Assembly: GCF_001315015.1 (NCBI RefSeq)
Contig: NZ_CP012914.1
Location: forward strand, 620,001-684,000
Length of the DNA stretch: 64,000 bases
Source: Azospirillum brasilense
GTDB lineage: Bacteria; Pseudomonadota; Alphaproteobacteria; Azospirillales; Azospirillaceae
Reading direction: 5' to 3'
Made by a program: the position numbers and the translations under genes. Below, piece by piece: positions 1-64,000 of the stretch. The notes beneath the pieces were generated by a model that saw nothing but the letters and a program-made list of their open reading frames with translations, was not told where the DNA came from and searched no databases. How positions within the stretch are numbered: the stretch's first letter is position 1; every line of letters begins with the position of its first letter.

Positions 1-165
1 CGCTTCTGGCTGTATCTGCGTGAGCGCTTTCTGTCCCACCGACTCCTGGACGACTACGACGCCGTCGTCCAGGCCTGCTGTGACGCCTGGAACGCCCTCA
101 CCGCAAGACCGGAACGCCTACGCTCCCTTACCAGTTATCCGTGGGTGCCATGTGTCAATGCTTAA
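1..165 (+). pseudogene. IS630-type transposase, C-terminal end (cut by window edge)
   Basis: An open frame runs from base 1 to a TAA ending at 165 and reads RFWLYLRERFLSHRLLDDYD at its start. The run ending in a tryptophan-rich DAWNAL...SYPWV tail is the usual C-terminus of IS630-family DDE transposases. Only the last 54 residues are in the window, so whether the gene is intact cannot be judged. Its 3' end points at the end of the convergent CapV-like gene, so the end of this element probably lies somewhere in 166-301. Family assignment rests on recognition of this tail only. Confidence 0.6.
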
Positions 166-301
166 GCTCGGCGGTATTACACCAATTGCGAAGCCCTGAC
201 AGTGCAATTTAATGGGCAAAAGAGGAGTCAACACAGATCAATAGCAATACAGAATTTGATCTGGCCGGTTAGAAGATACTGCGCCCCTATCGATTGACAT
301 G

Positions 302-1309
302 CTAAATATTTGCAGATTCCTGCGGGGCAGCTCGGGGGCCATGGTGGAAGTTGGGCTCTGGAGCGTGGTGCTCCAACATGGATCGCAGCAGGGGCTTTGT
401 GCTGTTTACCTGATAGACAGCCTGGGCAATACCTTTGATGGTCCTGCGAGCAGCGTCTGTTGCCTTGTCCATTCCCAAGTCTCTGGCAAGCTCCTCGGTT
501 TGCTCCTTGTCAAGGCGTAAGTAGCGGTCGCCCAGCTGGTGTTTGACCATAAAGTCGGTGAGTTGTTGCTGCGCCGACATAACTGTAGCGACGATGCGCT
601 GCTTGGTGATCCATTCTAAGGCGCCGAAGTTGCGGCCAAGCGAGTGCGGCAGCGAGTAGCTAGATGTCGTAGTGCCGATGCTTAGGACGCTGATCTCGCC
701 TCGGGGGATATTGAGGAAGTGTTCAGCTTCGTGAATGGCGCACAGGTCGGGTGCATTGGCATACAGACCGCCGTCGACATAGAGCGCGTCGTCGATCTCG
801 GCCATCGGCAAGTAGAGCGGTGCAGCCGACGTTGCCATAGCGATATCGACCATGCGCTTACGATGGTCGAGATGGAAGTTCACGTGATGAGGGGTCTTGA
901 AGACCTGGATTTTGCCTTCCGTCATGTTCACGGCCGGGATCAAGACCCGGTGTTTGGCTTCTCCAAGCAAGGTGGCAGGGCCAAGGATGTCTTCGATGGT
1001 GCGCCTGAGCGCGCAGCCATCGTACTTGGGCCTAAAGCCGAATTGGATCAAATCGGAAAGACGCCCCAGCCAGCGCGGCTTCTGTGGAAAGATCTCAAGT
1101 CCGCGGGACTCGAATGCCTGGAGGATGGTGGCAGCGGGAACCTCATTGGCCAAACCGAGCGCAATGATCCCGCCAATGGAAGTTCCGCAAATGAGATCAA
1201 AGCAACGACCAAGAGGACGTTTCGCTTGTTCTTCGATCTGTGCGAGGATATGGGCGGAGAACAGGCCCAGATAGCCGCCACCGCTGAGGGCCAGGATCTG
1301 AAAGGTCAT
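302..1309 (-). CDS. capV: CapV-like patatin phospholipase (CBASS effector), orphan
   Basis: A 335-residue patatin-fold protein. It has the N-terminal glycine-rich oxyanion motif SGGGYLG (residues 9-15), the nucleophile elbow GTSIGG with Ser44, and the catalytic Asp179 in YVDGG. Length and the ILALSGGG...FDLICGTSIGG pattern fit CBASS phospholipases of the CapV type, which degrade membrane phospholipid when activated by a cyclic dinucleotide made by a partner CD-NTase. No CD-NTase, E1/E2 or JAB partner is present. One base after its stop, an ATG at 300-298 opens a frame of only 20 codons that ends at 238, possibly the stub of the next operon gene. An IS5-type element lies 92 bases upstream of the start, so the native promoter may be lost. 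It could also be an ordinary bacterial patatin; CBASS membership is inference from sequence flavour and defence neighbours. Confidence 0.75.
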   Translation of the reverse strand: MTFQILALSGGGYLGLFSAHILAQIEEQAKRPLGRCFDLICGTSIGGIIALGLANEVPAATILQAFESRGLEIFPQKPRWLGRLSDLIQFGFRPKYDGCALRRTIEDILGPATLLGEAKHRVLIPAVNMTEGKIQVFKTPHHVNFHLDHRKRMVDIAMATSAAPLYLPMAEIDDALYVDGGLYANAPDLCAIHEAEHFLNIPRGEISVLSIGTTTSSYSLPHSLGRNFGALEWITKQRIVATVMSAQQQLTDFMVKHQLGDRYLRLDKEQTEELARDLGMDKATDAARRTIKGIAQAVYQVNSTKPLLRSMLEHHAPEPNFHHGPRAAPQESANI

Positions 1310-1411
1310 GGAGAGCCGCGGCCGTTGAGAATTGGTTGATCAGTGTGTTCGGTCTGCATCATACCGTCAATACAGATCATTGTGCAGAGAAAGGGTTGCT
1401 AGGGTCCGAAC

Positions 1412-1929
1412 TCATAACCAGTAGGCGACGGTTGCCGCGATGTGAACGGCGGCCATGAAGTTGATGGCGGATCGGTCATAGCGGGTTGCGATACGGCGGA
1501 AGTCCTTGAGGCGTCCGAACATACGCTCGATGACGTTGCGGTTCCGGTAGAGGTAGGGGGAAAAGCAGTTTTTCCAGCGCTTGTTGGCGCGTGGCGGAAT
1601 GTTGGGCGCGACCCCGGCCTCTTCGATTTTCCGGCGAACAGCGGCACTGTCGTAGCCCTTGTCGCCGTGCAGGAGGTCGGTGGCAGGCATCTGGTCGAGG
1701 AGACGGTCGGCGGCGGTGCAGTCGGCCACCTGACCGCCGGTCAGCAGGAAGGCGAGCGGCCGACCGCGCGGATCGCTCAAGGCGTGGATTTTGGTGGTTC
1801 GTCCGCCGCGGGACCGTCCGATGGGCTGGGCACGCTCCCCCCTTTGCCGCCGCTTGCCGAACGATGGGCGCGCACCGCCGTGGAGTCGATCATCACCTGG
1901 GCCGGTGGGCCACCCGCGCCGCCAAGGTA
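1412..1929 (-). pseudogene. IS5-family transposase, catalytic half
   Basis: Continuation of the interrupted IS5-family transposase. Just after the junction the frame reads MIDSTAVRAHR (first catalytic Asp). It then has to shift frame at a slippery AAAGGGGGG (minus strand, 1845-1837) to read GRSRGGRTTKIHAL, HGDKGYDS (second Asp) and NVIERMFGRLKDFRR (catalytic Glu). An A/G-run frameshift between orfA and orfB is typical of this IS group, so the shift is probably programmed and not a mutation. The real lesion is the IS256 insertion. Confidence 0.78.
1922..1929. repeat. 8-bp target duplication of the IS256 insertion (left copy; right copy 3245-3252)
   Basis: CCAAGGTA occurs directly before base 1930 and again directly after base 3244. 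IS256-family transposition makes 8-9 bp duplications, so this perfect pair fixes the element ends and shows it landed inside the older IS5-type element. Confidence 0.9.
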
Positions 1930-3244
1930 GGGACTGTCTGAAATTTCGTGTACGGGCCATAACTTCGGGACCGAAGGAGGCCCCGCATGGCACGACGCAA
2001 ACACCCCAGCATTCCGGATGCGCTGCTTGACCAATTGCTCGCCGGCGCCGATCCGAAGAGTGCCTTCGCCAAGGATGGCCTGCTCGATGAGCTGAAGAAG
2101 GCGCTCGCCGAGCGGGCGCTGAACGCCGAGATCGACCATCACCTGGAGAGCGGTGAGCCGGACGGGCGGTCCAACAGCCGCAACGGCTATGGGCGCAAGA
2201 CGGTGCTCACTGACACCGGCAAGATCGCCCTGGAGGTGCCGCGCGACCGGCTCGGCACCTTCGACCCGCAGCTCATCGCCAAGTACCAGCGCCGCTTCCC
2301 GGGCTTCGACGAGAAGATCATCTCCATGTACGCCCGCGGCATGAGCGTGCGGGAGATCCAGGGACATCTGCGCGAGTTGTACGGCATCGAGGTCTCGCCC
2401 GACCTGGTCAGCGCCGTCACCGACGCCGTGCTGGAGGAGGTAGCGGCCTGGCAGGAGCGCCCGCTGGAGCCGCTTTACCCGCTGGTCTTCTTCGACGCGC
2501 TGCGGGTCAAGGTGCGCGACGAGGGCACGGTGCGCAACAAGGCGGTCCATGTCGCGCTCGGCGTGCGGCCCGACGGCACCAAGGAGGTGCTGGGGCTGTG
2601 GATCGAGCAGACCGAGGGCGCCAAGTTCTGGCTGCGCGTCATGAGCGAGCTGAAGAACCGCGGGGTGGAGGACGTGCTGATCGCCATCGTCGATGGCCTG
2701 AAGGGCTTTCCCGAGGCGATCACCGCGGTGTTTCCGCAGGCCCAGGTGCAAACCTGCATCGTCCACCTCATTCGCGGGTCGCTGGAGTTCGTGTCCTGGA
2801 AGGACCGCCGGGCGGTCGCGGCGGCGCTGAAGGAGGTTTACCGGGCCACCGACGCGGCCGCTGGGGAACGAGCCCTGGAGGCGTTTGCTGCCGGCCCCTG
2901 GGGCACCAAGTATCCGGCGATCGCCCTGGCTTGGCGGCGCAACTGGGTGGCGGTGATCCCCTTCTTCGCGTTCCCTGACGACGTCCGCCGGATCGTCTAC
3001 ACCACGAATGCCATTGAGGCGCTGAACGCGAAGCTGCGCCGGGCGGTGCGCACCCGCGGCCACTTCCCGACCGACGACAGCGCGCTGAAGCTGCTGTTCC
3101 TGGTCTTGAACCAAGTCACCAAAGACTGGAAGATGCCACCACGCGAGTGGGGCATGGCGAAAGCCCAGCTCGCCATCCTGTTCGAGGACCGGTTCTCGCT
3201 CACCTGATCACAACCGGCCCGTACACGGAATTCCTGACAGTCCC
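1930..3244 (+). mobile_element. IS256-family insertion sequence, apparently complete
   Basis: The element is 1,315 bp and bounded by 8-bp direct repeats. The ends are inverted repeats of about 29 bp: the left starts GGGACTGTCTGAAATTTC and the right, read on the minus strand, starts GGGACTGTCAGGAATTCC. They share the start GGGACTGTC and the inner CGTGTACGGGCC. One full-length transposase gene fills the interior. The perfect target duplication suggests a fairly recent insertion. Confidence 0.92.
1987..3207 (+). CDS. IS256-family transposase
   Basis: A 406-residue Mutator-like (transposase_mut) DDE enzyme of normal length. Visible hallmarks are the N-terminal ALNAEIDHHL segment, RNGYGRKTV, the EVPRDR motif, the conserved DLVSAVTD helix, the first Asp in VFFDALRVKVRD, the second in IAIVDGLKGFPEAI, the QTCIVHLIR motif typical of the family, and YTTNAIEALN near the C-terminus that carries the catalytic Glu. 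The gene starts at an ATG 57 bases inside the left end, preceded by GAAGGAGG as ribosome-binding site. No frameshift or internal stop is seen, so the element could be active. Confidence 0.93.
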   Translation: MARRKHPSIPDALLDQLLAGADPKSAFAKDGLLDELKKALAERALNAEIDHHLESGEPDGRSNSRNGYGRKTVLTDTGKIALEVPRDRLGTFDPQLIAKYQRRFPGFDEKIISMYARGMSVREIQGHLRELYGIEVSPDLVSAVTDAVLEEVAAWQERPLEPLYPLVFFDALRVKVRDEGTVRNKAVHVALGVRPDGTKEVLGLWIEQTEGAKFWLRVMSELKNRGVEDVLIAIVDGLKGFPEAITAVFPQAQVQTCIVHLIRGSLEFVSWKDRRAVAAALKEVYRATDAAAGERALEAFAAGPWGTKYPAIALAWRRNWVAVIPFFAFPDDVRRIVYTTNAIEALNAKLRRAVRTRGHFPTDDSALKLLFLVLNQVTKDWKMPPREWGMAKAQLAILFEDRFSLT

Positions 3245-3494
3245 CCAAGGTATGGAAGATGTTCTCCCACACGCCCTTGGCCGCCCAGCGGACGAAGCGG
3301 TTGTAGAGCGTTTTGCGGGGGCCGTAGACCGGTGGAGCATCCGCCCAGCGCCCTCCTGACTTCAGCACATGGACAATCCCGCTGATCACACGGCGATCAT
3401 CCACCCGCGGCTTGCCTCGGGTGTCCCGCGGAAGGTGCGGCTCAAGCCGCCCAAACTGCTCCACCGTCAACCAGAACTGACCGTCGCTCATCAC
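3245..3494 (-). pseudogene. IS5-family transposase, N-terminal half
   Basis: The frame starting at 3494 reads MMSDGQFWLTVEQFGRLEPH and continues through a GGRWADAPP...YNRFVRW segment, the usual DNA-binding N-terminus (orfA, DUF4096-like) of IS427-group transposases. Native sequence stops at the 8-bp target duplication (3245-3252), after which the frame runs into the IS256 element. The C-terminal half resumes at 1929, so the protein is inactivated by insertion. Confidence 0.8.
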
Positions 3495-3563
3495 ATTGCC
3501 CCTTTCCAGGGCGTTGAATCACAACGACTCCCTGCGGGAAAGGCTCTTTATGGGTCCAGACCC

Positions 3564-4254
3564 TAACACGGGCGCGAGAGCGGGTTCCGTTACGAAGATT
3601 GCCGACGGGCGATGAAGGCCGCATGGGGGGGCATGCTATTGGTGGGGAACCGCTGCCGATTGCAGCGGAGTAGACCAGACTCTACAACTCGCCGAGAAGT
3701 ACATGGTTTACCTCATATACCACCTATGGAGCACGATCGCAGGCTGCGGGTGGGGATACCGAAGGCGTGTGGTGAAAGGGGAACCTGCTCCGAGAAGCCA
3801 CTCCCTTGCCAACACGCATGTTCAGGGTCATCATCTTGCGTGCTGGGGCTGTGCGGGTAGAGGGGCTTGCCCCGTCCCGGTCGAAATCCCGACAGCGCTG
3901 TAACGGGGCACGCTGCGGCGACAGCCGTAGGTCTTCGGACCAGCAGCTTTCCCCAGGCTGCACAGTCCGGTGAAAATGAACAGGCTGTCCGGTCGAAACT
4001 GAACAGCGCGTACGGCGGAAATCGAACAGGCCGTACGGCAGCATGAACACCCTGTGCGCGCTGTCGCCCGCGGGGTGGCACCTCACGCCGCCTTCGTCAT
4101 TCTGCACTTTACATTATCTTTAGCTCGCGGGTCAACCATAAGTGATCATGGCGGCACTCCCAGTTGATCCATCAATTGGTCTCCGAGGATTCAAATACCT
4201 GCCCTGATTACGCGCGTTGGCATTCTTCGCCCTGTCAAACGACATCCCGAACTG
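3564..4254. other. Intergenic scrap between IS elements
   Basis: This stretch lies between the IS5-type and ISL3 elements. I see no convincing gene: the frames are short, overlap on both strands and match nothing I know. The only clear structure is the set of four degenerate repeats at 3965-4053. It looks like accumulated ends of lost mobile elements. Confidence 0.5.
3965..4053. repeat. Four tandem degenerate 21-23 bp repeats, IS21-like end
   Basis: Four consecutive units start at 3965, 3987, 4010 and 4033. Each has the pattern GT(C/A)CGG followed by a few bases, an A-rich core and GAACA, for example GTCCGGTCGAAACTGAACAG at 3987. IS21-family elements carry multiple such repeats at their ends as transposase-binding sites. 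No istA or istB gene is nearby, so this would be an orphan end. The repeat structure is seen directly; the family is inference. Confidence 0.5.
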
Positions 4255-6101
4255 GGCTCTTGGAAGTTTTGTGTGGATGAGTAAAAGGTGTTTGGGGATG
4301 TGATGTTCGCGTTAGGCGTGAGCCAGGACCCGGCTGCGTAGGAGATCGAAGCCGGCCCGGCCGTACATATCCCGCTTGATGACCTTGAGCCGGTTGACGT
4401 GGCCCTCGACTTGCCCGCTGCTCCACGGCTCGGTGAGCGCGGCGCGCACGGCATCCTCGTCGCGCCGTATGCCGGCGGCGAACGGCCCCAGGGCACTGGC
4501 CTCCGTCTCACGCAGCCAACCATCGAACATGGTCGGCGTCTTGTCCTTCACCATTGTCGTGAAGCGACTGATCAGATCAGCGGCGGTGGCGATGGCGGGC
4601 GAGCGGTCCCGCAAGGAGATGACGAACTGGCGGTCCTCCTCGGAAAGCGCGTCGAGGGCGGTGGTCAGCAGGCGCACCGCCCGCCGAGGCGTCGGCGGCT
4701 CCGTAACTCTGGTCGCCGCCGAGTGGCGCACCGGTCCCGTAGATTTTCTAAGGATCGGGTCCTCTCGCCGCCGCTGCATCGCCCAATTCCGCACAACGGA
4801 ATACTGTCCGGCAAAGCCCCGGCCCTTGAGGTCGCGCCAGAGGGCCGCCCCATTGCGACACCCGGCTTGCCACCGCTCCTCCAGATGGGCGCGATACGGG
4901 TCGAGGATGCTGGTCGCGCGAGCGGCATGGCGCCATGTCGGTGCATGGCCGGCCCGCAACCAGCGGCGCACCGTCTTGCGTTCGATCCCGGTGGCTCGGG
5001 CAATGGCCTTCAGCGCCATGCCCTGTTCACGCAAGCGTGCAACCTCGGCGAAGCGGGCGTCGCGGCGCTCCTGCGCCGCCCGCGACCGCCGCTCCGCGGC
5101 TCGCAACGGCCGTTGTTCGGTTTCGGATGGAGGAGCGGCCGGTTCCGAACGGTTCTCCTCCAGTGTCAGCGGTTCCGGTTTCAGGGCGGCCGTTCGGGCG
5201 GCCTCGCGCAGATCACGGTGATGATGCTCGAGAACCCCGCGCAGGGCGTCGCTCGCATTTCGCAGCAAATGCCACCGGTCCGCGACCTGGATCGCTTCGG
5301 GAGCACCACGGGCGACCCCCTCGGCGTAGGCGCCGGCACGGTCGCGGGCGACGACGGAGATGCCGGGGTGCGTCATGAGCCATGCCGCCAAGGTGTCGGC
5401 GCTGCGGTCGGGCAACAAGTCGATGACCCGCCGACGCTCCAGATCGCACAGAATGGTGCCGTAGCGATGCCCCTTGCGCCAAGCCCAATCGTCCACGCCC
5501 AGCACGGTGACCGGAGGGATCGGCTTGTTTCCGCCGGCGCGAACGCGACGCAGCAGCGTCGTTCGGCTGATCGGCATTCCCATCGCCACGGCATGACGGG
5601 CACCGGGGTTGCCGCCCAGCGCCAAGCCGATGGACCGGTGCACCGAGCGCAGCCGATCGGTCTGCCGGCTTCGCCATTGCGCAATGCCCGGCAGTGATTC
5701 GGCGAAGGTCCGCCGGGAACAGGTCGGTGCTGTGCAACGGAAACGGCGGACCCGGACCAGCAGGACAGTGGGGCGGCCGAAACACGCGAGGTCGCCGAGG
5801 CTGCGCCAGTAGGAACCGTGAATCCGCCGGGATGGCGTCCCACACGCGGTACAGGGAGCCGAAACCGTCGTTTGCTGCGCGCGCAACGTGAGGCGTGGGG
5901 AGCCATGGTCGATCTGGTCAATGATATGGAGACCAGGAAGAAAGCCAATCGAATGCAGGGAAAGGTTCAAGGAGAGGACCATGTCGAGGATGCACTTCCT
6001 CTCATATAGCGGTCCGCGAACTTCGAAGGGCTCCGCCTACTTTCGACTGTTTTGGGTTGCGAGCTCAACCCCTGCTTGATCACACAAAACTTCCAAGAGC
6101 C
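4255..6101 (-). mobile_element. ISL3-family insertion sequence
   Basis: Perfect 21-bp inverted repeats bound the element, at 4255-4275 and 6081-6101; each, read inward, begins GGCTCTTGGAAGTTTTG. The GGCTCTT start is typical of ISL3 ends. A single full-length transposase occupies the interior on the minus strand. The eight bases outside each end (4247-4254 and 6102-6109) agree at only five positions, so no clean target duplication remains; the flanks may have been rearranged. Confidence 0.9.
4312..5982 (-). CDS. ISL3-family transposase
   Basis: A 556-residue protein, about normal for long ISL3 transposases. The N-terminus carries the zinc-binding pair CTACGTPSRRIHG (residues about 43-55) and, downstream, RFRCTAPTCSRRTF. 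The DDE domain starts with VLGVDDWAWRKGHRYGTI (first Asp), then VVARDRAGAYAEG (second Asp) and QVADRWHLLRN. The C-terminal SSGQVEGHVNRLKVIKRDMYGRAGF holds the catalytic Glu. The frame is intact. It lies upstream of, and in the opposite orientation to, the Gabija-like pair. Confidence 0.93.
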   Translation of the reverse strand: MVLSLNLSLHSIGFLPGLHIIDQIDHGSPRLTLRAQQTTVSAPCTACGTPSRRIHGSYWRSLGDLACFGRPTVLLVRVRRFRCTAPTCSRRTFAESLPGIAQWRSRQTDRLRSVHRSIGLALGGNPGARHAVAMGMPISRTTLLRRVRAGGNKPIPPVTVLGVDDWAWRKGHRYGTILCDLERRRVIDLLPDRSADTLAAWLMTHPGISVVARDRAGAYAEGVARGAPEAIQVADRWHLLRNASDALRGVLEHHHRDLREAARTAALKPEPLTLEENRSEPAAPPSETEQRPLRAAERRSRAAQERRDARFAEVARLREQGMALKAIARATGIERKTVRRWLRAGHAPTWRHAARATSILDPYRAHLEERWQAGCRNGAALWRDLKGRGFAGQYSVVRNWAMQRRREDPILRKSTGPVRHSAATRVTEPPTPRRAVRLLTTALDALSEEDRQFVISLRDRSPAIATAADLISRFTTMVKDKTPTMFDGWLRETEASALGPFAAGIRRDEDAVRAALTEPWSSGQVEGHVNRLKVIKRDMYGRAGFDLLRSRVLAHA

Positions 6102-6495
6102 GCGAAGTACTCGTCAGGGAATTTTTCAACACTATCCGCCAGGAGCGGAAATCGATCTCCCGAAATCCGATGTTCGAAATCGGCCGGGAGCCGAATGGCA
6201 GGTCTGGAACTTGCGAGGCCGGAGACCTGCCGTTCGTTTGGCGTTCAGTGAGTGGCGGGTTTGCCAATCCGGCCGTGGCTTGAAACGGGCAGCGCGTCTT
6301 CGCTTGCCCTTTGAAAGAGGCTCGTCAGGAATTCATAACGCAGTAGTAGGTCTTTACCTTGCACCCGGAGTTGTGGCGGGTTCTACCGCAATGGCTACTA
6401 TACGGCGACGGTTAGTGGGCAGTTGCAAGCATGCTTACGCCGTACGATAGTCGCCTTTTTGCGCCGCGCTACCACATACGCGCAAGGAATCGATC
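6102..6495. other. Leader region of the Gabija-like operon
   Basis: No gene is apparent in these 394 bases. There is a 9-bp perfect hairpin, GGCAGGTCT at 6197-6205 pairing with AGACCTGCC at 6223-6231, and a short direct repeat built on CTCGTCAGG (about 6110 and 6330). Neither is assignable. No strong sigma70 promoter stands out. The GCAAGGAATCGATC just before 6496 offers AAGGA as a ribosome-binding site. Confidence 0.4.
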
Positions 6496-8835
6496 ATGCA
6501 GAGTTTTGCCGAAACACTTGTCGACGCTGCAAGCGCCACGCCGCTGAATGAGGCGGTGACTCCATTGGCCGTGCCTGCAGTGCTCTCACCCATCAGGCTC
6601 GCATGTGCAGAGGTGGGGAATTTCCGCCGCTTGGCTCAGACGCGCCTGGATTTCGACGACTGTACGACCGTTCTGGTCGGCGCCAACAATAGCGGCAAGA
6701 CGTCACTGCTCATTGCACTGCGCAACTTTCTGAGTGAGTCTCCGGGCTTTCGTGCCTTCGATATCGGCCTCGCTCAATGGTCCACACTCCGGCAGTTGGG
6801 CGAGGTGTGGGAAGCCATTGATGAGGATCCCACGACAGACACGAAAGACGCCGACGCCTGGGAACACCAGCATCAACAACTGCTGGCGTGCATGCCGTTC
6901 GTCGACCTATGGTTCGACGCGAAGGAGGGCGCATATCACTACGTGGCGCCCTTCATCAACACGCTTAAATGGTCAGGAGGCGCCGTCGGCCTTCGTCTTC
7001 GACTAGAACCGGTGAGTGATTCAAGCGATCTGCGCAAGCTGGCTTGGCGTTATCGCGAGGCTCGGGTTCCTGTCCGCAATTTAGCGAAGAAGGGCCACGC
7101 GTGGCCGACAGACTTACTCGATTACTGGCTCCGGCACCCGGCCGACCTGCGCCGAATCCAAGCGTATCGACTGGACCCCGCCAAAGGTCCCCTACAGTCG
7201 CCTGAAGCGAGTGCGCCGCAGCCCCTCCCGCCAAGTTCGCAGCCAGTTGAGTTGGCTTTGCTGCGGCAACTCATCCGCGTAGACTTCGTGCCGGCGCAGC
7301 GCGGCCTGGGGGCTGAGGATGACGAGGCACGGTCCGAACCTGCAGGAGCGCGACCCGGCTTATTCTCAAACCAGCTTGTGAAGTTCGCGCGCCAGCACTT
7401 GAACGTCAACGCGTCTGCACACGGACACAGCGAGGCCTTGGTCGAGGCCATTGCCAATGCACAGGCGAGTCTGGACGAACGCATCTTCGAGGCACTTCAA
7501 CCGAGTATGCAGGATGTGCGGATTCTTGGCTATCCAGGTTTGCATGACCCGCAGGGGATTCATTTCCGCACGCGCATCAAGACGGCGGACCTCCTAGCGC
7601 ACAGCACGGCCATCCAGTATTGCAACGACGAGACAGCGCTGAACGAGTTGCTGCCGGAACACTCCATCGGGCTTGGTTACCAAAACCTGCAATCCCTGAG
7701 TTTTATGCTCGTGTCGTTCCGCACAGCAAGATTGAATCCAACGCAGGGCACGCCTGCGGCCGTCCATCTTGTCATGGTGGAAGAGCCCGAAGCGCACCTG
7801 CATGTGCAAGTGCAACGCTGCTTCTCCACCAACGCCCACGCACTGCTGTGCCCCAAAGGCGCCGAACAGAGCCACTTGCACACGCAACTTCTCATCAGTA
7901 CACACTCAAGCCACTTAGCTCACGGCAACAAATTTACGCGGTTGCGCTACGTGAAGCGAACACTGGCATCTGCTGCGGGGGCCAAGCCAAGCACGCGCGT
8001 CATCAACTTGGCTACCGTGTTTGGCAGTGACGAGCAGACCAGAACATTCGCAGAGCGATACTTCGAGGTTCAGCACACCGACTTGCTGTTCGCCGACGCG
8101 GCGGTGTTCGTGGAAGGCGCGGCGGAGCGGATGCTCGTGCCGCAGTTCATCGCGCGGGACTTTCAAGCTCTGGATAGAAAGTATCTGTCATTCCTTGATA
8201 TTGGGGGAAGCCATGCCCACCGGCTTCGGCCTCTGGTGGAATGCTTGGGCATTCCAACAGTGGTCATTACCGACGTCGACCCGGTGGTACCGCAGAAAGT
8301 CCGGGGGCGGACTGTTAAGGTCGCCGTGTGCATCGCAGGACAGTCGGATCTCGAATGCGGGAACGATACCCTGACCGTGTGGCATCCGAAGCTCACCAAC
8401 TTCCAAGAGTACGGCACGCCAAAAGCAGAAGACCTTGAATGGACCTCGCCCAACGGAGGCAAGGTGCGCTTCGCTTGGCAAGTGCCCATTCCAAGTGCGG
8501 GCGGCCAGTGGCCCAGTTCTTTCGAAGATGCGCTGGTGCTTTCAAACATTGATTGGTTCAAACAATTGGACGAGGAGAAGGACCCGGTTAGCGGCAAGAA
8601 GGTCAAACACAGCGGAACCTTGGGTAAAGTCATCGGACTCGCGGTAGACTATCCGAATCCGACGGAACTGGCACAGCAGCTCCATGACATGATGCATAGG
8701 GGTTTCAGCAAAGGGGACTTTGCGGCCACTCTATTCGAACGATTCAACAAAGGAAGCTTCGCGTGTCCGAGCTACATCGCTGAGGCGCTTGATTGGCTCT
8801 CGAAGCAATTGCATGGGGCGGGAGCGTCAGCGTGA
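6496..8835 (+). CDS. gajA: OLD-family ATPase/TOPRIM nuclease, GajA-like
   Basis: A 779-residue ABC-type ATPase fused to a TOPRIM nuclease. Walker A is VGANNSGKTS (residues 61-70), Walker B is HLVMVEEPEAHLH (about 424-436), and the H-loop is ISTHSSH (about 466-472). The TOPRIM domain begins near residue 530 with VFVEGAAERML (metal-binding Glu) and has ITDVDP (about 590). This is the layout of overcoming-lysogenization-defect nucleases and of GajA, the DNA-nicking ATPase of Gabija anti-phage systems. Typical GajA is nearer 580 residues, so this is a long version, with extra sequence between Walker A and Walker B and at the C-terminus. It overlaps the following helicase gene by GTGA. Alternatives are a non-Gabija OLD/helicase pair; the nuclease fold itself is secure. 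Confidence 0.82.
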   Translation: MQSFAETLVDAASATPLNEAVTPLAVPAVLSPIRLACAEVGNFRRLAQTRLDFDDCTTVLVGANNSGKTSLLIALRNFLSESPGFRAFDIGLAQWSTLRQLGEVWEAIDEDPTTDTKDADAWEHQHQQLLACMPFVDLWFDAKEGAYHYVAPFINTLKWSGGAVGLRLRLEPVSDSSDLRKLAWRYREARVPVRNLAKKGHAWPTDLLDYWLRHPADLRRIQAYRLDPAKGPLQSPEASAPQPLPPSSQPVELALLRQLIRVDFVPAQRGLGAEDDEARSEPAGARPGLFSNQLVKFARQHLNVNASAHGHSEALVEAIANAQASLDERIFEALQPSMQDVRILGYPGLHDPQGIHFRTRIKTADLLAHSTAIQYCNDETALNELLPEHSIGLGYQNLQSLSFMLVSFRTARLNPTQGTPAAVHLVMVEEPEAHLHVQVQRCFSTNAHALLCPKGAEQSHLHTQLLISTHSSHLAHGNKFTRLRYVKRTLASAAGAKPSTRVINLATVFGSDEQTRTFAERYFEVQHTDLLFADAAVFVEGAAERMLVPQFIARDFQALDRKYLSFLDIGGSHAHRLRPLVECLGIPTVVITDVDPVVPQKVRGRTVKVAVCIAGQSDLECGNDTLTVWHPKLTNFQEYGTPKAEDLEWTSPNGGKVRFAWQVPIPSAGGQWPSSFEDALVLSNIDWFKQLDEEKDPVSGKKVKHSGTLGKVIGLAVDYPNPTELAQQLHDMMHRGFSKGDFAATLFERFNKGSFACPSYIAEALDWLSKQLHGAGASA

Positions 8836-10790
8836 ACGCAGCAGTTGACCAGGTGGGTAATGAGCGAGATGCGCACGTCGTTGAGGAAATCTGCGGCTAC
8901 GTTACTGGGATTCCCCCACGGAGCTTTTTTCTGTTCGCGGGTGCTGGATCAGGAAAGACGCGCACGCTAGTCGAGGTCCTCCGCCGCATCACTGGCGTGG
9001 TCGAGCACGCCGCGGGCGGAATCTACGCCTCGAAACTGCGCGTGCGAGGCCAGTCGGTACGGGTGATTACATACACGAAAAACGCTGCGAAGGTGGTGAC
9101 GAGTCGACTCGGCGAAAATCGATTGACCGAGGTGTCCACTATTCACTCGTTCTGTTGGGACTTGGTGAAAGGCTTCGACGAAGATATCCGTGAGGCATTG
9201 ATAGCAAAGAACATGGAAGAGCTCGCTAAGGCTAAAGCCCACGCGCAGTCTAAGAAGAGAGGCGAGAGCGACACTGACCGCAGAAAATACGCGGAGTTGG
9301 AAGCCAAGGCGGAGGAACTACGGGCGATCCCCACGTTCCGTTATCACCCCGACCAAAATACGTATGGCGAAGGCGCGCTGTCGCACCAAGAGGTGCTACG
9401 CGTGGCGGCGTGGCTACTTTGCGAGCGGCCTACCTTGCAGCGCATCGTGCAGGACCGGCATCCGCTCCTACTCATCGACGAATCGCAGGACACGATGAGG
9501 GGCGTGCTGGATGCCCTGTTTGACCTCACGACGATTCGCCCTGGCCATTTCACGCTTGGATTGCTCGGCGACCACCGTCAGCGCATCTACCCCGATGGTC
9601 ACGTGGACTTGCCATCGCACATCCCGCCGACATGGGCGCGACCGGCGTTGCAGATGAACCATCGCAGCCGAGAGCGCATTGTCCGGCTTATCAATGCCAT
9701 TTGGGAGGCTGACATTGAAGGGCGCACGCAATCCAAGATCGGAGTGGCCCAGCATCCGCGTAGCGAAAAGCAAGGCGGCAAGGTACGAATATTCGTCGGC
9801 GATACGGCAAACACAACATCCGTAAAGTTAAGTTTTGAGGCTGACTGCGCGCGTTCCATGGCGCAGATAACGGGGGCAGAAGCGTGGAGTGCGAACCAAA
9901 AGAGCTTCAAGACGTTGGCATTAGAGCACAAGTTGGGGGCAAAGCGAGGCGATTTCTACAATATCTACTGCGGGATGGCCTTGCTCGACAAAGAAGCGGC
10001 GACGCCCGACCCCAATGGTGAGAGGATGGGACCAGCGATGGTTCGCCCCCTTCTTGGAGGGCTGCTTGAACTCGCCGAATGCGTCCGGCCAGATGGCACG
10101 CTGGACGAGTTTGCCGCTGTCGCAGTGCTACGCCGTCACAATGCCCTGACAAAGTTGCCGAGCGAACACGCTGCCCGTGCTGTGCGGCTTGCCGAGCTCT
10201 ACGAAGCGATCAGCCGCTTCGCCGTGCTGTGCCACCGTACTGAAGGCGCACAGGTCAAGCAAGTTCTGGCCCCGATTCTGGAGGCCAACGTGCTTCCTGC
10301 TGATTCCCGCCTAGTTGGAGCCTATTGGGACGAGCGCCCGCCGCCGCCAGAACCCGAACGAGAAGCCAGCGAGAGCAAGGAAGACCGTCAGCGTCGCGGG
10401 TGGCATCTCCTGATGAATGCTCCATGGGCCGAACTCGCGCGCTACCGGACATACCTCGGTGGGGAGGCGCCTTTTGCCACACACCAAGTGGTGAAGGGCT
10501 CAGAGTTCAAGCATGTCATGGTCGTCATGGATGACGAGGAGGCCGGAGGAAACCTGTTCTCCTACGATAAGCTGTTCGGTGCCGAAATACTGAGCAAAGA
10601 TGATAAGGATAACATCGCTGCGGGGAAGGAAACCACCATCGACCGCACGCTTCGTTTGCTCTATGTTACGTGCAGCCGTGCCGAAGAAAGCTTGGCGCTG
10701 GTGCTTTGGGCAAAGGACACGAATTCGGCACTGACCGCCATCAACGCGTGCGGCTGGTTTACTGCGGACGAAGTCGTAGTACTTCCGTAA
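8832..10790 (+). CDS. gajB: UvrD/Rep-like superfamily 1 helicase, GajB-like
   Basis: The start is placed at the GTG at 8832, which overlaps the stop of the nuclease gene (GTGA); this gives 652 residues beginning VNAAVDQVGNERD. Helicase motifs appear in order: Walker A FAGAGSGKT (about 35-43), motif Ia VITYTKNAAKVV, STIHSFCWDL, motif II LLIDESQD (about 213-220), motif III GLLGDHRQRIY, motif IV MNHRSRERIV, motif V THQVVKGSEFKHVMVV and motif VI LLYVTCSRAEES. This is a complete UvrD-type set, so ATP-dependent translocation is expected. Pairing with an OLD nuclease is the Gabija signature, where GajB responds to DNA ends and helps activate GajA. It is longer than usual GajB (about 490 residues). 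Confidence 0.82.
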   Translation: MNAAVDQVGNERDAHVVEEICGYVTGIPPRSFFLFAGAGSGKTRTLVEVLRRITGVVEHAAGGIYASKLRVRGQSVRVITYTKNAAKVVTSRLGENRLTEVSTIHSFCWDLVKGFDEDIREALIAKNMEELAKAKAHAQSKKRGESDTDRRKYAELEAKAEELRAIPTFRYHPDQNTYGEGALSHQEVLRVAAWLLCERPTLQRIVQDRHPLLLIDESQDTMRGVLDALFDLTTIRPGHFTLGLLGDHRQRIYPDGHVDLPSHIPPTWARPALQMNHRSRERIVRLINAIWEADIEGRTQSKIGVAQHPRSEKQGGKVRIFVGDTANTTSVKLSFEADCARSMAQITGAEAWSANQKSFKTLALEHKLGAKRGDFYNIYCGMALLDKEAATPDPNGERMGPAMVRPLLGGLLELAECVRPDGTLDEFAAVAVLRRHNALTKLPSEHAARAVRLAELYEAISRFAVLCHRTEGAQVKQVLAPILEANVLPADSRLVGAYWDERPPPPEPEREASESKEDRQRRGWHLLMNAPWAELARYRTYLGGEAPFATHQVVKGSEFKHVMVVMDDEEAGGNLFSYDKLFGAEILSKDDKDNIAAGKETTIDRTLRLLYVTCSRAEESLALVLWAKDTNSALTAINACGWFTADEVVVLP

Positions 10791-11051
10791 TCATCTGTCG
10801 CTCTGCTTTACCCGATACTCCAGGTTCAAGAGTATGAGTAATAATTTGATCAGGCTGTATAGCAATGAGCCGTGCGATATCGGTTATCGTCTCGACCCGC
10901 CTGTTCGCTATCGGGAAATCGTACGCCCCCGCTTAACGACCGCTATCGGCGTTTTGCGGTCGCGAGCGATGGTCCGCTTTGGGTCAGGAGCAGACGGAGC
11001 TGGCATTGCGATGAGAGCAACACCGCATGCGGAGCCTTCCGCCGGCTGCCG

Positions 11052-11420
11052 CTATGTGGCCGCGTGCTCTTCGATGCAATCGACGCGTTCCGGATAAAAC
11101 GCCAAATGTTCACGGATGGCGGCCACGGCGGGATAGGGAGTCTCGTAGGTCCAGACAGCGTTGATCGCGATGCGATCACCCACGCGCAGGTTGTAGTAAG
11201 TGGCATCGCCCTTGTAAGGGCAATGCGTCGTGTGCGCCGTGCGCTCGAAGGCCGTCATGTCGACATCCGCGCGGGGAATATATTGGACCACGGGCAACTT
11301 CGCCTCCGTCAGCGTCAGGGCGCGTGCCGTGTCGGCGACGACCCGGCTGGCGAAGACGACACGAATCCGATTCGGGTTGGGGATGATCGTGATGGGATGC
11401 TCGGGGCCGGGAATTTTCAC
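11052..11420 (-). CDS. DUF427 domain protein
   Basis: A 122-residue protein with the DUF427 pattern: an N-terminal PITIIPNPNRIRVVFASRVVADT strand region, YIPRADVDM, THCPYKGDATYYNL with its conserved Cys and Lys-Gly-Asp, and a terminal AIREHLAFYPERVD. Family members are small single-domain proteins of unknown function with a beta-rich fold. No signal peptide. The start ATG at 11420 is preceded on the minus strand by AAGGAG. It stands alone; the spacing to neighbours suggests no operon. Confidence 0.85.
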   Translation of the reverse strand: MKIPGPEHPITIIPNPNRIRVVFASRVVADTARALTLTEAKLPVVQYIPRADVDMTAFERTAHTTHCPYKGDATYYNLRVGDRIAINAVWTYETPYPAVAAIREHLAFYPERVDCIEEHAAT

Positions 11421-11650
11421 AGCGATACTCCTTGCTCACCGGTAGTCGCGCCGGTCATGGCGCGGCCGTCATGCCTTATACCAGCGACTCTTTATCCTGA
11501 CCCATCAGGATCAAGAGCCTCGACGGCATGGGCCGGCCGCTTGTGACCGTGGTGTCGCTGATCGGCGGCCGGCGCTTTCGCCATGCTACTCTGGGCGGCG
11601 TGACGGAGCGTTGTCCTTGTTTCACGTCCGTGCCACAGGTGGCTCCACCG

Positions 11651-12301
11651 ATGAAAGATTGGATATCAATGAGCATGCAGCCGTGGGAAGGACGTGACCG
11701 GCTGGTCGCGATCGACATCGAGACGACCGGACGGCGCCTGCCGAGCCTCCAGGACATCAGGAAGGCGCCCAAGGGCCTGCGTCAGCCCGGCATTATCATC
11801 GAAATCGGGTGTCTTGAGATCATCCGTGAGGGCGATGGCTGGAGGAAAGCGCGCAGCTGGGAGTCGCGGGTCAACCCCGACGCCCCTCTCCATCCCGACG
11901 CCATCAAGGTGCACGGCATCAAGCCCGCCGACCTGAAGGTGGCGCCCCGCTTTCCCGAGGTGGCCGACGCGCTTCTCGCCTTTCTGGGCGAGGACCTTCT
12001 GGTGGCGCATGCCTATGAGAACGAGATGGACTTCCTGAACTACGAGTTCGCGCGCTGCGGACGCGCCGCATGGGGTGCCGACACGTTCTCGGCGGACCGG
12101 TTCATCTGTACCAAGGAGATGTCGCACGCGGTCTTCCCCGGCGCTTCCGGCTCGCTCGATGCGCTGTGTGATCGGCTGTGGCTCGACCGGAGTGATCGCT
12201 TCGCCCACCATGGCGCGCTGCTCGACGCAGACCTGACGGCTGATGCCTTCGTCAAAATGGCGTTGGGAGATACCGGCCCGCGCGACGCCGTGTATGAGTG
12301 A
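11651..12301 (+). CDS. DnaQ-like DEDDh 3'-5' exonuclease
   Basis: An exonuclease of about 216 residues from the ATG at 11651; ATGs at 11669 and 11675 are alternatives. The four acidic motifs of the DEDDh family are visible: Exo I VAIDIETTG, a conserved KVHGI that usually follows in DNA polymerase epsilon-type enzymes, Exo II LLVAHAYENEMDFL and Exo III HHGALLDADLTADAF, with the final His and Asp. It resembles the catalytic domain of the polymerase III epsilon subunit but lacks extra C-terminal domains, so a stand-alone proofreading or nucleic-acid processing nuclease is likely. It is convergent with the AraC-type gene. Confidence 0.85.
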   Translation: MKDWISMSMQPWEGRDRLVAIDIETTGRRLPSLQDIRKAPKGLRQPGIIIEIGCLEIIREGDGWRKARSWESRVNPDAPLHPDAIKVHGIKPADLKVAPRFPEVADALLAFLGEDLLVAHAYENEMDFLNYEFARCGRAAWGADTFSADRFICTKEMSHAVFPGASGSLDALCDRLWLDRSDRFAHHGALLDADLTADAFVKMALGDTGPRDAVYE

Positions 12302-12568
12302 GGCACGGCGCCGGGCATCCGGATAACGTGCCGCGCGCCCTGACGGGCGGAAGGCGTCAAGGTCGCGTATCGGGGCAGCTTGCGCTGAACGGTGCTGGCT
12401 GCTCATGGCGCAGAGTCGACAGTCCGGCGCCTGGCAAACCGATCCCGCGCTGTCGGGCAAGGTGTCGCCGAACTTTACGCGCTGACAGTTGGTCAGGTCA
12501 CCCGCGAGGGCGGGCGGGACCGGCTTGTGAAAGGACCTGCCCCCCACTTGGTCCTGATCGTGCCGGTG

Positions 12569-13570
12569 CTATGATTCCGCACTGCGCGAGGCGCCGGGCG
12601 AATAGCCCATGATGCGCTTGAAGGCACGGCTGAAGGCGGCCTGCGAGCCGTAGCCGAGCCGATGCGCGGCGGTTTCGATCGGCAGACGCTCCCGGCCGAT
12701 CCACTGGGCGGCAAGCCGCATCCGCAGCTCCGTCACGTAGCGGACCGGGGTCACGCCGGTCACCTCCAGGAAGCGCTCCGCGAAGACCGAACGCGAGGCG
12801 CCCATCTCCCCGGCCAGTTCCGCCACGGTCCAGTTGCGGCCGGGATCGCGATGCAGCGCGGTGATGACGCGGCCGAGCCGCGGGTCGCGCAGGGCGTCGA
12901 TCCAGCCGCGCGCATCGCCGCAACCGCATTCGACCCAGCCCCGCACGATGGAGGCGGACACCACGTCGGCCAGCCGCGCCAGGATGCCGGCATAACCGGC
13001 GCGCTCCGCCCGCGCCTCCCGCTCCATCGCTTCCAGCATCGGCAGGATTTCGGGGTAGCGGTCGAGCAGGGTGCCGACCTGCATCACCTCGGGCATCAGG
13101 CCGACCAGCGGCTGCATGGCGCCGAGGTCGAACTCCATGCAGCCGCTGAAGATCACCGCATCCTTCGTTCGGCAGCTTTCCGGCGGGCAGGATTCGAGCG
13201 CACCGACATTGCCGCACAGCGGCGCCGTCGCGAAGCTGGCGACGTCGCGGGCCGACAGTTCCGGCGCCGACAGCAGTTCGTGCGCGCCGCCGCGCGGCAG
13301 CAGCACCGCATCGCCGGTGTCCAGCGTGAAGGTACCGCCAGCGAGCAGCCTCAGCACGACCGGCCCGCGGGCGATGAAATGGAATTGCGCCCGCCCCTCC
13401 ACCGTCCCGAAACCGATGCCGAAGGGAGGGGCGACCTGCATGCGGCGGTACTGCACGCCGGTCAGCCGCATGCCGAGCAGAAGCTCGCTGACGAGGTCGG
13501 TGGCGGGAGGGAGACGGGATGAGTCGGGCATATCCGGACTATCGATCAAACAATGCGGACGTTGTGGCAT
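12569..13570 (-). CDS. AraC-family transcriptional regulator with cupin N-terminus
   Basis: A 333-residue regulator. The N-terminal 190 residues form an AraC-binding-like (cupin_6) domain with GPVVLRLLAGGTFTLDTGD and LPRGGAHELL. The C-terminal HTH_18 domain has RNWTVAELAGEMGASRSVFAERF as first helix-turn-helix and AAHRLGYGSQAAFSRAFKRIMGYSP as second. Such regulators of the YqhC/FtrA type often sense small electrophiles or antimicrobials. It is divergent from the MFS exporter, 62 bases apart, so it probably controls that gene from the shared intergenic region. Confidence 0.88.
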   Translation of the reverse strand: MPQRPHCLIDSPDMPDSSRLPPATDLVSELLLGMRLTGVQYRRMQVAPPFGIGFGTVEGRAQFHFIARGPVVLRLLAGGTFTLDTGDAVLLPRGGAHELLSAPELSARDVASFATAPLCGNVGALESCPPESCRTKDAVIFSGCMEFDLGAMQPLVGLMPEVMQVGTLLDRYPEILPMLEAMEREARAERAGYAGILARLADVVSASIVRGWVECGCGDARGWIDALRDPRLGRVITALHRDPGRNWTVAELAGEMGASRSVFAERFLEVTGVTPVRYVTELRMRLAAQWIGRERLPIETAAHRLGYGSQAAFSRAFKRIMGYSPGASRSAES

Positions 13571-13632
13571 AGATCGTCCAGCACCTCCAATCTACTCTGC
13601 GTCGCAGCATAATCTTCCTGCGAGGACAGACC

Positions 13633-14829
13633 ATGATGGAACCTGTGAGGCAAGCCGGCGCCGCGCCGGCGGAGCCCGCCTGGGGTGCCGTCTTCTCCCT
13701 GACGCTCGGCGTATTCGGACTGGTGACGGCGGAGTTTCTACCGGCCAGCCTGCTAACGCCGATGGCGGCCGACCTGCATGTGACCGAGGCGATGGCCGGC
13801 CAGGCCGTCACCGCGACTGCCGCGGTGGCGCTGGTCGCCAGCCTGCTGATCTCCGCCGCGACCCGCCGGATCGACCGGCGCCATGTGCTGCTCGCCTTTT
13901 CGGCGTTGCTGCTGGTGTCAAACCTAGCCGTCGCCTTCGCCCCCGACCTGCTGTCGCTGCTGGTCGGGCGGGTGCTGCTGGGGGTGGCGCTCGGCGGCTT
14001 CTGGGCCATGTCGGCCGCGATCGCCATGCGGCTGGTGCCGGAGCCGATGATCCCGCGGGCCTTGTCGATGATCTTCAGCGGCGTGTCCGCCGCCACCGTC
14101 TTCGCGGCCCCGATCGGAAGCTATCTGGGCGACCTGCTCGGCTGGCGCGCAGTGTTCCTGATGGCCGGCGGGCTGGGGCTGGCGGCCTTGGTGGCGCAGG
14201 TTCTGACGCTGCCACGCATGGCGCCGAACGGCCACACCAGCCTCCGCACCCTGGGCGAGGTGATGGCGCGGCCTGGGGTCGGGATCGGCATGGTGTCGAT
14301 CATCCTGGTCTTCACCGGGCATTTCGCGCTGTTCACCTATGTCCGGCCGTTCCTGGAGACGGTGACCGGCGTCGGCGTCAGCGGCGTGTCGGGCATCCTG
14401 CTGGGCTTCGGCATGGCGAACTTCGCCGGCACCTATCTCGGCGGCGCGCTGCTGGCGCGCAGCATGCGGCTGACCCTGACGGTCATGCCGCTGACCATGG
14501 GGCTGCTCGGGCTCGGGCTGGCCGCGCTGGGCGGGTCGCCGACCGTGGCCTCGGTGCTGATCGCGCTGTGGGGCGTCGCCTTCGGCGCCGTGCCGGTGGC
14601 CTGGTCCACCTGGATCACCCGCACCGTGCCGAACGAGGCGGAAAGCGCCGGCGGTCTCTTCGTCGCGGCGGTGCAACTCGCCATCGCCACCGGTGCGGCA
14701 GTGGGCGGCGCCATCTTCGGCGTCAGCGGCGCCGGGGGGGTCTTCGGCGCCAGCGGAATCGTGCTGCTGCTGGCCGCCCTGGTCGTGCTGGGAGGCATGC
14801 GCGCGCGGGCAGTCGCTGTCGCCTCCTGA
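13633..14829 (+). CDS. MFS transporter of the DHA1 drug-efflux type
   Basis: A 398-residue protein with about 12 hydrophobic segments, the usual major facilitator size. Near the start are LTLGVFGLVTAEFLPASLL (TM1) and then RRIDRRHVLLAFSALLL (loop 2-3 positively charged motif A region). TM4-5 has GRVLLGVALGGFWAMSAA, which fits motif C-like sequence of drug:H+ antiporters such as YdhP or AraJ. It starts at ATGATG, so 13633 and 13636 are both possible. Substrate is unknown. Control by the divergent AraC-type gene is inferred from arrangement. Confidence 0.88.
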   Translation: MMEPVRQAGAAPAEPAWGAVFSLTLGVFGLVTAEFLPASLLTPMAADLHVTEAMAGQAVTATAAVALVASLLISAATRRIDRRHVLLAFSALLLVSNLAVAFAPDLLSLLVGRVLLGVALGGFWAMSAAIAMRLVPEPMIPRALSMIFSGVSAATVFAAPIGSYLGDLLGWRAVFLMAGGLGLAALVAQVLTLPRMAPNGHTSLRTLGEVMARPGVGIGMVSIILVFTGHFALFTYVRPFLETVTGVGVSGVSGILLGFGMANFAGTYLGGALLARSMRLTLTVMPLTMGLLGLGLAALGGSPTVASVLIALWGVAFGAVPVAWSTWITRTVPNEAESAGGLFVAAVQLAIATGAAVGGAIFGVSGAGGVFGASGIVLLLAALVVLGGMRARAVAVAS

Positions 14830-15130
14830 TCACCTCCGTCAGACGCCCGCGGATGGACCAGCCGCTGTCGCGCTCCGTTTCCAGGACGGTGGGCCCCCAT
14901 GCCACCAGCACCGCATCGTACCCGGAAAACCGCCTCTCGCTCAGGTCAATACCCGCGACAGCAATCCTTCGTGATTGTCGACACAAGGAAGTTTAGACCC
15001 TCGGGCTCGGTTCAGTGTTGCGGGGTAGGCGCCAAGCTCTCGGTGGTGGTTCCGTACTGCTGGGAGCGGGATTCCTTCCGCGGTCGGCGGGCCCGTTCGC
15101 TCCGCTTTATAGCAGCCAACCAACTTCAGC
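14830..15130. other. Intergenic region without clear gene
   Basis: I see no supported gene here. A short minus-strand frame (about 14840-14935) reads FSGYDAVLVAWGPTVLETER and could be a fragment of something larger, but it matches no family I can name. Confidence 0.35.
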
Positions 15131-15856
15131 TCATGGCGCAAAGCGGTCGTAAGCGACGGTCCGCATCGGGGCAAAAGCCGCTGGCGTTGGTGTGGTGAAA
15201 GGGGAACTGCTGCCCTGGAACTGAACCAAGGCCGACGGCGTCACCGGAAACGCCGACGCCGCGTAGCTCGGCGGACGCTTACGGTAAGTGGGGTCGAGGC
15301 CGATGACCACGTCCGCCGTTGCGCCGTTGGGATCGTTGCCGGTTCTCACCTCGTACGCCGCCCCTTGGTCGTAGATCGTGAGGCCGTTCGCTGTGCCCAG
15401 GCCGACGACGGTTTCCGAGCGACCGTCCATCCGTCCCTGAGCCGTTGGGGCGATGGTCACGCGCACGTCGAGGGTAATGTTGGTGGGGAGGATGTTTCCC
15501 TACGTAGCGACCGCCGCCGCCACATTGGCCTTGATGGCGGTGCTGGACGATGAGAACTGGCCGGTGGTGTCGTTGATCGAAACCGTGGATTTCAGCTGCA
15601 TGCCCAGCTCCGTTCGAAGGGCCGGATCGCCGGGCGGCCGGCGGATCGGCAGCACATAAGTGCAAAGGGGTGCAAATGTTCCTTGCTCGCGTATCGACAC
15701 GCAATCGTCAAAGTTGACGATCATGACGGTGAGTGAACCCCAGCGGAAGAGCGTCGGCGCGTCGGCAACCACCGCCAATTTGGTCGCGCGAGGGCCGGCG
15801 TGTGAACCAGCGTCCGGTCGGGACGCGGCCGTCCCGTGTTCTGGAATGGGAGGCAA
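15131..15856 (-). pseudogene. Broken gene of unknown function, in-frame amber stop
   Basis: Two consecutive minus-strand frames in the same register are separated by one TAG at 15502-15500. Upstream reads STAIKANVAAAVAT, downstream GNILPTNITLDVRVTIAPTA then YEVRTGNDPNGATADVVIG. If the stop were TGG the product would read AAVATWGNILPTN, a natural-looking sequence, so a nonsense mutation is likely. The NDPNGATADVVIGLDPTY part reminds me of the N-terminal half of large secreted metalloprotease-like proteins, but no HExxH motif is present. The true 5' end is unclear and the C-terminus looks degraded. Function unknown. Confidence 0.4.
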
Positions 15857-15962
15857 GCGCGCGGCGGCGGAGCGGTTGCATCGCCCAGCACCTCGAGTTA
15901 CCCGATCAGAGGTTTCAGAGCCTGTATGTTGAGAGCGCCGGCCATGTCTACTCGTTAACAGG

Positions 15963-16451
15963 TCACTTGTGACGTTTTCCGGTCATGCCGATCACATTGC
16001 CTGCCGACTGTGCTGCGGCGAGCTTCGCCTTCAAATCCGCGTTCTCACGACGTAGTTCCCGAATTTCTTCAAGGTATTTCTGCTGATCCGCTGCCATCGC
16101 ACGCATGGCCTGCTCGTTGTGGTCCAGACGCCGCAGTTTGCGCGCCTGGACCTGCTTGCGTGCCGCCGTCTTCGATGTGATAACACCGTGCTCGCGGAGG
16201 TTGGTCAGCCATGCCTCGACAATGTTCTTGGTTTCCTTGTGGCGCGGATTTCGAAGCGTAACCGGCCGAATGCCAGCCCTCCGACAAACCTCCGCGATGT
16301 TGAGTCGGCCCTGGTTCTCTGAATAGAGACTGCCATTAATGTATAGTTCAGCCTCGATTGTCCGAAGCATTGCCACAATACGGTCGGCTGTGTCGTGTTT
16401 GCGCAGACGCTGGAATTCGGCCAATGTCTGCCCGCCAGCATGGTCCGTCAT
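15963..16451 (-). CDS. Small coiled-coil partner of the recombinase module (TnpC/GmtX-like)
   Basis: A 162-residue soluble protein. Residues 50-85 (LNIAEVCRRAGIRPVTLRNP) look like a helix-turn-helix, and about 100-150 is a heptad-rich coiled coil (QQKYLEEIRELRRENADLKAKL). It is the last gene of a four-gene minus-strand set, overlapping the recombinase upstream by 4 bases (ATGA). Tn554 and its relatives end with a comparable small gene, tnpC, and the gamma-mobile-trio islands have GmtX. Correspondence is by position and architecture, not by traced homology. Confidence 0.6.
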   Translation of the reverse strand: MTDHAGGQTLAEFQRLRKHDTADRIVAMLRTIEAELYINGSLYSENQGRLNIAEVCRRAGIRPVTLRNPRHKETKNIVEAWLTNLREHGVITSKTAARKQVQARKLRRLDHNEQAMRAMAADQQKYLEEIRELRRENADLKAKLAAAQSAGNVIGMTGKRHK

Positions 16452-18553
16452 GACACCTCTCCCAGAAGTGCCTTGAGCGTTGTTCGCAGGTCATCGGGCA
16501 ACAAGGCAATGCGGCCGGGAGTAATGTTCGCAAGAGCGGGGTGTAATCTTCGGTCGTTCGAGAATTCTTCGAATAATTTTGGGGTTGCAGCGAACTGATC
16601 AAGTAATTGGCGTTGGTAGAATGTGCGCTGCAAGCTGGGCATTTTGCGTTCGTCCATCTTCTCCAGGATGTACCGTACAGACCTTCGGCGATCATCGATG
16701 GCCGCTGCCTCCTCCAAGCGGTGATGGCAATACGGGCTACACCGGCTGACGTCGCGGACCGTGCTTTTGCTGCATAACCCTGGTTGCGCCTCGTTTGCGA
16801 CGCAGTATATCCCCGACCTGACAACTGTCGCGTGCGGCAGGATTGTATCAATTTCCTCGTTGCTCATTATCTCAGCAAACTCTGCCACCCGCGCCGCCAC
16901 ATCGGCGGACCCTGGCTTGTCAAGATCCATTGGGTCACCGAATGCCTGCTTGGCGACGGTGTTGCGTAGCCGCACGATCTCCTTGGCGGCGGGACCGCCC
17001 AGGGTGTCCGCATTTCCGATGATCCGCCGTTTCCGCACCATCTCAGCCTCGTGCCTGACCCGCCGTGCCTGCGCAGCAAAGTCGAGGTCGGACATCATGT
17101 AGCCAATTGTGGTGTCCATTTCACGATGGCCGAGCACGTCAAACAGGACGTGATGGCCATTGTCCAGGCAAAGCCCCACTAGACGGGAAAGAGTTTCCCT
17201 GAACCGCTGAGCGTGAACGCTGCCCTCAATCTGCGATTTGATTGGGTGCTCGCCATCAAGCGACACCGCCTCACAAAAGTATTTGAGGCGATCGTGCAGG
17301 CTTACTCTTTCCTTGTCGTTGCGAGCAATCCAAAGCGACTCTCCTCCTGGCGCGAGTTCTTGCGCGAGTTTGCGCTGACGCCCGAATGCCTCCGCCGCTT
17401 GGCGCGGCAGCGGCCACTGGCGATTCATGGCGAAGGCCTCAGTTTTGAAGGTTCTGCCAGTGAGCAGCGCCAGTTCCTTGGCGTCACCGCCCCATCGGGC
17501 GGGCACAAAGTCGATGAGAGCGTCACGGGTGAGCGCCTCAAGTTCGCCAGCGCGTGCGCCGGTCGCCGCTGCAAGGATAATCCAGTTTGCGACTTGGCAG
17601 AGTCGAAGTGCTTGGTGAATTTGACCAAGAGTTCTAAGAGGCCACGCACTAAATGGCGCATTATATGTGCGTAAATTGTCGCTGCTGGGACTTCCGGTGC
17701 GCTCCTTGATAAATAAAGTCAAGCCGAATATTACGCCTCGACTAAGGTAAGTGCCCGTCCATTCAGCTAAACGCGCTTGGCGGTAAGGATCCATGTACCT
17801 GCTATCGCGGCGGCCCTGATCGTCCACCTCAATGGCGCTAATTTGTTGGTAGCATGCGAGAAAATCCTCCTGAAGCGCCGCCATGGTGAACGCCGCTTGG
17901 CACAACGTCGTAAACGACTGGTCGGAGTAGGGCTGTGTGATATTTGGATCACCGCGCCTGCGGGGGGTATGGCTCTGATGCGCCACGTCGGCCACCGGCC
18001 AATCATCGATTACTCCTGCCGCGAAGAGTGCGTTGAGGCGACTCACAAGCTTGTAGCGGCTCCAGGAAGCATCAGGCAGGACATCCTCCAGCGCAGCCGG
18101 TGATAGTGCTGCGAACAATGGATCGCCATCGGGGCAGCGCGTCGGCGCGCCTCCTTGAGGATTCTCGGCAACCGCCTTGGCCGCAGCATGGAGGGAGCGG
18201 TTCCGGCCCAACCATGTGTTCCAGTGGCCTGGCCCAAAGGGTTTGTTCGATGATCCGCGAACCGAAACCGTGAAATCGATTGCGGCGAGACGCTTCAGCC
18301 GGCGAAGCAGCGCCTGCGCACGCGGTTCTTTGCGGTGCCAGCGTGCAGGAAGGGCCTTGGTAAAGTCCAAAGACGAACACCTGTGGCCCCAACCTTTGGG
18401 CGTGGTCCATGCATCATCCGCAAGCAGCGTTCCGTTCGGCAGGATGATTAGATTGGCGATTTCGCTCCAAGGCGCGGACCACCAATTGGGTCTCGGAAGC
18501 CCAGCGCGCCAAATGTTGATATCGATGGCAACAGCGGCGTTGGTGATCGTCAT
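16448..18553 (-). CDS. Large tyrosine recombinase, third gene of module
   Basis: A 701-residue protein. The catalytic region is in the middle: TGARAGELEALTRDAL (first Arg), HAQRFRETLSRLVGL (HxxR) and VLGHREMDTTIGYMMSD (second His region and nucleophile Tyr). A C-terminal stretch after the active site carries a Cys/His cluster, GLCSKSTVRDVSRCSPYCHH, that may bind zinc. It overlaps the upstream recombinase gene by 4 bases (ATGA) and the small partner gene by 4 bases, so the set is almost certainly one operon. Function by analogy: strand exchange for insertion and excision of the island, together with its two partners. Confidence 0.78.
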   Translation of the reverse strand: MTITNAAVAIDINIWRAGLPRPNWWSAPWSEIANLIILPNGTLLADDAWTTPKGWGHRCSSLDFTKALPARWHRKEPRAQALLRRLKRLAAIDFTVSVRGSSNKPFGPGHWNTWLGRNRSLHAAAKAVAENPQGGAPTRCPDGDPLFAALSPAALEDVLPDASWSRYKLVSRLNALFAAGVIDDWPVADVAHQSHTPRRRGDPNITQPYSDQSFTTLCQAAFTMAALQEDFLACYQQISAIEVDDQGRRDSRYMDPYRQARLAEWTGTYLSRGVIFGLTLFIKERTGSPSSDNLRTYNAPFSAWPLRTLGQIHQALRLCQVANWIILAAATGARAGELEALTRDALIDFVPARWGGDAKELALLTGRTFKTEAFAMNRQWPLPRQAAEAFGRQRKLAQELAPGGESLWIARNDKERVSLHDRLKYFCEAVSLDGEHPIKSQIEGSVHAQRFRETLSRLVGLCLDNGHHVLFDVLGHREMDTTIGYMMSDLDFAAQARRVRHEAEMVRKRRIIGNADTLGGPAAKEIVRLRNTVAKQAFGDPMDLDKPGSADVAARVAEFAEIMSNEEIDTILPHATVVRSGIYCVANEAQPGLCSKSTVRDVSRCSPYCHHRLEEAAAIDDRRRSVRYILEKMDERKMPSLQRTFYQRQLLDQFAATPKLFEEFSNDRRLHPALANITPGRIALLPDDLRTTLKALLGEVS

Positions 18554-20790
18554 TTGGTGACCTCCGCTTGGTTCATTCCGATCAGGGCTGACGCCGCCTC
18601 AACAGATATCGCGCCGAACACGAGTTCGTTGCTTTGCTCCAGGCGCTTGCGATGCTCTCTTACCCACCCCCAAACATGGGCGACGTAGTCCACGAACTTC
18701 TCTTCCACCAAGAGTTCAAGCGCTTCCAACTCGACAGGGTAGACGCTGAGTAGCCAACGTTCGGTTGGAGTGACGGTGCTCAGTGCCTTCAACTCAGCAA
18801 TGCGAACTGCGATGCCGCGCAACGATCCCTTGTCGAAGCGTGCGTGGCGACAAAGGCCACAGCGCTGTGAACCACATAACTCGCCTTCGACCCGCTCGCT
18901 CTTCGGCTCGATTTCCTCTGGCGGATTGGTTGGGTCCACGCAGCGGGCGCCGCACGCCGATCGAAACGCCGCTAGAAACTTCCTATCCTCCTTGGAGACA
19001 ACCTGCCCAGTTCGGTCAGCAGCCAACCGCAGGATGGTCGGGTCGATCGTCCTGCCGGCCTGAGCTTCGTCAAACCCAGCCTCCATCACCCGTGCGCAGC
19101 CCGCAAACCTTTCCCGAATCTGCGACCGTTGGCGTAGATACCTACGAGTCGTGTTGATCCCCCGGTGGTTGAGCGCGGCCTGAACAGCGAAGATGTCGTT
19201 GCCGGTTCGATTGTATATCCATGCGGCATAAGCATCGCGAAAGTCGCTGGGCGTCAGCGAACCGATACCCTCAATGACCTCGAGCGTCTCACCTCTCCGG
19301 ACAGCCTCGGCGATAGCGAGTTCCTTGAGGTCGTTGAACGGCTGCATGACAATATCGCCACCAGATGGCGTGAACCCCGTAGGATTTCCTTTCCCTCTGG
19401 CAGGAAAAAACAGCCAGGGACACCGCACCTGTTCGTCCAACTCAGCAATGCGTCGCAGGTGCTCCGCAGGTGGCGCCGGCATTCGCCGAAGTGTTGCCAG
19501 TTCCTCCTTAACAATCTCGCGCAAGAGGCGTGTGCGCTCGACCATATACTTGATCACAGCGAACGCCCGGAAGCCTTTTTCGGACTGCATCAGCGAGCGC
19601 GTCTGATGCAGTCGCCGAGTCTTTGGCCTGATTGCCGAGAGCTCGGCCTCCGATGGAACGTCGTACTCGTACGTAATTTCCGGGCCGCTGATGATCATCT
19701 CGGTGATCTCAACGGTCCGCCCGCTTCGCTTCTGCACTGTCTGCCGCCGGCCCTCTCTAAACCAATCGTCCGAGGACACATCGATCGCCCGTGCGGTATC
19801 GACCCAGCCGGTTTCTGCCGTCACGAGTGTGAGGGCCGCCACGGCTTCAAGCGACGTAGGCGCGAACAGACTCCACAGTTCTGACTGTGTTGCCAGAGCA
19901 GAGAACCCCGGTACCCCGTCAATATAGCCCAATCGCTTGATCGCTTGATTGATTCCTTTATCAACTGCAGGCACTTCCCTTGAGATGACGATGCCTCTCA
20001 ACCGTGCTTGGAACCGACGGTGCACAGTGAATAGAATATTGTTGGGTTCGTTCCACTCAGGACCGAACGAGCGGTATTCTCCAGGCAGGTGGGCCTTGGT
20101 CAGTTCAACCAGACCGGACGCCCGTTCAAACCGGTCCAAGATCGCTTGACCAGCCGAGTGGCGCGCGCGCCCCTCCGATAAAGTGCGTTTAGCGGCCTCG
20201 TAGAAATACTTTACTGCGCGTGGCGGAACGTCTTTGTGCACCGCCATCCGACGCGAGGGGGGCCAATCGGGCCACGTCCTAATGTTGCACTGCGCGCGAC
20301 TCATCAGTCGACAAAACCCGCGCCACTGGAAGATCCCACGCTGTTCTGTAGAAGCCCCACTCGTAACGGCACTACGCAGCTCGCTGAGGTAGAGTGCAGC
20401 CACATCATCGTCAATGTCTTTCAGCGATTTAACTATTAGTTTAATTTCTTTCTCTTGTGCGTGCGTGAGGAACCGCCAGAAAGTCCGCAATGTAAACAGT
20501 AGCAAATCATGGGTGTTTGGTGACTTTCCGAACAGGTGCCTCCGGATTGACGGTGCGAGGTCGTGGATGAGTCCCGGATTGCCTACGATGCTGGTTGCTA
20601 CGTTTCCATCCCGGAATTCTTCGAGCCCATGCTCGCGCGGTACGCCCTTGTGGTCCCTCCACGCCCAATCGAGCGGATGCGTCATGGGGCGATGCTCATG
20701 GATCATCGTGACTTTCGACGCTTCCTCTTCCGCTATAGCGGTTTCCGCCAGGGCTCGCTCATCCTCCAGGTGTTTCTCGTAGCGGTTCAT
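18550..20790 (-). CDS. Large tyrosine recombinase, second gene of module (TnpB-like)
   Basis: The start is set at the ATG at 20790 (MNRYEKHLEDER), a few bases after the stop of the preceding gene, with AGGA upstream; an ATG at 20823 would overlap that gene by 29 bases. About 746 residues. The integrase fold is recognisable by AETGWVDTARAIDV, SDFRDAYAAWIYNRTG and ALNHRGINTTRRYL with the nucleophile Tyr. The usual HxxR box reads SDFRDA, so its His is replaced, as can happen in TnpB-type partners. A Cys-rich C-terminal segment (CGSQRCGLCRHARF) may bind zinc. Size and position match TnpB of Tn554-like elements. Confidence 0.75.
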   Translation of the reverse strand: MNRYEKHLEDERALAETAIAEEEASKVTMIHEHRPMTHPLDWAWRDHKGVPREHGLEEFRDGNVATSIVGNPGLIHDLAPSIRRHLFGKSPNTHDLLLFTLRTFWRFLTHAQEKEIKLIVKSLKDIDDDVAALYLSELRSAVTSGASTEQRGIFQWRGFCRLMSRAQCNIRTWPDWPPSRRMAVHKDVPPRAVKYFYEAAKRTLSEGRARHSAGQAILDRFERASGLVELTKAHLPGEYRSFGPEWNEPNNILFTVHRRFQARLRGIVISREVPAVDKGINQAIKRLGYIDGVPGFSALATQSELWSLFAPTSLEAVAALTLVTAETGWVDTARAIDVSSDDWFREGRRQTVQKRSGRTVEITEMIISGPEITYEYDVPSEAELSAIRPKTRRLHQTRSLMQSEKGFRAFAVIKYMVERTRLLREIVKEELATLRRMPAPPAEHLRRIAELDEQVRCPWLFFPARGKGNPTGFTPSGGDIVMQPFNDLKELAIAEAVRRGETLEVIEGIGSLTPSDFRDAYAAWIYNRTGNDIFAVQAALNHRGINTTRRYLRQRSQIRERFAGCARVMEAGFDEAQAGRTIDPTILRLAADRTGQVVSKEDRKFLAAFRSACGARCVDPTNPPEEIEPKSERVEGELCGSQRCGLCRHARFDKGSLRGIAVRIAELKALSTVTPTERWLLSVYPVELEALELLVEEKFVDYVAHVWGWVREHRKRLEQSNELVFGAISVEAASALIGMNQAEVTK

Positions 20791-20794
20791 TGCA

Positions 20795-22063
20795 TCATTC
20801 CATCCTGTCGAGCCAGTTGGCATACTCCCGGTGCGCGCGCGATACCTGGAGTTGAGCGGCCACCCATTTCAGGTACATCTCAGTGGTCTCAGCGCTGATG
20901 TGACCGAGCTGTGGCCTGATCAGTGTGGTGATGACATGGTCGAAATGCGGTTGCACGAGCCCTGCGAGCTCGAGACCACCGCGAGACACCGCTTCGGCCA
21001 TAGGGTAGAGTTCGTCCAGCAGCGTATAGCACGCCCAGGTGTGGCGCCCGAGATGCGGGCTCCACTGCGGCAGAGGCACCGGTCCGACCTTCCACTTCCC
21101 CCAAAAGGTGCGGTAGGCTATAGGTCCGCCGGTGTCCGGGCTTAGGAACAACTCTCGGGGTTCTGCGGCACCCGGGTTCTTGCGCAGGAATGTGCGCAGC
21201 GCGATCTTGCGGCGACCACGCGCGTAATCCTGCAACCTTTCCAGCGCCCTGAGGGATAGTATAATCCGCCGGGGCTTGCCGCGTGCCTCCGGATCGTTAG
21301 GCTTTCGACCGCCCTTCGTGCCGTATTGGACGAGCAGAGTGGCGTCATGATCGTGCGGCCCCGGCTTCTTCACGGGCTGCAGGCAGGAGACCCGCAACCG
21401 CAGAATCTCTTCGGCTCTCAGAGCGGTCCGCAATAACGTCCAGCACATGAGCGCATCAACATTCGCCGTGTGGCTGTCGCGCGTCTGTAGATAGGTCAGC
21501 CACTCCTCAATCGCCGAACGCTCAGGCAGCGACAAATCCCCGGGATCGGGCCGCACGCCCCCGACCAGCCGGCGCCGCGGTGCGGCAGACTTGCGCGGAT
21601 CGGAGGCAACCACCTCCACAACCACTTCAAACGGTCCGCGCTCTTCCGCGTTCGCCGCCCAAGTCAAGAAATCAACGGCTGTGTGGAATCGACCGTTGAT
21701 GGTAGACGGTGCAAGCCTCCCGCAGACCATCGGATTAACGTACCGGTCGAGTACCCCTTGGTAGTCGAGTTCCCGCCAGTTGATTCGGCGGCGCTCGCAA
21801 TGCGTGATAAAGTGCTCAATCTGTCGGCCGTAAGTCACTATCGAGCCGTCGCTCGGAATGCGTTTCCGGGCGTAAGCACTTGGGGCGTGCGCCTCGCAGT
21901 TTTCATTTCCGCGAATCCATCGTCCCCTCCCGATGTCCATGAGGTATTGCGACGCTGGCGCATGACACTGGTAATTTCGATCGTATAGGACCGGAATCCG
22001 CGCCAAGTCCTGAGTGCCAATAGTCGTCGCCCGCAGTTTGCACGGCATAATTATGAAGGCCAT
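20795..22063 (-). CDS. Tyrosine recombinase, first gene of module (TnpA/GmtY-like)
   Basis: About 422 residues from the ATG at 22063, chosen because AAGGGGGG lies just upstream; an in-frame ATG at 22108 lacks such a site. The protein has a SAM-like core-binding N-terminal region and a standard catalytic domain: LLRTALRAEEILRLRV (first Arg), SPHLGRHTWACY (HxxR) and QLGHISAETTEMYL (His and nucleophile Tyr). All key residues are present. It begins the four-gene recombinase operon; only 63 bases separate its start from the IS5-type element beyond, so the element end must lie close by. Confidence 0.82.
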   Translation of the reverse strand: MAFIIMPCKLRATTIGTQDLARIPVLYDRNYQCHAPASQYLMDIGRGRWIRGNENCEAHAPSAYARKRIPSDGSIVTYGRQIEHFITHCERRRINWRELDYQGVLDRYVNPMVCGRLAPSTINGRFHTAVDFLTWAANAEERGPFEVVVEVVASDPRKSAAPRRRLVGGVRPDPGDLSLPERSAIEEWLTYLQTRDSHTANVDALMCWTLLRTALRAEEILRLRVSCLQPVKKPGPHDHDATLLVQYGTKGGRKPNDPEARGKPRRIILSLRALERLQDYARGRRKIALRTFLRKNPGAAEPRELFLSPDTGGPIAYRTFWGKWKVGPVPLPQWSPHLGRHTWACYTLLDELYPMAEAVSRGGLELAGLVQPHFDHVITTLIRPQLGHISAETTEMYLKWVAAQLQVSRAHREYANWLDRME

Positions 22064-22122
22064 GGTGCCCCCCTTGGTTCGAGTATATGGCATCAAGTTT
22101 TGTTCCACATGTCGACAACGCT

Positions 22123-22126
22123 TTAG
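22123..22126. repeat. 4-bp target duplication of outer IS5-type element (right copy 26360-26363)
   Basis: TTAG directly precedes the left end (22127) and directly follows the right end (26359) of the second IS5-type element. IS5-family elements favour YTAG-like 4-bp targets. Confidence 0.75.
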
Positions 22127-22141
22127 CAGGCTGCTGAAAAA

Positions 22142-22308
22142 CTACCAGCGATGAGCCTTGATCTGGATTTTGTCGCTGTGGTGGATGCTGATTTCGACTT
22201 CAAGGCTGCCATCCTCGGCCAGTTCGGCCGTGCCGGTGCCGCGGATGGGGGTCATCTCGTTGTCGCCCTCGAAATCGAAGAAGATGCTGCTGATGCTGGT
22301 CTCGCACT
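22142..22308 (-). pseudogene. Passenger protein of IS5-type element, C-terminal part
   Basis: The C-terminal half of a 108-residue acidic protein, reading ECETSISSIFFDFEGDNEM and ending KIQIKAHRW before a TAG. The N-terminal half is at 25047-25202. Excising the IS1380 and IS630 elements with one CTAG copy joins QAGL to ECETS in frame. I recognise the EPAYIRFD...GKMVFG...EGDNEM pattern as a small uncharacterised protein seen in many genomes; no function is known to me. Confidence 0.7.
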
Positions 22309-22312
22309 CTAG

Positions 22313-23902
22313 CCCGGATCATTCATCAGCGTTTTGGAACGGCGGTCCGAAGGCGCGTCGATGGGTGGCGCCAACGGCGCGGCATGACGGGGCTCAAGGG
22401 TTGCGGGGACAGGTTCGTTCGGGGGCACGCCGCCCCTGCGGTTACGGCGGCAACTTCGCGGTACGGGCGGCCAGCATCGCCAGGCTTTCCTGGTAGGGGA
22501 AGCCGGCCGGCAATGACACCTTGATGCGGGTCACCATCTCGGTGACCCGCGCCGCCACCTTGATGAGGCCGAGGCGCAGCGTGTCGAACTGCGCCTCGCG
22601 CCAGAACGACGCCTTCGGCGCCAAGCTGCGCAAGGTGTGCAGCAGCCAGTAGGCGGCGGTGTGGATGAGCAGCCGGAACTGGTTGGCCGTGGCCTTGCTG
22701 CACGACGTCCGGTCGGAGGCGAGGTGCAGCTTGTGCGCCTTGATCAGGTTCTCCATCTGCCCGCGCGCGCAATAGGTGGTCTCGTACAGCGCCTTGGCCG
22801 TGCCGGTCAGGTTAGTGACGATGAAGCGCGTATCGGTGCCTTGGGCCGACGCCTCGACGCGGGCGATGACCCGGCGCTCGACCTTCCAGGAGCGGGCGGC
22901 ATAACGGAACTCGCCGAAGCGGCGCACTTTGTCCACCTCCCCAGCCACCCGGCCCATCGCGGCGTCCTCGGCGAGGGCCGTGACGCGCCCGAGCAGGACG
23001 GTGTTGCCGCCCAGGCCGAAGATGTAGCCGACGCGGTTGCGCTCGCACCAACTCATCGCTTCGTGGCGGCCGTAATGGCTGTCGCCGCGCACCAGGATAT
23101 CGACGCGCGGCCAGCGGGCGCGGATGGCCCGCACGACATGGCGCAGCACCAATGCCACCTCGGTACCGTCCGGCGTTTTGCCGGGCCGCAGAATGACGGC
23201 GACCGGCTTGCCGGTGGTCGCCTCGTAGATGTGCATCGGCAGGAAGCAGCGCCCGTCGTAATGGGCGTGGAAGAGGGACAGCTGCTGGGCGCCGTGGACG
23301 CGGTCCTCGGTGTCGTCGATGTCCAGCACGAGGCGCCGCGGCACCGTGACGAAGCTATCGCAGAACAGCTCCACCATGGCGGCCATCATGCGCTTGAGCG
23401 CCACCGGACCGGGCAGATTCTCCAGGCGGCTGATGGTCGGCTGCGAGCACAGGTCGCCCCCGCTCTCGGGAAGTCGGCCGACCGCCATCTTGAAGGCGGG
23501 ATCGCTGCGCAGGGCGTCGCAGTCGTTGGCGTCGGCGTACCCGGCGGCGATCAGCAGGGCGCGGAAGCGGATCATCTCCGCCAGCGTGTGCCGGACGCGC
23601 TCGGGAGCGCGCGGGTCCTCGATGCAGCGCGCCAGGCGCTCGCAGACCCCAAGCCGCCGATCGATCTCGGCCAGCAGCAGGACGCCGGCGTCGGAGGTGA
23701 GACGGCCGCCATCGAAGGCGGCGTGAACCGGCTTGCCGGCAACCGGTGACAAGCCGGGCAGAACCCCGGTACTCTCGGCCATGGCGGGCGTGAACTCCGT
23801 TGATCCGTGGTGAGACTGCTTCAGCACCAGAATCATACACGAAGTCAGCGGCTTAACCTCGCGCCCGCCACCCCCAGCTTCAGCTCTGGTGAATTATCCG
23901 GG
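22313..23902 (-). mobile_element. IS1380-family insertion sequence
   Basis: Inverted repeats: CCCGGATCATTCATCAG from 22313 and, on the minus strand from 23902, CCCGGATAATTCACCAG (15 of 17 identical). The left flank is CTAG (22309-22312); the right flank CTAG is itself split after CTA by the IS630 insertion (CTA 23903-23905, TAG 25044-25046). IS1380-family elements make 4-5 bp duplications, which fits. Confidence 0.88.
22442..23836 (-). CDS. IS1380-family transposase
   Basis: A 464-residue DDE transposase of normal length for the family. Characteristic segments are FDGGRLTSDAGVLLLAEIDR near the N-terminus, LCSQPTISRLENLP, the first Asp in LVLDIDDTEDRVHG, the second in DILVRGDSHYGRHEAM, and CARGQMENLIKAHKLHLASD with the catalytic Glu region. 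The frame is intact, so this copy may be active. It sits inside the passenger gene of the outer IS5-type element. Confidence 0.92.
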   Translation of the reverse strand: MILVLKQSHHGSTEFTPAMAESTGVLPGLSPVAGKPVHAAFDGGRLTSDAGVLLLAEIDRRLGVCERLARCIEDPRAPERVRHTLAEMIRFRALLIAAGYADANDCDALRSDPAFKMAVGRLPESGGDLCSQPTISRLENLPGPVALKRMMAAMVELFCDSFVTVPRRLVLDIDDTEDRVHGAQQLSLFHAHYDGRCFLPMHIYEATTGKPVAVILRPGKTPDGTEVALVLRHVVRAIRARWPRVDILVRGDSHYGRHEAMSWCERNRVGYIFGLGGNTVLLGRVTALAEDAAMGRVAGEVDKVRRFGEFRYAARSWKVERRVIARVEASAQGTDTRFIVTNLTGTAKALYETTYCARGQMENLIKAHKLHLASDRTSCSKATANQFRLLIHTAAYWLLHTLRSLAPKASFWREAQFDTLRLGLIKVAARVTEMVTRIKVSLPAGFPYQESLAMLAARTAKLPP

Positions 23903-23905
23903 CTA

Positions 23906-25043
23906 GTGCACTGACTCATTCAGAAGGTGCAGGCAACCGATCGAGTTTGGCGAAGATGGTGTCGGCGGGCTTGGTCCAGACGAAGGGCTTGGCCGCCTTG
24001 TTGTGCGCGCGGATGTAGCGTGCGATGGCGTCCTGGAGATCGGCCACGGACTTGAAGACGCCGCGTCGGATGCTTCGGCGGGTGATGATCGAGAAGAAGC
24101 CCTCGACGGCGTTGATCCAGGAGGCGGACTTGGGCGTGAAATGGAACACCCAACGGGGATGATCAGCCAGCCAGTCCAGCACCTTCGGGTGCGTGTGGGT
24201 GGCGTAGTTGTCGACGATGGCGTGGATCACTTTGCCCGCCGGGACGGCGCGTTCCACGGCGGCGAGGAACTTGATGAACTCCTTGTGGGTGTGCTTGGGC
24301 ATGCAGCGCCCGACCACGGTGCCGTCCAGCGTGTTCAGCGCAGCGAACAGCGTGGTGGTGCCGTTGCGCTTGTAGTCGTGCGTCATCGTCCCGCACTTGC
24401 CGGGCTTCAGCGGCAAGCCGGGCTGGGTGCGGTCAAGCGCCTGGATCTGGCTCTTCTCGTCGATGGACAGCACCACCGCATGGCAGGGCGGGTCCATGTA
24501 AAGCCCGACAATATCCTCGACCTTGGCCGCGAAGGCCGGATCGCTGGAGCGTTTGAAGGTGCGCAGGCGAAGCGGTTGAAGGCGGTTGGCCTCCCAGATG
24601 CGCTGTACGGCGCGCAGGCTGATGCCGATCGTCTTGGCCATGGCCCGGCCTGTCCAGTGGGTGACGGCGCCAGGCGGTTCCGAACAGGTCAGCGCCAGCA
24701 CCTTGGCCACCGTCGTGGTGGGCAGCGGTGCCCGGCCGGGCTTGCGCGTCTTGTCGCGCAGCAGACCATCGACGCCCTGTTCGGCGTAGCGCACCTGCCA
24801 GCGCCACACCGCTGGGCGGCTGACACCGGCCCGGCGCGCCACCTCCTGCACGGGCAGCCGGTCGGCCGAGAGCACAATGATGTTTGCCCGCTGGATATGC
24901 TTGAGCGGGCGGTTGCGGTCGCCGAGGAGCACAGCCAAGCGCGCGCGGTCCTCCGGTCCAACGATGACGCTAACGGTCTGGGCCATGCCGATAGAATCGC
25001 ACGTCGGCGGCCCTCTATGAATCCTATGTCTGCGTCAGTGCAC
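23906..25043 (-). mobile_element. IS630-family insertion sequence
   Basis: The 1,138-bp element starts GTGCACTGAC at 23906 and ends with the complement at 25043. It is flanked by TA on both sides (23904-23905 and 25044-25045), the fixed target duplication of the IS630/Tc1 group. It lies inside the CTAG target duplication of the neighbouring IS1380 element, so it arrived later. Confidence 0.9.
23916..24986 (-). CDS. IS630-family transposase
   Basis: A 356-residue IS630 transposase. The N-terminal helix-turn-helix reads LPVQEVARRAGVSRPAVWRW; the DDE domain has AVVLSIDEKSQIQAL (first Asp), VIHAIVDNYATHTH (second Asp) and FHFTPKSASWINAVEGFFSI with the catalytic Glu. The frame is intact and full length. 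This copy differs from the IS630-type tail at the start of the window, which lacks this C-terminus. Confidence 0.93.
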   Translation of the reverse strand: MAQTVSVIVGPEDRARLAVLLGDRNRPLKHIQRANIIVLSADRLPVQEVARRAGVSRPAVWRWQVRYAEQGVDGLLRDKTRKPGRAPLPTTTVAKVLALTCSEPPGAVTHWTGRAMAKTIGISLRAVQRIWEANRLQPLRLRTFKRSSDPAFAAKVEDIVGLYMDPPCHAVVLSIDEKSQIQALDRTQPGLPLKPGKCGTMTHDYKRNGTTTLFAALNTLDGTVVGRCMPKHTHKEFIKFLAAVERAVPAGKVIHAIVDNYATHTHPKVLDWLADHPRWVFHFTPKSASWINAVEGFFSIITRRSIRRGVFKSVADLQDAIARYIRAHNKAAKPFVWTKPADTIFAKLDRLPAPSE

Positions 25044-25046
25044 TAG

Positions 25047-25202
25047 GCCAGCCTGAAGAGCGCCGAACACCATCTTGCCGCGGCCGTCCTCGTCGAAACG
25101 GATGTAGGCCGGCTCGACCAGATTGAGATTGGCACAGTCCCACTGGTCGGCTTCGGTGAGGCGCCACTTGCCGAGCACCTTGCAACGTCGTGCCGTCGTC
25201 AT
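25047..25202 (-). pseudogene. Passenger protein of IS5-type element, N-terminal part
   Basis: The N-terminal half of the 108-residue passenger: MTTARRCKVLGKWRLTEADQ through VEPAYIRFDEDGRGKMVFGALQAGL. Its ATG (25202-25200) overlaps the transposase stop as ATGA, which suggests translational coupling and that the gene belongs to the element. It is interrupted by the IS1380/IS630 nest and resumes at 22308. It is small, acidic and has no signal peptide. Function unknown. Confidence 0.72.
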
Positions 25203-26285
25203 GGCGCCGCCTCCAGCAACTTGGGCAGCCGGATCAGGTTGTAGGCCGGCGTGGCGAAGGTGAAGGCCCAGCCCACCTGGGCGGTGCCGCGGAAGCGGCT
25301 CTTGCGATGACCAGCCACCGTCTTGACCCAGCCGAACACCTCCTCAATGCGCTTGCGGCAGCGTCGGCTCACCTCGTAGCCGGAATGCCGGGTGGTGCGC
25401 GCGTCGATGCGCGAACGCCGCCTCGACGTGTTCTGCCACATGCGGCGTGGCCTTGAGCGCGCTTAGGTCGGCCACGAAATCGGCCGTATCGTAGCCCGTG
25501 TCGGCGCCCACCGTGATGCGGTGCCGGCCCTCCAGTGCGCCGACCAAGTCCAGCGCGGCGATCCGCTCAGCGGTGCCGCTGGCCTGCGTCAGCCTCGCCC
25601 CGACCACCAAGCAGTTCCGGTTCTCCATCAGCACGTGGCCCATGAAGCTGAGCTTGGCCTCCTTGCCGCGTCCTTTGCGGAACAGCTTGGCCTCGGGATC
25701 GGTCACGCTGGCGTGCGTGTCGTTGCTGCGCCGCTCGCCATGGAAGTTCCGTTCGCCGTTGCGCCCCGGCCCCGGCGGCTCGTCACTCCCGTCCTTGGGA
25801 CGGAAGCTCTTCATGCTGGCCCATGCCTCGACCAGGGTGCCGTCCACTGAGAAGTGCTCGTCCGAAAGCAGGCCCTTGATCTTGGCGTGCGCGACCACGG
25901 CACCGAGGAAAGCACCGGCCACGTCGCCGGCGAGCAGGCGGTCGCGGTTCTTGGTGAAGACCGTCGGATGCCAGACCGGATCGTCCACGCCCAGCCCGAC
26001 GAACCAGCAGAACAGCAGGTTGAAGTCGATCTGCTCGGCGAGCTGGCGTTCCGAGCGGATCGAGTAGAAGGCTTGCAGCAGCAGCGCCTTGAGCACCTGT
26101 TCGGGTGGGATGGGCGGCCGCCCGGTGCTGGCGTAAAGCCCGGCGAACGCCGCGCCCATGCCAGCCAGCACCTCGTCGACCACCGCCCAGATCGCCCGCA
26201 GCGGATGCTTCGCCGGAATCCGCTCCTCCAGCGAGACGTAGCTGAACATCGCGCCCTGGTGCGACTGCCGTCCGCGCATCCCCAT
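25199..26285 (-). pseudogene. IS5-family transposase with one frameshift
   Basis: The first part (26285 to about 25435) reads MFSYVSLEERIPAKHPLRAI, GLYASTGRPPIPPEQVLKAL, FSVDGTLVEAWAS (first Asp) and GADTGYDTADFV (second Asp). The catalytic-Glu part, RKRIEEVFGWVKTVAG, is in another frame (25441-25199). A natural protein would read TPHVAQNTSRRRSRIDARTTRH across the break, which needs one more C near 25435; the sequence GTGGCAGAAC looks like GTGGCCAGAAC with one base lost. So this is a single-base deletion, not a programmed shift. The element cannot make its own transposase. Confidence 0.8.
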
Positions 26286-26372
26286 GACCTCGCCTGACCA
26301 CCACAGGGCAAGCGAATCACAACCATGCCGCGCCGGGAAGGGTGTTTTTCAGCAGCCTGTTAGAGCGTTTAT

Positions 26373-27104
26373 TTGCCCCCCCAAAAGAAAATCAATTTCC
26401 GCTGGCTGAAGGCACCGGGAGAGACCTATGGCCGGTCGCCGGTCATGAAGGCGTTGCCCGACATCAAGACCGCCAACAAGGTGGTCGAGCTGGTGCTGAA
26501 GAACGCCTCCGTCGCCGTCACCGGCATCTGGCAGGCCGACGACGACGGGGTGCTGAACCCCGCGACGATCCGGCTGGTGCCGGGGACGATCATTCCCAAG
26601 GCGGTGGGGTCGGCCGGGCTGACGCCGCTCGCCAACCCCGGGCGGTTCGACGTGTCGCAGCTCGTGCTCGACGACCTGCGGGCGCGCATCCGCCACGCGC
26701 TGCTCGCCGACCGGCTGGGGCCGCTGGACCAGCCGCGCATGACCGCGACCGAGGTGGTCGAACGCTCCGCCGAGATGGCCCGGCTGCTCGGCGCGACCTA
26801 TGGGCGGCTCCAGGCGGAGCTGCTGACCCCGCTGGTGCTGCGCGCCGTCGGCATCCTACGCCGCCGCGGCGAGATTCCGGACATCGCGGTCGACGGGCGC
26901 ACGGTCGCTCTGCAGCACCGCTCGCCGCTGGCCCAGGCGCAGGCGCAGCGGGACGTCCAGGCAACGCTGCGCTGGCTGGATACCGCGCGGCAGCTCGGAC
27001 CGGAGGCGCTGTCCGCGGTGGACGTCGCGGCGACCGCGCGCTGGCTGGGCGAGGCCTTCGGCGTGCCCGCCAAACTGGTGCGGGCGGAGGCGCCTCATGG
27101 CTGA
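26373..27104 (+). pseudogene. Phage portal (head-tail connector) protein, N-terminus missing
   Basis: The frame corresponds to the C-terminal part of a podovirus portal (bacteriophage head-to-tail connecting protein family): FRWLKAPGETYGRSPVMKAL, then DIKTANKVVELVLKNASVAV and later a helical QAQAQRDVQATLRWLD region. A full portal of this family has roughly 500 residues or more; only about 240 remain. Recognisable portal sequence begins near 26,394, just right of the TTAG target duplication at 26,360. A TTG at 26373 is only a formal start. The loss of the N-terminus coincides with the edge of the mobile island, so insertion or deletion there broke the prophage. It overlaps the next gene by 8 bases. 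Confidence 0.75.
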
Positions 27105-27369
27105 TCCGGCGGATTGGAACAACGGCGGCTGGGCTTGGCTGGAGGGCATGACGCCCACCGAGGCGGTTCCGGCCGGCGATCCGGCGCCCAGCTTCGCCCG
27201 CTGCTTCGCCGGGCCGGACGGGGCGCGGGTGCTGGCCACGCTGAGGGCCATGACGCTGGACCGCACGCTCGGCCCCGACGCCTCCGACGCCGCGCTGCGC
27301 GACCTGGAGGGCCAGCGCCGTCTGGTCGCCCTCATCCTCGCCTTGACCGCCCGTGGGCAGGGCGCCTGA
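27097..27369 (+). CDS. Small phage protein between portal and scaffold, Bbp19-like
   Basis: A 90-residue protein starting at ATG 27097, overlapping the portal stop. The C-terminal half, RVLATLRAMTLDRTLGP...LRDLEGQRRLVALILAL, is helical. Podovirus-like prophages commonly carry a small gene of this size here (Bbp19-type). Its function is not known; a head-assembly role is inferred from position only. Confidence 0.6.
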   Translation: MADPADWNNGGWAWLEGMTPTEAVPAGDPAPSFARCFAGPDGARVLATLRAMTLDRTLGPDASDAALRDLEGQRRLVALILALTARGQGA

Positions 27370-27394
27370 GTCTTTCATCAATAAGGAGCTATCC

Positions 27395-28102
27395 ATGGCC
27401 GAGAACCTGCTGACGTCGACCGTTCCCGGCGCCCCGCCCGCGGTGCCCGAGAAGTTCCGCGACCCGGAAACCGGTGCGGTGCGCGTGGAGGCGCTGCTGA
27501 AGTCCTATCTGGAGCTGGAGCGCAAGCTGTCCGCTCCCGCCCCGGCGCTCGACGGCGGTGAGCGGCCCGACCTGCTGGCGGCGCCGGGCGTGCCCGATGG
27601 GCCGGAGGGCTATTGCATCGCCTGCGACCATGGGTTGTTCGAGCCTGACCCGGCGATCAACGGCCGCCTGCACGGCGCCGGCTTCACGCCGGACCAGGCG
27701 CAGCTCGTCTATGACCTCGCCGCCGAGCGTCTGGTCCCGCTGATCCAGGAGCTGGCCGCCGAATTCCAGGCGGAACGCGAGGTCGAACGGCTGTCCGCCC
27801 AGTTCGGCGGGGCCGAGCGCTGGCGGGAGGTGTCGCGGCAGCTCCACGCCTGGGCGGTGAAGAACTTGCCGCCCGCCGCGGTGGAGGGGCTGTCGACCAC
27901 CTATGAGGGAGTGATGGCGCTTCACCGGATGATGACCGGCGGCGAGCCCGCCGCCCTGTCGATGCCCGCCGGCGCGCCGTCCGCCGGCGGGGAGGCGGAG
28001 CTGCAGGCGTTGATGCGCGATCCCCGCTATTGGCGGGACCGCGACCCGGCGGTGGTGTCGAAGGTGACCGACGGGTTCCAGCGCCTGTACCCGAGCGCCT
28101 GA
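27395..28102 (+). CDS. Phage scaffolding/capsid assembly protein
   Basis: A 235-residue protein from ATG 27395, with AAGGAG ten bases upstream. An N-terminal disordered segment leads to PEKFRDPETGAVRVEALLKSYLELERKL, a motif typical of T7 gp9-like and related scaffold proteins, followed by PDGPEGYCI and an acidic, Glu-rich helical middle (QELAAEFQAEREVERLSAQFGG). The end, LMRDPRYWRDRDPAVVSKVTDGF, is also typical. It would template procapsid assembly and be expelled at packaging. Expected next is the capsid gene, but 3.4 kb of unrelated cargo intervenes. Confidence 0.8.
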   Translation: MAENLLTSTVPGAPPAVPEKFRDPETGAVRVEALLKSYLELERKLSAPAPALDGGERPDLLAAPGVPDGPEGYCIACDHGLFEPDPAINGRLHGAGFTPDQAQLVYDLAAERLVPLIQELAAEFQAEREVERLSAQFGGAERWREVSRQLHAWAVKNLPPAAVEGLSTTYEGVMALHRMMTGGEPAALSMPAGAPSAGGEAELQALMRDPRYWRDRDPAVVSKVTDGFQRLYPSA

Positions 28103-28266
28103 GGCGGCGGACCGGTGGCGCGGTGTGCTTCGCGGGGTGACCTTCGAACCCACGCCGCGCCGGATGGGCGAAATGTCGCAGCCGGTTTGAAAAGGACGAA
28201 GGCGAACCGCGGCAGGCAACTTGACCGTTGCGTGTTTGAAATAAAAAAGCGACGCTTTCGCGCAGA

Positions 28267-30651
28267 ATGACAACCGCCCGGAAGCAGCCGGGTGCGACGA
28301 TTGCCGCCGGGACCGTGATGACGCTGCGCCGCAAGATCCGCTGGCTGACCTGGATCGGCCTGATCGGCTGCCTCATGGCGGCAATCCCGGCGCTTTACCT
28401 GCTGCGCAGCGGTCTGATCACGGAGCGGGGACGGCTGACCCACGCCTTGGTTGGGTCGGCGCACGCCATGCTTGGCGAGATCAACGCGGCCATCGAGGCG
28501 GGCGCCCTGCCACGGGACGAAGGTCAGGGGCAGGCGCGGCTGGCGCTGCGGGCGCTGGGACGCGATCCCTTCCATGTCAGCGTGTTCACCGACGGACGCG
28601 TGCCCGAGGGCTGGATGGACGAGGCTCGTTCGGTCCGCGCCAGCCTAACCTTCGAGCCGTGGGGCTGGACCATCGCGGCGGCCAGCGGGACCGACGACCT
28701 CGACCGCGAGTTCGCCATGGAGGCCCTGGCCTTCGTCCTGTTCATCGCCGTTCTGCTGGTGCTGAGCTGGCCGCTGTCGGTGTTTCTATCGCAGCATGTG
28801 CTGGGTCCCATCGAGGCGCTGTCGGAGCGGATGGAGCGGCTGACCGAAGGGCAGACCGGCATCGACATCCCCGGCCGCGACCGCAAGGACGAGTTCGGCG
28901 CCATGGCCCGCGCCATGGACTATTTCCGGCAGGCCGCCGAGGCGCTGATCGTGCGCGACGAGCGGCTGTTCGGCATCATGAACAACATCGGCGAAGCCAT
29001 CGTGCTGGTCGGCGAGGACGGTCGGGTGGAAGAGCACAACCCCGCCGCCGCCGCGCTGTTCGGCGTGCCCGCGGAGCGGCTCGACGGCCATCGCTTCGCC
29101 GATCTGTTCGTCGAGGAGGACCGCGAGCGGATCGCCCGGCTGCTGGGGTTGGGGACACCGGCCGACGGAGCCGTCGCGGGGTTGGGAACCGGCGGTCGCA
29201 GGGAACGTGCCGAGGAGCTGGTGATCGAGCGGGCGGACGGGCGGATCGACGCCTCGCTCTCCCTGTCCTGCCTGGACGTGCAGGGGCGGCGCAGCTACGT
29301 CTGCGCGCTGGCCGACATGACGGAGCGGCTGCGCCACGAGCGGGAGCTGCTGCGGCTGGCCACGCGCGACCGGCTGACCGGCCTGCCGAACCGCGCCCTC
29401 ATCGAATCGCTGCTCGACACCTCGATCGAGCGGGCGCGGCGCCACGGCCGCCGCTTCGCGGTGCTGTGCCTGGACCTGTCGCGCTTCAAGCTGATCACCG
29501 ACACGCTGGGCCACCACGCCGGGGACCTGCTGCTGCAGGAGGTCGCCTCGCGGATCGTCCTCACGGTCCGGGCGAGCGACACGGTGGGGCGCATCGGCAC
29601 CGACGACTTCGCGGTGATCCTCGACGAGGTCGGCGAGGCGCAGGAGGTGGAGATCGCCGCCCAGCGGATCCTGGCCGCCTTCGACGAGCCGGTGCTGCTG
29701 ATGGGGACGGAGCATTACGTCCGCCCGTCGATCGGCATCGCCCTGTTCCCCGACCATGCCGACAGCGCGCAGGAACTGGTCCGCTCCGCCGACACGGCGC
29801 TCTACGCGGCCAAGCGGGCCGGCGGCAAGCGCCACGCCTTCTTCCGCAAGGAGCTGGCCGACCAGGCGCACCGCCATCTGGCGCTGGACCGCGACCTGCG
29901 GGCGGCGCTGGCGCGCGGGGAGTTCCAGCTCCACTACCAGCCCAAGGTGTCGCTGGTCGACCAGTCGCTGGAAGGGTTCGAGGCGCTGCTGCGCTGGGAC
30001 AAGCCCGGTTTCGGTATGATCCCGCCCGGCGAGTTCATCCCGGTCGCCGAGGACACTGGCTTCATCGTGCCGCTCGGCGACTGGGTGATCGACGAGGCCT
30101 GCCGGCAGTTGCGGGAGTGGATCGACCGCGGGCTGGAGCCGGTGCCGGTGGCCGTCAACATCTCCCCGCGCCATCTGCGCCAGCGTTCCGCCGAGGATTT
30201 CCGCCGCATCATCGACCGCCACCGCCTGTCGCCCGATCTGGTCGAGCTGGAAATCACCGAGGGTGCTGTGATGCAGGACATGGACCACGCCCTGTCCGTC
30301 CTGGCCGCGTTGAAGGCCATGGGCATCCGCGTGGCGGTGGACGATTTCGGCACCGGCCATTCCTCGCTGAGCTACCTGAAGCGGTTGCCGGTGACGACGC
30401 TGAAGATCGACCGCTCCTTTGTGAACGGCGTGCCGAGCGAGCGGGAGGACAACGGCATCGTCTCCACCATCATCGCCATGGCCGATATGCTGGGGCTCGA
30501 CGTGGTGGCGGAGGGGGTGGAGAAGCAGGAGCAGGCCAATTTCCTGCGCCACCACAATTGCACCCTGGTCCAGGGCTGGCTGACCGGGCGCCCGGTTCCC
30601 GCCGGGCAGGCCGCCGACCTGCTGGCCGTGCGCCTGCGCCGGTCGGCGTGA
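28267..30651 (+). CDS. Membrane HAMP-PAS-GGDEF-EAL cyclic-di-GMP protein
   Basis: A 794-residue protein. TM1 is at about 26-46 (WLTWIGLIGCLMAAIPALYL), a periplasmic sensor segment follows, TM2 is at about 157-180, HAMP about 180-232, PAS about 235-355, GGDEF about 365-530 and EAL about 545-790. The GGDEF signature is degenerate (RIGTDDFAV), so cyclase activity is doubtful. The EAL domain keeps FEALLRW, the Asn in VNISPRHL, LELEITEG, DDFGTGHSSL, LKIDRSF and VVAEGVE, so phosphodiesterase activity is expected. The start at 28267 lacks an obvious ribosome-binding site; the ATG at 28318 is an alternative. It sits inside the head-gene block of a prophage, between scaffold and capsid. Confidence 0.88.
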   Translation: MTTARKQPGATIAAGTVMTLRRKIRWLTWIGLIGCLMAAIPALYLLRSGLITERGRLTHALVGSAHAMLGEINAAIEAGALPRDEGQGQARLALRALGRDPFHVSVFTDGRVPEGWMDEARSVRASLTFEPWGWTIAAASGTDDLDREFAMEALAFVLFIAVLLVLSWPLSVFLSQHVLGPIEALSERMERLTEGQTGIDIPGRDRKDEFGAMARAMDYFRQAAEALIVRDERLFGIMNNIGEAIVLVGEDGRVEEHNPAAAALFGVPAERLDGHRFADLFVEEDRERIARLLGLGTPADGAVAGLGTGGRRERAEELVIERADGRIDASLSLSCLDVQGRRSYVCALADMTERLRHERELLRLATRDRLTGLPNRALIESLLDTSIERARRHGRRFAVLCLDLSRFKLITDTLGHHAGDLLLQEVASRIVLTVRASDTVGRIGTDDFAVILDEVGEAQEVEIAAQRILAAFDEPVLLMGTEHYVRPSIGIALFPDHADSAQELVRSADTALYAAKRAGGKRHAFFRKELADQAHRHLALDRDLRAALARGEFQLHYQPKVSLVDQSLEGFEALLRWDKPGFGMIPPGEFIPVAEDTGFIVPLGDWVIDEACRQLREWIDRGLEPVPVAVNISPRHLRQRSAEDFRRIIDRHRLSPDLVELEITEGAVMQDMDHALSVLAALKAMGIRVAVDDFGTGHSSLSYLKRLPVTTLKIDRSFVNGVPSEREDNGIVSTIIAMADMLGLDVVAEGVEKQEQANFLRHHNCTLVQGWLTGRPVPAGQAADLLAVRLRRSA

Positions 30652-30660
30652 GATCTGGAA

Positions 30661-30693
30661 GAACCGGGGGCCGTCGCCCCCGGTTCTTCCTCC
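30661..30693. terminator. Strong hairpin between convergent genes
   Basis: GAACCGGGGG (30661-30670) pairs with CCCCCGGTTC (30677-30686), a 10-bp stem with a 6-base loop, lying between the stops of the GGDEF-EAL gene and the convergent PRC-barrel gene. Followed by TTCC on the plus strand; only a weak T tract, but position supports a bidirectional terminator. Confidence 0.65.
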
Positions 30694-30709
30694 CGAATCG
30701 GCCCTGAGG

Positions 30710-31147
30710 TCAGCGCAGCGCGCCCTTGACGTCCTCGTACTTGTCCTTCTGCCAGGACTCCAGGCCCTTGAGGTCGTTCTCCGTCATGTCGACGGTCAGG
30801 CGCTTGCCCTTCATGTGCAGCCGCTCCAGCGGCAGGACGACGTCCTTGTCGCTGATGTCGGCGATGTGATCGACGTCGATCACCGCGAAGGTCTGGCCGC
30901 CCTTGCGGACGATGCCCTCGATCTCGGCGATGTCCTTGCCGTCGCTGCCGTAGACGTCCTTCCCCTTGAGCTGGGCCGCGGTCATCTTCGCGACCGCCGG
31001 GTCGAGCGAACCGTGGGTGGCCGCGACCTGCCCGGTCGCCTTGTTGCTCGGGACCTCCTTGGCGGTGGTTCCAGACGTGCTTTCGGCCAGGGCCGGCGTG
31101 GCGAGCAGAAGCGCGGCGACGCCACAGGCGGTGATGATCGTCTTCAT
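30710..31147 (-). CDS. Secreted PRC-barrel domain protein
   Basis: A 145-residue protein from ATG 31147. The signal peptide is MKTIITACGVAALLLATPALA with cleavage after ALA. The mature part has a PRC-barrel: QLKGKDVYGSDGKDIAEIEGI, VRKGGQTFAVIDVDHIADIS and DKDVVLPLERLHM, then a short helical tail. PRC-barrel proteins of this kind are common periplasmic proteins in alphaproteobacteria, often stress-related, with no defined activity. It points toward the GGDEF-EAL gene and shares no operon with the phage genes, so it reads as inserted host-type cargo. Confidence 0.82.
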   Translation of the reverse strand: MKTIITACGVAALLLATPALAESTSGTTAKEVPSNKATGQVAATHGSLDPAVAKMTAAQLKGKDVYGSDGKDIAEIEGIVRKGGQTFAVIDVDHIADISDKDVVLPLERLHMKGKRLTVDMTENDLKGLESWQKDKYEDVKGALR

Positions 31148-31283
31148 GAAGCGTATTCCTTTTTTTTGCCGTGTTTTTCGGGCCGTTGAGGCCAACCATT
31201 CAACAGCGTGGCTTCGGGGGATATTCCACGCCCCGAGGGGGTACCGCGCCAAGGGGATGACGGTTCATCAAAGGAAAATATTC

Positions 31284-31312
31284 TTGACATAAGAGGGCGG
31301 GTGTCCTAGAAA
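31284..31312 (+). promoter_or_regulatory. Candidate sigma70 promoter ahead of capsid gene
   Basis: TTGACA (31284-31289), 17-base spacer, TAGAAA (31307-31312). The -35 is perfect and the spacing optimal. Transcription would start near 31319, run into the terminator at 31394-31440, and beyond it reach the capsid gene at 31568. Confidence 0.55.
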
Positions 31313-31393
31313 CTCTCTTGCCAACGCCCGTCGTGCGTCCCCTCACGCGGTGGGCCGCGGCATCCCGAACCTCCCTCCATGCCTGTCCTGAAA

Positions 31394-31440
31394 GGGGCTG
31401 ACCGGACAACCGAAAGGCCCGGTCAGCCCCTTTCTTTTTT
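31394..31440 (+). terminator. Intrinsic terminator upstream of capsid gene
   Basis: GGGGCTGACCGG (31394-31405) pairs perfectly with CCGGTCAGCCCC (31419-31430), 12 bp, followed by TTTCTTTTTT. It is a textbook rho-independent terminator on the plus strand with no gene ending before it. The upstream promoter at 31284 would give a transcript of about 120 nt. Confidence 0.85.
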
Positions 31441-31567
31441 CGCGCTTCGCCCGCGGCCGGGCGCGCGTCCCTTGTCCTTTTCCGGGATCGGGCGCGCCTG
31501 ACAACCGGGTGGCGGAATGCTTCCCGCCGGACGGGACCACCGCAGAACGCGAAAGGAATACAATCCG

Positions 31568-32386
31568 ATGTCCACCTCGGTCGCCCAGGCTTTCGTCAAG
31601 CAGTTCGAACGCGAAGTGCACGACGCCTACCAGCGCATGGGCTCCAAGCTGCGCAACACGGTGCGCACCAAGAACAACGTCCAGGGCGCTTCTACCGTCT
31701 TCCAGAAGGTCGGCAAGGGCACCGCGTCGACCAAGGCGCGCCATGGCGCGGTTCCGGTGATGAACCTGGACCACACGCCGGTCGAATGCACCCTCTACGA
31801 CTTCTACGCCGGCGATTGGGTCGATCGGCTGGACGAGCTGAAGACCAACATCGACGAGCGGCAGATCATCGCCAGCGCCGGCGCCTACGCGCTGGGCCGC
31901 AAGACCGACGAACTCATTCTCGGCGAGCTGAACCGGTCCACCAACTACGCGGGTGCGTCCAGCGACGGGCTGACCAAGGCGAAGGTGCTGACGGCCTTCG
32001 AGAAGCTGGGCGAGTCCGACGTGCCGGACGACGGCCAGCGCTACGCCGTCGTCGGCTGGAAGCAGTGGAGCCAGCTTCTGGGCATCGACGAGTTCGCCAG
32101 CACCGAATATGTCGGCGCCGACGAGCTGCCCTGGCGCGGCACCCAGGCCAAGCGCTGGCTGGGCACGCTGTGGATGCCCCATTCCGGTCTGAAGGCGGAG
32201 AGCGGCGTGCGCCTGTGCCACTGGTACCACAAGACGGCCGTCGGTCACGCCTCCGGCGCCGACGTGAAGACGGACATCTCCTGGCACGGCGACCGCGCCG
32301 CGCACTTCGTCAACAACATGATGTCGCAGGGCGCCGGCCTGATCGACGCGGCGGGCGTCGTCACCATGCGCTGCCTGGAAGCCTGA
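31568..32386 (+). CDS. Major capsid protein
   Basis: A 272-residue protein from ATG 31568, with AAAGGA upstream. It reads AFVKQFEREVHDAYQRMGSKLRN, then VPVMNLDHTPVECTLYDFYAGDWVD and KTDISWHGDRAAHFVNNMMS. This is the phage_capsid_2 type, the HK97-like capsid family found in podovirus-like prophages of proteobacteria. The protein is shorter than T7 gp10 but normal for this family. It is followed by a small gene and then the tail genes on the same strand. Confidence 0.82.
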   Translation: MSTSVAQAFVKQFEREVHDAYQRMGSKLRNTVRTKNNVQGASTVFQKVGKGTASTKARHGAVPVMNLDHTPVECTLYDFYAGDWVDRLDELKTNIDERQIIASAGAYALGRKTDELILGELNRSTNYAGASSDGLTKAKVLTAFEKLGESDVPDDGQRYAVVGWKQWSQLLGIDEFASTEYVGADELPWRGTQAKRWLGTLWMPHSGLKAESGVRLCHWYHKTAVGHASGADVKTDISWHGDRAAHFVNNMMSQGAGLIDAAGVVTMRCLEA

Positions 32387-32424
32387 CGCCCTCCCTGCCG
32401 ACGATCGAAATGGAGTTTCCTCCC

Positions 32425-32694
32425 ATGGCCTATCTTCCGAAGGACCTGAGCGTCCTCGCCTACGCCAACGGCTTCACCTTGTGGCACTACACGACGCCGG
32501 ACGCCGCCACGCTGGTGGACAACAGCGGCTATTTCAACGGCGCGTCCGATCTGCTGCGCAGCGGCGACATGATCCTGGCCAACACCGGCACCGCCGGGAC
32601 GCCCGCCGCCGGCGTCTTCGTGGTCGCCGCCAACGCGGCGGGGGTGGTGGACGTCACCAACCTGTCGCCCTTCGGCGCGTCCAACACCGACTGA
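32425..32694 (+). CDS. Small prophage protein after capsid
   Basis: An 89-residue protein from ATG 32425 (MAYLPKDLSVLAYANGFTLW). It is rich in Gly, Ala and Thr with a predicted beta pattern, for example YFNGASDLLRSGDMILANTG. Genes of this size follow the capsid in related prophages. A head-decoration or stabilising role is possible from position, but nothing in the sequence proves it. Confidence 0.6.
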   Translation: MAYLPKDLSVLAYANGFTLWHYTTPDAATLVDNSGYFNGASDLLRSGDMILANTGTAGTPAAGVFVVAANAAGVVDVTNLSPFGASNTD

Positions 32695-32710
32695 CGGACT
32701 TGGCACGATT

Positions 32711-32742
32711 TTCCCTCTCCCCCCTCTCCAGGGGAGAGGGAA
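32711..32742. repeat. 12-bp stem hairpin (REP-like)
   Basis: TTCCCTCTCCCC (32711-32722) pairs perfectly with GGGGAGAGGGAA (32731-32742). It lies between two prophage genes and has no T tract. Hairpins of the CCCTCTCC...GGAGAGGG kind are common interspersed repeats in high-GC proteobacteria. Confidence 0.65.
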
Positions 32743-32772
32743 AGGCGACTTCTGATCGGAAGGATCGATCCC

Positions 32773-33342
32773 ATGGCATTGACGGCTATCGGGCTGTGCA
32801 GCCGCGCGCTCATCAAGATCGGGGCGACGGCGATCACCGCCTTCGACGAGGGCACCGCCGAGGCGGAGGTCGCGGGGGCGCTCTTTGAGCCGGCGCGCGA
32901 CGCGCTGCTCTCCGCCAACGCCTGGAGCTTCGCCACCCGGCAGGCCCGGCTGGCGCGGCTGGCCGACGACCCGGTCGCCGATTACGGCGCGGCCTTCCAG
33001 CTTCCCGCCGATTTCCTGCGCGCGCTCGGCGCCGGGTCGGGCGGGCGAGGGCGGGGGCTCGACTACCGCATCGCCGGGCGGGCGCTGCACGCAGCGTCGG
33101 ACGCGGTGGTGCTGACCTATGTCGGGCGCCCGGCGGAGGAGGACTTTCCCGCCTTCTTCGACCAGGCGCTGATCGCCCGGCTCGCCGCGGAGTTCTGCAT
33201 TCCGCTGACCGAGAGCACGAGCCGGGCGGAGCTGCTGCAGCGGCTGGCGGAAAGCGAGTTCCGCCGCGCCCGCCAGATCGACGCCCTGCAGGACAGCCAG
33301 CCGGGCTTCGAGGGTTTCACCCTGATCGACGCGAGGGGCTGA
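32773..33342 (+). CDS. Tail tube protein, T7 gp11-like
   Basis: A 189-residue protein. The start, ALTAIGLCSRALIKIGATAI, followed by ...EPARDALLSANAWSFATRQ, is the hallmark of T7 tail tubular protein A (gp11) homologues. It adopts the adaptor fold that rings the portal. The stop overlaps the start of the next gene (TGATG), as in many phage tail operons. Confidence 0.85.
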   Translation: MALTAIGLCSRALIKIGATAITAFDEGTAEAEVAGALFEPARDALLSANAWSFATRQARLARLADDPVADYGAAFQLPADFLRALGAGSGGRGRGLDYRIAGRALHAASDAVVLTYVGRPAEEDFPAFFDQALIARLAAEFCIPLTESTSRAELLQRLAESEFRRARQIDALQDSQPGFEGFTLIDARG

Positions 33343-35237
33343 TGGCGCGGATTCGTCAGGTGAAGACCAACTTCACGGCGGGGGAGATTTCCCGCCGCCT
33401 GCTGGGGCGCGGCGACCTGCGCGCCTACGACAACGGGGCGCTGGCGCTGCGCAACCTGTTCATCCACCCGACCGGCGGGGTGACGCGCCGCTCCGGCCTC
33501 GCCTTCGTCGATCCGGCCCGCGGCGACGGGCGGCTGGTCGCCTTCGAGTTCAACACCGAGCAGACCTATCTGCTGGTCTTCTCCGAAGGGCGGATCGACG
33601 TCTACGGCAACGACGCGCCCATCGCCAGCGTGGAGGCCCCCTGGACCGCCGCCCAGCTTCCCCAGATCACCTGGACGCAGAGCGCCGACACGCTGCTGGT
33701 CTGCCACCCCGACGTGCCGCCGCGCAAGCTGACCCGCAGCGGCGCCGACGCCTGGGCGCTGACCGGCTGGAGCTACGTCGCGGATGGGGAGCGGGTGGCG
33801 ATGCCCTTCTACCGCTTCGCCGACCCGGCTGTGACTCTGAACCCGTCGGGAACGGACGGGCTGGTGACGGTGACCGCCTCCGCCCCGGTCTTCGACCCGA
33901 AGCAGGAGGGGGCCCGCCTGCGCATCCAGGGCAAACAGCTCCGCGTCGAGGGGGTGGTGTCGGCGACCGAGGTTTCCGCGACGGTGCTGGAGACGCTGTC
34001 CGGCACCGCCGCCACGACGGCCTGGGACGAGCAGTCCTTCTCGCCGCTGCGCGGCTGGCCGGTGTCGGCGGCCTTCCACCAGGACCGGCTGGTCATCGGC
34101 GGGTCCCGCGACCTGCCCAACCGGCTGTGGCTGTCGCGCTCCGCTGATCTGTGGAATTTCGATCTGGGCACCGGGCAGGACGACGAGGCCATCGAGTTCG
34201 GCATCCTGTCCGATCAGGTGAACGCGGTGCGCGCCGTCTTCTCCGGGCGGCATCTCCAGGTCTTCACCTCGGGCGCGGAATACATGGTGTCGGGCGATCC
34301 GCTGACCCCGCAGAACATCCAGGTCCACCGGCAGACGCGCATCGGCTCCCCCGTCGACCGCTCCGTGCCGCCGCGCGACGTGGACGGCGCCACCCTGTTC
34401 GTGTCGCGCAACGGGCGGGAGATCCGCGAATTCCTCTACACCGACACCGAGGCCGCCTATCAGGCCAACGATCTGGCGCTGCTCGCCCGCCATCTGGTGG
34501 TGAAGCCGCGCGACCAGGACTACGACCAGGGCCGCCGGCTGATGTTCGTGGTGATGGAGGACGGCGCGCTGTGCGCCCTGACCGTCTACCGGCTGGAGCA
34601 GGTGACCGCCTGGACCCGGCTGGAAACCGACGGGGCGGTGCGCAGCGTCGCGGTGGTCGGGGACGAGGTCTACGCGCTGGTCGACCGCGCCGGGCGGTGG
34701 AGCGTCGAGCGCTTCGACGACGGGCTGAATCTCGACGCCGCCCTGGTCGGCGACCACGACGCCCCGACCGCGGTGTGGAGCGGGCTGGACCATCTGGAAG
34801 GGCGGACCGTCGCGGTGGTCGCCGACGGGACGGTCCGCGCCGATGCCACCGTCGCCGCCGGCAAGATCGTGCTCGACCCGCCGGCCCGCCACGTCGAGGC
34901 CGGGCTGCCCTACAGCCACCGCATCGAGCCGCTGCCGGTCAGCCTGCTCGGGCAGGCGGGCGGGACCGACGCGGTGCGGCTGGTCGCCGTCGGCTTCCGG
35001 CTGGAAGAGACGGCGGCGCTGCACGCCGACCTGGGGCGCGGCCTTCAGGAGCTGCCGCTGCACCGGACGGGGCCGCAGCCGGCGGGCGGCGTCCCCGCGC
35101 TGGTCTCCGGCGACCGCAAGCTGCGGGCGCTGGGCTGGCGGCGCGACAGCGACCGGCCGCTGTGGAGCATCCGGCAGGACGCGCCGCTGCCCTTCACGCT
35201 TTTGTCCGTAACCATGGAACTGAGGGTGAACGACTGA
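33342..35237 (+). CDS. Tail nozzle protein, T7 gp12-like
   Basis: A 631-residue beta-rich protein. The N-terminus, VKTNFTAGEISRRLLGRGDL, followed by ALALRNLFIHPTGGVTRRSG, is the signature of tail tubular protein B/nozzle homologues in podovirus-like prophages. WLSRSADLWNFDLG and VNAVRAVFSGRHLQVFTSGAEY are further family motifs. It would form the end of the short tail. It overlaps neighbours on both sides by TGATG. Confidence 0.83.
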   Translation: MARIRQVKTNFTAGEISRRLLGRGDLRAYDNGALALRNLFIHPTGGVTRRSGLAFVDPARGDGRLVAFEFNTEQTYLLVFSEGRIDVYGNDAPIASVEAPWTAAQLPQITWTQSADTLLVCHPDVPPRKLTRSGADAWALTGWSYVADGERVAMPFYRFADPAVTLNPSGTDGLVTVTASAPVFDPKQEGARLRIQGKQLRVEGVVSATEVSATVLETLSGTAATTAWDEQSFSPLRGWPVSAAFHQDRLVIGGSRDLPNRLWLSRSADLWNFDLGTGQDDEAIEFGILSDQVNAVRAVFSGRHLQVFTSGAEYMVSGDPLTPQNIQVHRQTRIGSPVDRSVPPRDVDGATLFVSRNGREIREFLYTDTEAAYQANDLALLARHLVVKPRDQDYDQGRRLMFVVMEDGALCALTVYRLEQVTAWTRLETDGAVRSVAVVGDEVYALVDRAGRWSVERFDDGLNLDAALVGDHDAPTAVWSGLDHLEGRTVAVVADGTVRADATVAAGKIVLDPPARHVEAGLPYSHRIEPLPVSLLGQAGGTDAVRLVAVGFRLEETAALHADLGRGLQELPLHRTGPQPAGGVPALVSGDRKLRALGWRRDSDRPLWSIRQDAPLPFTLLSVTMELRVND

Positions 35238-35902
35238 TGGGCGGAATCACGACCCTGGCCACGACGGCGCTGCCGCTGGCCAACTCCGTCGCCGATACGG
35301 TGGACCGCGTCTCCGGCAGCTCGGACAGTGCGCGCCGGCAGCAGGCCGCCGACGAGCGCCGCTACGCCTATCAGGCGGAGCAGCAGCGCCTGCAATGGCA
35401 GCGCGAGGACGAACTGCGCCGCCAGGACCAGGAGCTTCAGCGCCAGAAGGAGGAGCAGGCGCGCGCCGAGGCGGAGCGGCAGCGCGCCCGCGAGATGGAC
35501 TGGCTGGCGCAGAGCCAGAATCTGGCGGCCCAGCAGCTCCGCGCAGGGCAGGCCGCCACGCTGGCCGACAAGGAAGGCGACGCCCGCACACGGCTGGCCC
35601 AGATGTCCGCCGCCGCGCAATCCGACGAGCGGCGGCGCGTGGACGCCCTCCGCCGCACCGTGGCGCGCACCCGCGCGACGCTCGGCTCCAACGGGGTCAG
35701 CGCGGCGGACGGCTCGGGCGAGGCGATCCTGCTCGGTGTCGTCAAGGACAGCGCCGCGGAGCGCGGGGAGGCGGAAGGCGCCGACCGGCTGAAGCGCGAG
35801 GCCATCCAGCAGGAGGTGGACAGCGTGCGCCGCCGCAACCTGCTGGAACAGGCGCAGCTCGCCGAGCGCCAGCGGCTGGAGTTCATGAGCCGCTTCTATT
35901 GA
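35237..35902 (+). CDS. Coiled-coil internal virion-type protein
   Basis: A 221-residue protein from the ATG overlapping the previous stop (TGATG at 35235-35239). After a short hydrophobic start (GGITTLATTALPLANSVAD) it is nearly all charged coiled coil (QQRLQWQREDELRRQDQELQ and following). The C-terminal part, RATLGSNGVSAADGSGEAIL, is typical of small phage proteins placed where T7-like phages have internal virion (ejection) proteins. The large ejection proteins of T7 itself are absent. Confidence 0.6.
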   Translation: MGGITTLATTALPLANSVADTVDRVSGSSDSARRQQAADERRYAYQAEQQRLQWQREDELRRQDQELQRQKEEQARAEAERQRAREMDWLAQSQNLAAQQLRAGQAATLADKEGDARTRLAQMSAAAQSDERRRVDALRRTVARTRATLGSNGVSAADGSGEAILLGVVKDSAAERGEAEGADRLKREAIQQEVDSVRRRNLLEQAQLAERQRLEFMSRFY

Positions 35903-35942
35903 CGCATTCCGGTCCATCCACGCAGGAGGAGGGGCGCAGCCC

Positions 35943-37973
35943 ATGCCCAGCGCAATCGACGTTCCGCGCGGCAACCCGCGCGTCCAGTATCTTGCCGACG
36001 GCGTGCAGACGGACTTCACCTTTCCGTTTCCGGTCTTCGAGGACAGCGACCTCCAGGTCTTCCTGGGCGCGGCGCGGCAGACCACCGGCTACGCGGTGAG
36101 CGGCGCCGGGAACACGGCGGGCGGCACGGTGGCCTTCGCGGAACCGCCGGAGGCCGGGACGCCCGTCCTGCTGCGCCGGCGCCTGCCCATCGAGCGGATG
36201 AGCGACTTCCTGGAGAGCGGGCCGCTGCCGGCCGCCAGCCTGAACCGCGAGTTCGATCAGCTCACTGCGGCGCTGCAGCAGGTGGCCGGCGACCAGGAGC
36301 TGATGCTGCGCTACACCGACACCGACCTTCCGGCCTCCAATCGCTTGCCGGAACGGGCGGTGCGGGCGGGGCAGCTTCTGGCCTTTGATACGGTGGGAAA
36401 CCCCATCGCCCGTCCACCGGTGGATGAGGAGGCGCTGTCGACCTTCGTCGCTCCCGGCGCCGGCGCGGTGCGCCGCCCGGTGCGGGAGAAGCTGTCCGAC
36501 GCCCTGTCGGTGAAGGATTTCGGCGCGGTCGGTGACGGGATCGTGGACGACACGCGGGCGATCCAGGCCGCGCTGACCAGCGCGGATGCCGTCCATGTGC
36601 CGCCGGGCACCTACCGGATCACCAACACGCTGACGGTGGGCTACGGCCAGACGCTCTACGGAGCGGGGCAGAGGTCGGTCATCGCCGGAGCCTCGGCGGG
36701 GTTCGACCTGATCCATCTGCCGGACGGTTACGCCACGGTGAGCGGCCTGCGGCTGGAGCGGGGCGACGCCGCGGTGCGGCTGTTCGGGCGGGACGGCCCC
36801 TGCGTGCACAACACGCTGAGCGACCTGACCATCTGGGACCCGCGGGTCGGGCTGCTGTTCGACGGTTACGCCGATCCCAACCGGCCCTGCTACTGGAACA
36901 TGGTGTCGCGCGTGCTGGTGGCCCGGCCGTCGCTGCACGGGGTGTGGCTGACCCGGACGGGGGAGGGCGACACGCCCAATGCCAACCGCTTTTCCATGGT
37001 GCGCGTCTATTCCCTGTCGGCGCCCATCGCCGGCTGCGGCTTCTTCGTGGAGCAGGGCAAGTACAACAACAGCTTCCAGGACTGCGAGGCCAACCTGTCG
37101 ACCATGGCGCTGGCCTGTTTCCGCGTCGGCGCCAACACGGACAAGACGCTGATCCTGAACTTTTACGCGGAGTCGCTGGGCGGTGTGCCGAACGTGCAGC
37201 TCGACGCCGGGTCGGTGGAGACGGCCATCGTCAACCTCCTGTCCATGTCCGCCGGCCCGGCCATCTACGATTTGTCGGGGGGCCGGTACACGGCGGTCAA
37301 CGCCGGCTATCCGGAAAAGAACCGGCTGGCGCGTAGCCGCGTTTCCGAGCTGGTCGTCGAGGCCCTGCGCTACGACACCGAATATGTGGAGCCGCAGGGC
37401 GGCGGGGTGGTCGCGCTGGACCTCGCCAGCTCCGTCTATCTGGTCAGTGCCTACAGCGGCGACGTGGAGCTTCGGCTGCCGGCGGCGGACGCGGCCAACG
37501 GCCATGCGGTGACGGTGAAGCGCACCGACGCCTCCACCCACCGCCTGACCATTACCGAGGAGGGCGGGCCGGGACCCGACGGCCGGACGGCGGCGCTGGG
37601 CAACCGCTACGACTTCGTGACCGTGGTGTCGAACGGGGCCGGATGGTGGGTGGTGGCCGGCAACAGCCGGCCGGGCAATGCCCACTTCCACGACCAGCCG
37701 GGCCTGTTCGAGCCGGACCTGAACCAAGCCTTGTATCTGGTGAGTGCCTTCAGTGGTGCCGTCACGGTGCGGCTGCCGACGCCTGGGGCGTTGCACGCGG
37801 TCGGGCGCACGGTGACGGTCAAGAAGGCCGATGTCTCGGGCAACCCGGTCACCGTCACCGTGCAGGGCGGCGGCGGACCGGACAACGCCCCGGTGACGCT
37901 GAATTCCACCGGCAGCGCGGTCACCGCCATGTCCAACGGCGCCGGCTGGCACATTCTGGGCCGGGTGGCGTGA
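35943..37973 (+). CDS. Tail spike: T7-like fibre N-terminus plus pectate-lyase beta-helix
   Basis: A 676-residue protein. Residues 1-140 (NPRVQYLADGVQTDFTFPFP and onward) match the T7 tail fibre N-terminal domain that joins the tail. A linker leads to VKDFGAVGDGIVDDTRAIQA (about 196-215), the start of a pectate-lyase_3 right-handed beta-helix, as in capsule-degrading spikes. After it come two repeated C-terminal modules (about 490-570 and 595-675), each with YLVSA(Y/F)SG, a HAVTVK or RTVTVK strand, and a VSNGAGW/MSNGAGW end. Receptor binding or polysaccharide depolymerase activity is the likely role. Confidence 0.83.
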   Translation: MPSAIDVPRGNPRVQYLADGVQTDFTFPFPVFEDSDLQVFLGAARQTTGYAVSGAGNTAGGTVAFAEPPEAGTPVLLRRRLPIERMSDFLESGPLPAASLNREFDQLTAALQQVAGDQELMLRYTDTDLPASNRLPERAVRAGQLLAFDTVGNPIARPPVDEEALSTFVAPGAGAVRRPVREKLSDALSVKDFGAVGDGIVDDTRAIQAALTSADAVHVPPGTYRITNTLTVGYGQTLYGAGQRSVIAGASAGFDLIHLPDGYATVSGLRLERGDAAVRLFGRDGPCVHNTLSDLTIWDPRVGLLFDGYADPNRPCYWNMVSRVLVARPSLHGVWLTRTGEGDTPNANRFSMVRVYSLSAPIAGCGFFVEQGKYNNSFQDCEANLSTMALACFRVGANTDKTLILNFYAESLGGVPNVQLDAGSVETAIVNLLSMSAGPAIYDLSGGRYTAVNAGYPEKNRLARSRVSELVVEALRYDTEYVEPQGGGVVALDLASSVYLVSAYSGDVELRLPAADAANGHAVTVKRTDASTHRLTITEEGGPGPDGRTAALGNRYDFVTVVSNGAGWWVVAGNSRPGNAHFHDQPGLFEPDLNQALYLVSAFSGAVTVRLPTPGALHAVGRTVTVKKADVSGNPVTVTVQGGGGPDNAPVTLNSTGSAVTAMSNGAGWHILGRVA

Positions 37974-39514
37974 TGGAGGCGGAAACGCGCAAGAAGGGTT
38001 TCTTCGCCTTCGTCCAGGACTGGAATCGTCAATCGGAGCTGACCACCCCCCGCCACCATCTGCAGATCGCCGCGTGGCTGGAGCGGCAAGCGGTCGGAGT
38101 CGGGTCCCTTGGCATCGGGCCGCGCCTGCTGCTGATGGCTTTCCGCGGGGCGGGCAAGTCGTCCATCGTCGGGCTGTTCGCGGCCTGGATGCTCTACCAG
38201 GACCCCAACCGGCGGCTGCTCGTTCTGGCGGCGGACCTGAAGCTGGCCAAGAAGATGGTGCGCAACGTCAAGCGCATCATCGAGCGTCATCCCGACACCC
38301 GCGGCCTGAAGCCCCCGGCGAAGGAGCGCGACCAGTGGGCGGCCGACCAGTTCACCGTGTTGCGGGCGCAGGAGCTGCGCGACCCCTCCATGGTGGCGGC
38401 GGGTGTGGGCGGCAACATCACGGGCAGCCGCGCCGACGTGGTGATCTGCGACGACGTCGAGGTGCCGCGGACCTCCGGCAGCCCGGGCAAGCGCGCCGAC
38501 CTGCGCGAGAAGCTGGCGGAGATCGACTATCTGCTGGTGCCGGGCGGGGTGCAGCTCTATGTCGGGACGCCGCACAGCTACTACTCCATCTACGCGGAGG
38601 AGCCGCGGGTGGAGGCGGGCGAGATGCGGCCCTTCCTGGACGGTTTCGCGCGGCTGGTCCTGCCCGTCTACACCGACGGCCCGGACGGCCGGCGCCGCTA
38701 CGCCTGGCCGCAGCGCTTCGGCGAGGCCCATGTCAACCGCATCCGCAAGACGACCGGCCCCAACAAGTTCACCAGCCAGATGCTGCTGCAGCCGGTCAAC
38801 GAGGCGGAGGGTTTCCTCGACCCCGATCGGCTGGGCCGCTACGACGGCGAACTGGAATACCGGGAGTCGGCGGGGCTGGCGGTTCTGACGCTGAACGGGC
38901 AGCGCATGGCCTCGGCCTCCTGCTGGTGGGACCCGGCCTTCGCACGGCCGGCGGCGGAGGGCGGCAAGCCCGGCGATTCCAGCGTCGTCGCCGCGGTGTT
39001 CGGCGGGGCGGACGGGCGCTTCTATCTGCACCGCGTGCTCTACCTGTCGGTGGACCCCGGCGATCCGGACACCGAGGCGGAGCAGCAGTGCCTCCAGGTC
39101 GCCCGCTTCCTGGAGCGGCATCACCTGCCGGCGGTGCACGTGGAGATCAACGGCATCGGGCGCTTCCTGCCCGGCCTGCTGCGCAAGGCGCTGCGCGCGG
39201 AGAAGGTCGGCGCCGCCGTGGTCGAGGAGGCCAGCCGCCGCGCCAAGGCGCTGCGCATCCGCGAGGCCTTCGACGCCCTGCTGGCCGACCGCCGGCTGCT
39301 GGCCCACGCCACGGTGTGGGAGACGCCTTTCGTCCGCGAGATGCGCGAATGGTCGCCGGACGGGCGCTATACGGGCCGCGACGACGGGCTGGACGCGGTG
39401 GCCGGCGCGCTGTCCTGCGAGCCCTTCCGCTTCGACCGCCAGCCGGCGCCGGGGCGGAAGCCGGACTGGCGCGCCGCGGCCTCGCCGGTCCCGGTAAAGG
39501 AATGGGACGTGTGA
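37973..39514 (+). CDS. Large terminase subunit
   Basis: A 513-residue packaging ATPase/nuclease. Walker A is MAFRGAGKSSIVG (about 57-69), Walker B is SRADVVICDDVEVPRT (about 155-168), motif III VGTPHSYYS, and the nuclease domain has SCWWDPAFARPAAEGG (first Asp), VHVEINGIGRFLP and TGRDDGLDAVAGAL (last acidic pair). Complete by length. The ATG overlaps the spike stop as TGATG. Terminase after the spike gene, not before the portal, is the late-gene order of T7-like podoviruses. Confidence 0.88.
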   Translation: MEAETRKKGFFAFVQDWNRQSELTTPRHHLQIAAWLERQAVGVGSLGIGPRLLLMAFRGAGKSSIVGLFAAWMLYQDPNRRLLVLAADLKLAKKMVRNVKRIIERHPDTRGLKPPAKERDQWAADQFTVLRAQELRDPSMVAAGVGGNITGSRADVVICDDVEVPRTSGSPGKRADLREKLAEIDYLLVPGGVQLYVGTPHSYYSIYAEEPRVEAGEMRPFLDGFARLVLPVYTDGPDGRRRYAWPQRFGEAHVNRIRKTTGPNKFTSQMLLQPVNEAEGFLDPDRLGRYDGELEYRESAGLAVLTLNGQRMASASCWWDPAFARPAAEGGKPGDSSVVAAVFGGADGRFYLHRVLYLSVDPGDPDTEAEQQCLQVARFLERHHLPAVHVEINGIGRFLPGLLRKALRAEKVGAAVVEEASRRAKALRIREAFDALLADRRLLAHATVWETPFVREMREWSPDGRYTGRDDGLDAVAGALSCEPFRFDRQPAPGRKPDWRAAASPVPVKEWDV

Positions 39515-39603
39515 TCGCTGACCGCAAAGTCCCGTGTTCCGACGGGCCGCCTTCCTCACCGGATGGCGGCCTTTTCTTTTGCCTTTTTCCTTGGAGAACG
39601 GAG

Positions 39604-39948
39604 ATGCAGGAGTCCATCGACCTGTCCTGGTGGATCACGGCGGTCGAGCTGCCGGTCATGGGCGGGCTGTTCTGGCTGATCGCGCGGCTGCGCCGCGACG
39701 CCGAGTCCGCGCTGGAAACCTTGCGGGCGCGCGCCGAGACCGCCCAGGCGCAGGTCCGCGAGAGCCTGGCCGCCTATAAGCTGGAGGTCGCCAAGACCTA
39801 CGTCTCGGTCGCGACGCTGAAGGATGTGGAGCGGCGGCTGACCGACCATCTGCTGCGCATCGAGACCAAGCTGGAAAACGGCTGTGCGTCGTTCGCCCCA
39901 CCCTACGGCGACTTCGCCCCACCCTACGGCGACGGGGGCCGCCGATGA
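39604..39948 (+). CDS. Membrane-anchored coiled-coil protein in lysis position
   Basis: A 114-residue protein with one transmembrane segment at about 10-27 (WWITAVELPVMGGLFWLIAR), then a long charged coiled coil to about residue 95. Near the C-terminus the heptad FAPPYGD occurs twice in tandem. AACGGAG precedes the ATG. It overlaps the lysin gene by ATGA. By position it could be a holin or spanin-like lysis protein; the sequence alone does not decide. Confidence 0.55.
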   Translation: MQESIDLSWWITAVELPVMGGLFWLIARLRRDAESALETLRARAETAQAQVRESLAAYKLEVAKTYVSVATLKDVERRLTDHLLRIETKLENGCASFAPPYGDFAPPYGDGGRR

Positions 39949-40427
39949 GGGCGCGTGTCCTGAAGCCGGAGCCCGGACCGGTGGCCGCGCCGCTGGTGCC
40001 GTCCGTCGATGCTCACGGCCAAGCCATCGACACGCTCGCCCGCACCCTGTGGGGGGAGGCGCGCGGCGAGTCCGTGCGGGCCATGGAGGCGGTGGCGGCG
40101 GTCGTGATGAACCGCGTCGGCCGGGCGCGCGACCATGGAGGCTGGTGGTGGGGGAATGACGTGGTCGCCGTCTGCCGCCTGCCGGGACAGTTTCCCTGCT
40201 GGGACCCGGACGCGCCGGGACGGCTGGGACTGCTGTCGGTCACCGCTGCGGATCCGGTCTTCGCCGCAGCCCAGCGGATTGCCCGCCGCGCGGTGGCCGG
40301 TCTGCTCGATGACCCGACGGGCGGAGCGACACACATGCACCGGGCGGGGATGAACCCGCAATGGGCACAAGGGCGTAGCGTCTGTGCCGAGATCGGCGGG
40401 TTCCAGTTCTACGACGACGTCGAATGA
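39945..40427 (+). CDS. SleB-type cell-wall hydrolase (endolysin)
   Basis: A 160-residue protein with the Hydrolase_2/SleB domain: IDTLARTLWGEARGESVRAMEAVAAVVMNRV carries the catalytic Glu, followed by WGNDVVAVCRLPGQFPCW and GATHMHRAGMNPQWA. These enzymes cleave peptidoglycan glycan strands. No signal peptide, so release would need the upstream membrane protein. It is the last gene of the prophage block. Confidence 0.85.
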   Translation: MRARVLKPEPGPVAAPLVPSVDAHGQAIDTLARTLWGEARGESVRAMEAVAAVVMNRVGRARDHGGWWWGNDVVAVCRLPGQFPCWDPDAPGRLGLLSVTAADPVFAAAQRIARRAVAGLLDDPTGGATHMHRAGMNPQWAQGRSVCAEIGGFQFYDDVE

Positions 40428-40523
40428 CCTGTCGTTCTGCACCGACGCCTCCCCGACGCGCTTTGCCGGGCCGGACAACCACTCCGGACCGCTATCGCGG
40501 AAGGAGAGGTTGTAACGGAGCGG

Positions 40524-40772
40524 TCAGGCGGCTTCCTTGATCATCGCCAGATAGATCTTCCAGGCCGTCTCGACCGAGACGCCGCCGGCGCGCGACCCGG
40601 CGGCCAGCATCGCCGCCGAGGGCTTCAGCGGAACGGGCGTGCTGCTGGGCTCCGCCAGGGCGGTCAGGGGGGCGCTGTCCACGCTGGACACGATCACCCC
40701 ATGGACGCGCGAGTCGAGCGCGTGTTCCACCGGGTGGCGTTCCTTCACAACATTCATCGCAATCGCGTTCAT
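40524..40772 (-). CDS. Small protein at prophage margin, unknown
   Basis: An 82-residue protein from the ATG at 40772, with AAGGAGAAGCCCC upstream as a strong ribosome-binding site. It reads MNAIAMNVVKERHPVEHALD and ends AWKIYLAMIKEAA. No family is recognised, no signal peptide or membrane helix. It faces the prophage genes, so it could be a host gene or a lysogenic cargo gene. Confidence 0.5.
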   Translation of the reverse strand: MNAIAMNVVKERHPVEHALDSRVHGVIVSSVDSAPLTALAEPSSTPVPLKPSAAMLAAGSRAGGVSVETAWKIYLAMIKEAA

Positions 40773-41078
40773 GGGGCTTCTCCTTGCTTGCCCACCTCCC
40801 AGCAATCCCAATGCCAATTCCGAAAAGTTGCCGCCGAAGGGGCGGCTGCCTTGGAGAGCCCTTGATTCTGCGGCTTTTCCGTGTGGTCGGTGGGGTGCGA
40901 TGCGGCGGAACGGCGAATTTTCCTTCTGCAAAATGTCGGGGGATTCCCGAAGCCACGTTTGCAAATTGCGAAGCAAACAGCGCAACGTCCCATTCTGAAG
41001 TTATCAACGCTCCGCCGGTTCTCCCGTTTTTGCCACGGCTGGCTTTGGCGGAGGGCTTTGCGGTAAGGTCGCCCCGCC
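40773..41078. other. Prophage/chromosome transition, no gene seen
   Basis: No supported coding frame and no tRNA end is visible here. The right attachment site of the prophage probably lies between 40,430 and 41,078, but its left partner is missing, so a duplicated att core cannot be searched for. Confidence 0.35.
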
Positions 41079-41456
41079 ATGACTGAACGGATCATCTTTC
41101 ATATGTGCCGCGCCGCGGAGTGGGAGAAGGCGCTCGCCGCCGGGGCCTACCACGGCTCGTCGCAGGATGCGGCGGACGGCTTCATCCATTTCTCCACCGG
41201 CGCCCAGGTCGAGGAAAGCGCCGCCAAGCACCGCGCCGGGCAGGACGGCCTCGTCCTGCTGACCGTGGACGGCGCCGCGCTGGGCGCCGCGCTCCGGTGG
41301 GAGCCGTCGCGCGGCGGTCAGCTCTTTCCCCATCTCTACGGCCCGCTGCCGCCCGCGGCGGTGCTGCGCGCCGACCCGTTGCCGCTGGGGCCGGACGGCC
41401 GCCACCTCTTTCCGGCGACCTTCAAGGACGCCGCCTTTAAGGATACCGCGCCGTGA
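41079..41456 (+). CDS. DUF952 protein
   Basis: A 125-residue protein with the DUF952 pattern: IFHMCRAAEWEKALAAGAYHGSSQDAADGFIHFSTGAQV and then LRWEPSRGGQLFPHLYGPLP. The family (glutathione S-transferase-like annotation in some databases, function unproven) is very common beside pyrD in alphaproteobacteria. It overlaps pyrD by GTGA, so the two are translationally coupled. Confidence 0.88.
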   Translation: MTERIIFHMCRAAEWEKALAAGAYHGSSQDAADGFIHFSTGAQVEESAAKHRAGQDGLVLLTVDGAALGAALRWEPSRGGQLFPHLYGPLPPAAVLRADPLPLGPDGRHLFPATFKDAAFKDTAP

Positions 41457-42526
41457 TCGACCTCTTTCCCATCGTCGGCCCCATCCTGCGCAGCTTCGAT
41501 CCCGAGACGGCGCACGGGCTGACCATCAAGGCCCTGTCGAGCGGGCTGATGCCGCCGGTGCGGGAAAAGGACGATCCCATCCTGCGCAGCCGCGTGTTCG
41601 GCCTGGACTTCGCCAACCCGGTCGGCCTCGCCGCCGGTTTCGACAAGAACGCCGAGGTGGTCGACGCCATGCTGCGGCTGGGCTTCGGCTTTGTCGAGGC
41701 GGGCAGCGTCACCCCCCGCCCGCAGCCCGGCAATCCCAGGCCGCGCCTGTTCCGCGTGCCGGAGCAGGGGGCCGTCATCAACCGCATGGGCTTCAACAAC
41801 GAGGGGCTGGAGCCCTTCGTCCAACGGCTGGAGCGACGCCAGTCCGGTGGGCGCAAGGCGCCGGGACTCGTCGGGGCCAACCTCGGCAAGAACAAGGACA
41901 CGGTGGAGGCCGCGGACGATTATGTCCTCGGCGTGACCCGGGTGGCGGCGCTGGCCGACTATCTGGTCGTCAACGTGTCGTCTCCCAACACGCCGGGCCT
42001 GCGCGCGCTTCAGGGGCGCGACCCGCTGCGCACCCTGCTGGGCCGCGTTCTCGACGCCCGGTCGGCCTGCAGGCTGGCCAAGGCACCGCCAGTCCTGCTG
42101 AAGATCGCCCCGGACCTGACCGACGAGGACAAGGCGGATATCGCCGCGGTCGCTCTGGAGTCGGGCATCGACGGGCTGATCGTGTCCAACACCACCATCG
42201 CCCGCCCGGCGGAGATCCCGGAGCCGCTGCGCGGGGAAGCCGGCGGCCTGTCCGGCAAGCCGCTGTTCGCGCCCTCCACCGCGGTCCTGCGCGAGATGTA
42301 CGGGCTGACCGGCGGCAAGCTGCCGCTGGTCGGTGTCGGCGGCATCGCGTCGGGCGCGGACGCCTACGCCAAGATCCGTGCCGGTGCCTCGCTGGTGCAG
42401 CTCTATTCCGCGCTGGTCTACGCCGGGCCGGCGCTGGTGCTGGCGATCCGCCGCGACCTCGCCGCCCTGCTGCGCCGCGACGGCTTCGTCTCGCTGAGCG
42501 ACGCCGTGGGGGCGGATCACCGCTGA
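41453..42526 (+). CDS. pyrD: Dihydroorotate dehydrogenase, quinone-dependent (class 2)
   Basis: A 357-residue flavoenzyme that oxidises dihydroorotate to orotate in pyrimidine synthesis, passing electrons to membrane quinone. The start is GTG at 41453, overlapping the DUF952 stop. Hallmarks: an amphipathic N-terminal helix (PIVGPILRSFDPETAHGL), VGLAAGFDKNAEVVDAM, FVEAGSVTPRPQPGNPRPRLFR, NRMGFNN, NVSSPNTPGLRALQ with the catalytic Ser, LLKIAPDLTDEDK, VSNTTIARP, GGLSGKPL and VGVGGIASGADAYAKI at the FMN phosphate site. All expected motifs are there. Confidence 0.97.
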   Translation: MIDLFPIVGPILRSFDPETAHGLTIKALSSGLMPPVREKDDPILRSRVFGLDFANPVGLAAGFDKNAEVVDAMLRLGFGFVEAGSVTPRPQPGNPRPRLFRVPEQGAVINRMGFNNEGLEPFVQRLERRQSGGRKAPGLVGANLGKNKDTVEAADDYVLGVTRVAALADYLVVNVSSPNTPGLRALQGRDPLRTLLGRVLDARSACRLAKAPPVLLKIAPDLTDEDKADIAAVALESGIDGLIVSNTTIARPAEIPEPLRGEAGGLSGKPLFAPSTAVLREMYGLTGGKLPLVGVGGIASGADAYAKIRAGASLVQLYSALVYAGPALVLAIRRDLAALLRRDGFVSLSDAVGADHR

Positions 42527-42534
42527 GCGGGCGC

Positions 42535-43746
42535 ATGGCGGCTCTGGCGGCCTTCCTGTACGGGCTTGCCGTCGCCACGGCGGCGGCCTCGGTCGCCCTT
42601 GGCCTGCCGGAATTGCGACCCGGCACCGACCCGGCGGTGGGCTGGATCGGCGGTGGGCTGGTCCTTCTGGCGGGTGGCGTCGCGGACCTGCACCGCCGCT
42701 TGGCCCGTCGGCAGCGTGACACCCTGCGCCGGCTGGACCACCTTCAGAAGAGCGTGGACGCGCTGGGCGAACGGCTGGAGCAGCGGATCACGCCGGGAGC
42801 GGAAACCGACAACGCTGTTCCTTCGTCCACCGCCCACGAGGCCGTGCTTCAGGAGGTCAGGCTCCTGCACACGCTGGTCGCCCGGCTCGGCGAGTCCCGA
42901 TCGTCGGGAGAGCGCGAACCGCCGGCGGCATCCCGTCCGGTCCGGCCTGCGCCCCTAGCCTCGCGCATTCCGGACCCGCAGCCCGCGGCCGGAGCTGAAG
43001 CGAGGGCGATGGACGACGCCGCGGTTCTGGAAGCGGTGCGCGACGCGCTGGCCGCCGACCGGATCGACATCCACCTCCAGCCGATCGTCAGCCTGCCCCA
43101 GCGCAAGCACCGCTTCTTCGAGGTGTTCTCGCGCGTGCGCGCCGCCGACGGGTCGCTGATCCTGCCGGACCGCTATCTGGAGATCGCGGAGCGCGCGGGG
43201 CTGATGGCCACCATCGACAATCTCCTGCTGGTCCGCTGCATCCAGCTGATCCGCGAGACGGAGCGGCGCCAGCACGCCATCGGCTTCTTCTGCAACATGT
43301 CCGCCGCCACGCTCAGCGACGCGGCCTTCATGCGTCAGTTCCTCGATCTGTTGGCCCGGAACCAGACGCTGGTGCCCAAGCTGGTGTTCGAGTTGAGCCA
43401 GCAGGAGCTGCGGGCGGGCGGGGCGGTGACGATGGGCATCCTGTCGCAGCTGTCCCGCATCGGCTTCCGCTTCTCCATGGACCGGGTGAGCGACCTGGAC
43501 ATCGACGTGGACGCGCTGCTGCGCCACGAGATCCGCTATCTGAAGCTGGACTGCGCCCTGCTGCTCGATTCCGCCCTGGCGCCGCGCGTCGAGGCGCTGC
43601 GGCGGCGCCTGGACGGTACGGGGATCGACCTCATCGCCGAGAAGATCGAGACGGAGGCGCAGCTCGACGCGATCCTGCGCAACGGCATCGATTTCGGCCA
43701 GGGCTACCTGTTCGGCGAGCCGCGCCCGGCGCGCAAACCGCCGTGA
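42535..43746 (+). CDS. Degenerate EAL-domain protein with N-terminal membrane segments
   Basis: A 403-residue protein. Two hydrophobic segments (about 1-25 and 37-55), a coiled-coil linker, then an EAL-like domain from about 160. Compared with active c-di-GMP phosphodiesterases the EAL motif is FEVFSR, the DDFG motif reads MDRVSD, and AEGVE reads AEKIE; NMS, FELSQ, LKLD and GYLFG remain. Loss of the second DDFG aspartate argues against catalysis, so it may bind c-di-GMP or another protein. It starts 9 bases after pyrD, probably in the same transcript. Confidence 0.78.
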   Translation: MAALAAFLYGLAVATAAASVALGLPELRPGTDPAVGWIGGGLVLLAGGVADLHRRLARRQRDTLRRLDHLQKSVDALGERLEQRITPGAETDNAVPSSTAHEAVLQEVRLLHTLVARLGESRSSGEREPPAASRPVRPAPLASRIPDPQPAAGAEARAMDDAAVLEAVRDALAADRIDIHLQPIVSLPQRKHRFFEVFSRVRAADGSLILPDRYLEIAERAGLMATIDNLLLVRCIQLIRETERRQHAIGFFCNMSAATLSDAAFMRQFLDLLARNQTLVPKLVFELSQQELRAGGAVTMGILSQLSRIGFRFSMDRVSDLDIDVDALLRHEIRYLKLDCALLLDSALAPRVEALRRRLDGTGIDLIAEKIETEAQLDAILRNGIDFGQGYLFGEPRPARKPP

Positions 43747-43811
43747 AATAATTTTGCAAGGAAATTCGCCGTTCGGGTGGCGGATTCAGGCCGGAAATGC
43801 CCCCGGCGCCC

Positions 43812-43839
43812 TTGACAGAAAGCCCGCCCGCATTAGAAG
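43812..43839 (+). promoter_or_regulatory. Candidate sigma70 promoter of thrS-infC
   Basis: TTGACA (43812-43817), 16-base spacer, TAGAAG (43834-43839). The likely start is near 43846, giving a short leader before the thrS ATG at 43882. A GC-rich inverted repeat, CGGCATCCGCCG, lies in the leader; I see no T-box. Confidence 0.55.
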
Positions 43840-43881
43840 TTTCGCCTCCCGGCATCCGCCGGGTGCGATGCAAACAGTCAA

Positions 43882-45846
43882 ATGGTGACTTCGGTGACGT
43901 CCAACATCGCCATCACGCTGCCCGACGGCAGCGTGCGGGAGTTCGACCGGCCGGTGACGGGGCTTGAGATTGCCCAGTCGATCGGGCCGCGCCTTGCCAA
44001 GGATGCGCTTGCCGTCAAGCTCGACGGCGAGGTGAAGGACCTCACCACCACCGTCACCACCAACGCCAAGATCGAGATCGTCACGCGCAGTCATCCCGAC
44101 GCGCTGGAGGTCATCCGTCACGACGCCGCCCACGTCCTCGCCGACGCCGTGCAGAAGCTCTATCCGGGCACGCAAGTGACCATCGGTCCGGCGATCGCCA
44201 ACGGCTTCTATTACGACTTCGCGCGCGAGGAACCCTTCACGCCCGACGATCTGCAAAAGATCGAGGCGAAGATGCGCGAGATCGTCGCCAAGGACGTTCC
44301 CATCGTGCGCGAGGTCTGGACCCGCGACGATGCGGTCGCCTACTTCAAAAAGCTCGGCGAGCATTACAAGGCTGAGCTGATCGAAGCGATCCCGGCGGAC
44401 CAGGACATCAGCGTCTACCGCCAGGACGACTGGCTGGACCTGTGCCGCGGCCCGCACGCCCCGACCACCGGCAAGGTCGGCAACGGCTTCAAGCTGATGA
44501 AGGTGGCCGGCGCCTACTGGCGCGGCGACAGCCGCAACCCGATGCTTCAGCGCATCTACGGCACCGCGTGGCGCGACGAGAAGGAGCTGAAGGCCTACCT
44601 GCACCAGCTTGAGGAGGCGGAGAAGCGCGACCACCGCCGGCTGGGCAAGGAGCTGGACCTGTTCCACGTGCAGGAGGAGGCCGTCGGCTCGGTCTTCTGG
44701 CACCCGAAGGGCTGGACGCTGTTCCGCACGCTGGAGACCTACATCCGCACCAAGCTGAGCCAGGCGGACTACGTCGAGGTCAAGACGCCGCAGCTCATCG
44801 ACAGCTCGCTGTTCAAGGCGTCGGGCCACTGGGACATGTATGGCGACAACATGTTCAAGGTCTCGGCGGACGACGGCGAGAAGATGCTCGGCATCAAGCC
44901 GATGAACTGTCCGGGCCATGTGCAGATCTTCAAGCACGGGCTGCGTTCCTACCGCGACCTGCCGATCCGCATGGCGGAGTTCGGGGCCTGCCACCGCAAC
45001 GAGCCGTCGGGCGCGCTGCACGGCATCCTGCGCGTGCGCGCCTTCACCCAGGACGACGCCCACATCTTCTGCACCGAAGATCAGGTTGCGAGCGAGGCGG
45101 CGGAGTATTTCAAGCTGCAGCTCGGCGTGTACCGGGATCTGGGCTTCGACAAGATCGCGGTGAAGCTGGCGCTGCGTCCCGACGTCCGCACCGGCTCCGA
45201 CGACCTGTGGGACCGGGCGGAGGGCGCGCTGCGCCAAGCACTCGACGCCGCCGGGCTGGAGTATGAGGACCTGCCGGGCGAGGGCGCCTTCTACGGCCCG
45301 AAGGTGGAGTTCCACCTGACCGACGCCATCGGGCGCACTTGGCAGTGCGGCACGCTCCAGTACGATCCGAACCTCCCCGAGCGGCTGGACGCCTCCTACA
45401 TCGGCGAGGACGGCGCCCGCCACCGTCCGGTGATGCTGCACCGGGCCATCCTGGGGTCGCTTGAACGCTTCATCGGCATGCTGATCGAGCATTACGCCGG
45501 CAAGTTCCCGATGTGGCTCGCGCCGGTCCAGGCGGTGGTCTGCACCATCACCAACGAGGCCGACGGCTACGGGCAGGAGGTCGTCAGCCTGCTGAAGCGC
45601 CGCGGCATCCGGGCCGAACTCGACACCCGGAACGAGAAGATCAACCTGAAGGTCCGTGAACACAGCCTTCAGAAGGTTCCCGTCCTGGTGGTCGTGGGCA
45701 AGCGCGAGGCGGAGGAGCGGACCGTCGCGCTGCGTACCCTCGGTGGTAAGGATCAGGAAGTTCTTGCCCTCGACGCCGCGCTCAATAAACTGAGCGAGGA
45801 GGCGAGGTCCCCCGCGGGCGCCGCCGCTTTCGATTCGCCGTTCTAA
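43882..45846 (+). CDS. thrS: Threonyl-tRNA synthetase
   Basis: A 654-residue class II synthetase that charges tRNA-Thr. Domains: TGS (about 6-68), editing/SAD domain with [12 protein letters not shown] and DLCRGPHAP, catalytic core with motif 2 [21 protein letters not shown], the zinc ligand Cys in [11 protein letters not shown], motif 3 [14 protein letters not shown], and the anticodon-binding domain ending with [16 protein letters not shown]. Complete length. infC follows 75 bases after its stop, as in many bacteria. Confidence 0.98.
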
Positions 45847-45921
45847 CCGACCGCACCGTCCGGGCGGGCCTTCCTCCGGGAGGTCGCGCCCCGGTGGGTT
45901 TCCAGTCATGGAGAAGCGTCC

Positions 45922-46458
45922 ATAGCCAGGATACCGTCCGAAGCCGCTCCGACCCGCGATGGACCGCGGGTGAACCGGGAGATCACGGCTCGCTCGATCC
46001 GTCTCGTCGGTGCCGACGGCGAGATGGTGGGCGTCGTTTCGCTGCGCGATGCGCTGCTGGCCGCTGAGGATGCGGGCCTCGACCTCGTCGAGATCGCCCC
46101 CCAGGCGGAGCCTCCTGTCTGCAAGATCCTCGACTATGGCAAGTACAAGTACGAGGCGCAGAAGAAGGCCGCTGAGGCCCGCAAGAAGCAGAAGATCATC
46201 GAGGTGAAGGAGATCAAACTCCGACCCAACATCGATGACAACGACTACGACGTGAAGATGCGCTCGGCCCGCCGCTTCCTTGAGGAAGGCGACAAGGTCA
46301 AGGTGACCATGCGCTTCCGCGGGCGCGAGATGGCGCACCAGGATCTTGGCATGAACGTGCTGGTCCGCGTGCGCGACGAGTTGGACGAACTGGCGAAGGT
46401 CGAGCAGATGCCGAAGCTCGAAGGCCGCCAGATGGTCATGGTCCTGGCGCCAAGATAA
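45922..46458 (+). CDS. infC: Translation initiation factor IF-3, probable AUA start
   Basis: IF-3 binds the 30S subunit, checks the initiator codon and blocks premature joining of 50S. I place the start at ATA 45922: GGAG at 45910-45913 lies 8 bases upstream, and the frame then reads [20 protein letters not shown], the normal alphaproteobacterial N-terminus. The first conventional start, GTG at 45970, would remove 16 residues. No ATG is in frame before it, since the ATG at 45908 is out of frame. The protein (178 residues) has the N-domain ([20 protein letters not shown]), linker and C-domain ([34 protein letters not shown]). Rare AUU/AUA/AUC starts are known for infC and allow IF-3 to repress itself. 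Confidence 0.88.
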
Positions 46459-46520
46459 GGCGCCGAGGTGATCCTTCGGCGCGACGGCCCGACCGCCTTC
46501 GGCAAAGCGCACGCGTTCTC

Positions 46521-46552
46521 AAAAAAGCCCGCCGAAACCGGCGGGCTTTTTT
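46521..46552 (+). terminator. Rho-independent terminator of thrS-infC
   Basis: GCCCGCCG (46527-46534) pairs with CGGCGGGC (46539-46546) and is followed by six T. It ends the thrS-infC transcript; rpmI and rplT, which follow infC in many bacteria, are not here. Confidence 0.9.
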
Positions 46553-46659
46553 GTTGGGCGGCGGGGCCGTTGCGGCGGTCCGCAATTACGGGGTAGCGGC
46601 ATTGTGGAAGCGGGGCAGCGCGCCGACGTGAGGCTCATCCCGCCTCCAACATCCGGCCT

Positions 46660-48501
46660 ATGCCCCGACCCTCTCTGTTCCGCCGCGCCGCCCTGGCTTT
46701 GACGCTCGCGCTGCCGCTGCTGTCCGGCCTGTCCGCGCCACCCCCCGCCCAGGCGATGGACCTGTTCGGGGACGAGTTCCGCACCGTCGACGATGTGCTG
46801 GCGTACAACCGCGGCCACGGCGTGCGCTTCCTCGACCGCCAGGGCCGCTTCATCGGGTCCATCGGCGAGACGTACGGCGACACGCTGACGCTGGAGAAGT
46901 TGCCGAAGCACCTGATCCAGGCGCTGATCGCCAAGGAGGACCGGCGCTATCTGGAGCATGACGGCATCGACTTCCAGGGGCTGGCCCGCGCGCTGGCTGT
47001 GGCGGTGACCTCCGGCCGCTTCAGCCAGGGCGGCAGCACGCTGACCCAGCAGACGATGAAGCTGATCTTCCTCAACCGCTACAACCGCTGGTCCCGCAAG
47101 GCGTATGAGCTGTACAGCGCCAGCGATTTCGAGGAGCAGCTCGGCAAGAAGAACGTCCTGTACCTGTACCTCAACCGCGCCTATTTCGGTTTCGGCGCGT
47201 ACGGGGTAGACGCCGCGGCCCGCGTTTTCTTCGGCAAGCCGGCGGGCAAGCTGTCGCTGAAGGAATCGGCGATGCTCGTCGGCGCGCTGCCCGCCCCCTC
47301 CCGCCTGAATCCCTTTGCCGATCTGGAAAAGGCGGAGGCCAAGGCCGCCCTGGTGCTCGACGCCATGGCCGACGCCGGCTTCATCACCGAACGCACGGCG
47401 GAGCAGACCAAGCGCCAGCGCCCCATGCTGGCCGCGGCCAACAAGGCGGCGGTGCTGTCCACCGGCCATTTCCGCGAGACGGCCAAGGCCCGCTTTGATC
47501 GTTTTGCCGCCGACCGCTACGGCGGCGATCTTCCAGGGCCGACCTTCACCGCGCGGACCACGCTCGACCGCGATCTTCAGGCCGCCGCCCTGCGCAGCGT
47601 GGAGACCACCCTGAAGCGCCACGCCAAGAGCCTGGGCGACGCAGAGGTCGCCCTGGTCGCCCTGGACGGCGACGGGGCGATTTTGGCGATGATCGGCGGG
47701 CGCGACGCGGCGGCGCGGCGCGACCACTTCAACCGCGCGCTCCAGGCGCGCCGCCAGCCCGGCTCGGCCTTCAAGCTGTTCGTCTTTCTGGCGGCGCTGG
47801 AGCGCGGGCTGACCCCGGCGTCCCCGGTGGACGGGTCCCGCATGGAGTTCACGGACGGGCGGGCCATCCGCAATTTCGACAACCGCTATCCGTCCTCGGT
47901 GACGCTGGCCGACGCCTTCGCCCATTCCACCAACACGGCCTCGGCCCGGCTGACCCGCGGCCATGCGGAGGAGATCGCCGCTGCCGCCCGCCGTCTCGGC
48001 GTCGAATCGCCGCTGGAACCGGATCTCGGCCTTGCGCTGGGGGTCAGCGAGGTGTCGCTGCTGGAGATCACCCAGGCCTACGCGGTGGTCGCCAACGGCG
48101 GCAGCAAGGTCAGTGGCCATCTGTTCCAGCGCATCGGCGATCCCGTCGGGCGGACCATCTACAGCTACACCCCGTCGAAAGCGGACCGGGTGATCGACCC
48201 GCAGACCGCGGCCACCCTGAAATCCATGCTGTCGTCGGTCATGCGGGACGGCACCGGCAAGACGGCCCGCCTGCCGGCGGCGCTAGCCAAACGGGGCGCG
48301 GGCGGCAAGACCGGCACCACCAACGATTACCGGGACGCCTGGTTCATTGGCTTTGCCGACGGCGTGGCCGGACGCGGGCTGACGGTGGGCGTATGGGTCG
48401 GCAACGACGGCAACACGCCAATGAAGGGGGTAACCGGCGGCTCCGTCCCGGCGGAAATCTGGCGCCGCTTCATGGTCGAGGCCGCCCGGGTGAAGGGTTA
48501 G
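46660..48501 (+). CDS. Class A penicillin-binding protein (transglycosylase/transpeptidase)
   Basis: A 613-residue bifunctional cell-wall enzyme. A signal-anchor or signal peptide is at about 8-33 (RAALALTLALPLLSGLSAPP). The GT51 domain has IAKEDRRYLEHDGIDFQGL (catalytic Glu), GGSTLTQQTMKL, RWSRKAYELYSASDFEE and YLNRAYFGFGAYGVDAAARVFFGK. The transpeptidase domain has RRQPGSAFKLF (Ser of SxxK), AHSTNTAS (SxN) and GGKTGTTNDYRDAW (KTG). All catalytic motifs are present. It would polymerise and cross-link peptidoglycan in the periplasm. The C-terminus ends soon after KTG, so it is compact. Confidence 0.92.
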   Translation: MPRPSLFRRAALALTLALPLLSGLSAPPPAQAMDLFGDEFRTVDDVLAYNRGHGVRFLDRQGRFIGSIGETYGDTLTLEKLPKHLIQALIAKEDRRYLEHDGIDFQGLARALAVAVTSGRFSQGGSTLTQQTMKLIFLNRYNRWSRKAYELYSASDFEEQLGKKNVLYLYLNRAYFGFGAYGVDAAARVFFGKPAGKLSLKESAMLVGALPAPSRLNPFADLEKAEAKAALVLDAMADAGFITERTAEQTKRQRPMLAAANKAAVLSTGHFRETAKARFDRFAADRYGGDLPGPTFTARTTLDRDLQAAALRSVETTLKRHAKSLGDAEVALVALDGDGAILAMIGGRDAAARRDHFNRALQARRQPGSAFKLFVFLAALERGLTPASPVDGSRMEFTDGRAIRNFDNRYPSSVTLADAFAHSTNTASARLTRGHAEEIAAAARRLGVESPLEPDLGLALGVSEVSLLEITQAYAVVANGGSKVSGHLFQRIGDPVGRTIYSYTPSKADRVIDPQTAATLKSMLSSVMRDGTGKTARLPAALAKRGAGGKTGTTNDYRDAWFIGFADGVAGRGLTVGVWVGNDGNTPMKGVTGGSVPAEIWRRFMVEAARVKG

Positions 48502-49169
48502 CGGCCCTTCGCCCCGGCGAGCAAGGACGCGCCGACGAAGCCGAGCGCCCGCCCGTTCCGCCCGACCTCGTACCAGGACCCGAAGGCGGCCATCACGGTG
48601 ACCGTTTCTCCCCGTTCCAGGACGTCCGCCACCTTGGCGTCGCAGAAGGGGGCGACGCGCAGGTTCGCCGCGGCGCGGACGCGCACCCGCGTCCCCACGG
48701 CGATGGTCGGGCGGCGCGTGTTGGCGCTGCGCTCCTCGGTGATATGGCCGGGCAGGGCGCAGCCGCGATCCTCCTTCGAGGCCTTAGCGTAGCCGCCTTT
48801 GAAACGGTTCGTCGGCGAGCTTTCCGCAACCGCCGCAGGGGCGGGGCCAGCCGGTTTGCGGGCCGGCAGCGGGCCGGCAAGGGTGTCGGAGGTGGTCGGC
48901 ACCGGGGGCTCCGCCGCGGGAACAGCGGCGGTGGCCGGTTCCGTCGCCGCCGCTGTTGATGGCGCGGGCGCGGTCAGCAGCGGCACGGGAAGCAACGGCG
49001 CCAGACCCTGCGGCGCCGCTTTCCCGAGCGTTCCAAGCGGAGTCAGCCGGGGCAGAACGGCGGTCGGCGGCGGGCGCGGCGTGAAGGTCGGTTCGGCCTC
49101 GTCCGCCCGCGCCGAGGGGCCGCCGAACAGCGCCAGAAGGCCGAGAAGGGAAAGGGCGACCCGGCGCAT
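48498..49169 (-). CDS. Secreted SH3-domain protein
   Basis: About 223 residues from ATG 49169, 8 bases after the stop of the upstream gene. The signal peptide is MRRVALSLLGLLALFGGPSA with cleavage near SARA. A long Pro/Ala-rich low-complexity middle precedes a C-terminal bacterial SH3 domain (about 145-220): VGTRVRVRAAANLRVAPFCD, DVLERGETVTVMAAFGSWYEV and GRALGFVGASLL. Such domains bind peptidoglycan or proteins in the periplasm. It overlaps the stop of the penicillin-binding protein gene on the opposite strand by 4 bases. Confidence 0.75.
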   Translation of the reverse strand: MRRVALSLLGLLALFGGPSARADEAEPTFTPRPPPTAVLPRLTPLGTLGKAAPQGLAPLLPVPLLTAPAPSTAAATEPATAAVPAAEPPVPTTSDTLAGPLPARKPAGPAPAAVAESSPTNRFKGGYAKASKEDRGCALPGHITEERSANTRRPTIAVGTRVRVRAAANLRVAPFCDAKVADVLERGETVTVMAAFGSWYEVGRNGRALGFVGASLLAGAKGR

Positions 49170-49177
49170 CCGCCGCC

Positions 49178-50314
49178 TCAATCCACGACGATGCGGGCGA
49201 TGAGCGCGGGCAGGGTCTGGCAGCGGAACAGCCCGTCCATGGTCAGGTGCTCGGTCAGGCGCAGGGACAGGGCGCAACCGTAGGCGTTCACCGTCAGGGT
49301 GGTCTGCGCCAGCGTGCCGATAGCGGCGGAGGGCTTGGCAATGCTGTAGCCGGGGGCGCCCAGCCGCCCGGCAATCGCGCCGCTGATCGGGTTGAAGGAG
49401 TCGATCTCCAGCGTCAGCGGACCCAGATTGTTCAGCACCGTTTCGGAATGCGGGTCCTCCTTCGTCGCGTAGAGCTGCACCGGTACCGCCTTGCGGCGGG
49501 CGATCCAGTCCTTCAGCGCCAGATTGCCCAGCACCGCGTCGCGGCTTTGCAGCGCCGCCTCCATGGCGATCTGGCGCAGCGACGGGTCGTTGCCGCCCAG
49601 TGCCGCCTCGTAGGCGGCGATCCGCACCGGGCGGTCGGCCTCCGAAATCCGGGCACGGAGGTCGGCGACCTGCGCCGCACGGGCCTCCTCCTGCCGCCGT
49701 TCGGCGGCGGCGCGCTCGTGCTCGGCCTTGGTCGCGGCGGTCTGCCGGGCGAGCAGATCCTCCTCGCGGCGCCGCCGCGCGTCCTCCTCGGCGCCGCGGG
49801 CCTCGGTGTCGCGGGCGATCTGGTCACGCAGGCGGTTGGCCTCGGCGGAACCGGCCAGCACCGGGCGGCCGGGAAGCTCCTCCAGCGGTTGGCCGATGCC
49901 CTCCAGCACCTCCGGGTTGCGCAATTCGATGCGCGCGCTCCAGCCGTTGGGGCCGAGCGTGGCGACCGCCGTGGCACTGAGCGTCTTCTCCAGCCCGGCC
50001 TCGGCCACGGGGCGGATGAAGGTCACGGCGCCATCCCGGCTTTCCACCCTGTAGGTCGGCTTGGCGAGCCGCAGCCTTGCGCCGATTCGGACGGCGGCCC
50101 GCGATTCGGCGGATTTCGCGGCGGGCTTGCCATCGGGCGCCGGGGCGGGAATCGGGTCCGCCGTCACCTCCTCGACGGTCCAGAGGGGCGGGACGAGGCG
50201 CGACACCTCGGCGCGGATGCGGTCGATGGGCAGGTCGGACGCGTGGGCTGGCAGAAGGGGAGCCAGCCCGGCCATCAGCGTCACCGCGATCCCCCACGCC
50301 GCCGGCCGCACCAT
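49178..50314 (-). CDS. Exported protein of unknown function with Arg/Glu-rich coiled coil
   Basis: A 378-residue protein from ATG 50314. The signal peptide is within AAWGIAVTLMAGLAPLLPAH, cleaved before SDLPID. The N-terminal half is beta-like (LRLAKPTYRVESRDGAVTFI). A charged coiled coil lies at about 155-210 (ARRRREEDLLARQTAATKAE). The C-terminal 120 residues, LYATKEDPHSETVLNNLGPL onward, end with a Cys pair (YGCALS and FRCQTL) that could form a disulfide. No family recognised. Probably in an operon with the SH3 gene 8 bases downstream. Confidence 0.65.
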   Translation of the reverse strand: MVRPAAWGIAVTLMAGLAPLLPAHASDLPIDRIRAEVSRLVPPLWTVEEVTADPIPAPAPDGKPAAKSAESRAAVRIGARLRLAKPTYRVESRDGAVTFIRPVAEAGLEKTLSATAVATLGPNGWSARIELRNPEVLEGIGQPLEELPGRPVLAGSAEANRLRDQIARDTEARGAEEDARRRREEDLLARQTAATKAEHERAAAERRQEEARAAQVADLRARISEADRPVRIAAYEAALGGNDPSLRQIAMEAALQSRDAVLGNLALKDWIARRKAVPVQLYATKEDPHSETVLNNLGPLTLEIDSFNPISGAIAGRLGAPGYSIAKPSAAIGTLAQTTLTVNAYGCALSLRLTEHLTMDGLFRCQTLPALIARIVVD

Positions 50315-50583
50315 CGCTCGTTCTCCATCGGAAGTGACCACTACAGCTTGTGCCGATTCGTCCAGGCACTGGTACAGCGAAGCCGCCGGCGAAGGGAAGC
50401 GGCTTTTGCCCGGGCCGGGGTCGCCCGGTGACTGGAACGGTGAACACGGGGGCGGGATCGCGACCACCGGTCGAAATTGGCTTTGTGCCCACACGCTGCT
50501 TGCAATATCATCATACAAGTGAATGTATATTCGCCGGAAATGCGAGCGCCTTTCCGCAACGGCAGGGGACCAAGGGCAACGAT

Positions 50584-50904
50584 ATGGCGGGCAGACAGGG
50601 GAACAAGGAAGGGCCGGTCCTGGTCTGTCGCAATGTCAAGGTTTCGGGCCGACGCACCAGTCTTCGGATGGAGCCCTATATTTGGGAATCCTTGAAGGAA
50701 ATCTGTGAGCGTGAGGGGCTGACGCTGAACGACATCTGCACCCAGATCGATCAAAGGCGCGGAGAGGCGAATTTGACCGCCTCGATCCGCGTCTTCATTG
50801 TCAGCTATTTCCGCAACGCCATCGGAAGCCGCGGCTTTTCCGAAGACGGGCCATCCACCATTCTGCGCAAGGCCATGGACGACGCCATCCCGCCCTTCGA
50901 CTGA
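50584..50904 (+). CDS. Ribbon-helix-helix domain protein
   Basis: A 106-residue protein from ATG 50584. The segment KVSGRRTSLRMEPYIWESLKEICEREGLTLNDICTQIDQRRG is the RHH_4 fold typical of alphaproteobacterial proteins: a strand (RRTSLRME), then two helices. These dimeric proteins usually bind DNA as regulators. The C-terminal LTASIRVFIVSYFRNAI continues the family pattern. It is a single gene, divergent from the secreted protein at 50314 and convergent with the HAD gene. Its target is unknown. Confidence 0.85.
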   Translation: MAGRQGNKEGPVLVCRNVKVSGRRTSLRMEPYIWESLKEICEREGLTLNDICTQIDQRRGEANLTASIRVFIVSYFRNAIGSRGFSEDGPSTILRKAMDDAIPPFD

Positions 50905-50929
50905 GGAGCCGGATGGCGGTGGTTTCCCT

Positions 50930-51805
50930 TTACCAGCGCAGGCTGGGGAGGCCGTAGGTCGGCTGATGGCCGGCCGCAGCCGCGGCGGCCGCCAGCTTGG
51001 CCGGATCGACGGCCTCGCCCCAGGCGCCGCCCAACTCTTCCCGATGAATGCCGAAGGTGACCAGCGCCACGTCGATCCCGGCGGCGTTGGCCCCGGCCAC
51101 ATCGGTGCGCAGGCTGTCGCCCACCGCCAGGATGCGCCCCTTGTCCTTGATGCCCATCAGCGACAGGCAGCGGTCATAGACCGGGGCGTGCGGCTTGCCG
51201 TGCCAGAAGACGTTGCCGCCCATCGCCTGGTAACGCTGGGCCAGCGTGCCGGCGCAGATGACCATCTGCTCGCCGACCATCACGATCAGGTCGGGGTTGG
51301 CGCAGACCATCGGCAGGTTGCGGCGGCGGCAGGCCTCCAGCGCCGGCTCGTAGACCGACAGCGACTCTCCAAAGTCGACGATGCCGGTGTTCACGACGAA
51401 ATCGGCCTCGTCCGGCGACGCCACGAGCGTGTAGTCCAACCCCTCATACACGTCCATGTCGCGGTCCGGACCGATGTGGAACAGCCGCCGCCCCAGCGCG
51501 GCGTGCCACGGGTCGTCGCGGTCGCGCAGCGCGTCGTAGGCGGCCTCGCCCGAGGTCATGACGTGGTGGTAGCGCTCCCGCCCGATCCCCATGCCGTCCA
51601 GCTTGGCGATGACGCCGCCGGTGCGTCGCGGCGCGTTGGACAGCAAACAGATCACCTTGCCCGCCGCGCGCAGGCGGTCCAGGCACTCCGGCACGCCGGG
51701 ATAGGGCCGCTCGCCGTCGTGCAGGACGCCCCACAGGTCGAGGATGACCCCGTCGTAACGGTCGATGACGGGGGCGATGCCGGAAAGCTGGACGATGTCG
51801 GTCAT
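50930..51805 (-). CDS. HAD-superfamily phosphatase of the NagD-like (class IIA) type
   Basis: A 291-residue enzyme from ATG 51805. Motif I is DGVILDLWGVLHDGERPY (nucleophile Asp23), motif II LLSNAPRRTGGV, then a NagD-type cap domain with VVNTGIVDFGESL and VCANPDLIVMVG, and the C-terminal motifs WHGKPHAPVYDRCL (Lys) and RILAVGDSLRTDVAGANAAG (acidic motif IV). It matches the proteobacterial subfamily TIGR01459, substrate unknown. Upstream (minus strand) is a glycosyltransferase gene 38 bases away, so co-transcription is possible. Confidence 0.87.
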   Translation of the reverse strand: MTDIVQLSGIAPVIDRYDGVILDLWGVLHDGERPYPGVPECLDRLRAAGKVICLLSNAPRRTGGVIAKLDGMGIGRERYHHVMTSGEAAYDALRDRDDPWHAALGRRLFHIGPDRDMDVYEGLDYTLVASPDEADFVVNTGIVDFGESLSVYEPALEACRRRNLPMVCANPDLIVMVGEQMVICAGTLAQRYQAMGGNVFWHGKPHAPVYDRCLSLMGIKDKGRILAVGDSLRTDVAGANAAGIDVALVTFGIHREELGGAWGEAVDPAKLAAAAAAAGHQPTYGLPSLRW

Positions 51806-51843
51806 GGGGTCCGGTGGTGTGACGGGCAGGAAAGGGGGGCGGC

Positions 51844-53091
51844 TCAGCGGCCTTGCGCGGCCCGTTTGGGCTCGGCGAGAAGCTCCGCGTATACGGCCAG
51901 CGTGTCGGCGCACATGCGCTGCTTGGTGTAGCGCTCGGCGACGAAGGCGCGGGCGCGGGCACCGATGGCGTCGCGCTGCTCCGTCGTCAGGGACAGCGCC
52001 TCGTCCAGGGCCTTGGCCAGCGCGTCGGGATCGGCGGGCGGCACCACCCAGGCGGTTTCGCCGGGAATCACCGTCTCCTGGTAGGCGCCGATGGCGGAGA
52101 CGATCACCGGGCGGCCCATGGCCTGCGCCTCGACGATCACCCGCCCGAAGGCTTCCGGCTCCTGCGAGGCGGATACGACGACGGTGGACAGCCGGTAGGC
52201 GGCGGCCATGTCGTTGCAATGGTCGGTCATCGTGACGACGCCTTCCAGCCCGGCGCGGCGCACCTGCTCCTCCAGCTCCTGCCGGTAGCCGGTGCGGCCC
52301 TGGTCGGACCCGACGAGCAGCGCGCAGACGTCCTTGCGCCCCAGCTTCGCCAGCGCGTCGATCAGCACCGTCTGGCCCTTCCAGCGGGTCAGGCGGCCGG
52401 GCAGCAGGATCACCGGCTTGTCGTCGGGCAGCCGCCATTTCTGGGCGAGCTGGATCATGCGGGCGGAACTGACCCGTTCCGGCGCGAAGGACAGCGGGTC
52501 GATGCCGCGGTGGATGGTGCGGATGACCGCCGGATCGACGTCGTAATTCTCCAGGATGTGGCGGCGGATGAAGCCGGAGATGGCGATGATCCGCTCGCCC
52601 CGCGCCATCACCGAATTGTACCAGCGCTTCAGCCCGTTCTTGTAGTTGTACGGGGCGTGGAAGGTGGTCATGTAGCGCGCGCCGGTCGCCTGGCAGGCCA
52701 GCCAGGCGCTCCAGGCCGGGGCGCGGGAGCGGGCATGCACGATGTCCACGCCGTTCTCGCGGATGATCGCCTCCAGCTTGCGGGCGTTGCGGCGGATGAC
52801 CAGCGGGTTCTTGGAGGCCAGCGGCAGGGTGATGTGGCGGATGCCGGCGCGGTCCAGCTCCGCCGCCATCGGCCCACCTTCGGACGCCACCAGCGGCAGC
52901 GCCCCAGCCTGGGCCAGAGCCAGCGCCACGTCGATGCAGCCGCGCTCGGCCCCGCCGGTGACCAGCGCCGGCAGCACCTGGAGAACGACGGGCCGGCGGC
53001 CGGCGGCCGCGAAGGCGTCCTTCGCGAAGGCGTTGGCCGGGTTGCGCGGGTCCTCGCCGGTGCTAAGCTGGGATTCGACGTCCATAGTCAC
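51844..53091 (-). CDS. Group 1 (GT4) glycosyltransferase
   Basis: A 415-residue GT-B fold enzyme. The N-terminal domain has VLPALVTGGAERGCIDVALA, VDIVHARSRAPAW and TTFHAPYNYKNGLKRWYN; the C-terminal domain has VILLPGRLTRWKGQTVLIDAL and the EPEAFGRVIVEAQAMGRPVI motif whose Glu residues hold the donor sugar nucleotide. Such enzymes build lipopolysaccharide or exopolysaccharide. ATG 53091 and 53085 are both possible. Substrate cannot be told from sequence. It is divergent from the hydrolase gene. Confidence 0.9.
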   Translation of the reverse strand: MTMDVESQLSTGEDPRNPANAFAKDAFAAAGRRPVVLQVLPALVTGGAERGCIDVALALAQAGALPLVASEGGPMAAELDRAGIRHITLPLASKNPLVIRRNARKLEAIIRENGVDIVHARSRAPAWSAWLACQATGARYMTTFHAPYNYKNGLKRWYNSVMARGERIIAISGFIRRHILENYDVDPAVIRTIHRGIDPLSFAPERVSSARMIQLAQKWRLPDDKPVILLPGRLTRWKGQTVLIDALAKLGRKDVCALLVGSDQGRTGYRQELEEQVRRAGLEGVVTMTDHCNDMAAAYRLSTVVVSASQEPEAFGRVIVEAQAMGRPVIVSAIGAYQETVIPGETAWVVPPADPDALAKALDEALSLTTEQRDAIGARARAFVAERYTKQRMCADTLAVYAELLAEPKRAAQGR

Positions 53092-53127
53092 AGATTCCTA
53101 AAGTCCTGGCCCACAGAGGTGTCCGAA

Positions 53128-53931
53128 ATGACCGAACCCGCAGCCGGCCCCGTCCCGTCGCCGGGCGGCGCGCACCATAGCCTGAAGCGCGGCGCCGCGA
53201 CCATAGCCTATCGTCACACCCCCGGCCGCGACCCGGAGGGGCTGGCCCCCGGCGTGATGTTCCTCGGCGGCTTCATGTCGGACATGACCGGCACCAAGGC
53301 TCTGGCCTTGGAGGAATGGGCGGCGGGCGAAGGGCTGTCCTTCACCCGTTTCGATTATCAGGGCCACGGCGCCTCCAGCGGGCGGTTCGACGAGGGGACG
53401 ATCGGGCTGTGGGCCGACGACGCGCTGGCCGTCCTGGACCGCGTCACGGTGGGGCCGCAGATCCTTGTCGGTTCCTCAATGGGCGGCTGGATGATGCTGC
53501 TGACCGCCCTGCGCCGTCCGGAGCGGGTGGCCGGCCTGGTCGGCATCGCCGCCGCCCCGGATTTCACCGAGGACCTGATGTGGGACCTCTTCGACGAGTC
53601 CGTCCGCCGCGAGATCCTGGAGACGGGCCGCTGGCTGCGCCCCTCCGACTACGGGCCGGAGCCGCAGCCGATCACCCGCGCCCTGATCGAGGATGGGCGC
53701 AACCACCTGCTGCTGCGCCAGCCCATCGCCTTCGACAAGCCGGTGCGCCTGTTGCACGGAATGGCCGACCCCGACGTGCCCTGGCAGGTCAGCCTGACCC
53801 TGGCCGACCGTCTGAGCAGCGCGGACGTGCGGGTGACGCTGGTGAAGGACGGCGACCACCGCCTGTCGCGCGACCAGGACATCGACCTGCTGTGTCGCAC
53901 GGTGGGCGATCTGGTCCGCGGTCTCGGCTGA
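53128..53931 (+). CDS. Alpha/beta hydrolase
   Basis: A 267-residue hydrolase from ATG 53128; a GTG at 53119 is an alternative. The oxyanion motif MFLGGFMSDMTG comes after strand 3, DYQGHGAS follows, the nucleophile is in VGSSMGGW (Ser elbow), the acid is in LLHGMADPDVPW and the His in VKDGDHRLS. The triad is complete. It resembles small serine esterases and peptidases related to abhydrolase 10. Physiological substrate unknown. Confidence 0.88.
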   Translation: MTEPAAGPVPSPGGAHHSLKRGAATIAYRHTPGRDPEGLAPGVMFLGGFMSDMTGTKALALEEWAAGEGLSFTRFDYQGHGASSGRFDEGTIGLWADDALAVLDRVTVGPQILVGSSMGGWMMLLTALRRPERVAGLVGIAAAPDFTEDLMWDLFDESVRREILETGRWLRPSDYGPEPQPITRALIEDGRNHLLLRQPIAFDKPVRLLHGMADPDVPWQVSLTLADRLSSADVRVTLVKDGDHRLSRDQDIDLLCRTVGDLVRGLG

Positions 53932-54007
53932 GAGGGAAGGCTTCGATCCGCCCGGCGGATCATCCATAAGGCGGTGCAAGATTTTTCCAAAAAGTGATTT
54001 CAGGGGC

Positions 54008-54036
54008 TTGCGCACCGCCTTCGGGCTGGATATAAA
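54008..54036 (+). promoter_or_regulatory. Candidate tRNA-Ser promoter
   Basis: TTGCGC (54008-54013), 17-base spacer, TATAAA (54031-54036). The start would fall just before the tRNA at 54049. Confidence 0.6.
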
Positions 54037-54048
54037 CGCGGCCTCTGC

Positions 54049-54139
54049 GGAGGGGTGGCCGAGTGGTCGAAGGCGCACGCCTGGAAAGTGTGTATACCCC
54101 AAAAGGGTATCGAGGGTTCGAATCCCTCTCCCTCCGCCA
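54049..54139 (+). tRNA. tRNA-Ser, anticodon GGA
   Basis: 91 bases including encoded CCA. The acceptor GGAGGGG pairs with TCCCTCC; the D arm is GCCGAGTGGTCGAAGGC; the anticodon arm is CACGC-CTGGAAA-GTGTG with anticodon GGA, reading UCC and UCU serine codons. The long variable arm TATACCCCAAAAGGGTA is the serine hallmark, and the T arm has GGGTTCGAATCCC. A terminator follows at 54148. No integrase is next to it. Confidence 0.96.
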
Positions 54140-54147
54140 CGAATTTA

Positions 54148-54178
54148 GCCCAAGCAATTGATTTGCTTGGGCTTTTTC
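54148..54178 (+). terminator. Terminator after tRNA-Ser
   Basis: GCCCAAGCAA (54148-54157) pairs with TTGCTTGGGC (54163-54172), followed by five T. It is a clear rho-independent terminator. Confidence 0.88.
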
Positions 54179-54260
54179 GTTTTGGAATAGGCGTTCCCCA
54201 CAGATTGCCTCACGCTTGGCGCCGGATTGACGCCGCTGTCGGCAGACGTTTCCGGACATC

Positions 54261-54311
54261 AGTGCGGGGCCTATGGGAGTGCGGGGCCTATGGGAGTGCG
54301 GGGCCTATGGG
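54261..54311. repeat. Three tandem copies of a 17-bp unit
   Basis: AGTGCGGGGCCTATGGG is repeated perfectly at 54261, 54278 and 54295. It lies in the otherwise gene-free stretch 54179-54479 between tRNA-Ser and the PepSY-linked genes. No function is evident; such short tandem repeats usually vary in copy number. Confidence 0.85.
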
Positions 54312-54479
54312 GTTGTGCCGTAGACCCCGCCTGCATCTCTGCGCTGTCTCCATCGGCCGCCAGCGCCAGTGCGGGAAGCCGGCGTCACGCCAGCGCAAAC
54401 AATCTGCCCGGTCCTTCTCCGCCTTTCTTGTGTCGAACGACATCCTGAACGGCCCCCATGACGACATGAGGAGTTGCGT

Positions 54480-54665
54480 TCAGCGCTTGCGCTTGCGCCA
54501 GGACCAGACCGCGGTGAGCACGGGGACCGACAGTGCTGCCCAGGACACGGCGTCCACGACGCCGTCATCCAGCAGGGCGGCGATCAGCCCGATGGTGGTG
54601 ACGAGCGCGATCGCCATGGGAATGCCGAAGACCGCCAACGGCCGGAAGGGAGCGCGGGGCGTCAT
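54480..54665 (-). CDS. Small two-helix membrane protein, PepSY operon
   Basis: A 61-residue protein from ATG 54665 that overlaps the PepSY gene stop (ATGA). Two transmembrane helices are visible: LAVFGIPMAIALVTTIGLIA and VSWAALSVPVLTAVWSW, ending in RKRKR. It is the last gene of the iron-uptake cluster. Small membrane proteins of this type commonly accompany PepSY-TM proteins; the role is unknown. Confidence 0.7.
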   Translation of the reverse strand: MTPRAPFRPLAVFGIPMAIALVTTIGLIAALLDDGVVDAVSWAALSVPVLTAVWSWRKRKR

Positions 54666-55855
54666 TCCGCAGCCTCTCCGGCGGCGCCACGCGGGCCGGG
54701 GCCTGCGGCGGCATGATCCTGGACAGGCCGGTCCTGGACAGGCCGGTCCTGGGCACGGCGATTCTGGACAAGGCGGCGGCGGGCGATCCACAAATACAGG
54801 CCGCTGCCGAGGATGACGATGGTCAGCAGGTCCAGCACCGCCCACAGGATCTTCATCGGCAGCCCGCCATAATCGCCAAAATGCAGCGGTTGCGACAACC
54901 GCAGCGCCAGCATGTACCATGGCATGGAGCGCATGTCGGTGAAGGCCCCCGTCTCGGCGTCGATCAGGGCGGGGGTCAGGATCCGGTGGGTGGCCGGCGT
55001 GGCTCCCCTCAGCCACACCGCATAATGGTGGTTGCTGGAAAACCGCACGCCGGGGAAGGCGACGAATTGCGGCCGCATGCCGGGGGCGGCCTCCATGGCG
55101 GTGCGGACGGCCGCGTCAACCGAGGCGAAGCGCTCCGGAACCGGCTTGCCCTCATAGGGGGCGATCATCGCCGCAAGCTCGTTGGCGCGCCAATAGGCGA
55201 CCAGCGGCACGGACAGGGTGTTGATGACGCCGGTCAACCCGACCACCACCACCCACATCAGCGTGACGATGCCCAGCATGTTGTGCAGATCGAGCCATTT
55301 CAGCCGCCGGCCGCGCCCGGCCCGCACCGTGCCGAAGGACAGCTTGCGCATGAAGGGGGCATAGATCACCACACCCGACAGGGTGGCCAGGACCAGCAGG
55401 AAGCCCATGAAGCCGAGGAACAGCTCGCCGGGCAGCCCGGCGAACAGGTCCACATGCAGGCGCAGCATCACATGCATGAAACCGCCGTCGTCGTTCAGGT
55501 CGGCCAGAATCCGCGTGGTGCGCAGGTCGATGGCCGAGATGTGCATCTGCGACACCGGGGGGCGGGCCCCCGGACCGGTGGTGACGTTCACCACCGGCCG
55601 GTCCACGTCGAAGCTGAGGAACAGCGGACGCTCGCCGGGGTAGGTCGCCAGCGCCGAGGCCACCGCCTCGTCCAGCGATTTCAAGGGCGTGTCGGCGGGC
55701 ATCGGCGGAAGGGTGTCCTCGGCCGTCAGCGCCTCGATCTCGTCATGGAAGATCAGCGGCAGGCCGGTCAGGCACAGCAGCAGCATGAAGATCGTGCAGA
55801 TCAGGCTGGTCCATTTGTGGATCAGCGTCCAGATCCGGATGGTTCGATTGGTCAT
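54662..55855 (-). CDS. PepSY-associated transmembrane protein (iron uptake)
   Basis: A 397-residue protein with four or so transmembrane helices: about 12-35 (HKWTSLICTIFMLLLCLTG), 140-160 (FLGFMGFLLVLATLSGVVIY), 190-215 (MLGIVTLMWVVVVGLTGVIN) and 340-362. Conserved HKW and LHNMLG histidines fit the PepSY_TM family, thought to reduce ferric siderophores in the inner membrane. The C-terminal tail holds a repeated RPVQD (see the 15-bp repeats at 54717-54776). It follows the TonB receptor gene, 65 bases away, and overlaps the small membrane gene. Confidence 0.87.
   Translation of the reverse strand: MTNRTIRIWTLIHKWTSLICTIFMLLLCLTGLPLIFHDEIEALTAEDTLPPMPADTPLKSLDEAVASALATYPGERPLFLSFDVDRPVVNVTTGPGARPPVSQMHISAIDLRTTRILADLNDDGGFMHVMLRLHVDLFAGLPGELFLGFMGFLLVLATLSGVVIYAPFMRKLSFGTVRAGRGRRLKWLDLHNMLGIVTLMWVVVVGLTGVINTLSVPLVAYWRANELAAMIAPYEGKPVPERFASVDAAVRTAMEAAPGMRPQFVAFPGVRFSSNHHYAVWLRGATPATHRILTPALIDAETGAFTDMRSMPWYMLALRLSQPLHFGDYGGLPMKILWAVLDLLTIVILGSGLYLWIARRRLVQNRRAQDRPVQDRPVQDHAAAGPGPRGAAGEAAE
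54717..54776 (-). repeat. Four 15-bp repeats coding RPVQD units
   Basis: TCCTGGACAGGCCGG occurs perfectly at 54717 and 54732, followed by two diverged copies (54747 and 54762). On the minus strand they encode a repeated five-residue RPVQD-type unit in the cytoplasmic tail of the PepSY protein. The multiple of three keeps the frame, so copy number can vary. Confidence 0.85.
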
Positions 55856-55920
55856 CGGGGCCCCCTCATGCCGCCGTCATGGCTTCGCCGGGTCGGAAAT
55901 CCAGCCTCGGAAATCCGCCC

Positions 55921-58434
55921 TCAGAAATCGACGGACACCGACAGCTTGGCCGTCAGCGGGCTCCCCTGGCTCAGGTAGCCGCCGGAGGCCGACGCCCAAT
56001 AGGCCTTGTCGGTCACGTTCTCGACCGCCGCCCGGATGGTGACCGGACGGTTCTGAACGTCGGCGACCATGCGCGCGCCGATGTCGAAGCGGGTCCAGCT
56101 GGGAATCCTCAGCGTGTTGGCCGTGTTGAGATACTGCGACCCGGTGTGGATCATGCGCCCGGTCAGCGTCACGGTGGGGACGGACGCGGGGAGGAAGGGA
56201 AGGTCCCATTCGACGTTGGCGTTGAACTGGTGGCGCGGCACGCCGACGGCGTCCTTGCCCTCGGTCGCGGCGCTGCCGGTGTCGCTCAGCTCCGGATCGA
56301 TGAAGGTGGCGCCGCCGAGCAACCGGACGCCCTGCACCGGTTCGCCGTACAGCATCAGTTCGATGCCGCGGTTGCGCTGTTCGCCGGACACGCTGTAGAC
56401 GCGGGTGAACGGGTCGGTGACGCCGCTGGGCTGCGTGGTCTGGAACAGCGACAGCGAGCCGCCGAAGCTGCCGAAGTCCAGCTTGCCGCCGACCTCGTAC
56501 TGGACCGACCGGTAGGGCGCGAAGATCTCGCCGGAATTGACCGCCGTGGACGGGGCGGTCGGCCCCTGCGCCAGCCCCTCGATCCGGTTGGCGTAGAGCG
56601 ACAGCGTCTCGACCGGCTTCACCACCAGCCCGACCACCGGCGTCAGCGCCGACTGGTCGTAATCGGAGGTGCGGGCGCCGTTGGCCCGGTTGTAGCCGCG
56701 AACCTGGATGTTCTGCTGGCGCAGGCCGGCGGTGACCATCACCCGGTCGTTCAGGATCGACACGGTGTCCGACGCGTAGACGCTGCGCAGCACCGACTCG
56801 CTGACCTTCGGCAGATCACCGACCATGCCGCTGGCCGAGGTCGTCGCCGGGCGCGGCAGGCCGACCATGGTGTAGAGGTTGATGGTTGAGGTCGTGCCGA
56901 ATTCGAAGCCGTTGTTGTTGGTCGTCCGCAGCGCGGAGGCACCGGCGTTGAGTTGGTGCCGGAGCGGGCCGGTCTGCAGGTCGGCCCGGACGCCGGCCTG
57001 GCCGGTGACGGTGTCATCCTCGCGCGGGACGGTCAGGCGCCGGACCGTGCCGGTGCCGTCGGGCCGCGTGATGGTGGGGGAGGCATAGTCGCCGTCCTCG
57101 CGCATGCTGCGCAGGCCGAAGGCGCCGTAGGCGGTCAGGTTGGGCAGGAGGTCGTATTCGGCGCGGATCTGGCCGAAGGTGTCGCGCATCCGCGAATAGC
57201 TCCAGGGCTGCGCGTAATTCTGCGCGGCCGATGGCACCGCCGGGACGAAGCTGCCGACATAGACCACGGGGCGGCCCTGTTCCACCCGCTGGGTCTGGGT
57301 GCCGACGTCGAGCGTCACGCGGGCGCGCTCGCCGCGATAATCCAGCGCCAGGGAGCCGAGCGTCAGACTCCGCTCCTCGTCGTCGATGGCGGTGTCGCCG
57401 CCGCGGACCGCGGCGTTGGCGCGCACGCCGAACTGGTTGGCGTCGCCGAACCGGCGCCCGACATCGGCCGACAGGCCGAGCCGGCTGTCCATGGCGTAGC
57501 TGGCGGTCAGCCGGGTCAGCGGATCGTCCTCCGCCCGCTTGGGCACGAGGTTCACGCCGCCGCCGATGCCGGACCCGCTGGGGGCCGCGCCGTTGAGGAA
57601 GGCGTTGGCGCCCTTCAGCACCTCGACCCGCTCGAACATGTTGGTGGCGACGATCTGGCGCGGAGCGGTGCCGTAGAGGCCGTCGACCGACAGATCCTCC
57701 CCCGCCAGCTGGAAGCCGCGGATGACGAAGCTTTCGGAGAAATTGCCGTAGCCGAGGCTGCTGCGCACCGCCGGGTCGTTGGCCAGAACGTCGGCGATGG
57801 TGTCCGCCTGCTGGTTGCGGATGGTTTCGGCGGTGTAGCTGGTGATGGAGAAGGGGACGTCCATCGCGTCCTGGTTGCCCAGCGCGCCGATGCGCCCCCC
57901 GCGCGCCACCTGACCGCCGGCGTAGGCCGGGGGCAGGGCGCCGGGGCCGGTGGCGCCCCGGCTTCCTTCGACCTGCAGCGGATCGAGCAGGACGGCGTCG
58001 CCGGCGGCCACGCGCTCGACCGTCACGGTTTCCGTGTTGAGGAAGCGGGCGGCCAGCCCGGTGCCGGACAGCAGACGGTTCAGCCCCTCGCGCGCGGTCA
58101 TCGATCCGCTGACGCCGGGAGAATTGACGCCCTGGGTCACGGCGCCGGGGGTCAGCACCTGGATGCGCGTGGCGGTGGAGAAGGCGGCGAGCGCCCCGTC
58201 CACCGACTGTGGCGCGATGGCGAAGGTCACCGGGCCGGCCGGGATCGACTGCGCCATCGCTGCGGGAACGCCGGACAGCGGAAGGCCCGGCACGATCAGC
58301 ATCGTCGTCGCCAGGAGCCGCCACAGGAACGTCCTCGGGAGCCGCCCCGTGAACACGCAGCCCAACCGACCGCCCTGGACGCTGTCCCGGCGTCCGTTCG
58401 TCACACCCGTCGCTTCACACTTCACCGATGTCAT
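55921..58434 (-). CDS. TonB-dependent siderophore receptor with signalling (STN) domain
   Basis: An outer-membrane receptor of about 837 residues from ATG 58434. After the signal peptide (TTMLIVPGLPLSGVPAAMAQ) comes an STN domain (about 55-110, FAIAPQSVDGALAAFSTATR), which passes the signal to FecR-type anti-sigma factors. The plug (about 140-260) has VPFSITSYTAETIRNQQADT and SFVIRGFQLAGEDLSVDGLYG; the barrel ends with the terminal aromatic LTAKLSVSVDF. TonB box candidates lie before the plug. Ligand is likely a ferric siderophore. The STN domain and the neighbouring fecR/fecI show a transduced, FecA-like system. Confidence 0.93.
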   Translation of the reverse strand: MTSVKCEATGVTNGRRDSVQGGRLGCVFTGRLPRTFLWRLLATTMLIVPGLPLSGVPAAMAQSIPAGPVTFAIAPQSVDGALAAFSTATRIQVLTPGAVTQGVNSPGVSGSMTAREGLNRLLSGTGLAARFLNTETVTVERVAAGDAVLLDPLQVEGSRGATGPGALPPAYAGGQVARGGRIGALGNQDAMDVPFSITSYTAETIRNQQADTIADVLANDPAVRSSLGYGNFSESFVIRGFQLAGEDLSVDGLYGTAPRQIVATNMFERVEVLKGANAFLNGAAPSGSGIGGGVNLVPKRAEDDPLTRLTASYAMDSRLGLSADVGRRFGDANQFGVRANAAVRGGDTAIDDEERSLTLGSLALDYRGERARVTLDVGTQTQRVEQGRPVVYVGSFVPAVPSAAQNYAQPWSYSRMRDTFGQIRAEYDLLPNLTAYGAFGLRSMREDGDYASPTITRPDGTGTVRRLTVPREDDTVTGQAGVRADLQTGPLRHQLNAGASALRTTNNNGFEFGTTSTINLYTMVGLPRPATTSASGMVGDLPKVSESVLRSVYASDTVSILNDRVMVTAGLRQQNIQVRGYNRANGARTSDYDQSALTPVVGLVVKPVETLSLYANRIEGLAQGPTAPSTAVNSGEIFAPYRSVQYEVGGKLDFGSFGGSLSLFQTTQPSGVTDPFTRVYSVSGEQRNRGIELMLYGEPVQGVRLLGGATFIDPELSDTGSAATEGKDAVGVPRHQFNANVEWDLPFLPASVPTVTLTGRMIHTGSQYLNTANTLRIPSWTRFDIGARMVADVQNRPVTIRAAVENVTDKAYWASASGGYLSQGSPLTAKLSVSVDF

Positions 58435-58565
58435 CGCTCGCCTCTGTCGTCCGGTGAGAGAGCGCGCCGCTTTCTGCGATTGCGTCTCATTCTCTCCTTT
58501 CCCGGACATGACGACGGGCGCGCGGAGAACCCTGGGAAGTTTTTTTCAGGTCCCGACGATTTTTT

Positions 58566-59591
58566 TCAGCGGAGCAGGGTGAGGTAGGGGGTGATGCGGG
58601 TGGCGCGCATGCCGAGGCCGCGCTCCAGCGCGTCAATCACGGCATCCGGCCGGTCGAGCGCGAAGACGCCGGACACGACGCGCTCCGCCGCCTCGTCGTT
58701 CAGCAGGATCACCCGGCCCGGCCATTGCCGGTTCAGGGTCGCGATGACGGAGGCGAGCGGCTGCTGGCGGAAGACGATCTGGCCCTGGCGCCACGCGAAG
58801 GCGACGGCGGGGTCCACCGCCCGCGGCCCGGTCAGGCCGTTGGCGTCGGCCTCCGCACTCTCGCCGGGGCGCAGGCGGACGCTGTCGGGCCAGGGGGCGT
58901 TGCCGTCAGCGTTGCGATGGGCGACGACCTCCACCAGCCCTTCGCCCACGGTGACCGTCGTGCGGTCGTCCTTGCGCCGGACGCTGAATTGGGTTCCCAG
59001 CACACGGGCGGCACCCGCCCCGCCATCGACGACGAAGGGATGGTCGGGATCGCGCGTGACGCGGAACCACGCCTCGCCGCGCAGAATTTGGACGCGCCGC
59101 TCGCCATCTCGATAATCGAACGCCAGCGCGGTGTCGCCGTTCATGTCGACCGTGGAGCCATCCGGCAGGGTCAGGGTCCGGCGCTGTCCGGTCGAGGTCA
59201 CCTGATCCGCGACGGCATTCTGGTAAAGCGTCGGTCCGTGCCAGACGCCGAGGCCGCCGACCACCAGCAGGATGGTCATCGCCGCGGCAAGGCGCCGCAC
59301 ACCGGCCGCCGCGGGGCGGCGGGGCGGCGCGATGCGGGATTCGGCGTAAGCGGCGCGGGCGGGTTCCCTCAGGTCGTGAAGCAGGGTCTGGAGGCCGGCC
59401 CAGGCGTGGGCGTGGGCCGGACTGCGGGCCAGCCATTCGGCAAAGGCAGCGCGCTCCGCCGGCCTGACGTCGTCGGATTGCAGGCGGAAGTGCCACGCGT
59501 TGGCTTCCGAGAACAGCCGGTCCTCGTCCGGTCCGCCGTCCACCGGTCCGCTTTCCGCCGGCTCGCTGCGCTGTCCATCCTGATGATCCAT
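58566..59591 (-). CDS. FecR-family anti-sigma regulator
   Basis: A 341-residue protein. The N-terminal DUF4880-type domain has NAWHFRLQSDDVRPAERAAF and AEWLARSPAHAHAWAG. A transmembrane helix at about 103-122 (LAAAMTILLVVGGLGVWHG) is followed by the periplasmic FecR domain (QRRTLTLPDGSTVDMNGDTA, VLGTQFSVRRKDDRTTVTVG) and a C-terminal STN-like domain (PLASVIATLNRQWPGRVIL). It would relay ligand binding at the receptor to the sigma factor encoded 101 bases upstream. Confidence 0.92.
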   Translation of the reverse strand: MDHQDGQRSEPAESGPVDGGPDEDRLFSEANAWHFRLQSDDVRPAERAAFAEWLARSPAHAHAWAGLQTLLHDLREPARAAYAESRIAPPRRPAAAGVRRLAAAMTILLVVGGLGVWHGPTLYQNAVADQVTSTGQRRTLTLPDGSTVDMNGDTALAFDYRDGERRVQILRGEAWFRVTRDPDHPFVVDGGAGAARVLGTQFSVRRKDDRTTVTVGEGLVEVVAHRNADGNAPWPDSVRLRPGESAEADANGLTGPRAVDPAVAFAWRQGQIVFRQQPLASVIATLNRQWPGRVILLNDEAAERVVSGVFALDRPDAVIDALERGLGMRATRITPYLTLLR

Positions 59592-59692
59592 CGCGTCCCG
59601 CTGAGCGCTCCTGTTGTCTCGTGTTTGGATAGACGGTCGAGGGCGGCCGATCCCTCAAAGAAATTGACCGGCCGGGACCTTCGCCCCGCCCA

Positions 59693-60217
59693 TCATCGCA
59701 GCGGACGCCGCTTCATGCGCGCGCGGCACTGCTCCAGCGCCGTGCGCAGATGGTACTCCACCGTGCGGGGGGAGATACCAAGCCGTTCCCCAATGGCGCG
59801 GTAGGACAAACCTTCGACATGGTAGAGAAGGAACACGTCCCGGGTTTTGGGCGGCAGGGAATCGATGGCGCCGCGCAGCCGGGCCATGGTCTGGTTCCGC
59901 TCCACCACCATGTCGGCACCGGGGCCGGAGGAGGGCAACGCCTCGTCGGGTGGACCGGCCTCACGCCGGCGCTGGCGCTTGGCCACCCGGCAATGGTCCA
60001 GCGCCACGCGGTCGGCCACCACATACAGCAGACCGGCCGGATTCTGGATCGCCTCGCCATCGGGCAGACGGGCCAACCGCAGGAAGGCATCCTGCGCGAG
60101 GTCGCCCGCCGTTTGCGGATCCCCGGTGCGCCGCGCGATGGCACGCTCCACGCGCAGTCGGTGCGCATCGAACAACTCCGCGATCTTGCGCGCCCAAGTG
60201 CCTACGGAACCCGTCAT
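59693..60217 (-). CDS. ECF sigma factor, FecI type
   Basis: A 174-residue sigma factor. Region 2 has AIARRTGDPQTAGDLAQDAFLRLARL and VADRVALDHCRVAKRQRR; region 4 has SLPPKTRDVFLLYHVEGLSYRAIGERLGISPRTVEYHLRTAL, a helix-turn-helix typical of iron-starvation sigma factors. With fecR and the STN receptor it forms a standard surface-signalling set on one strand. The weak Fur-box-like site upstream may make it iron-responsive. Confidence 0.92.
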   Translation of the reverse strand: MTGSVGTWARKIAELFDAHRLRVERAIARRTGDPQTAGDLAQDAFLRLARLPDGEAIQNPAGLLYVVADRVALDHCRVAKRQRRREAGPPDEALPSSGPGADMVVERNQTMARLRGAIDSLPPKTRDVFLLYHVEGLSYRAIGERLGISPRTVEYHLRTALEQCRARMKRRPLR

Positions 60218-60367
60218 CGGGCGTTCCAGGAATGGTGGGCGTCAAACAGCGGTGGGCGGAGGGTGTCGTTCACAGATGAGCGGAATGATGGATGCAAAGA
60301 AACCAGCGCCCGTGTGGCCATCGCCCGGGATACCGATCACACTGGTATAGCCGCATCGAGCTTTGAA

Positions 60368-60388
60368 TGCGAACTATTCTTATTATCA
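60368..60388. promoter_or_regulatory. Possible Fur box upstream of the FecI-type gene
   Basis: TGCGAACTATTCTTATTATC is the first 20 bases of an AT-rich imperfect palindrome resembling Fur boxes (TGAGAATnATTCTCA type), in an otherwise GC-rich region about 150 bases before the sigma-factor start. Match is weak. Confidence 0.35.
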
Positions 60389-60472
60389 AAAAAGCCCCTT
60401 GGTCACGGAGCCCCTTCGGACTGCCCATTCAAAATCGTGGCCGAATGACTGCCCAGTGTTCTGGCGCCGTGC

Positions 60473-60610
60473 GTGCGCCGGATCGCGCGGCTCGCCGAGA
60501 TCCAGCGCCACGTTGGCTGCGGCATGGGCGGCGAGCCGGGGGCGCGTTTGGCTAAGCGTTTGGCCATGCCGGTCAGCGGCGACACACTGCTAAGATTGGT
60601 CCGTGCCGCC
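60473..60610 (+). pseudogene. ISL3-family transposase fragment
   Basis: A plus-strand frame reads ARLAEIQRHVGCGMGGEPGA followed by RLAKRLAMPVSGDTLLRLVR, which matches the helical segment before the DDE domain of ISL3 transposases (compare the copy at 4312-5982). No start, zinc motifs or catalytic residues remain and no inverted repeats are seen. It is a small IS relic between the iron cluster and the sulfatase. Confidence 0.6.
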
Positions 60611-60728
60611 GACGGCCTGCTCAGACGCCGGACCCTACTTTGCCAAGGCGGTGCTTACCGGAGGCGTACGGCGGAATTTGGCGAACGCCTTGATCCGCCG
60701 GGTTCGGGTGGGGTCCTCCCTCCCAGTA

Positions 60729-60758
60729 TGAAAGGGGCGCTTGGCGTCGCCCCTTTCA
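60729..60758. terminator. Hairpin after the sulfatase gene
   Basis: TGAAAGGGGCG (60729-60739) pairs perfectly with CGCCCCTTTCA (60748-60758). It lies 19 bases beyond the arylsulfatase stop. No T tract follows on the minus strand, so termination strength is uncertain. Confidence 0.5.
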
Positions 60759-60776
60759 TCGTCGATCTGTCCAGGT

Positions 60777-62450
60777 TCACCGGGGCGGTGCGAGCCGTTC
60801 CACGTCCTGAAGACGCTTGAGTGCCGCCTGCTGCCGCAGCAACCCGTAGTTGATGCCGCTCGGGTTGAGCGTGCTGCCCTCCTGATAGGGGAACTGGCTG
60901 AAGTCGGCGAAGAAATCCTTGACCTTTCCCTGTATGGGAACGAGCAGCCACATGTTGCGGCCCAGGAACTCCGTTGCTCCTCCTCCTTCCCGCAGTCCCC
61001 GTTCATAGGGGTCCATCCGGAGGTTGGTGATCTGTGCCCAACTCGGAGTCTCGCGCGTCGCGGTCGCGATGTTGCCCTCGCTGGCAATCGCGAAGCTCAG
61101 TTTCCAGTCGTTCCAGCGGATCGCATTCAGGTTCCCGCCCTGGTCGAAATAGTACATCACGTCGCGCGGCGGCGTTTTCGCCTCACCCTTCAGCAATTGC
61201 GTCAGGTCATAGCCGTCGAGATGGACCTTGAAGGTCTTGGTGCCGGCTTGAAAACCGGCCCTCATCTTTTCCTTCAGGTCGGGAATGCCGGCTGCAGCGG
61301 CGAAGGTCGGCATCCAGTCCATCAAGGTCACGATCTCATTGACCTGGGAACCCGGCTTCACCACGCCCGGCCAACGCACCAGCATGGGAATGCGCATGCC
61401 GCCTTCCCAGGTGGTGCCCTTCTCTCCGTGGAAGGGTGTCATGGCCCCGTCCGGCCACAAGGCGAGTTCGGCGCCGTTGTCGGTGGTGTAGAGGACGATG
61501 GTGTTCTCCGCGATGCCGAGATCGTCGAGTTGCTTCAGGAGCTGCCCGACATGCCCGTCATGCTCCGCCATGCCGTCCGCCTCGATGCCTTTGCCGGTCC
61601 TGCCGAGGCTTTCGGGCTTCAGGTGGGTGAAGACATGCATGCGGGTGGAGTTGAACCAGACGAAGAACGGCTTGTTCGCCTGGTGCTGGCGATCGATGAA
61701 GTCCTTCGCCGCGGCAAGGAACTCTTCGTCCACCGTCTCCATGCGCTTCGTGTTCAGCGGCCCGGTGTCCTCGATCCTGCCGTCGGCGTGGGAATGGATC
61801 ACCCCGCGAGGGCCGAACTGTTTCCGGAATTCGGGGTCCTTCGGGTAGAAATAGCCTTCCGGCTCCTCCTCGGCGTTGAGATGGTAGAGATTGCCGAAGA
61901 ACTCGTCGAAGCCATGGTTGGTCGGCAGATGCTGATCCTGGTCGCCGAGATGGTTCTTGCCGAACTGGCCCGTGGCATAACCTCTCGTCTTCATCACGTC
62001 GGCGATGGTCGGCATCCAGTCGGTGATGCCGTGGGGGTCCCCAGGCATGCCGATGGTCAGGAGGCCGGTGCGGAACGGTTCCTGCCCCAGGATGAAGGAG
62101 GCGCGGCCGGCGGTGCAGCTTTGCTGGCCATAGGAGTCGGTGAAGATCGCCCCTTCCGCCGCGAGGCGATCGATGTTCGGCGTGCGGTAACCCATCAGCC
62201 CCATGGTGTAGGCACTGATCTGGGAGACACCGATGTCGTCGCCGAAGATCACGAGGATGTTGGGCGGCCTGCCGCCGGCTCCGCCCGCGGCGGGTGCCGC
62301 CGCAGGCGGAGCCTGGGTTTGCGCGGTCGCCTGCGACGCCGCGGCGGCCGCCGCGACGAGCGCCGTCGAGCCCGCCAGAACGGAACGGCGGCTCAACTTG
62401 TGGTCATTCGGGGTCGTCTTGTCCGCGGTCCTTTCCTGGTTCTTCGGCAT
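60777..62450 (-). CDS. Tat-exported arylsulfatase
   Basis: A 557-residue type I sulfatase from ATG 62450. The N-terminus has the twin-arginine motif SRRSVLAG followed by an Ala-rich hydrophobic stretch and an AxA-like site, so it is exported folded. RPPNILVIFGDDIG gives metal-binding Asp71-Asp72. The formylglycine site is SCTAGRAS (Cys112), a CxAxR form of the CxPSR consensus. KNHLGD holds the Lys-Asn/His ligands, and YTTDNGAELALWPDG the Asp-Asn metal pair. It would hydrolyse a sulfate ester to free sulfate in the periplasm and needs a formylglycine-generating enzyme, which is not in this window. Confidence 0.9.
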   Translation of the reverse strand: MPKNQERTADKTTPNDHKLSRRSVLAGSTALVAAAAAASQATAQTQAPPAAAPAAGGAGGRPPNILVIFGDDIGVSQISAYTMGLMGYRTPNIDRLAAEGAIFTDSYGQQSCTAGRASFILGQEPFRTGLLTIGMPGDPHGITDWMPTIADVMKTRGYATGQFGKNHLGDQDQHLPTNHGFDEFFGNLYHLNAEEEPEGYFYPKDPEFRKQFGPRGVIHSHADGRIEDTGPLNTKRMETVDEEFLAAAKDFIDRQHQANKPFFVWFNSTRMHVFTHLKPESLGRTGKGIEADGMAEHDGHVGQLLKQLDDLGIAENTIVLYTTDNGAELALWPDGAMTPFHGEKGTTWEGGMRIPMLVRWPGVVKPGSQVNEIVTLMDWMPTFAAAAGIPDLKEKMRAGFQAGTKTFKVHLDGYDLTQLLKGEAKTPPRDVMYYFDQGGNLNAIRWNDWKLSFAIASEGNIATATRETPSWAQITNLRMDPYERGLREGGGATEFLGRNMWLLVPIQGKVKDFFADFSQFPYQEGSTLNPSGINYGLLRQQAALKRLQDVERLAPPR

Positions 62451-62505
62451 GCGATTCTCCTTTGAGTTCCGGGTTTGCGGAGTCCTTGAGGAGCGTTTTC
62501 CGATG

Positions 62506-63762
62506 TCATGGACTCCTGGGGTTGAGGGGTGCCAGCCGAAACTCCGATGCGTGTGGGGAATGCGACCGGCGAATGTCCGCGAGGAGACGGACGAATTCGA
62601 CGGAATCGCGGTTCTCCCAACGCGCCGAAGCCCCTGAGAACAAGGCGGCGTCGAGCCGGATGGCGGCCCGGCTCGCGGCCTCGCGCTCAGCGGGTGCCAG
62701 AAAGGCCCGCCACCGCGCGAAGGCGTGATAGACGGCGGCGGCATCGGACGTCGCGCAGGCACGGCGCAAGGCGGCGAAGGCGGCGCTCTCATCCGCCGCA
62801 TCCGTCCTCCGCCGATGGCGGAGAAAGCCGGCGACGGCGAAGGCGAGCACGACGAGGAAGGCTCCACCCGCGATCAGCGAGGAGCGGTGCCGGGCCAGCC
62901 AGCCGCCTTCGGATCGTGCGGCGGCAGCGGCCGGGGTGGCAGTGGCAGATGGCGCTTCCACGGTGATCGTGGCGCCGGGCGCCTGCGCCGTCCTGACCGT
63001 TCGCGTGGCCAGATCCCACCAGGGCTGCGCGACGGCCGGAATTGTGACGTGCCCGCCGCGCTCGAAGACGTAGGTGACGCGGTCGGTGCGCCGCCCGGTG
63101 ATGGCGCCGCGGTTGCTGTGATCGTCGATCTCGGGCGGATCGGCATAGGCGCGCACGCCGTCCGGCACGGGAAAGGCAAGGTCCCGCATGGCGAGGCCCG
63201 GCACGTCCTCGGCGCTGCGCGTGATCGTGCGCAAGATGGCGTCCCCGGCCTTGAAGGTGCCGTCCTGTCCGGGGACCCATTGCTCCGTCAAGGTCAGCCC
63301 CCGCGTCGCGACCACGGGCTGCGATGGATCGACACCGGGCGGCACGCCGACATCGAGGCGCAGCGCCTGCCCCTGGGCCGTGCGCGTCTCGGCGCCGTTC
63401 CGGTCGAGCAGCGTCACGGCGGCCGGAGGCAACTCGAACACACCGCCCCGACGCGGATAGAGCGCGAATTCGAAGCGCTGACCGACATAGGATTCGTTGC
63501 CGATGCTCTCCTGTATCGTCGTGGCCTGCGTCTCGAAGCGGAACGCCTGAAGGCCCGGCGCGTCGGGAAGGCTGACCCGCGGCGGCCGCGGCATCCCATT
63601 CCGGAAAAGCACGTCCACGTACAGCGCCACATGCTGCCCGATCACCGCGCCGGACTCCGGCTTGATGCTCTGGCGGACCAGAACGTCCGATCCCGGCGAG
63701 TCCTGCGCGGCGATCGGGAATGCCGGCCACAGCAAAAGCAGGGCGAGGACGACCCGCGTCAT
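62506..63762 (-). CDS. BatD-like membrane protein
   Basis: A 418-residue protein from ATG 63762. The signal peptide is in RVVLALLLLWPAFPIAA; a beta-rich periplasmic region follows, with VLVRQSIKPESGAVIGQHVA, FEFALYPRRGGVFELPPAAV and DRVTYVFERGGHVTIPAVAQ, then one transmembrane helix at about 310-330 (SLIAGGAFLVVLAFAVAGFL) and a cytoplasmic tail. This is the BatD (oxygen tolerance) architecture. It overlaps the upstream gene by ATGA. Bat proteins act with MoxR ATPases and VWA proteins. Confidence 0.83.
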   Translation of the reverse strand: MTRVVLALLLLWPAFPIAAQDSPGSDVLVRQSIKPESGAVIGQHVALYVDVLFRNGMPRPPRVSLPDAPGLQAFRFETQATTIQESIGNESYVGQRFEFALYPRRGGVFELPPAAVTLLDRNGAETRTAQGQALRLDVGVPPGVDPSQPVVATRGLTLTEQWVPGQDGTFKAGDAILRTITRSAEDVPGLAMRDLAFPVPDGVRAYADPPEIDDHSNRGAITGRRTDRVTYVFERGGHVTIPAVAQPWWDLATRTVRTAQAPGATITVEAPSATATPAAAAARSEGGWLARHRSSLIAGGAFLVVLAFAVAGFLRHRRRTDAADESAAFAALRRACATSDAAAVYHAFARWRAFLAPAEREAASRAAIRLDAALFSGASARWENRDSVEFVRLLADIRRSHSPHASEFRLAPLNPRSP

Positions 63763-64000
63763 GGCGGCCCCTCCGGTCTCCCGGACGCCGGGGGCGGCGC
63801 CTGACGCTGGTAGGCGAAGCGGGCGCGGAGGAAATCGGCGGGCTTCGTCTGCACCCGCTTCAACCACAGCGCGCGCACAGCCTCGTCGCTCATGGGCGCG
63901 CCGGCCACCTGCGTCTCCTGGCCCTCCGGGTTGCGGGCGTCCTTGTCGTAGACGATCCGGTCGGCGCCCTCGCGCTGGTCCCCGGCATCGGCGCCGGGAG
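63759..64000 (-). CDS. VWA/Bat-operon protein, C-terminal end (cut by window edge)
   Basis: The last 80 codons of a gene that continues beyond base 64,000. It reads DRIVYDKDARNPEGQETQVA and then ALWLKRVQTKPADFLRARFA before the stop that overlaps the BatD start. The VQTKPADFLRARFAYQ ending is typical of BatB/BatC-type VWA or TPR proteins placed before BatD. Identity rests on this tail and on the operon order. Confidence 0.6.
   Translation of the reverse strand, partial: PGADAGDQREGADRIVYDKDARNPEGQETQVAGAPMSDEAVRALWLKRVQTKPADFLRARFAYQRQAPPPASGRPEGPP

What the first reader, a model, noticed from the sequence alone, without database searches (positions are those of the whole stretch)
15963..22063. 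Four-gene overlapping recombinase module beside a broken portal gene and defence cargo
Three tyrosine recombinases (about 422, 746 and 701 residues) and a 162-residue coiled-coil protein are packed with ATGA overlaps. The layout recalls Tn554 tnpABC and gamma-mobile-trio GmtY/GmtZ/GmtX, but has a third large recombinase, and two have Cys-rich C-termini. The module is next to a portal gene that lost its N-terminus, and DNA to its left carries CapV- and Gabija-like genes. Inference: it is the mobility engine of a defence-carrying island that inserted in the prophage.
Basis: partly seen in the sequence, partly recalled or inferred. Interest (0 to 1): 0.7.

Follow-up and report, generated by a model that had tools for sequence, protein, structure and literature searches.

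The report
Defence island with four-gene recombinase engine
A 46-kilobase mobile island that carries two anti-phage immune systems sits exactly inside a phage portal gene, and its four-gene engine looks like a distant relative of a rarely studied class of elements (strand-biased circularizing elements) reported so far mainly from gammaproteobacteria.

Summary
In detail: three tyrosine-recombinase-like proteins and a small coiled-coil protein packed head to tail. The broken portal was resolved. In five same-genus genomes host DNA runs straight from C1:600221 to C1:646391 (window 26391), so the island is exactly 46,169 bp and splits a portal gene after codon 268. It carries type II CBASS, Gabija, an MFS transporter and ISs. 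[quoted passage not shown] intA-tfp-intB-srap) better than Tn554, GMT or GInt: each protein's best profile match is its positional counterpart, the second protein lacks the box I arginine in 19 of 19 elements, and the ends obey the SE/Tn554 six-base rule (host spacer at the gene A side, foreign CATGTG at the far side). SEs were published as confined to Gammaproteobacteria; this island falls in a separate clade with alpha- and betaproteobacterial members. The link to a proven SE rests on bridging elements, and no GInt sequence could be tested. An unrelated 15.7-kb capsid-encoding element sits in the same portal gene in another species. Mobility is untested.

The parts
20795..22108 (-). gene A, intA/ginA-like tyrosine recombinase (437 aa; 422 aa from ATG 22063)
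   Evidence: box I R, box II HxxR and Y present in 17 of 17 aligned elements; profile match to the A proteins of the SE-containing clade 99.8%, 1.3e-30
18550..20823 (-). gene B, Tfp-like degenerate tyrosine-recombinase-like protein (757 aa), Cys-rich C-terminus
   Evidence: box I Arg missing in 19 of 19, box II His missing in 19 of 19, box II Arg and Tyr column kept in 19 of 19; profile match to B proteins 98.4%, 1e-14; AlphaFold model unusable, mean pLDDT 48.1
16448..18553 (-). gene C, intB-like large tyrosine recombinase (701 aa), Cys-rich C-terminus; box II His replaced by Gln449
   Evidence: R334, K370, R452, H476, Y485 kept; profile match to C proteins 98.9%, 1.4e-17
15963..16451 (-). gene D, Srap-like small protein (162 aa)
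   Evidence: profile match to D proteins 94.8%, 5.5e-8; VPA1267-family hit 5.6e-7, 29.8 bits, under the cut-off of 90
26370..26390 (.). gene-A-side terminus of the island (reads TTTCTTTTGGGG inward)
   Evidence: boundary fixed by five empty sites; first 14 bases match the other terminus at 10 of 14, reached by 155 of 200,000 random island pairs
26391..26396 (.). six-base spacer ATCAAT at attL = host attB spacer (ATCAAC in five of five relatives)
22117..26369 (.). IS with 26-bp inverted repeats, itself split by two further transposase-bearing elements (about 22309-23906 and about 23900-25049), lying between the terminus and gene A
   Evidence: inverted repeats, transposase domains; IS family names IS1380 and IS630 are recalled, not from a call
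26391..27104 (+). C-terminal part of the split portal gene (codons 269 to the end)
   Evidence: PHROG 332 connector; intact 505-aa ORF in G008 (L021 13455-14972)
302..1309 (-). CapV-type CBASS phospholipase effector
   Evidence: NCBIfam NF041079 2.3e-119
6496..8835 (+). GajA of Gabija
   Evidence: PADLOC 1.2e-241
8793..10790 (+). GajB of Gabija
   Evidence: PADLOC 5e-216
11528..12301 (+). DEDDh exonuclease (cargo)
   Evidence: Pfam RNase_T 1.6e-22
12569..14829 (.). AraC-type regulator (-) and MFS transporter (+) (cargo)
1..26390 (.). part of the island inside the window; the island goes on to C1:600222, 19,779 bases left of base 1, with CBASS CD-NTase, Cap2, Cap3 and a Cap15-like protein in locus L006

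Best explanation
It is an integrated mobile island of the SE type (strand-biased circularizing integrative element). Shown: a 46,169-bp insertion with exact ends inside a phage portal gene; the four-gene module at one end; CBASS and Gabija inside; a host six-base spacer kept at the module-proximal border and a wholly different six-base spacer at the distal border. Inferred from SE biology: IntA (A) and IntB (C) cut six bases apart next to the terminal repeats, with Tfp (B) and Srap (D) as partners. One strand of attL x attR is exchanged, which copies out a circle that carries six bases of the donor's left flank. The circle inserts at an attB in one orientation, placing the donor's six bases (here CATGTG) at the distal end and leaving the target's six bases at the proximal end. 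Defence genes ride as cargo. A nested IS now separates the terminus from gene A and the box II His of C is Gln, so this copy may be crippled or immobile.
For: Empty site in five same-genus genomes with identical breakpoints. Attachment spacer: ATCAAC in five of five empty sites, ATCAAT at the proximal border (one synonymous change), CATGTG at the distal border (0 of 6 alike); this is the rule stated for SEs and Tn554 in PMC10214605 and PMC9345347. Terminal imperfect inverted repeats 10 of 14. Four of four proteins match best the protein at the same position of a profile set that includes the SE of pAQU1, whose strand-biased circularisation was shown in print. Identity to the pAQU1 SE proteins is 18-23% over aligned residues, like the 20.5-26.6% between the two founding SEs. 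Residue pattern intact/degenerate/intact in genes A/B/C over 19 elements (17 for A).
Against: Against the pAQU1 SE proteins alone only C (4.9e-5) and A (2.2e-4) score; B is no nearer to Tfp (0.0096) than to IntB (0.0087), and D does not score (0.14): the link rests on bridging elements. Only one row of the SE-side profiles is experimentally proven; the other nine were collected here by similarity to two unnamed elements, and that they are SEs is not established. The trees put this element in a separate clade of nine with long branches, and the tool warns that long-branch joins may be false. SEs were reported only from Gammaproteobacteria. No bona fide GInt sequence was available, so GInt kinship was judged from published descriptions. 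In the relative G684 the spacer rule cannot be tested well: by my reading attL differs from the attB of G1115 at 1 of 6 and attR at 2 of 6. Termini of the other relatives were not recovered.
Confidence: 0.8

Rival explanations
1. [quoted passage not shown] ginABCD), which also carry defence islands in E. coli.
For: Four-gene operon, adjacent cargo, imperfect short repeats, defence cargo of GInts in E. coli.
Against: Published GInts have intact GinA and GinB and a degenerate third protein GinC; here the second protein is degenerate and the third intact. ginC-ginD blocks were found 'not at all' in Alphaproteobacteria in the 2023 survey, though the 2017 paper reports some there. Not tested against a real GInt sequence.
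Confidence: 0.13
2. It is a gamma-mobile-trio (GMT) or Tn554-type element with an added recombinase.
For: The NCBIfam VPA1267 profile, whose members sit beside gmtX, finds D weakly; the six-base rule is shared with Tn554.
Against: GMT in Pseudoalteromonas is gmtY 485 aa, integrase 887 aa, gmtX 225 aa, VPA1267 145 aa, with no third large recombinase. Our A, B and C profiles do not score on it (best E 0.72), and our D profile does not find its VPA1267 protein. Tn554 has no counterpart of the extra protein.
Confidence: 0.03
3. The recombinases are unrelated passengers and the 46-kb block arrived as an IS-bounded composite transposon (the IS at 22117-26369 lies next to the right border).
For: An IS ends 21 bp from the right border.
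Against: The first 119 bases inside the left border hold no copy of the 26-bp IS end by eye, and the right border has 21 island bases outside the IS.
Confidence: 0.04

Closest known systems
[quoted passage not shown]
   Same: Gene order intact/degenerate/intact/small, Cys residues near the C-terminus of the third protein, imperfect terminal repeats, six-base spacer rule, no conjugation genes among the ORFs scanned here
   Different: 18-23% identity, separate clade with alpha and beta hosts, 46 kb (published median 15.7 kb, maximum 58.5 kb), two immune systems as cargo, target is a phage portal gene, box II His of IntB is Gln
GInt / Tn6571 family (ginABCD)
   Same: Four-gene operon at one end, variable cargo, known to carry defence systems in E. 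coli
   Different: Published degenerate protein is the third one (GinC); here it is the second
Tn554
   Same: Six-base footprint, large plus ordinary recombinase and small TnpC protein
   Different: Three proteins only; no Tfp counterpart
Gamma-mobile-trio (GMT) islands
   Same: Weak resemblance of D to the VPA1267 family found beside gmtX
   Different: GmtX present, only two recombinases

Membership tests
SE | Four core genes in the order intact recombinase, degenerate Tfp, intact large recombinase, small Srap | tested here: met
   box II His of the third protein is Gln here
SE | Host attB six bases at attL, foreign six bases at attR | tested here: met
   five empty sites; inconclusive at G684
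SE | Imperfect inverted repeats (13-19 bp) at the ends | tested here: met
   10 of 14 alike, 155 of 200,000 random pairs as good; weaker over 19 bases, 10 of 19, 3,228 of 200,000
SE | Strand-biased circularisation without an empty site | not testable with these tools
   needs circle PCR
SE | Sequence kinship of all four proteins to a proven SE | tested here: inconclusive
   pAQU1 alone: C 4.9e-5, A 2.2e-4, B and D not significant; strong only with bridging relatives
SE | Host in Gammaproteobacteria (reported range, not a defining feature) | tested here: not met
   host unnamed; its thrS DNA matches Thioclava and Sinorhizobium records in the plasmid collection; relatives in Microvirga, Azonexus, Zoogloea, Dechloromonas
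GInt | GinA and GinB intact, GinC lacks the first Arg (or all of RHRY) | tested here: not met
   GInt pattern
GInt | Sequence kinship to GInt proteins | not tested
   no GInt reference sequence could be reached
GMT | gmtX gene and only two recombinases | tested here: not met
Tn554 | tnpA, tnpB, tnpC only | tested here: not met
   four genes here
RIT | Three intact recombinases of 315-410 aa and 34-bp inverted repeats | tested here: not met
   sizes 437, 757, 701; definition
CBASS type II | CD-NTase, E1-E2 (Cap2), JAB (Cap3) and an effector | tested here: met
Gabija | GajA and GajB together | tested here: met

The most novel reading that the evidence does not exclude
Integration as attack: the portal gene of a genus-conserved podovirus-like locus (a possible gene transfer agent or domesticated phage) is a shared landing site at which unrelated elements, an SE-type defence island here and a 15.7-kb capsid-encoding element in G038, switch off DNA packaging by the resident phage machine while loading the cell with their own immunity; and SE-type elements form an alpha/beta lineage of defence vehicles that was overlooked because their proteins are too diverged for PSI-BLAST.
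Probability: 0.15. Interest if true: 0.75.

Novelty: new variant of a known kind. Interest (0 to 1): 0.56.

Why it matters
SE-type elements were described as confined to Gammaproteobacteria, with a median size of 15.7 kb. A lineage with alpha and beta hosts, the same four-gene layout, the same six-base signature and two complete immune systems gives a concrete vehicle for moving defence genes in these classes, and may explain some 'integrase-only' defence islands. The conserved tyrosine column of the degenerate Tfp-type protein (19 of 19 in my alignment), against the published view that it lacks the catalytic residues, makes its role directly testable.

Tried and rejected
Tn554, GMT, RIT and GInt were each considered and set aside (see membership test). 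Searches that led nowhere: C in viral contigs, 2 stretches matched and none was a relative; class sample, 1 of 385 genomes, the own one (at most two candidates scored per genome in the rows shown); the class of G664, which I take to be Gammaproteobacteria, with the nine-row C profile, 7 of 274, best E 1.5e-13. Order sample: 2 of 82, own included. Phylum sample: 6 of 398, own included, of which 3 (G000, G684, G735) have the four-gene order. AlphaFold2 of B: mean pLDDT 48.1, pTM 0.35, not used and no fold search made. VPA1267 family over 299 genomes: 9 with a match, own included; 3 over the cut-off, of which the one I followed (G664) matches records annotated with gmtX. Empty site for G735: 0 of 18 other genomes of its genus hold the flank. 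For the SE-side set I kept 10 elements (9 for A and for D); I left out L070 (second gene at a contig end), L071, L072, L073, L058 (order B-C-D?-A), L036, L056 and L057 (other gene orders, weak or partial hits) and L051-L055 (no or weak hits). Of the 157 and 178 plasmid records hit I fetched eight.
Full report
Coordinates left of base 1 count down through 0, so window -19779 is C1:600221.

What is there. Four minus-strand genes are packed at 15963-22108. I call them A (20795-22108, 437 aa, or 422 aa from the ATG), B (18550-20823, 757 aa), C (16448-18553, 701 aa) and D (15963-16451, 162 aa). B/C and C/D overlap by ATGA; A/B overlap by 29 bases from the first start of B. Pfam gives only weak integrase hits for A and B and none for C; PHROGs gives integrase for A, B and C. 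NCBIfam gives a sub-cut-off VPA1267 hit for D.

The island. Comparison with relatives settles the ends. In five same-genus genomes (G008, G009, G043, G005, G015) host DNA passes without a gap from C1:600221 to C1:646391 (window 26391). The island is therefore 46,169 bp, of GC 62.9% against 68.1% and 70.4% in the flanks, or 41,916 bp without the IS nest at 22117-26369. It lies after codon 268 of a 505-aa portal gene (PHROG 332, called connector/head-tail adaptor there).

Cargo. From left to right, of the ORFs that I scanned: an endonuclease, an oxygenase-like protein, a permease, a Cap15-like protein, a type II CBASS (CD-NTase, Cap2, Cap3) with CapV, two transposase genes (IS256 and ISL3 families), complete Gabija, a DEDDh exonuclease, an AraC regulator with an MFS transporter, and the module. 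The gene list of the left 20 kb is partial: only selected ORFs were scanned, and not all of them gave a hit.

The ends. In the five empty sites the sequence at the junction reads STTC-ATCAAC-TTYC (GTTC in three, CTTC in two). At the border next to gene A the island ends in GAAA and is followed by ATCAAT, which is the host spacer with one synonymous change. At the far border host GTTC is followed by CATGTG and then island TTTC; CATGTG shares 0 of 6 positions with the host spacer. Reading inward, the ends are TTTCATGTGATGGG and TTTCTTTTGGGGGG, 10 of 14 alike, which 155 of 200,000 random pairs from the island reach; over 19 bases it is 10 of 19 and 3,228 of 200,000. The papers on SEs state just this spacer rule: the target's six bases stay at the intA side and the donor's six bases are laid down at the far side, as in Tn554. 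Of PMC10214605 I read the abstract, sections 6 and 10-13, part of the Background and passages; of PMC9345347 passages; of PMC5385486 the abstract, Results, Discussion and figure legends; of PMC10121019 passages.

Relatives. The same four genes in the same order were found in two Microvirga strains, Azonexus hydrophilus, Zoogloea ramigera and a Dechloromonas MAG and in the unnamed G078 (gene A interrupted), G684 and G735. They are rare in these samples: 2 of 82 genomes of the order, 1 of 385 in the class sample, 6 of 398 in the phylum sample, the own genome counted, and only 3 of those 6 have this gene order. Defence-like genes lie near two of them: a KwaB-like gene upstream of gene A in Microvirga VF16, so perhaps outside the element, and a PDC-M68B/LmuB-like gene after gene D in Microvirga BT688; the two G684 cargo ORFs that I scanned gave no clear defence hit. 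Genes near the A end differ: a response regulator (G684), a Mg-chelatase-domain gene (Azonexus), a deoxynucleoside kinase (Zoogloea), a ketopantoate hydroxymethyltransferase gene (Dechloromonas). So the portal gene is probably not the target of the whole family; the exact targets of these were not determined. In G684 the flanking host DNA lies on two contigs, and G1115 shows it joined.

What it is. A, B, C and D were aligned with up to ten other four-gene elements, among them SE-Pda04Ya311 of pAQU1, whose strand-biased circularisation was shown in print; I picked its genes by their place next to blaGMA-1 and their order. A has box I Arg, box II His and Arg, and Tyr in 17 of 17. B lacks the box I Arg in 19 of 19 (Asn in 16) and the box II His in 19 of 19, but keeps the box II Arg and the Tyr column in 19 of 19. 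C has box I Arg, box II Arg and Tyr in 19 of 19 and box II His in 18 of 19, the exception being this window (Gln449) (box names as). Profile-profile comparison of our nine (eight for A) with the ten (nine for A and D) pairs each protein best with its own positional counterpart: A 1.3e-30, B 1e-14, C 1.4e-17, D 5.5e-8; the best off-position score is B with C, 4.5e-9. A tree of B and a tree of C each separate our nine from the ten with full support on that branch, but with long branches and a warning about them. Against the pAQU1 proteins alone only C (4.9e-5) and A (2.2e-4) score, and B is no nearer to Tfp than to IntB, so the link rests on bridging elements. The order intact, degenerate, intact, small is that of SEs. 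Published GInts have the degenerate protein third; I had no GInt sequence to test. Two elements on the SE side come from betaproteobacterial Cupriavidus plasmids and one from Paraburkholderia, so the published limit to Gammaproteobacteria may be too narrow in any case, if these are SEs.

How it probably works. IntA and IntB are the likely strand-exchange enzymes. In SE-6283 intA, intB and srap were each needed for the circle and tfp could not be deleted; in a GInt all four genes were needed. One strand exchange at attL x attR would copy out a circle with the donor's six bases, which integrates in one orientation. Shown here: the footprint of one such event, the exact ends and the cargo. Inferred: the strand bias, the copy-out step, and present activity. 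The IS nest between the terminus and gene A and the Gln449 of C are reasons to doubt that this copy is active.

The target locus. Right of the island lie capsid, tail and large-terminase genes. Matches overlapping the capsid and the terminase gene occur in 24 of 24 other same-genus genomes sampled (counted by me from its rows), at about 74-95% identity, and in many the DNA before pyrD matches on the same contig. This looks like a vertically kept phage-like locus, possibly a gene transfer agent; that was not tested. In G038 the same portal gene is cut 128-146 bp further on by about 15.7 kb; the BLAST pieces of the host overlap by 19 bp there, which suggests a direct repeat. The insert encodes a phage capsid with protease, a large terminase and a DUF927 protein. 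Two unrelated elements in one portal gene is suggestive of a landing site but is only two cases.

Host. I take it to be an alphaproteobacterium because its thrS DNA matches Thioclava and Sinorhizobium records; this is inference.

Novelty. In the held library I saw no paper that reports SE-type elements outside Gammaproteobacteria or carrying CBASS or Gabija (searches; listings of 8 to 20 papers with starts of abstracts were seen, out of up to 1,014 hits). Defence-carrying GInts in E. coli are in print (PMC10121019), so a multi-integrase defence island as such is not new.

Noticed in passing
window 26391-41450: Podovirus-like locus (portal, capsid, tail proteins, large terminase) before pyrD, with DNA matches to capsid and terminase in 24 of 24 other same-genus genomes sampled: a domesticated phage or gene-transfer-agent candidate.
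   Followed up: partly
L026 and L097-L098 (G038:C102:27733-43443): A second, unrelated insert of about 15.7 kb with its own capsid, protease, terminase and DUF927 protein splits the same portal gene 128-146 bp further on; host pieces overlap by 19 bp.
   Followed up: yes
window 28267-30651: A HAMP-PAS-GGDEF-EAL protein gene sits inside the phage-like locus; an ORF of like length lies at the same place in G008.
   Followed up: no
window 22117-26369: Nest of three insertion sequences (one split by two others) between the island terminus and gene A.
   Followed up: partly
L058 (p727-IMP 358651-370482): A plasmid module with B-like, C-like, small and A-like recombinase genes in the order B-C-D?-A (the D and A hits are weak), followed by AAA ATPase and UvrD helicase genes that look like Gabija.
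   Followed up: no
alignment of gene B, 19 elements: The Tfp-type protein, described in print as lacking the catalytic residues, keeps the tyrosine column and box II Arg in all 19, while box I Arg is replaced, mostly by Asn.
   Followed up: partly
L080 (C. necator H16 pHG1): Several further tandem integrase genes, which look like RIT-type trios, lie on both sides of the SE-like module.
   Followed up: no
L006:14144-14749 and window 302-1309: The CBASS region has two candidate effectors, a Cap15-like protein and CapV, on the minus strand on either side of the CD-NTase operon.
   Followed up: no
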